NCBI GenBank assembly: GCA_024763435.1
Contig: JANTFN010000003.1
Coordinates: 1 to 32,151 of the forward strand
DNA from: Thermodesulfobacteriota bacterium
GTDB lineage: Bacteria > Desulfobacterota > S145-22
DNA length: 32,151 nucleotides
Direction: 5' to 3'
Positions 1 to 32,151 of this stretch are shown piece after piece. Positions within the stretch are counted from its first letter, which is position 1; every line of letters starts with the position of its first letter. The notes beneath the pieces were generated by a model. It was not told the DNA's origin. It did not search any database and was given only the letters and a program-made list of their open reading frames with translations. Position numbers and translations under genes: made by a program.

Positions 1-426
1 GCCGTGGGCGTCATGATCGGCATTTACGGCAACTCCCTGGAGGAGGCTTTTTACACTTCACCCCAGGTGGATACGGACGGCAACCCTCTCAATGGCAAGT
101 ACAAATATGAACTGCGCTTCGAAAAAGGACACCTGCCCCCGGTCAATCTCTTCTGGTCCATCACCATGTACAAGCTCCCCGAGCGGCTGCTGGTGGAGAA
201 TTCCATCCATCGCTACTCCATCGGAGACCGTACCAAAGGCCTCAAATATGGCAAGGACGGATCGCTGACCATCTACATTCAGCACGCACCGCCTAAAGGC
301 GACAGGAAGGCGAACTGGCTTCCCGCGCCGGATGGTCCCTTTTTCATGGTCGGCCGGTTTTATGGACCCAAGCCCGAGCTGATGGACGGCTCTTATGAGA
401 TGCCTGCCCCGCAACGGGTTAAATAG
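1..426 (+). CDS. DUF1214/DUF1254-family protein, C-terminal part (5' end outside window)
   Basis: Open reading frame runs off the left edge; LPPVNLFWSITMYKLPERLLVENSIHRYSIGDRTKGLKYGKDGSLTIYIQHAPP is typical of DUF1214 C-termini and similar to the C-terminus of the next ORF. Confidence 0.8.
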   Translation, partial: AVGVMIGIYGNSLEEAFYTSPQVDTDGNPLNGKYKYELRFEKGHLPPVNLFWSITMYKLPERLLVENSIHRYSIGDRTKGLKYGKDGSLTIYIQHAPPKGDRKANWLPAPDGPFFMVGRFYGPKPELMDGSYEMPAPQRVK

Positions 427-452
427 ATAGTTTTTGAAAGGAGAAATATCCT

Positions 453-1949
453 ATGAAAAAATCCATTTTTAGCAACATGCTCTTTGCTGTCCTGATTGTT
501 TTCTCACCCCTCTCTTCTGTTGCAGCGACCGTTTCCCTTGATAAGGCGAAGCTCGTCGGTGACGAGACTGTGAATACCCCATACGGCACGGCGCAGATCG
601 AACATAACTTCATCAACATCGGCTCCCAGGAGCTATTTGACGCCATGGATTTCCAGCGTGCCTCCCAAGCCTATATCTGGTCCACGCCGGCCGTCTCTTT
701 CAAGCAGTGGCAGGTCGCCCAGGCCAAGACTTTCGGAGCCACAAAGCTCGGTGACTTTGTGGTCTACAAGACCCTGAAGGAAAAGCGGGGCATTGTCACC
801 GCCAACCTGACCACACCCTATGTCATCAACTTCCTTTCCCTCGCCGACGGGTCCATCAAGGTCAAGGTGCCTGCCGGGCCCATTGCCGGGATGTTCCTCG
901 ACCTCTGGCAGCGCCCGATCTGCGATATCGGCCAGACCGGACCGGACCAGGGCAAGGGCGGTACATACATCATTGTCGGCCCTGAGGACGACAAAACGAA
1001 ATATGAGGGAAAGGCCGGTTTCGTCTATCAGTCGGAAACCAACAATATCTTCATCGGCCTGCGTCTGCTTGACTCCTCTCCTGAGTTCGAGAAAAAGATC
1101 CAGAAAGAACTAAACGTGGCCCGGGTCGGCGAGAGCTTCAAGCCCATTCGTTTTATCAAGGGGGTGGACAAAGAGTGGTCCGCCACCGCCCCGCGGGGCA
1201 TGGACTATTGGAAACTGCTTAGCCAGATTTATCAGGAAGAGCCAACCCGGGAGCAGGACAAGCTCTTTGCCGCCATGCTCGAGCCTCTGGGTATCCAAAA
1301 AGGGAAGAATTTCGCGCCCGACGAGCGACAGCGGAAAATTCTGCTCAAAGGAGCGGCTATGGGTGAATTGATGCTGAGGAACATGCAGACCAACCCGCGT
1401 TTCGCGAAACCTTACTGGCCGGGCACCCATTGGTACAAGAGCTTTGATTTCACCGTGCCCCAGATCACCAAAGAGAAGGTAGAGCTGGACGAGCGCGCCG
1501 TCTGGTTCTACGAGGCGGTAACCTCCTCAGAAGGTATGGTGAATCCCACACCGGGCAAGGGCCAGGTCTACATGACCACTAAGTACGACTCAAAGGGCAA
1601 GCTCCTGCGGGCGGACAAGACCTACCGCCTGCATGTACCGAAGGATGTGCCAGTCGCCCAGTTTTGGTCGGTTACGCTTTACAGCGAGGATACCCGGAGA
1701 CCATACGACAATGGGGGCAAAGACATAGCCAGCATCAGCCTTGACTCCAAAATGAAGCAGCTTCAGTACAACAAAGACGGCTCAGTTGACCTCTATATAG
1801 GGGCTAAAGCTCCTAAGGGAATGGAATCCAACTTTATGAAAACCGTTGGTAAGGACGGTTGGTTTGTCTATTTCAGGCTGTATGCTCCAACTGAACCGTT
1901 CTTTGACAAGTCGTTTTCCTTGCCCGATTTCGAGGAAATCACTTTTTGA
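453..1949 (+). CDS. DUF1254/DUF1214 domain exported protein
   Basis: 498 aa ORF with N-terminal signal peptide and RBS gaaaggag upstream; DUF1254 and DUF1214 motifs (FWSVTLYSEDTRRPYDNGG...KQLQYNKDGSVDLYIGAKAPKG). Confidence 0.85.
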   Translation: MKKSIFSNMLFAVLIVFSPLSSVAATVSLDKAKLVGDETVNTPYGTAQIEHNFINIGSQELFDAMDFQRASQAYIWSTPAVSFKQWQVAQAKTFGATKLGDFVVYKTLKEKRGIVTANLTTPYVINFLSLADGSIKVKVPAGPIAGMFLDLWQRPICDIGQTGPDQGKGGTYIIVGPEDDKTKYEGKAGFVYQSETNNIFIGLRLLDSSPEFEKKIQKELNVARVGESFKPIRFIKGVDKEWSATAPRGMDYWKLLSQIYQEEPTREQDKLFAAMLEPLGIQKGKNFAPDERQRKILLKGAAMGELMLRNMQTNPRFAKPYWPGTHWYKSFDFTVPQITKEKVELDERAVWFYEAVTSSEGMVNPTPGKGQVYMTTKYDSKGKLLRADKTYRLHVPKDVPVAQFWSVTLYSEDTRRPYDNGGKDIASISLDSKMKQLQYNKDGSVDLYIGAKAPKGMESNFMKTVGKDGWFVYFRLYAPTEPFFDKSFSLPDFEEITF

Positions 1950-1976
1950 TTGAATCAGCTAACGACTTCACCGGAC

Positions 1977-1983
1977 GTTGGGC
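1977..1983 (+). other. attC-type R' core-like sequence GTTGGGC (GTTRRRY) just before the GNAT gene
   Basis: tcagctAACgacttcaccggacGTTGGGC at 1967-1983; matches GTTRRRY, but the rest of an attC is short or degenerate. Confidence 0.3.
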
Positions 1984-1992
1984 GAAGAGGTA

Positions 1993-2451
1993 ATGAAAAT
2001 GGAAGTCAGGCCATTCGATCCAAGAGATGAAGCTGCTGTCGTCCAGTTGTGGAAGGACTGCGGTTTGGTTGTTTCTTGGAATGATCCCCATAAGGACATC
2101 CAGCGCAAGCTTAAAATGCAACCTCAAATGTTCCTCGTTGGATGTTCAGATGAATAGATTATTTCCACTGTCATGGTTGGTTACGACGGCCATCGTGGTT
2201 GGATCAACTATCTTGCCGTACATCCCGGCTACCAGCGTACCGGAATCGGGAGGCACATGATGGAAGAAGCTGAAAACCGTCTTCGAAAAACTGGATGCCC
2301 GAAGATCAATTTACAGGTCCGCAGTAGCAACACTGCGGTGATTGAATTTTATAAGGCAATCGGGTTCATGCCTGATGATGTTGTCAGTTTCGGCAAGCGT
2401 CTTAACCCGGATGATGGAGTAGAACAAATTGCTGGAGAGGGATGTTCGTAA
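1993..2451 (+). pseudogene. GNAT acetyltransferase (YpeA-like) interrupted by in-frame TAG at 2155-2157
   Basis: MKMEVRPFDPRDEAAVVQLWKDCGLVVSWNDPHKDIQRKLKMQPQMFLVGCSDE*IISTVMVGYDGHRGWINYLAVHPGYQRTGIGRHMMEEAENRL; same frame on both sides of the stop, no indel needed. Confidence 0.8.
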
Positions 2452-2491
2452 ACTCGTGCTTCCCAGCTCAACTCGGGGATTGGCCACAGAA

Positions 2492-2824
2492 ATGAAACTA
2501 ACTGAACGAGCCAGATCGATCATCAAATGGTCCTCGCAAGAGATCGCCTTCTATCGCGTTGTGCTGAAGCATCCTCGGACTCCTCATACATCACGGTTCT
2601 TGCTGGGCGCGGCAATAACCTATGCGGTCTCGCCTATTGACCTGATTCCGGATTTCATCCCGGTGATTGGGCATCTCGACGACGTGATTGTCTTGCCCGT
2701 TCTGATCTGGCTTGCACTTCGGCTGATTCCAAAGGATGTGATTGCAGAGTGTAGGAATCGACAGAAAGAGAATGCGAGCGGCCAACAATGTGTTCAAGCT
2801 AACGCTGAGGACGGCGCGTTTTAG
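2492..2824 (+). CDS. DUF1232 (YkvA-like) small membrane protein
   Basis: AITYAVSPIDLIPDFIPVIGHLDDVIVLPVLIWLALRLIP is the DUF1232 signature; internal ATG at 2492 is a likelier start than 2429. Confidence 0.8.
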   Translation: MKLTERARSIIKWSSQEIAFYRVVLKHPRTPHTSRFLLGAAITYAVSPIDLIPDFIPVIGHLDDVIVLPVLIWLALRLIPKDVIAECRNRQKENASGQQCVQANAEDGAF

Positions 2825-2828
2825 CACC
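2779..2828 (+). other. Degenerate attC-like recombination site candidate
   Basis: cgGCCAACAATGTGTTCAAGCtaacgctgaggacggcGCGTTTTAGC resembles the 5' part of many attC sites (GCCTAACAATTCGTTCAAGC...GCGTTAGGC); R' is degenerate. Confidence 0.35.
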
Positions 2829-2852
2829 ACGGTGTGCGAAAGATGACAAAAA

Positions 2853-3107
2853 ATGAATAAGAGAAAGATTCTTCAAAAAATACTTTCAGGTTCAAAAAAC
2901 ATAAGGTTCTCTGATATGGTAAATCTTATTCAAGGTTTTGGCTTCACTTTATCAAGAACAGATGTGAGTCATCATATTTTCACTCGGCCAGACATTCTGA
3001 AACTTGTCAACCTGCAAAATGTGAAAGGTCAGGTGAAGCCATATCAGATTCGTCAATTTCTGAAGCTTGTCGAGAGATATAATCTGAAATTGGAGGAGAA
3101 CGAATAA
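2853..3107 (+). CDS. hicA: HicA-family mRNA interferase toxin
   Basis: 84 aa; GFGFTLSRTDVSHHIFTRPDILKLVNLQNVKGQVKPYQIRQFLKLVERYNL is HicA-like, with the conserved SHH histidine present. Confidence 0.88.
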   Translation: MNKRKILQKILSGSKNIRFSDMVNLIQGFGFTLSRTDVSHHIFTRPDILKLVNLQNVKGQVKPYQIRQFLKLVERYNLKLEENE

Positions 3108-3358
3108 TGCGCGACTACCATATGAATATTTTTTATTCCCAAGGTGAAGGTGGGTAGATTGCTGACATCCCTGATCTTGAAGCATGTTCAGCATTTTGTG
3201 ATACCCCTGATGAGGCGTTTCATGAAGTTCAAAAGGCCAAATCTCTTTGGATTGAGGCCGCCAAATCGGAAGGTAAGCCAATCCCGCTGCCTAAGTATCG
3301 GCCGGTTATTTATCAAGCACAATTTGCTTGGCAGGAAAAAACCGAACAAAGAAATTGA
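3107..3358 (+). pseudogene. hicB: HicB-family antitoxin with in-frame TAG at 3155-3157
   Basis: ATG overlaps the hicA TAA; MRDYHMNIFYSQGEGG*IADIPDLEACSAFCDTPDEAFHEVQKAKSLWIEAAKSEGKPIPLPKYRPVIYQAQFAWQ. HicB relatives usually have Tyr at the stop position (GGYIADIPDL). Confidence 0.85.
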
Positions 3359-3364
3359 GATGGA

Positions 3365-3390
3365 TTTTGAAAAGCTAATGCTTTTCAAAA
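3365..3390. repeat. Perfect 11-bp inverted repeat with 4-nt loop
   Basis: TTTTGAAAAGC-TAAT-GCTTTTCAAAA, 7 bp after the hicB stop. Confidence 0.8.
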
Positions 3391-3438
3391 CCACTCATAC
3401 CCGACATTCGGCATATCAATAAAAGGAGGAAGTTATTT

Positions 3439-3852
3439 ATGAAGTACTTCAAAAAGCTGTCATTGGTATTTTCAGCTGGTTGTTTGGGCGCGTTCGTAAA
3501 TAGTCTTGTGGTGTGGTTATTTGGCTTGCTCGGCATCACGGCTGCCTTCGGAGTTCATATTGCTCCAGCCTTAACAAAAGGTTGGTTATACCCTCGGATT
3601 ATTTGGGGTGGTATATGGGGCATTATTTTACTTGTGCCGCTGATCAAGAAGTCAAATATTTTAAATGGGATTGTACTGAGCATTGCGCCCACCTTGGTTA
3701 CTCTGCTTGTTGTCTTTCCTTCAAAGGGAAAGGGAATGATGGGGTTAGAGCTTGGCGCTCTTACTCCTATATTTCCGCTGATATTCAATTCGATATGGGG
3801 TGCCGTAGCTGGGGCATGGTTTAGTATTGTGAACGAGAATAGACATATCTGA
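3439..3852 (+). CDS. Hypothetical multi-pass membrane protein
   Basis: 137 aa, several hydrophobic segments; RBS aaaaggagg upstream. Confidence 0.65.
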   Translation: MKYFKKLSLVFSAGCLGAFVNSLVVWLFGLLGITAAFGVHIAPALTKGWLYPRIIWGGIWGIILLVPLIKKSNILNGIVLSIAPTLVTLLVVFPSKGKGMMGLELGALTPIFPLIFNSIWGAVAGAWFSIVNENRHI

Positions 3853-3871
3853 TAACAGAGTAATGCAGAAA

Positions 3872-3946
3872 GCCGAACGAATCACGCCACCTGACCGTTG
3901 CTCCGCAGGTGCTCTATGGCAGCAGGTGAGTTTTCACATTGTATGT
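3872..3946 (+). other. Degenerate attC-like recombination site candidate
   Basis: AAGCCGAACgaatcacgcCACCTGACCGTTGCtccgcaggtgctctatGGCAGCAGGTGAGttttcacattgtatg; arms CACCTGacCGTTGC / GGCAGCAGGTG are imperfectly complementary, as in attC hairpins. Confidence 0.4.
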
Positions 3947-3972
3947 AAAAAAATATATTACGAGGTTTTAAA

Positions 3973-4326
3973 ATGCAACCAGCTCCAATAAAAGACGTTA
4001 TCTCTTTCGAAGATTTTGAAAAAATAGATATCAGAGTGGGTACTATTATTTCTGTCAGTGAGGTTGAAAAATCAAATAAACTGATGAAGTTAACCGTGGA
4101 TTTTGGTGATCACACGAGATCAATCCTCGCAGGCATAAAACAAGAACGTGATAACCCAAAAGAAATAGAAAATAAACAAGCTCTTTTTGTTCTCAATTTG
4201 CCTGAAAAAAAGATGGCCGGTGAAGTATCACAAGGAATGCTCTTTGATATTGGTTATGCAGATAAGGTTACCCCATGCCTCGCCATTCCAGAAGTACCGG
4301 TTCCAAATGGCTCAAGGGCAGGATAA
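3973..4326 (+). CDS. tRNA-binding domain protein (CsaA / MetG C-terminal-like)
   Basis: 117 aa; FEKIDIRVGTIISVSEVEKSNKLMKLTVDFGDHTRSILAGIKQ...LFVLNLPEKKMAGEVSQGMLF. Confidence 0.85.
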   Translation: MQPAPIKDVISFEDFEKIDIRVGTIISVSEVEKSNKLMKLTVDFGDHTRSILAGIKQERDNPKEIENKQALFVLNLPEKKMAGEVSQGMLFDIGYADKVTPCLAIPEVPVPNGSRAG

Positions 4327-4329
4327 ATG

Positions 4330-4377
4330 GCATACAACCAGTCGTTCCACCGGACTCGCTAACTTCAACGTTAAATG
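4330..4377 (+). other. Degenerate attC-like recombination site candidate
   Basis: gcATACAACcagTCGTTCCACCGGActcgctaacttcaacGTTAAATggc: AAC and GTTRRRY (GTTAAAT) ends flank a short spacer just after the csaA-like stop. Confidence 0.4.
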
Positions 4378-4498
4378 GCACAATCTGGAGCCGCCCAATG
4401 AGAAAATTCACAAAGAAGATCATGCATACCAGTGTATTCCAAAACGGTCTAAACGGCGGAAATCCTTGTCCCGTTGTCCTTGATGGAGATGACTTAAC

Positions 4499-4990
4499 TT
4501 GATAGGTGAAGAAACCGTAAAAATGGCCAATGACAACGGTTGCTACATTAGCCCGCAGACAGGTGTATATTTGTCGCCTGCCCCGGATAGTTTCACGCCT
4601 GAGCAAAAAGAACGACAAAAACAGGCTGCCGACGGATTGGAGAGCCTGATGACACTGTGCATAAAACACAATGCAAAAATCGGTTTTGGCAGCGACCTGA
4701 TTATGGACCAAAAAGAAGCCCTTAATCAGGAATTTACAAATCGTACAAAGTGGTTTTCAAATGCAGAAATTTTGAGACAGGCAACTGCTATTAATGGTGA
4801 AATTTTAGCGCTGTCCGGCCCACGCAATCCTTATCCCGGTAAACTTGGGGTTATTGAAGAAGGGGCTTTGGTCGACATCCTCTTGATTGACGGAAACCCG
4901 CTGGAGGATATCTCCATCTTGTTGGAACCTGAAGAGAATCTTGCCCTGGTCATGAAAGACGGCAAGATTTATAAGAATACAATTGGTTGA
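4499..4990 (+). pseudogene. Amidohydrolase / imidazolonepropionase-like, C-terminal fragment
   Basis: ETVKMANDNGCYISPQ...IGFGSDLIMDQKEALNQEF...LRQATAINGEILALSG...GKLGVIEEGALVDILLIDGNPLEDISIL is the C-terminal third; the N-terminal metal-binding HxH region is absent upstream. Confidence 0.65.
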
Positions 4991-5043
4991 TTGTTGAGGA
5001 AAAATCTTACCTTCTATCTAGTTGATGGCCGCATGGGGTTGGT

Positions 5044-5553
5044 ATGCTCGACATTCTTGAATTCATCGCCGTGGTCGCCGCCGGAATCTACGGCATTCTC
5101 CACGCCCGGGCAAAACGCATGGATCTTATCGGCGTTTTCACCGTCGCCTTTTTAACCGCCCTTGGAGGGGGAACGCTTCGGGACCTGATCCTGGATCGCG
5201 ACCCCATTTTCTGGATCCGGCATCAGGAATATGCCATCGCTGTTTTTGTGATGGTCCTTCTGGCAAGTTTTTTTAAACAGTTTCCTCCGAAATTGGAGCG
5301 CGCCCTGTACATTCCCGATGCCGTTGGCCTGGCGCTTTTCACGATCCTGGGCGCCGATTACGCCCTGCAGGCGGATGTGCCGCTTTTTGCGGCGGCCATT
5401 ATCGGCGTGGTAAACGGTGCCTTCGGCGGGGTCATCGCCGACATCATGTGCGACAAGATACCGAGCCTCTTTGTCGGCGGGCCATTATACGCAACCTGCG
5501 CCTTTCTCGGTGCCTGGATCTTTTTCGGTTTACTGCACCTGCTGCCCGGGTGA
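5044..5553 (+). CDS. TRIC / UPF0126 (YicG-like) membrane protein
   Basis: 169 aa; repeated domain with GGGTLRDLIL and GAFGGVIADIMCDKIPSLF motifs. Confidence 0.85.
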   Translation: MLDILEFIAVVAAGIYGILHARAKRMDLIGVFTVAFLTALGGGTLRDLILDRDPIFWIRHQEYAIAVFVMVLLASFFKQFPPKLERALYIPDAVGLALFTILGADYALQADVPLFAAAIIGVVNGAFGGVIADIMCDKIPSLFVGGPLYATCAFLGAWIFFGLLHLLPG

Positions 5554-5661
5554 TTTGGCCGTGAATAATAACTCTGGCAGTGTCGCGGCGTTGCGTGAGA
5601 TTTGATTTTTTTGTGAGATGTCGTCATTTTTTAACGGGCTGATTTGTGCTAAATATTGTCT

Positions 5662-7218
5662 ATGGAGATCATGACCGCGTGGAAAAACCGCCTGCCTGCC
5701 TGGTTTTTGCTTGTCCTTTCAGGAATCCTGCTGACGGTTTCGTTTCCGCCTTTTAACCTTTACGGTTTTGTCTGGATTGCCCTTGTCCCTTTTTTTGTCG
5801 CGATGGCGGGTGAGCGCAGCCCGCGCAAAGGATTCCTGTACGGATTTTTTTTAGGGTTTATCCATGTGTCAACGACCATGTACTGGGTCAGTGTTTCGAT
5901 CTATACCTATGGCAGTATTCCGGCCTTCGGCACGGCTGTGCTTACCTTGGGGTTGATTCTTATTCTCTCTCTTTACTGGGGATTGTTTGGCCTGATTCTG
6001 GCGATACTGAACGGGTATGAAACGGTCTGGCTGATACCTTTTTTTACCGTATTTATTGAATTTCTTAAGGGAGTTCTTTTTACAGGTTTTCCCTGGAATT
6101 TGTTGGGAACGGCCTTGCCGCCGTATCTTGCCATTTCTCAGATTGCGGATATAACAGGGGTCTACGGCCTGAGCTTTCTGATATGTTTTGTAAATTTTTT
6201 TGTTTTTCGCTTTCTTGTCAGATATTTTAAGGGAGAGATTGCACTGATTCTCAGGGAAGGTGTTATCGTTTTTCTGGTGCTTGCGTTGGTCTATGGCTAT
6301 GGCCTGATCCGGGTGGCCGGGATCCAGCAGCGCATAAAGAGATGGAAAAAACTTCGGGTCTGTGTTGTTCAGCCAGATATAAATCAGGCCCTTAAATGGA
6401 CACAACCCTGGGTTAAAAAAGGTCTTGATAAATATCTCCGGATGTCTGAAACGGCTTTAAAGGGGTTTCAGCCTGATTTGATTGTCTGGCCGGAATCTTC
6501 CGTAACTTTCTATTTTAACGAAGAGCCCGGCCTGACGGAGAAAATTCAGGCGTTAACCCGGCAAAACCATTTTGATCTTGTCCTGGGCGCGACGGCCTAC
6601 AAAAAAGGAGAGGAAAAAACAATTTATCACAACTGCGCGTTTGTTATTTCAAAGGCCGGAAAGTTGCTTGATGAATATGACAAGGTGCACCTGGTCCCCT
6701 TTGGTGAGTATATTCCCTTGAGGGGATGGCTGCCCTTTGCGAAGAACATCGTGGGGACAGAAGAAGATTTTACCCCCGGAAGGCAGCTTAACCCGTTAAA
6801 AACTTCCTGCGGACTGGTGGGGGCAACTATTTGCTTTGAAGGAATATTTCCAGCTCTTTCCAGGGAGCTGGTGCGGCGCGGAGCGATACTCCTCGTTAAC
6901 CTGACCAATGATGCCTGGTTTGGGAAAAGCTCGGGGCCTTATCAGCATCTGCGCATGAGTACCTACCGGGCCGTGGAAAACAGGGTTTATTTCGTCCGTG
7001 CCACGGGGACAGGGGTCTCTGCTGTTATTAATCCCCTGGGCCATATTGTGGCAACAATTCCCCTTCAGACCGCGGGGACCATCAGGGGCGTCGTTCGAAA
7101 ACGGGAGGGGCCCGAGACATTTTATACACGGCATGGAGATGTCTTTCTGTTTTTTTGCGTTATTTTTAGCGTATTTATCCTGATTGGGATGGGAATAAAG
7201 AAATTATTTGGTAAATAG
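5662..7218 (+). CDS. lnt: Apolipoprotein N-acyltransferase
   Basis: ~520 aa, N-terminal TM segments plus nitrilase domain (LIVWPESSVTFYF, YDKVHLVPFGEYIPLR, GATICFEGIFP, NLTNDAWFGKSSGPYQHLRMSTYRAVENR). Confidence 0.93.
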   Translation: MEIMTAWKNRLPAWFLLVLSGILLTVSFPPFNLYGFVWIALVPFFVAMAGERSPRKGFLYGFFLGFIHVSTTMYWVSVSIYTYGSIPAFGTAVLTLGLILILSLYWGLFGLILAILNGYETVWLIPFFTVFIEFLKGVLFTGFPWNLLGTALPPYLAISQIADITGVYGLSFLICFVNFFVFRFLVRYFKGEIALILREGVIVFLVLALVYGYGLIRVAGIQQRIKRWKKLRVCVVQPDINQALKWTQPWVKKGLDKYLRMSETALKGFQPDLIVWPESSVTFYFNEEPGLTEKIQALTRQNHFDLVLGATAYKKGEEKTIYHNCAFVISKAGKLLDEYDKVHLVPFGEYIPLRGWLPFAKNIVGTEEDFTPGRQLNPLKTSCGLVGATICFEGIFPALSRELVRRGAILLVNLTNDAWFGKSSGPYQHLRMSTYRAVENRVYFVRATGTGVSAVINPLGHIVATIPLQTAGTIRGVVRKREGPETFYTRHGDVFLFFCVIFSVFILIGMGIKKLFGK

Positions 7219-7230
7219 GGAGGGTGAGAA

Positions 7231-7692
7231 ATGGAAGGGAAAAAGGTCAGCGATTCAAAAGTTGAAATGGCCCAGATGATGCTGCCGGAGGATGCCAATG
7301 TCGCGGGAAATGTTCATGGCGGGACCATTATGAAGCTCATTGATAATGCGGGTGGGGTGGTCGCGCACCGCCATTCGCGGAGCAATGTTGTGACCGTCTC
7401 CATCTCGCAGATGTCGTTTCACGCCCCTGTTTATATTGGAAATGTTGTGTTTCTTAAGGCGAGCGTGAATTATGTTGGCAGGACTTCCATGGAGGTAGGG
7501 ATTCGCGTGGAGGCTGAGGACCTCAATACCGGCAACCGGGTCCACACGGGTTCCGCCTATCTTTCTTATGTCGCTTTGGATAAAAGCGGAAAGCCCGCTG
7601 CTATCCCCCCGCTTATTGTTGAAACGAAAACGGAAAAAAGACGGTACGAAGAGGGCAGAAAACGCCACCTTTTCCGCGCCTCCAAGCGCTGA
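7231..7692 (+). CDS. Hotdog-fold acyl-CoA thioesterase (YciA/BFIT-like)
   Basis: 153 aa; MMLPEDANVAGNVHGGTIMKLIDNAGGVVAHRHSRSNVVTVSISQMSFHAPVYIG. Confidence 0.88.
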   Translation: MEGKKVSDSKVEMAQMMLPEDANVAGNVHGGTIMKLIDNAGGVVAHRHSRSNVVTVSISQMSFHAPVYIGNVVFLKASVNYVGRTSMEVGIRVEAEDLNTGNRVHTGSAYLSYVALDKSGKPAAIPPLIVETKTEKRRYEEGRKRHLFRASKR

Positions 7693-7739
7693 AAAAGCAG
7701 GTTTTCTCTCTTTTTTTCTGTTTTAAAAACCGGGGTGTG

Positions 7740-8027
7740 TTAAGCGGCTGCTTTGGTTTCGGTCGTTTTTTTCTCTTTTGCCGGGGATGCTGATGTTTTT
7801 TCCTCGGGCTTTGTCTCGTGATGCTTCCTGGCAGGGGAGGCGCTGGATTTGCTGGCATAGTCTGTCGCGTACCATCCGGATCCCTTTAAGTGGAACGTGC
7901 AGTTTGAAATAAGTTTGGTAAGCTCCCCGCCGCATTCGGGACAGTTTGACTTGGGCGCGTCTGAAAATTTCTGCATAAATTCAAAGTCTTTTCCGCAATT
8001 TACACAATGATATTCGTAGATAGGCAT
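7740..8027 (-). CDS. FmdB-family zinc ribbon protein
   Basis: MPIYEYHCVNCGKDFEFMQKFSDAPKSNCPECGGELTKLIS (CxxC...CxxC) with a low-complexity K/A/E-rich tail. Confidence 0.9.
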   Translation of the reverse strand: MPIYEYHCVNCGKDFEFMQKFSDAPKSNCPECGGELTKLISNCTFHLKGSGWYATDYASKSSASPARKHHETKPEEKTSASPAKEKKTTETKAAA

Positions 8028-8136
8028 GGCTTTTCCTTTACCCCTCCTTTTTGCTCTCTGAGCAAATATAGCGATATTTTTTTAAAAGTCAAGAGGGGGT
8101 TTGACCCGAGCCGGTGGCTCTGATACGTTACCATTC

Positions 8137-9033
8137 ATGAATAGAGAAGAATCCGCGATATTATCAGGCAGGCGTTTGATTGAAAATGGAATTCTGAAGA
8201 AATATCAGGAATGTGACCTTGCCGGATACCACTTTATTTTGCGGGATACTGCTGTTTCTTACACGCGCTTTCTATCTGAAATCCTATCTGAGATCACAAC
8301 GGGTCGAATTAAAAATAAAGGGGTGAGGCCCGTTGCCGCCGGAAGGGAACGCGTTTTTTTTATTACCCTTCCGGATGGTGAAGAGGTCGTGATTCGTCCC
8401 TACCGCCATGGCGGAATATTTGGCGCGGTTTCAGGGAGTAATTTTCATGATCCCGCGCGTTTTATTTCAGAACTTGCTGTAACAGAAAAGGCCCGGGTGT
8501 TGAAAATTACAGCGCTGGAACCTGTTGGAATAGGCTATGTTCAGTCAAAGTGGGGTTTTTGGGGAGTCTGGATGAGCAGGCGTTTAAAGGAAAGCTGTAA
8601 TCTCCAGATATGGATGCGGGCGTTTCCGCCCTCATCTTCAGTGATTTTTCAGGTTGCGGAAACCATTGGTAAAATGCATCAAGCTGGAATCAGTCATCCG
8701 GATCTTACGGTTCAGAATATTATGGTTATGCCTGATTCCCGGCATCAGCCCACTGTTTCCATTATCGATTTTGATGGCGCCATAATGCGTGCCCCCCTTT
8801 CAGCCACGACATGCATGCGACAGTTGCGGAGGTTGGACCGGTCATTTTTGAAATGGATTCCGGAAACGTCGTCCTGGCAGAAACCCATAATTCGGCTTCG
8901 GTTTGCCGTGGCGTATTGTCAATTTAACCCCGAGATACGCCCTTTGATGGAAAATTATTTAAGAAAAATAAGGCAGTATATGCTCCGCTACCGTGTGGGC
9001 TGGCGGCTTCAAAAAATCCTCAAGGGGGGCTGA
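8137..9033 (+). CDS. Lipopolysaccharide (Kdo/WaaP-like) kinase family protein
   Basis: GISHPDLTVQNIMV...VSIIDFDGA kinase-like catalytic motifs; VVIRPYRHGGIFGAV is typical of Kdo kinases. ATG at 8137 preferred. Confidence 0.8.
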   Translation: MNREESAILSGRRLIENGILKKYQECDLAGYHFILRDTAVSYTRFLSEILSEITTGRIKNKGVRPVAAGRERVFFITLPDGEEVVIRPYRHGGIFGAVSGSNFHDPARFISELAVTEKARVLKITALEPVGIGYVQSKWGFWGVWMSRRLKESCNLQIWMRAFPPSSSVIFQVAETIGKMHQAGISHPDLTVQNIMVMPDSRHQPTVSIIDFDGAIMRAPLSATTCMRQLRRLDRSFLKWIPETSSWQKPIIRLRFAVAYCQFNPEIRPLMENYLRKIRQYMLRYRVGWRLQKILKGG

Positions 9034-9042
9034 ACACCCCTT
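9022..9042. terminator. Hairpin between convergent genes, possible bidirectional terminator
   Basis: AAGGGG-ggctgaaca-CCCCTT followed by TT; lies between the + kinase stop and the - hydrolase stop. Confidence 0.4.
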
Positions 9043-9043
9043 T

Positions 9044-9676
9044 TCAAATGGTTTTGTGCCAAGATAGAAAATTTTTTACCAGGTTTATTTCTTTTCCAGC
9101 CCAGAAATGATCGGTTCCGGCGAAGGGAATCAAGGTAACCTCGCGGCCGCTATTTTCGAGTTTTGAGCGCAGGATTGAAAGGCTGCAATAGGCATCGGCA
9201 TCGCCGGCCATGATGAGATGGGGAACGGAGATAGTGGGTGAAAAATCGAAGGGGATCATTGAAACAGGGGGTGAAACAAGACAAACCCCTTTCACCGACT
9301 CGGGGAGAGGGCCAAGGCGATGGATGACATAAGCGCCGAAGGAATATCCAATCAACAAAAACGGGGTGTCTTTGTACCCCTGTTTTACAAGAAAGGCAAG
9401 GGCGCCCAGGATATCCTGCGTTTCTCCAAACCCTTCTTCATGGCGGCCTTCACTAACTCCCACCCCTCGGAAATTGAATCGGAACGTCAGGAGTCCGCGT
9501 TGTGGCAGGTGTTTCCAGAATGCCTCGATAACAGCGGTATACATATCGCCACCATAAAGCGGATGCGGGTGGCACAGGACGCAGACGCCTTTGGGAGGCC
9601 CGTCAGGTTTATTCAGTTCCCCGACGAGCGAGAGGCCGTCGATACTCTTAAAAATAACCTTCTGTTTGCTTTCCAT
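9044..9676 (-). CDS. Alpha/beta hydrolase (dienelactone hydrolase-like)
   Basis: CVLCHPHPLYGGDMYTAV, RFNFRGVGVSEG, LLIGYSFGAYV, GTDHFWAG; internal ATG preferred (MESKQKVIF). Confidence 0.87.
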   Translation of the reverse strand: MESKQKVIFKSIDGLSLVGELNKPDGPPKGVCVLCHPHPLYGGDMYTAVIEAFWKHLPQRGLLTFRFNFRGVGVSEGRHEEGFGETQDILGALAFLVKQGYKDTPFLLIGYSFGAYVIHRLGPLPESVKGVCLVSPPVSMIPFDFSPTISVPHLIMAGDADAYCSLSILRSKLENSGREVTLIPFAGTDHFWAGKEINLVKNFLSWHKTI

Positions 9677-9740
9677 AATGCCGCGGAGATCTTGAGCCGG
9701 GGAAAAATTTCTCCGGCTCAGGCGTATCAAGGCCGACCAT

Positions 9741-10916
9741 TTATCCCTTTATAAGGCCTTCCTGCATAATAAGTCCGAGGTTCTGTTTTCCTTCTGTTGC
9801 CTTGATAAGCCTTTCGTATCTCCCCTTGGGGCCAAGAAAAAGGACAAATTGTTCAAACAGCGCGGGCTCGAAGGCGTCTTCCAGGGCGAGATCCACTTCA
9901 ACCTCCGTGCCCGCAGTGACATACCCCCCAAACCTCAGGTTGTAATCAGACTGGAATTCCTGCATTTTCATCAGGGCGTCATAGGGGCTGTAGGCACGCT
10001 GATAATAACGAACCGTCGTGAGGGCATCAAAGGAATCCATAAGCATCGCGATCTTACTGAAAAAGTGAAGGTCTTTGCCTGTTAAACCCAGGGGATAGCC
10101 GGTTCCGTTACAGCGTTCGTGGTGCTGAAGAATCATCTTGGCGGCACCTTCAGGGATGGGTTTTCCGTTTAGAACCTCTATCCCCCATTCCGGATGTTTG
10201 CGCATAATTGCCCATTCTTCTTCTGTCAGGGGACCGCGTTTTTTGAGAATTTCTTCTCCCACCTTCACTTTTCCCAAGTCGTGCAGAATAGCGCCCATGC
10301 CCAACTCTTTCAACTGTTCTTCGTTCAATCCGATGTAGGACCCGAAAAGGAGAGAAAGGACCGCGACGTTCACGCAATGGGTATAGGTATAATAGTCGAT
10401 AGAGAGCACGTCTATAAGGGAAAAAGCCGCGTCTGGACGCTGGGTGATATAGGAAATAATATTTTGAACAAAATCAGTTGCGCGTTGGATGTTATTTCCT
10501 GATCTTGGGTCATCCAGGAGATCCACAGTCAAATTTACCGCGGTCTCATAAACAAGTTCCTGCTTTTCTTCGCGCCGGAGCCCTGGGACGTTGCGATTTA
10601 AAAGATCATGAAGTTGCCCCTCCACATATTGCAGATAGGACTTATATTCTTTGCGCTTAACGTAGAGCTTCTTGGAAAGAGATTCAACTCTTTTAAGATG
10701 AGATGCGTTGAGCGTCATGGTTTTCCCCCGGTAGAGGACATACCGGGGGATATCGTAGCTGTCGCGATGAAAGATATAGATGTCGAAATCACGTATTCTG
10801 CTTGGATTCAGGGTCCATGATTTGATCCCGACAAATTTTTTTGGTGTCGTGATCGTTTCAATATATGGGTGATGTTTCTTTATCGATTTTGACACGGGTC
10901 GAACCACACCTCTCAA
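9741..10916 (-). CDS. HD-GYP domain phosphohydrolase (probable c-di-GMP phosphodiesterase)
   Basis: 391 aa; GAILHDLGKVKVGEEILKKRGPLTEEEWAIMRKHPEWG and LQHHERCNGTGYPLGLTG. Confidence 0.92.
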   Translation of the reverse strand: MRGVVRPVSKSIKKHHPYIETITTPKKFVGIKSWTLNPSRIRDFDIYIFHRDSYDIPRYVLYRGKTMTLNASHLKRVESLSKKLYVKRKEYKSYLQYVEGQLHDLLNRNVPGLRREEKQELVYETAVNLTVDLLDDPRSGNNIQRATDFVQNIISYITQRPDAAFSLIDVLSIDYYTYTHCVNVAVLSLLFGSYIGLNEEQLKELGMGAILHDLGKVKVGEEILKKRGPLTEEEWAIMRKHPEWGIEVLNGKPIPEGAAKMILQHHERCNGTGYPLGLTGKDLHFFSKIAMLMDSFDALTTVRYYQRAYSPYDALMKMQEFQSDYNLRFGGYVTAGTEVEVDLALEDAFEPALFEQFVLFLGPKGRYERLIKATEGKQNLGLIMQEGLIKG

Positions 10917-11003
10917 ATTATTTCATATTAGTTTAAATTTATACACCTGAAAAAAACAAAACGCAACCTTAAAAATTTTTTGTGTCGCGGTTTTCAAGGG
11001 AAC

Positions 11004-11031
11004 AGGTAAAAGGTAAAAGGTAAAAGGTAAA
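11004..11031. repeat. 7-bp tandem repeat, (AGGTAAA)x4
   Basis: aggtaaa aggtaaa aggtaaa aggtaaa, intergenic between divergent genes. Confidence 0.95.
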
Positions 11032-11079
11032 AGACAGAAGACACCATGATAGCAGATGTCGATAATCAGTATTTATGTG

Positions 11080-11094
11080 TTATATGGAATATAA
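11080..11094. promoter_or_regulatory. Inverted repeat TTATAT-gga-ATATAA, possible operator
   Basis: Perfect 6-bp arms, ~33 bp upstream of a TTGACA box; vaguely ModE-box-like but very AT-rich. Confidence 0.3.
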
Positions 11095-11126
11095 GTTATT
11101 TTTTAGGATTATTTAAGATAATTTTC

Positions 11127-11155
11127 TTGACAAACAAGCGGGGGACTGTTATTAA
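11127..11155 (+). promoter_or_regulatory. Sigma-70-like promoter TTGACA-17-TATTAA
   Basis: TTGACA (11127-11132), 17 bp spacer, TATTAA (11150-11155); predicted TSS at or next to the ATG at 11162. Confidence 0.6.
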
Positions 11156-11161
11156 AGCTAC

Positions 11162-12073
11162 ATGAACAAGGAAATGATGACAACCCGGGATGTGGCGCTT
11201 TATCTTGGCCTGAATGAGAAAAAGATTTACCAGCTCGCGAAAAACAGGGAAATTCCCGCGGCGCGGGTCGGCGGAAAGTGGATTTTTCCCCGCAGCCTGA
11301 TTGACCAGTGGATACATGAAGGCGCGGAGAAGAACCTGAAGGCTGTTGAACCGGAACTTCATCCGCCTCTCTCTGTCATGGGGAGCAATGACATGGCCTG
11401 GGATATCCTCAGCCATATCCTGAAAAACTCGCCTTATAATCTTTTAATTTCCCGCGCGGATGTTGGGAGTGCAGGCGGACTGGTGGCCCTAAACCACAAA
11501 ATGGCTCAGGTTGCCGGGGTACACCTTTTCGACCCGGAAACAGGAACTTATAATATTCCGTTTCTAAAGGATTATCTCCCGGGGAAAAAAATATCTGTGG
11601 TAAACCTTTTTTACCGGGAGCAGGGGCTGATGGCCAGAAAGGGGAATCCGCTGTCTATACAAGGGGTTGAAGACCTTCAGCGGCCGGATGTCCAGTTTAT
11701 CAATCGTCAGAAAGGATCTGGAACGCGGTTGCTTCTGGATTCAACTTTAAAAAAATTAAAGATTGATCCCGCTCAAATCAGGGGATACCTTCGCGAGGTT
11801 GACACACACATGGCTGTCGCGCTGGAAATTATTCGCGGCAAGGCAGATGTTGGAATGGGAATATTTGCCGCGGCACGGGCCCTTGATCTCTATTTTATCT
11901 CCATAAAAAACGAGCGCTATGACCTTGTTATTCCCGGGGAATATATCCAGACCCCGATGGTTGAAATCCTTCTGCATGTGATTAAAACACCGGAATTCCG
12001 GGAAGCCCTTTTGGGATTGGGGGGATATGACCTCAAAGAAACAGGGAAAATAATCTGGGAGGGTATTGTATGA
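11162..12073 (+). CDS. HTH (excisionase/MerR-like) + PBP-like domain transcriptional regulator
   Basis: N-terminus MTTRDVALYLGLNEKKIYQLAKNREIPAARVGGKWIFPRSLIDQWI; C-terminus resembles the PBP_like domain (GSNDMAWDIL...GSAGGLVAL...NRQKGSGTRLLLD...ADVGMGIFAAARALDL). Confidence 0.87.
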   Translation: MNKEMMTTRDVALYLGLNEKKIYQLAKNREIPAARVGGKWIFPRSLIDQWIHEGAEKNLKAVEPELHPPLSVMGSNDMAWDILSHILKNSPYNLLISRADVGSAGGLVALNHKMAQVAGVHLFDPETGTYNIPFLKDYLPGKKISVVNLFYREQGLMARKGNPLSIQGVEDLQRPDVQFINRQKGSGTRLLLDSTLKKLKIDPAQIRGYLREVDTHMAVALEIIRGKADVGMGIFAAARALDLYFISIKNERYDLVIPGEYIQTPMVEILLHVIKTPEFREALLGLGGYDLKETGKIIWEGIV

Positions 12074-13461
12074 TTGGAAAGGGAAATAATGCCGGAAAAA
12101 CCGGGAGGCTTTATGTACTTATAACGGGCTTGATTATAGCTTTGATGTTGGCCTCTCCCCTTTCGGCAAAAACGCCCAAGCTGACTTTTGGCGCGGAAGT
12201 TCGATTCAGGGGTGAATCCCTGGACAACTTTAATCTGGCGTTCTATGGCCCCAATCCTTCCAAAGGCAAGTCCCATGATCAATTTCTTCTCGGAAGGTTC
12301 CGTGCCGGGTTTGATTATACGCCCAACCAGGTCATTCATCTCGCCTTATGGGGACAGGATGCCCGGGAATGGGGGTATGGGTTTAAAGATAAGGATTTTT
12401 ACAATCCTGTCTTCGGAACGCAACATAACCCCTTTAAAGATGAATTTGAACTCTGGAATACCTATCTGGAGGTAAAAAAACCTTTTGACTGGCCTCTTGC
12501 GGTGAAGGCCGGGAGACAACGGATTTTTTACGGGGACAAACGCGTTTTTGGCCCAGGGCAGTGGGGGAATTCAGGAAAATGGATATGGGACGCGGTTAAG
12601 ATGTCGTTTTTTATTCCGAAGGGGTTTGTGGATGTCTATTATGGGCGTACCATGATCCACCAGCCGACAGAGTTTAGCTTGAATCATCGCCATGGCTTCG
12701 AATCCATCGGGACCTATGCCCACATCACCCTCCCCAAAAGCATGGGGGAGATTGGCGTGGAACCCTTTGCCATGACGAAATACGACAGCCATGACCATTA
12801 CAAGGGAGAAGATGGACGTTACGGAGACCTGAACGCCGCCTACGCGGGGATGCGGGTATTCAAAAAGAATCTCCGAGGATTTGATCTTGATGCCACTTAT
12901 GTGCGGGAGTTTGGAAAGTTAGCCAATGATACAATCCAGGCGTATGGGTATCATCTACTCGCGGCCTACACCGTTACATCCTGTCCCTGGCGCCCGCGGG
13001 TCAGCCTCGAGTATTCGGTTGGATCAGGAGATAAAAATCCGAAGGATGGCACCCGTGGATCCTTCGACGGGGCCTTTGGAGCGCGGGATAAGATGTATGG
13101 ACGGATGAATCTCTTTAAATGGCGGAATATCAGAGACGCTCAGATTAATTTGGAGCTATGGCCGCAAAAGTGGAAATGGTTCTATATCAAAGCGGAGTTC
13201 CATAAGTTCTGGCTGGATGAGGAAAAGGATGGTTGGTCTTTAAACCCGAAACTTTACAGAGACAAAACGGGAAACTCCGGGAATGAAGTGGGCCGGGAGG
13301 TTGACATCGTCTTCAGGTTTAATCTCCCCAAGGGGCACCAGATTCAGGCGGGATATGGCCATTTCTGGCCCGATGAATTTGTCAAAAAACTGGCCTCCAA
13401 CAAACAGGCAGATTGGTTTTTTATTCAGTGGCAATATAAATTTAACTGGAAAATACTATAG
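12070..13461 (+). CDS. Outer-membrane porin, alginate-export-like
   Basis: 463 aa, signal peptide, beta-barrel pattern; KAGRQRIFYGDKRVFGPGQWGNSGKWIWDAVK is typical of Alginate_exp proteins; start overlaps the regulator stop. Confidence 0.75.
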   Translation: MIGKGNNAGKTGRLYVLITGLIIALMLASPLSAKTPKLTFGAEVRFRGESLDNFNLAFYGPNPSKGKSHDQFLLGRFRAGFDYTPNQVIHLALWGQDAREWGYGFKDKDFYNPVFGTQHNPFKDEFELWNTYLEVKKPFDWPLAVKAGRQRIFYGDKRVFGPGQWGNSGKWIWDAVKMSFFIPKGFVDVYYGRTMIHQPTEFSLNHRHGFESIGTYAHITLPKSMGEIGVEPFAMTKYDSHDHYKGEDGRYGDLNAAYAGMRVFKKNLRGFDLDATYVREFGKLANDTIQAYGYHLLAAYTVTSCPWRPRVSLEYSVGSGDKNPKDGTRGSFDGAFGARDKMYGRMNLFKWRNIRDAQINLELWPQKWKWFYIKAEFHKFWLDEEKDGWSLNPKLYRDKTGNSGNEVGREVDIVFRFNLPKGHQIQAGYGHFWPDEFVKKLASNKQADWFFIQWQYKFNWKIL

Positions 13462-13543
13462 GGCTGAGGACTGAGAAAAACACGCATCCGAATCACCTGT
13501 TAACACTTATGAATGCATTATAATGAGAGGGAGATATTGTAAA

Positions 13544-15346
13544 ATGGAAAGATTACGCGTGAAACACAGTTGGTTGATTTTGTTTATTATTGGAGGTGTT
13601 CTTTTTTTAAATTCCATGGCGTTTGCGCAGGGTAAACCCACTGCTGTTTATGGCGAAGGACAGGCGAGTTTTGTGGTGGCCACGGGCAGCCCGGGGGCGC
13701 TGGGATTGCTCAAGGCCCTGGCAGAACCGTTCTGCAAGGCGAATAACTGTCGCTTGATATGGTTCAAGAAGGGGAGCGGCGCTTCCCTTGCCTTTATGAA
13801 GAAGGGAAAATGCGACGTGATTATGGTCCATGCCCCCGCGGCGGAGAAAAAGGCGGTGGCCGAAGGCTGGGCGGTCCATCGCACGCTCCTTGGCGCGAAT
13901 GAGTTTTTTATTGTGGGCCCGAAATCGGATCCCGCCGGGATCCGAAAGGCCAGATCGGCCAAGGAAGCCTACGCGATGATCGCGAAGGCAAAAGCGACCT
14001 TCTTCTCCAGGGGTGACAATTCCGGGACCAACAAACGGGAACTGAAGATATGGAAATGGGCGGGAATCAAGCCCTCGGGTCGCTGGTATGTCATTACGCA
14101 TGGATTTATGGGGCCGACCCTGATGCGCGCGGATAAAGAAATGGGATATTTTATGACGGATAACAGCACTTACTATGTTAAAAAAGCGAAATTGGAACGC
14201 ATGGTGCCGCTGTTCAAGGGAGACCCCATCCTGACGAACGTTTATCACGCCCTGATACCGAATTCCGAGAAATACCCCAAACGAAATACCAAACTGGCCC
14301 TCAAATTTATTACGTTTGTTGCCTCCCCGACCGGCCAGAAAATCATTCACACCTTTGGGGAGAAAAGATATGGCCGTCCGCTTTACCGGGACGCGTCGGT
14401 CGCGAAAGAATTGGAAAAAAACCTGGGAGGCATGCCCGGGGCCGCGAAAATCAAGGGAAAGGTAATTATCTTTCACGCGGGTAGTTTGACTCTCCCCTTA
14501 CTCATGATGGAAAAGGCCTTTGAGAAAAGCCATCCCGGGGTGGATATTGTCCGGGAAGCGGCGGGCAGTCGGACCTGTGCCCGAAAAATTGTGGATTTGA
14601 AGCGTCCCTGTGACCTGATGTTCTCGGCCGATGATTCCGTTATCGACAAATTTCTCGTTCCCGCCCATGCCAATTTCAACATCCGTTTCGCGAGCAACCA
14701 GATTGTCCTGTGTTATACAAACCAAAGCCGTTTTCATGACAAACTGACGGCTAAGAACTGGTACAAGATACTTCTCGACAAAAAGGTCATCTGGGGGCAG
14801 GCGGACCCGAATGCCGATCCCTGTGGATACCGCGCCCTGATGGTTATGCAGCTCGCCGAAAAATATTATAAAATAAAGGGATTATACAAGGCGCTTCTGG
14901 CGAATCGCCCCCTCAGAAACGTCCGGCCGAAATCTGTGGAATTGATTGTCTTGCTCCAGACGGGCGACATGGATTACGCGTGGGAGTACCGCTCCGTGGC
15001 CGTCCAGCATAAACTGAAATTCCTCTCGCTCCCTGAAAAAATCAATCTGGGAAGCACCGATGATAACGATTTTTACAAACAGGCGGCGGTTGAAATATCG
15101 GGGAAAAAACCGGGGGCCAAAATAAAAAAAATCGGCAAGGCCATTACCTACGGCGCTACGCTCCTGAAAAAAACGAAAAATAAGGCCGCCGCACTGGCCT
15201 TTCTAAATTTTGTTCTTAACCCGGACAAGGGATTGAAAATTCTGAAAAAGATGGGACAGCCCCCTGTCGTTCCGGCATGGGTCACATCCAAAGCGATGAA
15301 ACAGAAGATTCCAGCACAGTTACGGCAGTGGGTTGTGGTTAAATAA
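13544..15346 (+). CDS. Fused dual substrate-binding protein: TupA-like tungstate-binding domain + WtpA/ModA-like tungstate/molybdate-binding domain
   Basis: N-half: [27 protein letters not shown]...[48 protein letters not shown] (TupA-like). C-half: [63 protein letters not shown]...[25 protein letters not shown] (WtpA-like). One continuous ORF. Confidence 0.85.
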
Positions 15347-15366
15347 GATACAGGAGTAAACCAAAC

Positions 15367-16701
15367 CTATCGTCTTCGTAATACCGTGAAGGTTTCGATG
15401 TGAAATGTCTGCGGAAACATGTCAACAGGAATGACAGACCGGACATCATAGACTGCGGGGGAGAGCATCTTCAAATCACGGGCGTGCGTCATGGGGTCAC
15501 AGGAAACATAAACGATGGTTTCAGGACGCTTGTCTGACGCGGTTAGCAATTTGGCTATTTCCAGCGCCCCGGTTCTTGGTGGGTCCATGACCAGGATATC
15601 ATAGGGAGGTTGTTCCTTGTGCTGAAGATGTTTGCGAAGGAAATCACCCGCGTCGGCACAGATAAACCGGGCCGAATGAATGCCATTTGTAGCGGCATTT
15701 TGCCGGGCCATTTTGATGGCAGACTGCGTGCTGTCTATACCGGTTACCCGTCCCCCCTTCAGGGCAATCGGGAGAGAAAAGTTTCCCATCCCGCAGTAAA
15801 GATCGAGAACCTTCTTTTTGCAGGATGATGCCCCGTTATCTTCGATGATTTTTGTTAGGAGAGCCGTAAGACGCCGGTTTTGAGCCAAATTAACCTGTGA
15901 AAATCCGCCTGGAGGAACCGTAAGCTTTAAAGCGTTATCTGCCATTGGCTGAAGGGCTACTTTGCCTGCCCCTGCGAGGAGCGTAGGTGCCCCGTTGCAG
16001 CGCGTATCCACCCATAATGAGAATCCTCCCCGCTCTGCGAGAGTGGCAACTTCCTGAAGGGCGTCCTGTGTAGAATCTGTTCGTCGAGATGCCCCGGGCC
16101 GAAACCGGAGAATTACCCGCGGGGTTCCATTGTCCCCCACTTCCAGAAGAAGTTCTTTGCCCATGCGTGAGAGAGGACGCGCTGTCAAGACTTTTTGAAT
16201 GTTACTCAGGATATTATTCAATCGGGGGTCGAGTAAGGGGCAGCGCTCAATAGGGATGATTCGATGGCTCCTGTTTCGATAAAAGCCCACGCCTTCCTTC
16301 CCCCAGGCCAGGCGTGCCCGTGCCCGGTAATGCCAGGGAGAGGGAGATGGCAGTATCGGGGCCACCCGCTCCGCGGGAATGGATGCTGTCTTCGCAAAAA
16401 TTTCGGCGACAATCTTGTGTTTCCAGTGCCCTTGTTTCCTGTAATGAATATGCTGCCACTGGCACCCCCCGCATCGGCCGAAATCAGGACAAGGCGGAGC
16501 TACTCTGTCGGGAGAGGGGGATAAGACCTCCAAAAGCCGTCCCTGAATGAAGTGTTTTTTCTCCTGGGCCGTTTCCCACGAAATAATGTCGCCGGGCGCG
16601 GTAAAAGGGACAAAAACAGCCTTTCCGCCCCAATGCCCCAGGCCGCTTCCCCGATAGATCAGTTTCTCAATTTTCAGGCTTTTTTGACGGGCTGCTTTCA
16701 T
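15367..16701 (-). CDS. rlmD: 23S rRNA (uracil-C5)-methyltransferase, RlmD/RumA-like
   Basis: Fe-S motif CPDFGRCGGCQWQH; DLYCGMGNFSLPIA; DPPRTGALEIAKLL; YVSCDPMTHARDL. Confidence 0.85.
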   Translation of the reverse strand: MKAARQKSLKIEKLIYRGSGLGHWGGKAVFVPFTAPGDIISWETAQEKKHFIQGRLLEVLSPSPDRVAPPCPDFGRCGGCQWQHIHYRKQGHWKHKIVAEIFAKTASIPAERVAPILPSPSPWHYRARARLAWGKEGVGFYRNRSHRIIPIERCPLLDPRLNNILSNIQKVLTARPLSRMGKELLLEVGDNGTPRVILRFRPGASRRTDSTQDALQEVATLAERGGFSLWVDTRCNGAPTLLAGAGKVALQPMADNALKLTVPPGGFSQVNLAQNRRLTALLTKIIEDNGASSCKKKVLDLYCGMGNFSLPIALKGGRVTGIDSTQSAIKMARQNAATNGIHSARFICADAGDFLRKHLQHKEQPPYDILVMDPPRTGALEIAKLLTASDKRPETIVYVSCDPMTHARDLKMLSPAVYDVRSVIPVDMFPQTFHIETFTVLRRR

Positions 16702-16930
16702 CTCTTTTGGATATTACCACAAAATGGCCCCGGCGGGTAAATCCGTTGCGCCTGGGAGCGAATTTTCAGCTCAGCTATGTGCGATATATTTGCTGTTCTT
16801 TCAACCTGTAAAAATTTATGCGCCGTAAACCTTGTTTTTTGTCTTGGATTTCTATACGCTATCAATACTAACAGCAGTCAGGAGCTGCTTAACCCGTATT
16901 GCGAAGGGATGAAAGGCAAGGGAGGTTAAA

Positions 16931-17932
16931 ATGCTTATTATTATTTTTGGATTCTTGTTCGGTGCGGTGTTGCAATACGCAAGACTCAATAAATTCGATG
17001 TCATCAGCGGCATGGCTACCCTCGATGATTATGCCGTGGCCAAGGCCATCGCTTTTGCCATTGGGCTGGGGGCCATCCTGATCAATATTGAGATCGGGCT
17101 GGGTCTTGCCGCCTACCATGTAAAACCCATGGTTCTGGGTGGTATTATGATAGGTGGCATCATCTTTGGAATCGGCATGGCTATTCTGGGATACTGCCCC
17201 GGGACGCTTGCTATCTCCCTCGGCGAAGGTGCTATGGACGCGTTGCTTGGCGTGGTTGGCGGGCTCCTGGGAGGGTTGGTTTATACACTTGTACTGCCTT
17301 TCATAAAACCCATTCTGGGCCCGAACCTGGGGAAAATTTCCCTGAATTCTCTTATGGGGGCGGGTATAGCCTTCTACATTGTTGCCATTATTGTCGGCCT
17401 CATTTTTATGGCCATTGCGTTCTGGCTGAACGCGATTGAAAAAGCAAGAAATAACAAATGGTTATATTCAGGAATTGGTCTGGCTATTCTGGAGGTCATC
17501 ATCTTTTCAAAGGCAACGACCAATCGTCCTATCGGTGCTTCCACCATGTATCCTTATCTCGCAGATCTCTTGTCCAGTGTAACGCATAATGCCTATTTTG
17601 CCAAAATTCAGATCCCGGGATACTGGGAATTTAAATTTCTAATAGGATCTTTCCTTGCCGGCTTCGTTGGCTCTCTTGTGAGGAGGGATTTCAAAGTGGT
17701 GTTGATTCACGAGCGCTGGAAACAAAACAAGGGGACTTCCAGCATCCAGAGAGTTATCTGGTCTTTTATCGGTGGTTTTATTCTGATTTTCGGCGCCAGA
17801 ATGGCCGGGGGTTGCACGAGCGGGCACGTCCTGTCCGGCGGCATGCAGCTGGCCATCAGCAGCCTGGTTTTCGGCGTCTTCGTTTTCGCGGGATTACTTG
17901 TGACGGGCAAGCTGTTTTATAAAAAGCCCTGA
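16931..17932 (+). CDS. YeeE/YedE-family (TsuA-like) transporter
   Basis: 333 aa polytopic; GYCPGTLAISLGEGAMDALLGVVGGLLGGLVYT and ARMAGGCTSGHVLSGGMQLAISSLVFGVFVFAG. Confidence 0.87.
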   Translation: MLIIIFGFLFGAVLQYARLNKFDVISGMATLDDYAVAKAIAFAIGLGAILINIEIGLGLAAYHVKPMVLGGIMIGGIIFGIGMAILGYCPGTLAISLGEGAMDALLGVVGGLLGGLVYTLVLPFIKPILGPNLGKISLNSLMGAGIAFYIVAIIVGLIFMAIAFWLNAIEKARNNKWLYSGIGLAILEVIIFSKATTNRPIGASTMYPYLADLLSSVTHNAYFAKIQIPGYWEFKFLIGSFLAGFVGSLVRRDFKVVLIHERWKQNKGTSSIQRVIWSFIGGFILIFGARMAGGCTSGHVLSGGMQLAISSLVFGVFVFAGLLVTGKLFYKKP

Positions 17933-18078
17933 AAACACATGGGGTGACTTAATTCTTGCAAAAGGCTTCTTGTGTTTCCGCGGATCTTCAGGGGTTTATG
18001 TTGCTTCAGTGTTTAACCGGCGTCCCTCTTTTTTACTGTCCGGCAGCTTGACAGCGACACAAATTCAGCCTATTTATT

Positions 18079-20766
18079 TTACCATGTTTGACTGATCCAG
18101 TGCGGGCAATCTCCCTTGTCGATGCTAAGATTAATTTTTTGACTTTTCACGGGGGCATCTGTTAGATAAATTGTTTTGGTATCTTTTGACACGCCATTTT
18201 GCGTGTAGGTAAATAGCGAAATATTTAGTTTTGGGGACAACTTCCCGTAACACAGGCAGCCGGGGCCAAAAGGAGTTCCATCAATACCCTGCTTGCATTC
18301 CTTGAATACCCAAAACAGCGCTTCCACGCCGGAAATACCGACCGTGGGGAGGGTCATGACATAACTTATCTTGCCTTTGGGAAATGATGTCGTTTTGTAC
18401 TGGATGGGGGAAGAATTTCCCCTGCCGGTGAAGGAAAAGGTGTCTTTGACTGTTTTGGGTTCAATCCAGAATTTCCAATGACTGTGCCAGGTTTGTGGGG
18501 CGCTCGCACCGAGACGATAGGGGGTTGCAACAGTAAAAGTCAAATATTGTGCCCCGAATTGAGTATGCCCATAATCACCGAGGACAAAGGCGGAATTTGA
18601 GTTGACTTCCATAAAGACTTTTATCCATTTTACGCTTCCGGTTGACGAGGCGCTGAACTGCCATTTGACGTCCTTGATTTTGAATGTTGCATTTTTTGGT
18701 TTCTGGTCATTGGTGATTGAAAAAGCACTGCTTTCGATCTGGGCGCTGCGGTCCGATTTTTCGATGAGCGCGGTATATTTTCCCTGGGGTGTGTCTGCTA
18801 AGACCGCAATCGAGGCCACGCCGCTATAGGGGTTGATAATCAGCTCTTCGGCAATCTTCTTGTGGCTGGCATTCCAAAGCGAAATATAAAGGTTTGTGTT
18901 TTGCAAAGCCTGTTTGTCCAAAACAGTCCACCTAACGTTGTGCCAGCTGCCGGCTTTCCATACCGTTGTTTTGATGGGTTCGGTTATTTTAAGGGTATTA
19001 AAGTAAGCCGGGGCTCTATGGGAATAGGAGATTGAAGGACCGCTGGTTTTTAAAGTAAAAGGCGCACTGTCGCCGGAGACAGTCTTGTTGGATGCTTCAA
19101 CACGCGCGATGAATTGTCCGCTATAAAACTTGGCGGGGATTTTCCAGAGAAGTTCTCCTGTGTTGATAATTGTATTATCGCCCCCTGAGCCGCTACTGAT
19201 TATTGAAAAGGGGGAAGTTTTACCATCCGGATAAATCGTAATTTTTACCTTCGTGGTTTTGCCAAGCCCTATACTGTACCAGCGAATGGGTAATGTCTGG
19301 CCGGACTTCCAGATTGAACCGGATTTTGGGGACCAGACGTTTATGAACGCCGATTCTATGATTTTCGGGGGTAATGGCTTTGCAATGTAAAAAGTATCAC
19401 TTTCACCGTAAATCTTGCTGTTGTTTGAGGCTGAAACGCGGATAAAATAGGTTCCCGCGGGTATTGTCGAAGGTACCGTCCAGGGGAAGGTGAAGCTCAA
19501 AGCGTTAATAGAGCTTTTTATTGTTTTGGTTGTTTTCTTGGTTGTAGCATTTTTAAGCTTGATATTTACCTTATTAATGCTGGCTCCCAAAACAATCCAT
19601 TTTATTTTATGGGTTGTTTTGTAACGCCATACATTATTTTTCATGGGGGATGATATGCCTATACCGTTAGAAGTCCCCATGAAAATTTCGGGTAAAGGAA
19701 GAAAAGCCAGTGGTTTTCTCGCTGCGTAGGGCAATGGTCTTTTCGGTAAAGGCCCAATTCCTGGCTTTGCGATTGAGACGTTTCCCGCGGCAGCCGGTGC
19801 GCGATGCGTTGCCGGCACGTTGCCTGGAATGGTGAAATGTTTGCTATCACTGAAAACCAGGTTATCCAGGGTCTGCACCCGCACTATGTACTTGCCTGTG
19901 CGTTTGATCCTGGAAAGCGACAGACTGAAATGTCCATTGTTGGAAGCGTTTTTCGTCAGCCAGGCCCCATGGCCGTCAGCGGCCAGACGAGATTGTCCAG
20001 CCGGATAAAGCAGAATTTTGATACGGGTATTCATTCTGCCCTTTTTAGACCAGCGGATGTCCAGAAACTTCCCTCTCCAGCCTTTGACCCCGGGATGCTC
20101 CGAGCCCTTCATGGCCAGGGTTTCGATTTCCGCTTTGACATTATAGATCTTCCCCAGCACGTTCCTGACAGGTTTCGCCCTCTCGATATGGGGAGTCCGG
20201 GCGGGCCCTGTTATCCTGACCCCCTGGATCGGTGCGGCAACAATAATCTGAACCGAGGTGCTGTTGTTCTGTGGTCTTATGTCTTCCTGCCCTTTCTTCG
20301 GGATGACCGCAACCTTGACGGTGAAACTCCCCGGCTTTTTAACCTTGAAGGTGGTCTTAACGTCATGTGACTTTCCGGCATCAAGTTTGAGTTTATGGTT
20401 CTTGTCTTTGGTGATCTTCTTTCCGTTCAGGTAGAAGCGCACCACGGCATCCTTGAAGGTCAGGAGACCTGTGTTTTGAATGGTTGCCGTAAAGGTAAGG
20501 GGTTTTCCTATCTTTGGCTTACTGGGAGAGAAGGTGAGTTTCTGGACACTGAGATCACCTTTCAAAGTCAAGGGCCTGGCTTGATGGATTTTCTGGCGGG
20601 CAGGTTGCGCCCGGTGGGATTGCTGCCCGGCAGGGTGACTGTTCCCGGTCCTTTCAGGGGGCGGCAACTGAAGCTGCTGGATGGCAACTGCGGTTGAGCC
20701 ATAGAAGCAGAAGGCTATAAGGGTGAAAGCAAAAATTGCCTGTACGATATATGTCTTCCTTTTCAT
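18079..20766 (-). CDS. Large secreted protein with CARDB-like and repeated Kre9/KNH-like domains
   Basis: 895 aa, signal peptide; CARDB-like LSVQKLTFSPSKPKIGKPLTFTATIQNTG; repeated W..G....I.W...G....V.I.L....W.VP......Y.IRV.......SD.F.I units. Confidence 0.75.
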   Translation of the reverse strand: MKRKTYIVQAIFAFTLIAFCFYGSTAVAIQQLQLPPPERTGNSHPAGQQSHRAQPARQKIHQARPLTLKGDLSVQKLTFSPSKPKIGKPLTFTATIQNTGLLTFKDAVVRFYLNGKKITKDKNHKLKLDAGKSHDVKTTFKVKKPGSFTVKVAVIPKKGQEDIRPQNNSTSVQIIVAAPIQGVRITGPARTPHIERAKPVRNVLGKIYNVKAEIETLAMKGSEHPGVKGWRGKFLDIRWSKKGRMNTRIKILLYPAGQSRLAADGHGAWLTKNASNNGHFSLSLSRIKRTGKYIVRVQTLDNLVFSDSKHFTIPGNVPATHRAPAAAGNVSIAKPGIGPLPKRPLPYAARKPLAFLPLPEIFMGTSNGIGISSPMKNNVWRYKTTHKIKWIVLGASINKVNIKLKNATTKKTTKTIKSSINALSFTFPWTVPSTIPAGTYFIRVSASNNSKIYGESDTFYIAKPLPPKIIESAFINVWSPKSGSIWKSGQTLPIRWYSIGLGKTTKVKITIYPDGKTSPFSIISSGSGGDNTIINTGELLWKIPAKFYSGQFIARVEASNKTVSGDSAPFTLKTSGPSISYSHRAPAYFNTLKITEPIKTTVWKAGSWHNVRWTVLDKQALQNTNLYISLWNASHKKIAEELIINPYSGVASIAVLADTPQGKYTALIEKSDRSAQIESSAFSITNDQKPKNATFKIKDVKWQFSASSTGSVKWIKVFMEVNSNSAFVLGDYGHTQFGAQYLTFTVATPYRLGASAPQTWHSHWKFWIEPKTVKDTFSFTGRGNSSPIQYKTTSFPKGKISYVMTLPTVGISGVEALFWVFKECKQGIDGTPFGPGCLCYGKLSPKLNISLFTYTQNGVSKDTKTIYLTDAPVKSQKINLSIDKGDCPHWISQTW

Positions 20767-20857
20767 GACCTGTCCCCTCCTTTTTTCATGCTGAGATTAT
20801 ACCGGACCATTTTCTATGATCCTTTTTTTAGTAGTTACAGGATGGCACGCACCACCT

Positions 20858-23371
20858 TCACCAACAACTTCTGGCTTCTGAACAGGTGAGGGGGTAGAAG
20901 TATACCGTATCATCAAAATCTCTGTAGGTATGAAGCCTCTTATAGATATAACCTTTTACACAGTTGTTGGCTTCATTGGTTTCCATAATAAGATTATCAG
21001 GGTCAATTCTGGCATGGTACTCCCGGACTCCCGGCATGATCCAGTACTCCTGGCGTTGATCGCATTTATATCCGTCTCCCCCAGTATAGGGATCCAGCTC
21101 AGGGATGTCGTAGCACTTCCCCCCGCACTTCTCTATCCAGATGCAAAGTTTTGACGGGGGCGACCGGACAGTCCCCATGTTCCTTACGTAGACAGGGATT
21201 CTGACATGTCTGTTCAGCTTTGCCCAAATTTCACTACATATACAAACGACAAGGTCAGGCAGATTGTTTGCTCTGTGGGCGGAGAAAGTTTTACGGTCTT
21301 CGTTGTTAGATTCATTGGATTCATCGACATCATTGTTGGTATCAATCTCAAGGGTGTGGTGATATTCTCCAGCAGCAGGATAATTGTATGATTTTTCCAG
21401 AAGATAGTGTACCCCGTAGTTAAGGGAAGGAATGTTTATGTCATCAAATTCCTTTTGAAATCTCGGTCCGCTTATGGCCAGCTTTGCCTTCGAAGGGCCC
21501 GCGCTTCCCAGGGAATTGTTTTCAATCAAGGCCTTTACCGTGATTAATCCCTGTGTTTCATCCTCTTCTATTTCCATGTTCCTGATGATCAAGTCTGGTT
21601 TGTAGGTGACAATTTCAAACCGGTCACTGACTGTCAGGTAATTCCAGTCTCCCTTTCTTATTTCGATTCTATAATTGCCTGACGGAATTTCAGGGACCTG
21701 CCAGGTAAAGCTGGTGCCGTGAAGTTCTTCACTTATTAATTCATACCGGACACCCATGAGCAGGACAAAAAAACCTTCCTCAGAATTGTGGAAGTTGTCC
21801 GTCCACTTGAGAGTGTACGTGTTGCCCTGGACGAGAATCGATCCCTTGCGGGGAAAGATTACCATGTTCGGCGGCGGGATATATTCTTCTGTGGCTATCT
21901 GCTGACATGTCATTGTATCGGACCAGGTATTATCTTCGTCGGATTCATCAATCCTGTGGTTCGCATCTGCCTCAATCCTGATTTCCTTGCCGCATGGAGC
22001 GGAAGCAAAAGTGTAAGAAAGAAGTTCTGTTGATACACTTGACGGTAAAGGAGGATTGACGTGCTGGGAATGCACAAGGCTGTTTCCGAACCAGATATGA
22101 ACGTTGAAAGCATCTAATACGGTGAGTGTGCCAATATTTTTTACCTTGTAAGATAATGTTACGGCATCGCCGGGTGAAAAATACCGGGGTAAAAAACTGA
22201 CCTCTGTTACGATAAGGTTTGGACCATCACCAGGCGAAAACAGTTTGCCGGGCAAATGCTTCCCTTCTGCCTGGAGGATTGAAGGCTTTGAAGCCTGCAT
22301 TGTCGGATGCGTTTTCGGGGATATGATTGTCGGCTTAAAGGCTTTCGCTTTAACTTTCTTAAAGGCGACCTGGATTTTTTCACTTTTTTTCAGCACAAGT
22401 TCAGTATCAAAATCCAGCATGCCGCCCGGTTTAGCCAAAAGCTTCTTGGGATCAATGCCTTTCAATCGCCAGCTCTTTGCCCTGCCACCATGGTGGAGGA
22501 CCAGCTTTCCATGCCGGTAATCCCCGGCAGTCAGTTTCCCTTTCCCCCTGTTCCGGACACGGATATGAAGCGTGCCGCCCTTGAGATAAATCCTCACGAT
22601 GGAAAGCAGGGGAGGTGCCTGGGCCAGAAGCGTTGTTTTCTTGGATGCCGCCGGGGCCGGAGAGTACTTCCTGACACTCAGGGTCTTTTCCGCCTCGGCC
22701 TTCTTTTTGAAAAACCGCCCACGTCTCGCCAGGCATTTCCTGTAGGTGGTTTCAACGATCCGGCCATTTAACAGGCACCATCCCATGGGTTCACATACCC
22801 TGGAAGCTGCTTGTTTGTCTTTGAAAAATATGCCCTTCTTTTTGAAACAGTCTCCCTTCTTCATAAGAGAAACCTTGTGGTTGATGCAGCAATATCCTGG
22901 CTGATTCATCTCGCAGTAAAGAAGCGCAGCGCCTTTTTTTTCAAAGAACCGCCCTTTTGCCTCCTGACACTTTCCCCTGACGGTTTTGACGACCTTCCCG
23001 TTGATGCAGCAATATCCCGGCTGATTGATCTCGCAATAGTGGGTCGCCGCTGCCTTATTTTCAAAGAACAGGCCATTTATTCCCTGACAGTCTTCCTTTT
23101 TTAATGAAGCGACCTTGCCATCTGTACAGCACCATCCTTTCGTCTGGGCATTGAGATACGCCTTCGCGGAATTCCTGTCTTTGAAGAAATGCCCCTTGCA
23201 CCTGGACCGGGTGCTTTTGAAGATCTTACCATCCGCGCAGCACCAGCCGGTGACGTGGCTACCCTTTTTAGTCTTTGCGGCTTGTTTGGCATAGGAAGAG
23301 AGAACACTTCCCGCAGTTATCAGCAATGCCGCCAACAGGAAGGTTATCAGGTGTTTTGTCTGTTTTTTTAT
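20858..23371 (-). CDS. Secreted cysteine-module repeat protein A (5 modules) with CARDB/Kre9-like C-terminus; probable ATA start at 23371
   Basis: ORF track starts at TTG 23335, inside the signal peptide. Homology to the D paralog extends upstream to ATA (23371-23369) preceded by GGAGG with a 7-nt spacer: (I/M)KKQTKHLITFLLAALLITAGSVLSSYAKQ. Confidence 0.75.
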   Translation of the reverse strand: MKKQTKHLITFLLAALLITAGSVLSSYAKQAAKTKKGSHVTGWCCADGKIFKSTRSRCKGHFFKDRNSAKAYLNAQTKGWCCTDGKVASLKKEDCQGINGLFFENKAAATHYCEINQPGYCCINGKVVKTVRGKCQEAKGRFFEKKGAALLYCEMNQPGYCCINHKVSLMKKGDCFKKKGIFFKDKQAASRVCEPMGWCLLNGRIVETTYRKCLARRGRFFKKKAEAEKTLSVRKYSPAPAASKKTTLLAQAPPLLSIVRIYLKGGTLHIRVRNRGKGKLTAGDYRHGKLVLHHGGRAKSWRLKGIDPKKLLAKPGGMLDFDTELVLKKSEKIQVAFKKVKAKAFKPTIISPKTHPTMQASKPSILQAEGKHLPGKLFSPGDGPNLIVTEVSFLPRYFSPGDAVTLSYKVKNIGTLTVLDAFNVHIWFGNSLVHSQHVNPPLPSSVSTELLSYTFASAPCGKEIRIEADANHRIDESDEDNTWSDTMTCQQIATEEYIPPPNMVIFPRKGSILVQGNTYTLKWTDNFHNSEEGFFVLLMGVRYELISEELHGTSFTWQVPEIPSGNYRIEIRKGDWNYLTVSDRFEIVTYKPDLIIRNMEIEEDETQGLITVKALIENNSLGSAGPSKAKLAISGPRFQKEFDDINIPSLNYGVHYLLEKSYNYPAAGEYHHTLEIDTNNDVDESNESNNEDRKTFSAHRANNLPDLVVCICSEIWAKLNRHVRIPVYVRNMGTVRSPPSKLCIWIEKCGGKCYDIPELDPYTGGDGYKCDQRQEYWIMPGVREYHARIDPDNLIMETNEANNCVKGYIYKRLHTYRDFDDTVYFYPLTCSEARSCW
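22679..23248 (-). repeat. Cysteine-module tandem array of protein A: 4 modules + cap
   Basis: GWCCADGKIFKSTRSRCKGHFF.. / GWCCTDGKVASLKKEDCQGINGLFF..YC / GYCCINGKVVKTVRGKCQEAKGRFF..YC / GYCCINHKVSLMKKGDCFKKKGIFF..VC / GWCLLNGRIVETTYRKCLARRGRFFKKKAEAEKTL. Confidence 0.9.
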
Positions 23372-23403
23372 AACCTATCCTCCTTCCATTTAGTTTATCA
23401 AAG

Positions 23404-25566
23404 CTACAACGTGAGACAGGAATACTCCCTCTCCCTATCAATAGCTCTCCAGGTGATGTGACAATCATTATTCGAGGTGCTTGTTTCGGGTATCTTGTTG
23501 TGCTGATCAAGAATAACGTGAAAATCGAGATCGTCGCCCCTGTGTGAATCATTATAAATAAAGGTATATATTTTTTCCTGGTGCCCGCCGATCCCATCCT
23601 CAATCCAGCCGGCCATATCAAGGCCCCGGAGATCAATTCTGATTCGCCGCCAGGTTGTTCCAGCTTCTCGGTTTTCTACGGTGATCTGAATAACAAGCTG
23701 TCGTTGCCCGCTCACTGTTCGACGGGAAATTCTGACATGGGATGTGTGAATGTCGATCTCGGGATGTTCACTCTCATCGCCGGGAGTGAACGTGATACCG
23801 GCTGCGTCATTATTGCCTGAACTGTTGGTAACGGTTATTTCGGCAGGTCGATTTTCTCCGGCATAAAGTCTGTCGGTAGGATCTCCGTAAGGATCATCCA
23901 TGGTGTCCGAAAGCTGCATCCTAATCCGGGTGTTATTCCAACTGATAATATTGACCCTGTAAGCGTATCTGTCACCCGGGACAGAAAATGTTAATTGACC
24001 CGGGGAGTCTCCAAAGTTCCTCCCGCGTATCGTAAGCTCCTGGAGAGGTGAAATTTCTCTCTTGGAAAGGCGATCGATACGTGGAACCATCGGCTGAATG
24101 GTGCAGACATATCTGGGACCTTCTTCGCCACTGTAATAGTAAGGTGTCTCGCTGGGTCCACCCGGTCCCGAAGCGATAAAGGTTCCGGGTGCCGGCGGTT
24201 CGACCCGGGCAGGTTTGAGCCAGATCACAGTCTCTTTTGCCGACCGGCCGATGGCTTCTCCCATGGATATCGGAACGATGCAGCGGACACGCCCTTGCGT
24301 CCATTCGGTAATCTCGCAGGAAAAAGTCGCATCCGGCAGGGCAATGACCACATGGCCTTCGTTTCTCCCAAAATCGTGGCCGTAAATGGACAGATTCCCC
24401 CCGACAGCGACCGGATGGTTGACCGATGTAATCCTGGCCGGAAACCCGGGCTCGGGGAGTGATGGTGCCTGCGCAGTCATCCCCGCATTAGATCCGGCAA
24501 CTCTTCGTTCTGTGGTCATGCGCGAATTCTGTAATGCCTTGTTGGATTGTTGAGAGGGAGCTATTTTCCTTTTAAAATAGTCGGTTTTTACTGTTGGCAT
24601 AATCTGCAAAGCACTTGACCTGCTGGCAACAGGGATGAGCAAAGCAGTTTTCTTCGCTTCACCGGGAAGGTTTGAAAATGACGTCTTGATCCTTGCGCGC
24701 CGGGTCAACTTGAGTCCGGTATCGAAATCCACGCTTTTGCCGGGGGTGAGCGCCCCCCTGGGATCGACCTTGCCCAAAGTCCAGGTCTTGTTCTTCGCGC
24801 CAAATGACAGAATAAGGCGGCCCTTGTCGTAATGCTTGCGCGTAAACTTCCCTTTGCCCTTGTTTTTGACCCGGACATAGATGGTGCCGTTTCTGAGAAA
24901 AATCTTCTCCACGGAAAGCAGGGGAGAGAGAGTGGACTTCCCTGATGTCCCCGGACCGGAAGAGGGTTTCTGCTTCTGTGTTGCCTGGCGCAGGGCCTTT
25001 TGAGCTTCCGCTTTCTTGGTGAAAAAACGCCCCCTTCTCGTCAGGCAGATCTTGCGGGTGGTTTCAAAAATCCGGCCATTAAACAAACACCAGCCCTTGC
25101 AGGCCGCGGCGGCTTTTTCCCTGCCTGTGAAGAACTTCCCTCCCTTGTCCTGACAGCCCCCTTTGGTCATCCTTGAGACTTTTCCATCCAGGCAGCAGTA
25201 CCCGGGGGTCTGGGCGTCGCAGTAGTCATTGGCGTCATTCTGGGTTGTGAAGAACTTCCCTCCTCTTATTTTGCAATTGCCTTTGGTTATGTTGGTAACC
25301 TTTCTATCCGCGCAGCACCAGCCTTTTGTCTGGGCATCGAGATACGCCTTCGCGGAGTTCCTGTCTTTGAAGAAATGCCCCTTATGTTCTCGACAGTAGG
25401 AACTGGTACTTTTGATGATCTTGCCTTTCGCGTAGCACCAGCCGACTATTTGACCGCCCTTTTTCCCTTTCGATGCCTGTTTGGCGTAGGAAGAGATGGC
25501 AAATGCGGAGACGACCAGTAATGCTGTGAAAAGAAAGAATATTGCATGTTTTGTTCTAGGGTTCAT
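23404..25566 (-). CDS. Secreted cysteine-module repeat protein B (4 modules) with IPT/TIG-like and CARDB-like C-terminus
   Basis: 720 aa, signal peptide MNPRTKHAIFFLFTALLVVSAFAISSYA; TIG-like VPRIDRLSKREISPLQELTIRGRNFGDSPGQLTF; RBS GGAGGGG. Confidence 0.8.
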   Translation of the reverse strand: MNPRTKHAIFFLFTALLVVSAFAISSYAKQASKGKKGGQIVGWCYAKGKIIKSTSSYCREHKGHFFKDRNSAKAYLDAQTKGWCCADRKVTNITKGNCKIRGGKFFTTQNDANDYCDAQTPGYCCLDGKVSRMTKGGCQDKGGKFFTGREKAAAACKGWCLFNGRIFETTRKICLTRRGRFFTKKAEAQKALRQATQKQKPSSGPGTSGKSTLSPLLSVEKIFLRNGTIYVRVKNKGKGKFTRKHYDKGRLILSFGAKNKTWTLGKVDPRGALTPGKSVDFDTGLKLTRRARIKTSFSNLPGEAKKTALLIPVASRSSALQIMPTVKTDYFKRKIAPSQQSNKALQNSRMTTERRVAGSNAGMTAQAPSLPEPGFPARITSVNHPVAVGGNLSIYGHDFGRNEGHVVIALPDATFSCEITEWTQGRVRCIVPISMGEAIGRSAKETVIWLKPARVEPPAPGTFIASGPGGPSETPYYYSGEEGPRYVCTIQPMVPRIDRLSKREISPLQELTIRGRNFGDSPGQLTFSVPGDRYAYRVNIISWNNTRIRMQLSDTMDDPYGDPTDRLYAGENRPAEITVTNSSGNNDAAGITFTPGDESEHPEIDIHTSHVRISRRTVSGQRQLVIQITVENREAGTTWRRIRIDLRGLDMAGWIEDGIGGHQEKIYTFIYNDSHRGDDLDFHVILDQHNKIPETSTSNNDCHITWRAIDREREYSCLTL
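24991..25443 (-). repeat. Cysteine-module tandem array of protein B: 3 modules + cap
   Basis: GWCYAKGKIIKSTSSYCREHKGHFF.. / GWCCADRKVTNITKGNCKIRGGKFF..YC / GYCCLDGKVSRMTKGGCQDKGGKFF..AC / GWCLFNGRIFETTRKICLTRRGRFFTKKAEAQKAL. Confidence 0.9.
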
Positions 25567-25605
25567 GGTAATTCCCCTCCTTTTTTTATGTTGCCGGTTT
25601 TTTAC

Positions 25606-25645
25606 TCTTTATAAGTAAGTGTCAAAATCACCGAAAAAGTTCATT
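25606..25645 (-). promoter_or_regulatory. 40-bp conserved upstream element (copy 1, gene B)
   Basis: tctttataagtaagtgTcaaaatcaccgaaaaAgttcatt; 38/40 identical to 31947-31986; starts 40 bp upstream of the gene B start. Confidence 0.7.
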
Positions 25646-25711
25646 CCTCTGTGAAATTAAATTTTTCATGTCTAAATGAAGATTTAACAATTTAAATTCC
25701 CATAAAAAGTT

Positions 25712-25725
25712 TCCCCTGTAGGGGA
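25712..25725. repeat. Short GC-rich palindrome TCCCCTGTAGGGGA flanked by T-runs, terminator-like
   Basis: 6-bp complementary arms; on the - strand followed by AACTTTTTAT, on the + strand by tctattttttt. Confidence 0.3.
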
Positions 25726-26111
25726 TCTATTTTTTTCTCCGGAAGAAGGAAAATATTTCCCCCTGTTTTTCTAATACAAGTAAAAATGTCAAAAGGCCCT
25801 TGTTTCTAAACCAGGGCACAACGGAGAAAAATCAAAAAAAGGGAGAATACACCAGGAGTTTTCCAGCGATAGCATAGTCTGCGGCCTGTAACGCGATATC
25901 TCACCGGAAACGCATACCTTAAAGATGATGTCTGTTGTTGGACCATTACGTGAATCTCTAAATTATAGGTTCTCATAAACAATAACATTGTTTTAATATC
26001 ATGTCAAAGTCCTGGCAGTGCTTAACGGCATACGTAAAGGGAAAACTAAAGCGTGTAAATAAAATTAAGTTCATATCGAGAAAGCCCCTTTTTGTTGTTG
26101 GCTAACGCTTG

Positions 26112-28877
26112 TTATTCGATGTAGAAAAAATCACTATAGGCTGTTACGCTGGGACAATTATCAAGCTCGAGGCGCAACCTGTATCTCCCGGTAGGAAGCG
26201 CGCCAGGCCCGCCCATGTTTCCCGCCCCACTGTCGCCTCCTGCCATCGTTACCCCATAAGACGCATCGTAACAGGAAGAGCCGATGACCCACCGAAAGCC
26301 TATTGTCGAAGACACCATAATTCTATAATTAAATGGTAGGTGTCGCGCTATGCAATCATAGTCTCTCCCGTCAGAACTGAGGTAAAGAGAGGCGGTTGCA
26401 GTGGGACAGGGATGGGGGCAGTATGGTGAATTGTCCCACACAATATCCACCCTGTCACCACTGGAGAAACGTCTCCTTGAGCCGGAGAAACCAAGTGTTA
26501 TTGCTGGTTGCTCGATGCGAAACTCCTCGCTTTCCCCGTAAATTCTGGGATCGGTTCTACTTTCAATGCGGATTTTGTACCCAGCTCCCAAGTATATGTC
26601 ACCTCTGCAATCACCACCGATTATCCAGGGGTGATTAGTCAGGTCAATATGTGATAGCGCTGCAATATTTTCAAGGATTGTTTTTATGCGTCTCCCACGA
26701 TTCATCAAGATTGCGTTGATCCTTTCAGGCCTAAAATTATAATGGCAGTGAATGGTTGGGGTGGAACCCAGAGACAGGGTTTCTCCATCTACCGAAACTT
26801 CCATAGGTGGGACAACGCTGAAAGAATGATCACTTTGATCATCAATCAGGGTCCCCCCGGTGATTATTTTGATAGTGTAGTCATCTCCCTCTTCGTAAGA
26901 GCCCGAGACATCATAGTTTACTGTACAGGTATAGGCATTGGCATTGGGACCCGGGGCATCTGAATCAAGTACACAATGGGCGTCTGTTTCATAGATTGTA
27001 TCCAAAATTCGCCCGTTTTTCATCAGTTGTATGAAGAAGTTCGGCAAAGCATCGCCGGGCATGGCAGAATAGTAACGCCATGAAATCGCCTGTCTGCTTC
27101 CTTTGGGCCACAATTCACCGCCGTTGGGGGAGAGCACACTAATACCATAAGCGCGCGTAGTTGATCCTGCGTCCCTGATCCCGCGAGTAAGATAAAAGGG
27201 CTTAGAAGAACCGTGAGATTCATTTTCTCCAACAAAGCGGACTCGGTTAAAAAAAGTCATGACATAAGGGCCCCCTTCCTGGAGATCATCGGGAAGGGTA
27301 CAATCAAGGATAAGGCTTCGCCGATCATCACTCAGAGACACAATAGTGCAAGGCAAGAAACGCCAAACTCCCATCATGGTTTCCGATTGCGATTGCAGGT
27401 GAATCCGTTTCTCCAGTTCATCTCCGGGGGGGCTTCGGAATGAAGGAAATTCCGGATCGGGAATAGAGAGGTAGATTGTCACATGCTCATTGGCAAGGTA
27501 AATTTGTTTCCTTGGTTCAATAGAAACTAACATTCCATGAGGGGCATAAGCATGCATCTCCGGGGGAATCACCCAGCCAATTTGAAAATCATCACTCACA
27601 CCATAGATGGCAGCAGTTGCTCGAACCATTACTGTATAGTGCCGGTTGGAAGGCACGTCTGCTGGAACCGGAAGTTCGACGCGCATTTCTCTTGACGGGA
27701 GCGGAATGACTGAGACGTCAGCGGTGGCAACGATTGTGTCTCCATTCCTAAGGGTCACTTCGGAAATCGGGAGCGGTTCTCTGCTTTCCTCAAAACTAAA
27801 ATGCACTTCGATGGTGTCGCCGGGCATAAAATGATTGGTGGATGAAGGCAGGGAAACATGAATTCCCCGATCAATAAAGAGGGGATTGTGTTTGCCCGGC
27901 TTACGGATGAGGGAAGGCAGTTTTCCCTGAAGCTTGGCGGGTGTCACGCCTGCCGCACGGGATAATGGAGCAACGCTGGTAACACGTCTGGTAAAAACCT
28001 TATGTTTTCCTTCTTTTTGAGTCAGTACTTTCGATGGTCCGAGTCGTACCGTCTTGAATCCTGCTATCCTGACCTTTTTAAAGGTTATCTGGAATTGGAT
28101 TATTTCTCTTTTTTTCAGCACAAGCCCCGTATCAAAGCTCATCTTTCCGCCCGGTTTAGTTAAAAGTCTTTTAAGATCAATCTGCTGTAAGCGCCACGTA
28201 TTTATCTTGCCGCTATAACGGAGGACAAGTTTGCCCTGTTTGTAATCCCGGGCGGTCAGCTTCCCTTTTCCTTTATTCTGGAGACGGATATGGACGGTGC
28301 CGCCCTTAAGATAGATCCGGGCTACGGAAAGCAGGGGGAAGATAGAAGGCTTGGCTGGTGCCTTGCTTGGAACCAAAAGGGACGAGGGAGCCTGCTTCCC
28401 GGACTTTGCCAGATGCAGGGCCTTTTCAGCTTCGGCTTTCTTCGTGAAAAACCGCCCCCGTCGCGTCACGCAGAGCTTTTTTGTACTCTCGAAAATCCGG
28501 TTGGTTGACAGGCACCAGCCTTTCAGTTCACAAGCTGAAGTGGCTTTGGTTTTGTCTGTAAAGAATTTTCCTTTCTTTTTCAGGCAGTTCCCCTTATTCG
28601 AGGAAACCACCTTGCCATTCAGGCAGCAGTATCCGGGGATCTGGCTATCGCAATAGCTCACAGCGGCCTTGTGGGATGTAAAGAAGTGTCCCTTATGCTT
28701 TAGACACATCGAAAGGGTACTTTTGAAGATCTTGCCGCCCGCGCAGCACCAGCCGATAGTATGGCTACCCTTTTTCCCTGAAGGCGTCTTCATGGCGTAG
28801 GAAGAGATGGCAAATACGAAGACGACCAGTAAGGCTGTGAAAAGAGAAAATATTGCATGTTTTGTTCTGGGGTTCAT
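26112..28877 (-). CDS. Secreted cysteine-module repeat protein C (3 modules) with Kre9/KNH-like repeats
   Basis: 921 aa, signal peptide MNPRTKHAIFSLFTALLVVFVFAISSYA; RBS GGAGGG; C-terminal units like ISVLSPNGGELWPKGSRQAISWRYY. Confidence 0.8.
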   Translation of the reverse strand: MNPRTKHAIFSLFTALLVVFVFAISSYAMKTPSGKKGSHTIGWCCAGGKIFKSTLSMCLKHKGHFFTSHKAAVSYCDSQIPGYCCLNGKVVSSNKGNCLKKKGKFFTDKTKATSACELKGWCLSTNRIFESTKKLCVTRRGRFFTKKAEAEKALHLAKSGKQAPSSLLVPSKAPAKPSIFPLLSVARIYLKGGTVHIRLQNKGKGKLTARDYKQGKLVLRYSGKINTWRLQQIDLKRLLTKPGGKMSFDTGLVLKKREIIQFQITFKKVRIAGFKTVRLGPSKVLTQKEGKHKVFTRRVTSVAPLSRAAGVTPAKLQGKLPSLIRKPGKHNPLFIDRGIHVSLPSSTNHFMPGDTIEVHFSFEESREPLPISEVTLRNGDTIVATADVSVIPLPSREMRVELPVPADVPSNRHYTVMVRATAAIYGVSDDFQIGWVIPPEMHAYAPHGMLVSIEPRKQIYLANEHVTIYLSIPDPEFPSFRSPPGDELEKRIHLQSQSETMMGVWRFLPCTIVSLSDDRRSLILDCTLPDDLQEGGPYVMTFFNRVRFVGENESHGSSKPFYLTRGIRDAGSTTRAYGISVLSPNGGELWPKGSRQAISWRYYSAMPGDALPNFFIQLMKNGRILDTIYETDAHCVLDSDAPGPNANAYTCTVNYDVSGSYEEGDDYTIKIITGGTLIDDQSDHSFSVVPPMEVSVDGETLSLGSTPTIHCHYNFRPERINAILMNRGRRIKTILENIAALSHIDLTNHPWIIGGDCRGDIYLGAGYKIRIESRTDPRIYGESEEFRIEQPAITLGFSGSRRRFSSGDRVDIVWDNSPYCPHPCPTATASLYLSSDGRDYDCIARHLPFNYRIMVSSTIGFRWVIGSSCYDASYGVTMAGGDSGAGNMGGPGALPTGRYRLRLELDNCPSVTAYSDFFYIE
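28416..28754 (-). repeat. Cysteine-module tandem array of protein C: 2 modules + cap
   Basis: GWCCAGGKIFKSTLSMCLKHKGHFF..YC / GYCCLNGKVVSSNKGNCLKKKGKFF..AC / GWCLSTNRIFESTKKLCVTRRGRFFTKKAEAEKAL. Confidence 0.9.
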
Positions 28878-29062
28878 GGCAATTTCCCTCCTGTTGCAAG
28901 CTTGAATGTTAACATTTTTGAACTCAACCTGTTTGGCTCGGGGCTTCTTTTCATGACAGTGATGGTTTTGTCGATGTCGGTCTGTTTGGTTTTCGCTATG
29001 CCCAAAAGCCCCATAAACAGGAAACGCAATACAGTTATTGCCGGAATGACAATTTTTCTCAC
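28874..29062 (-). CDS. Possible 62-aa leader/small membrane protein, ATGA-overlapping gene C
   Basis: GTG start with AAAGGTGA upstream; hydrophobic N-terminus MRKIVIPAITVLRFLFMGLLG; TGA overlaps the gene C ATG. Confidence 0.3.
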   Translation of the reverse strand: MRKIVIPAITVLRFLFMGLLGIAKTKQTDIDKTITVMKRSPEPNRLSSKMLTFKLATGGKLP

Positions 29063-29153
29063 AGGGTCACCTTTAGGGGTTGTTGTTTTTCGACACCTGC
29101 GAACAAGATAAGAGAAGTTTCTCCTCCCTTATTTTTCTGATTGGATTTCCATC

Positions 29154-31910
29154 TTACCTCCTGCAACCACGGTCAGGTAAGTGAAACATTGAAGAAAGAC
29201 CGTACACATAGTTTCTAAAACCATTAGGATACACCACGATGTTTGCAGGGATTCCTCGGTCATTTGTAAAACAACTGCAATAAGGATAGCCACCGCTACT
29301 ACTCTCGCCGAATCTCCAGCACAGACTTCCAGAAGGTGGCTGGTCATAGGATATCCAGATTTCACCACAATACCGCATAATTTCATGGAAGAAAGACTGA
29401 GCCGCGCCACAACTCGAGTTGCCGCTAACATACAGACAAACAACAGATACCCGAACCGAAGCATCCAGGGGGCTTTCCCAGTGGATCTGTCTGCCGTGTC
29501 TGCATCCGGATGTATTGGTCCAGACCCGGAAACCGGCATACCTTACTTCGAAATAACTGCCCAAGCCGTAGTTAGAAGGATCAGACGTATCGGAGACGCG
29601 AATCGCATAATGCGAACCACCATGCAGGGGCACTTCTTCTCCATGAAAAATCCACTGGCCTTCAGATACGCGATTTCCGCCTATATTCCACGTAAACCTT
29701 TGCTCGTTCCCACTAAATACCCCCTGGTTTCGGCTTAAGACCATAACCTCTGTTCCGCTTTCGTCCACAACTGAAATGCGAACGGAGCGTACCCCGGTGT
29801 GTGAGTGTTCTAATGGCCATTGGAATCGAATGACAGTAGGGTTGGCTATATAGCGCACGCCGCCACCATGCATTACCTTGATCGGGCCGGTGACGGAAAA
29901 CGTTTCGCTTATTCCTTCGGTAGGGCCGTTTCTATCTACAACTTTGATCCGGTAATCGGATGCCGGAGACAGATCGGCGGGGATAGGCCAGCTGAGAGAG
30001 TAGGACTCGGATGCCCCATGCCATATGGCACGTTCTGCGGGGATTGTAAGCACGGTATCAGCGCCACGCTTCAGCTGAACCAGAAAAGCGCGTTCTGCGG
30101 GGTAATGGCCATTGATACGCCAGGCAATAATCTGGGTGCTGCCGCGCGGCCAGCTGATCGGCGTGTGTCCTGGTGTTACGAGCCGAATCTCCCAGGCCGT
30201 ATGGGTTCCCCCGCCTCCCTCAGAAGCTCCCCCTTCCCCTATTGGCCGGATGGGAAATGTGACAAATCCGCTTGCTTTGGGATGCGTGGCAAGGATGGTA
30301 TAATTACCATAAGAGATGCCGGATGGGATTTCGAAGTGCAGCGTGTGGATTGCCTGATGCATCGTGCCCGCCCCTTCCGGGAGATATTCTTGCGTCTGTT
30401 CCGCTTCAACGCTGCCGTTGTGGTAGAGCTGAAAGGTAATTGTGCCGGGTTCGACCCGTCGGTTGAACTGATACCTGACGGTCATGGTTCCGCCCGTATG
30501 CTGGACATCATCCCTGGAAGGCTCTAAAAAGTCTATTCGCGCCAAGTTTCTCGTGATCTGAAATTCATCGCTTTCACCGTAGGCGTCGGATGCGGAATGG
30601 CTGGCTGAAATATAATAGCGCCCGATGGGGGTATCCTCCCGGAGCGTTAAAAGAGCCGGAACGCCTGGATGGGCGGGAACAGTTATGGTGCCGGCGTTGG
30701 TGCCGGTCCTGCTGAGGACGGAGAAGGTAATGTCGCCGTCCGACACATCCTCCCGGGTAATCTCATAAATGATATGGATGGTTTCACCCTGGTAATATTT
30801 TGCCGGGCCGACAGGATTGAGAATATGGATTCCCCTGTCAAGTATCATGGGGACCATTGATGGGGGTGACGGTTTCGCCCTTTTGGCCATCATCAAAGGT
30901 GAAACGGGTGTTTTTTTTGTATGTCCTGTGGAAAATGTTGAAGCCGTTTTCTGCTTCAATCTTTCAGATGGGGTAAGCAGAGATGTTTTGGATTTACCAC
31001 TTGGGAGTTGAGCAGTTGAAACCTGGACTTTGGCGCGCCGGGTCAGTTTGAACCCCGTATCGAACTCGACATATTTGCCTTTATTGAGCGCGCCTTTGGG
31101 GTCGATCCTGCTCAAGGACCAGGTCTTGTTCTTCGCTCCCAGCGACAACATTAAGCGCCCCTTGTCATAATGCCCCCGCGTAAACTTTCCCTTGCCTTTG
31201 TTTCTCACACGGAGATGGACGATGCCGTCCTTGAGATATATCTTTTCCACGGAAAGCAGGGGAAATAGCGCGGGCTTCTCTGGTGTTCCCGGGCCGGGCG
31301 ATAGTTTCTGCTTCTGCTTTGCCAGACGCAGGGCTTTTTGAGCTTCCGTTTTCTTGGCGAAAAAACGCCCCCGCCTTGTCAGGCAGGTCCTGCGGGTGAT
31401 TTCGAAAATCCGGTTGTTTAACAGGCACCAGCCTTTTAGTTCACAGGCTGAGGTGGCTTTGGTTTTGTCTGTAAAGAATTTTCCTTTCTTTTTCAGGCAT
31501 TCACCTTTCTTCATTTTGGAAACCTTGTGGTCAATGCAGCAGTAACCCGGTTGACTCATCTCGCAATACAGGTCCGCCGCGTTTTTTTTCTTAAAGAAAT
31601 GCCCTTTGTTTTTCAGGCAGTTCCCCTTATTCGAGGAAACCACCTTGCCATTCAGGCAGCAGTATCCGGGGGTCTGGGCGTCGCAGTAACTCTCGGCAGC
31701 CTCGCGGGTTGCAAAGAAGTGCCCCTTCTGTTTTGAACACATTGCGGCGGTGGTCTTAACGGTTTTACCGCTCTTGCAGCACCACCCGATGGTCTGGCCT
31801 CCTTTTCCCCCTTTTGAGGCCTGCCTGGCATGTGAAGATATAACGGCTCCCACAGTTCCCAGAAGCGCCACAAGCAGGAAGATTATCAAGTGCTTTGCCT
31901 GATTTTTCAT
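29154..31910 (-). CDS. Secreted cysteine-module repeat protein D (4 modules) with Kre9/KNH-like repeats and Cys-rich C-terminus
   Basis: 918 aa, signal peptide MKNQAKHLIIFLLVALLGTVGAVISSHA; module array plus ILNPVGPAKYYQGETIHIIYEI...GRYYISASHSASDAYGESDEFQIT. Confidence 0.8.
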   Translation of the reverse strand: MKNQAKHLIIFLLVALLGTVGAVISSHARQASKGGKGGQTIGWCCKSGKTVKTTAAMCSKQKGHFFATREAAESYCDAQTPGYCCLNGKVVSSNKGNCLKNKGHFFKKKNAADLYCEMSQPGYCCIDHKVSKMKKGECLKKKGKFFTDKTKATSACELKGWCLLNNRIFEITRRTCLTRRGRFFAKKTEAQKALRLAKQKQKLSPGPGTPEKPALFPLLSVEKIYLKDGIVHLRVRNKGKGKFTRGHYDKGRLMLSLGAKNKTWSLSRIDPKGALNKGKYVEFDTGFKLTRRAKVQVSTAQLPSGKSKTSLLTPSERLKQKTASTFSTGHTKKTPVSPLMMAKRAKPSPPSMVPMILDRGIHILNPVGPAKYYQGETIHIIYEITREDVSDGDITFSVLSRTGTNAGTITVPAHPGVPALLTLREDTPIGRYYISASHSASDAYGESDEFQITRNLARIDFLEPSRDDVQHTGGTMTVRYQFNRRVEPGTITFQLYHNGSVEAEQTQEYLPEGAGTMHQAIHTLHFEIPSGISYGNYTILATHPKASGFVTFPIRPIGEGGASEGGGGTHTAWEIRLVTPGHTPISWPRGSTQIIAWRINGHYPAERAFLVQLKRGADTVLTIPAERAIWHGASESYSLSWPIPADLSPASDYRIKVVDRNGPTEGISETFSVTGPIKVMHGGGVRYIANPTVIRFQWPLEHSHTGVRSVRISVVDESGTEVMVLSRNQGVFSGNEQRFTWNIGGNRVSEGQWIFHGEEVPLHGGSHYAIRVSDTSDPSNYGLGSYFEVRYAGFRVWTNTSGCRHGRQIHWESPLDASVRVSVVCLYVSGNSSCGAAQSFFHEIMRYCGEIWISYDQPPSGSLCWRFGESSSGGYPYCSCFTNDRGIPANIVVYPNGFRNYVYGLSSMFHLPDRGCRR
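31329..31787 (-). repeat. Cysteine-module tandem array of protein D: 3 modules + cap
   Basis: GWCCKSGKTVKTTAAMCSKQKGHFF..YC / GYCCLNGKVVSSNKGNCLKNKGHFF..YC / GYCCIDHKVSKMKKGECLKKKGKFF..AC / GWCLLNNRIFEITRRTCLTRRGRFFAKKTEAQKAL. Confidence 0.9.
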
Positions 31911-31946
31911 GATTTACCCCCCATTTTAATGTTGCAGGATTGTGTT

Positions 31947-31986
31947 TCTTTATAAGTAAGTGCCAAAATCACCGAAAAGGTTCATT
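31947..31986 (-). promoter_or_regulatory. 40-bp conserved upstream element (copy 2, gene D)
   Basis: tctttataagtaagtgCcaaaatcaccgaaaaGgttcatt; starts 37 bp upstream of the gene D start, mirroring gene B. Confidence 0.7.
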
Positions 31987-32151
31987 GATTATGAAATATT
32001 TTTTTACATATTTCAATTTTGTTATATGAAAAATCTTTAAAACCAACCCTTGTGTCACCTCCAGTATCGGAAAAAATTTATTTTTTTCAGTGCATCTGAA
32101 TTTTTAAAAAATCTAAGGGACCGGAGCGTTAAAAGGCTGAAATACATTGTT

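Follow-up and report, generated by a model that had tools for sequence, protein, structure and literature searches.

Four consecutive genes on the minus strand (A to D) encode secreted proteins that begin with a run of small cysteine modules, and the family formed by these modules is a real database orphan, with no entry in the libraries searched (Pfam, NCBIfam, PHROG, PADLOC and PDB). The family, with its two probable disulfides, appears to be what is new here, while the type of protein that carries the modules, a secreted Ig protein, looks familiar. Our tentative explanation, held with not quite even confidence, is that each of the proteins A-D joins an array that binds multivalently to the cell surface or matrix to an Ig-type adhesin stalk, and that recombination inside the cluster diversifies them.

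Layout of the gene cluster

The window, i.e. the whole stretch of 32,151 nucleotides that was analysed, is contig C3 of a draft genome (1.94 Mb, 79% complete). Genes A-D lie within positions 20858-31910 as four consecutive minus-strand ORFs of 720-921 aa (A 825 aa, and longer with the corrected start discussed below; B 720, C 921 and D 918 aa). In each of them an N-terminal signal peptide is followed by the module run, and the common architecture continues with a CARDB-like Ig domain and then one of several Ig-type C-termini. ORFs, signal peptides and module counts (5, 4, 3 and 4 in A, B, C and D) bear out the four secreted paralogues with 16 modules that had been proposed from the sequence alone; the module length, put at about 38-40 aa in that proposal, covers a wider range when measured (36-42 aa). 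The features are:

20858..23371, minus strand: gene A; signal peptide, 5 modules (the last being the cap), CARDB-like Ig domain, 3 CARDB domains and a Cys-rich end; probable ATA start
22670..23248, minus strand: module array of gene A
22355..22615, minus strand: divergent CARDB-like Ig domain of gene A
23404..25566, minus strand: gene B; signal peptide, 4 modules, CARDB-like Ig domain, TIG domain
24970..25443, minus strand: module array of gene B
24661..24927, minus strand: divergent CARDB-like Ig domain of gene B
25583..25666, minus strand: element upstream of B, common to D (81% over 84 bp, including 40 bp at 95%)
26112..28877, minus strand: gene C; signal peptide, 3 modules, CARDB-like Ig domain, Kre9-like Ig domains
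28395..28754, minus strand: module array of gene C
28521..28634, minus strand: module 2 of gene C, by nucleotide identity a fusion of D modules 2 and 3 with the break near 28574
28074..28337, minus strand: divergent CARDB-like Ig domain of gene C
29154..31910, minus strand: gene D; signal peptide, 4 modules, CARDB-like Ig domain, Kre9-like Ig domains
31308..31787, minus strand: module array of gene D (AlphaFold model, modules with pLDDT above 90)
31002..31262, minus strand: divergent CARDB-like Ig domain of gene D
31924..32003, minus strand: element upstream of D, common to B
18079..20766, minus strand: gene E; array-less secreted protein with CARDB and Kre9-like domains, adjoining the A-D cluster

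Gene A had first been called from a TTG at 23335. The start is most likely an ATA at 23371, because this codon has a well-spaced Shine-Dalgarno sequence (GGAGG, 7 nt upstream) and is in register with the ATG of D, while the TTG truncates the signal peptide. The ATA (23369-23371, minus strand) is a rare start codon or else a mutated ATG. The signal peptide is the sole hydrophobic segment of A-D, in which neither a lipobox nor a further membrane segment was found, and the four are best explained as probable Sec-exported, non-lipidated proteins of the envelope or matrix.

The ~200-aa tail of gene E is similar to that of a 1788-aa protein with modules in genome G575 (E 6e-5) and, more loosely, to proteins encoded beside arrays in G002 and G003; it is possibly a second domain without assignment that is linked to the modules. 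Elsewhere in the window there are two successive DUF1214-containing frames (1-1949; one of 141 aa, which runs off the contig end, and one of 498 aa, which also contains DUF1254), a HicA-like toxin gene (2853-3107) for which no HicB-type partner was identified among the scanned neighbouring ORFs, and, at 11162-15346, a regulator with HTH and PBP-like parts, an alginate-export-like porin and a protein with two tandem periplasmic-binding-protein domains.

The cysteine module and its partner domains

The modules share the signature G-[WYF]-C-C-x2-G ... C-x4-G-x-F-F ... A-x3-C and align mostly without internal gaps; a 26-base degenerate module pattern has 4 matches in the window vs 0.00 in shuffles. 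Whole-protein searches gave no consistent match over the array in Pfam, NCBIfam, PHROGs or PADLOC, and a module profile matched none of the PDB sequences. When 27 modules were compared singly with Pfam, nine different families were hit by one module each and nothing was reproducible, and isolated repeat-summed matches (Profilin, Nmad4, GULLO2-like_3rd) were not common to relatives. The sequence-only reading had likewise been unable to assign the module to a known family, and a Pfam- or InterPro-type match that contradicts it is absent from Pfam, NCBIfam, PHROG, PADLOC and PDB.

Structure prediction of one array, which that reading had proposed, was carried out for D and gave confident, compact modules with no PDB match. 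In an AlphaFold model of D with four relatives, the modules reach pLDDT values above 90 and are followed by an Ig-like domain; the predicted module fold consists of a beta-hairpin, a helix, a short strand and a second helix, and a separate two-module model agrees with the module fold of the D model. Foldseek searches with the two-module model returned nothing at the threshold of E <= 0.001 (best E 3.0 in PDB and 0.4 among viral models). The predicted topology bears some likeness to the RNase HI N-terminal/L9 fold, but this was dropped, as Foldseek gave it no support.

C3 and C17 occur in all 40 modules of a first set, and C4 and C35 are kept or lost together: among 98 distinct modules, taken from 27 reading frames of the own and related genomes and therefore representing related sequences and non-independent events, 61 have both residues, 30 neither and seven only one (61/6/1/30; Fisher 4e-18). 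One of the seven mixed cases (G544) stems from a segment cut, and another (G404) is itself a module fusion. The joint loss of C4 and C35 where C3 and C17 are retained favours a C3-C17 and a C4-C35 disulfide over a four-ligand metal site. From the covariation and the model we infer that the full module is a small fold with these two disulfides, the second of which the last module usually lacks. This last module is the cap, which had been described as invariant; it is a degenerate module in which CC is changed to CL and the final Cys is lost, so that the C4-C35 pair is gone. Nor do module and cap always co-occur, a proposed check of this point having yielded array proteins without a cap in G003, in G575 (three proteins, G575_315, G575_179 and G575_266) and in G615 (G615_426). 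Neither DsbB nor VKOR was detected in G000, G002, G003, G453 and G575, and for this reason we keep the disulfides as predicted; VKOR was detected in G340 and G290 and matched more weakly in G405 and G590. The charge of the array is about +12 to +15 per 100 residues in the source genome and its family. The array exceeds the rest of the protein in positive charge in 19 of 20 proteins; the single module of G575_70 has a neutral charge.

The conserved domain behind the array, noted earlier without an assignment, is by profile and model comparison a divergent CARDB-type Ig domain. Indeed, hhalign relates it to CARDB domains of the same genome set (98.3% probability, E 2.6e-14, 79 columns), Foldseek to the Ig-fold archaellum stators FlaF/FlaG (E 2e-3), and BLAST to C247 and C134, array-less proteins with two copies each. 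The direct CARDB profile (PF07705) has no match to this domain in A-D and stays below the cut-off in G575_179 and G575_266.

Of the C-terminal assignments made before, CARDB for gene A is substantiated (PF07705, three domains, 111.8 bits, 2e-32; cut-off 22.7 bits), as is IPT/TIG for gene B (PF01833, 28.4 bits, 1.7e-6; cut-off 20.9 bits), while the Kre9 match of A and the CARDB match of B fall below the Pfam cut-offs; C and D are Kre9/KNH-like as described, with scores marginally over the cut-off (Kre9_KNH, PF10342, 28.6 and 25.6 bits; cut-off 24.6). Bona fide CARDB domains are found in A, E, C134, C247, G340 and G575_70. The relatives end in CARDB, Kre9-like or TIG domains or in unrelated C-termini. 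Of the latter, that of G544 is rich in Cys, that of G575_68 is an acidic linker and that of G615 is a region without assignment; as these are non-Ig, the Ig stalk does not apply to all array proteins. Array and C-terminus are also separable, because the gene adjoining that of the array protein in G290 encodes a D-type C-terminus but no array (25% over 451 aa), and the C-terminal half of A resembles the array-less C247 (24% over 636 aa). D, C150 and G003 have collinear D-type proteins that are 44-52% identical over the whole length. A small secreted CARDB-type protein is encoded beside the array gene in G290 (L053 3454-3990, 178 aa) and in G590 (L084 7360-7869, 169 aa).

Recombination and distribution

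There is good evidence in the alignments for recombination within the cluster. Module 2 of gene C is, as judged by nucleotide identity, the result of a one-module deletion through recombination between modules: its first half is 98% identical to D module 2 vs 65% to D module 3, and its second half 94% identical to D module 3 vs 54% to D module 2. A second apparent module fusion is seen in G404 when compared with G405, and G405 itself (L081, G405:C94, 1-2443, minus strand) has a 12-module array that consists of a 4-module block repeated three times, near-identical and each with its own cap. Moreover, the nearest pair among A-D changes from unit to unit (signal peptide B-C, 0.82; first module A-B, 0.86; last full module C-D, 0.79; cap B-D, 0.84; Ig domain A-C and B-D, 0.74), a heterogeneity that was reached by 0 of 10,000 codon-shuffling permutations. 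The Ig domains of A and C form one lineage (support 99/98).

Some evidence likewise suggests C-terminal exchange, and the earlier idea of swappable C-termini on a constant N-terminus is upheld by two observations. B and D have the upstream element and an N-terminal half in common, with homology stopping at residue 344 and different C-termini behind it. B and C260 both possess TIG-type C-termini while their Ig domains do not form one clade (p-AU 0.0007, for a group chosen after inspecting the sequences), and C260 groups with G002 (support 100/99). An N-terminal discordance of D, C150 and G003 was discarded as a further case; their single clade is not rejected (p-AU 0.11), and the case for discordance therefore rests on B/C260 and the A-D mosaic.

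Since paralogues exchange segments and lose or gain whole modules, the cluster diversifies by homologous recombination between its repeats. The simplest history would be a duplicated two-gene unit (D-C and B-A) with later C-terminal replacement and gene conversion. The diversifying system envisaged by the sequence-only reading is thereby supported as far as mosaic paralogues, module fusion and discordant trees are concerned, but C-terminal types are stable between genomes and not hypervariable. Phase-variable tracts were rejected: the only runs are of A/T with a length of 7, a G6 in front of D and, inside the genes, stretches no longer than 8.

The distribution search covered genomes of one phylum, plus phages, plasmids and viral contigs; no relative was found in the last three. 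Homologues outside the locus, the absence of which would have counted against the family, are present, and arrays were found in 14 genomes (G000, G002, G003, G290, G404, G405, G415, G340, G453, G544, G575, G590, G615 and G641). Within the source genome the family is tandem as proposed but not confined to the four genes, with at least two further array paralogues on contigs C150 and C260. By these matches the module is patchily spread over the phylum: arrays occur in half of the class's six genomes, in 5/398 genomes of a phylum-wide spread sample, in 4/49 of the order of G290, in five credible cases out of 198 genomes of the order of G340, and in 6/98 of the family of G575. Array length ranges from 1 to 12 modules across relatives, and carriers are often multi-copy (at least five genes in G575; also G453 and G615).

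A match in G224 was discarded as a HicA-type toxin gene. In G211 the match (L095, G211:C12, minus strand, around 1501-1608) proved to be a decayed copy of the module, with TGA in the very place of the second conserved Cys; selenocysteine read-through was rejected, as no hairpin follows the TGA (-2.2 vs -7.4 kcal/mol in shuffles) and the second module is broken. In the nearly closed genome G453, an in-frame stop splits an array into two frames (L086, G453:C1:250000-268000, 9751-12095) and a further relic lies near 3480653 on the same contig; array copies thus decay.

Possible function and comparison with known systems

Short repeated modules in variable copy number on divergent proteins are the usual multivalent envelope- or polymer-binding architecture. 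The charge of the array, together with the lack of any other anchor in A-D, suggests a cationic unit that would bind, or be retained by, an anionic polymer of the cell surface or matrix in a multivalent manner, with an avidity scaling with module number, although a high Lys content by itself is a weak argument for polyanion binding. The Ig stalk would present the variable end as an adhesin or matrix protein. By analogy, the Ig-type remainder fits such a role: CARDB proteins are candidate adhesins of sulfate-reducing partners of methanotrophic archaea, and one of them is highly expressed in consortia (PMC10553843).

The tandem genes might alternatively be a dedicated recognition or variation system, i.e. 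a reservoir for surface variants used in kin or partner recognition or in escape from phages or predators. Mosaic N-termini, module deletion and C-terminal replacement within the cluster speak for this, as do the multi-copy arrays of G575, G453 and G615 and the precedent of recombining CARDB/Ig domains in VARTIG (PMC8416519); yet neither an expression site nor a recombinase, a phase-variable tract or a silent cassette came to light, the types of C-terminus are stable between genomes (see the D type above), and ordinary gene conversion between repeats leaves an identical trace, so that we consider it unlikely. Less probable is an export or sorting signal for a secretion machine or outer-membrane assembly site, without an external target. 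Such a signal would account for an array that is always N-terminal, near the signal peptide, and constant on unrelated, even non-Ig, C-termini, but a module number of 1 to 12 would be odd for it, C247, C134 and G290_n are close relatives with the same C-termini and a signal peptide but no array, and no conserved neighbour stands out as a candidate receptor.

Similarly improbable are metal- or cofactor-binding Cys4 units, with the array as a non-adhesive metal store or sulfur/redox scaffold. In their favour, each full module has four conserved Cys and several of the bacteria are without recognisable DsbB or VKOR; the joint loss of C4 and C35 with C3 and C17 kept indicates two pairs, however, the proteins are exported by Sec, and no metal-binding family was matched. 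Defensin- or Kazal-like antimicrobial or inhibitor units would also be cationic, Cys-rich and tandem, but here the modules carry long Ig stalks, none of the inhibitor or antimicrobial families in Pfam, NCBIfam or PDB was matched, no immunity gene was recognised and PADLOC was blank, which makes this reading very improbable indeed.

A multivalent binding array on Ig-type stalks thus remains our preferred reading. A bolder version, that this is an active diversity-generating surface-protein system on a two-disulfide module, in which repeats change module number and re-pair arrays with Ig-type ends, is doubtful; if true, it would give the cell or lineage a changing set of surface recognition proteins. 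With its clear signature, the module family would provide an annotation for many secreted proteins of environmental bacteria now listed as 'hypothetical'. The tandem cluster is a readable record of repeat-driven gene conversion, and makes it testable whether repeats are retained for faster diversification of surface proteins.

SLH, LysM, choline-binding and GW repeats are envelope anchors built of tandem short modules, with variable number and divergent functional fusions. The array resembles them in being kept across paralogues, in its fusion to divergent parts and in its varying module number, and differs by having no Pfam match, a presumed two-disulfide fold and a Gram-negative-type cell. 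Kre9/KNH-like Ig (PF10342) and IPT/TIG (PF01833) proteins are resembled, weakly to moderately, by C and D and by B, respectively, in the C-terminal halves only. CARDB (PF07705) surface proteins are, like A-D, Sec-secreted with Ig-fold domains in series, but the accessible part of the account of the sulfate reducers' adhesins describes no N-terminal cysteine-module array (PMC10553843), and in the array family CARDB is just one of several C-terminal partners. In spirit, the nearest described system would be the CARDB-containing VARTIG loci of Thermococcales, for which surface variants arising by recombination have been proposed (PMC8416519). Both comprise secreted multi-Ig/CARDB proteins with constant and variable parts and evidence of recombination; VARTIG is archaeal, no such cysteine module is described for it, and it varies in the C-terminal Ig domain between strains or species (PMC8416519). 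As to this trait, a variable C-terminal CARDB-type Ig domain, exchange is supported for B/C260 and C-terminal types are otherwise stable; unlike VARTIG, A-D vary between neighbouring paralogues of one genome and in module number.
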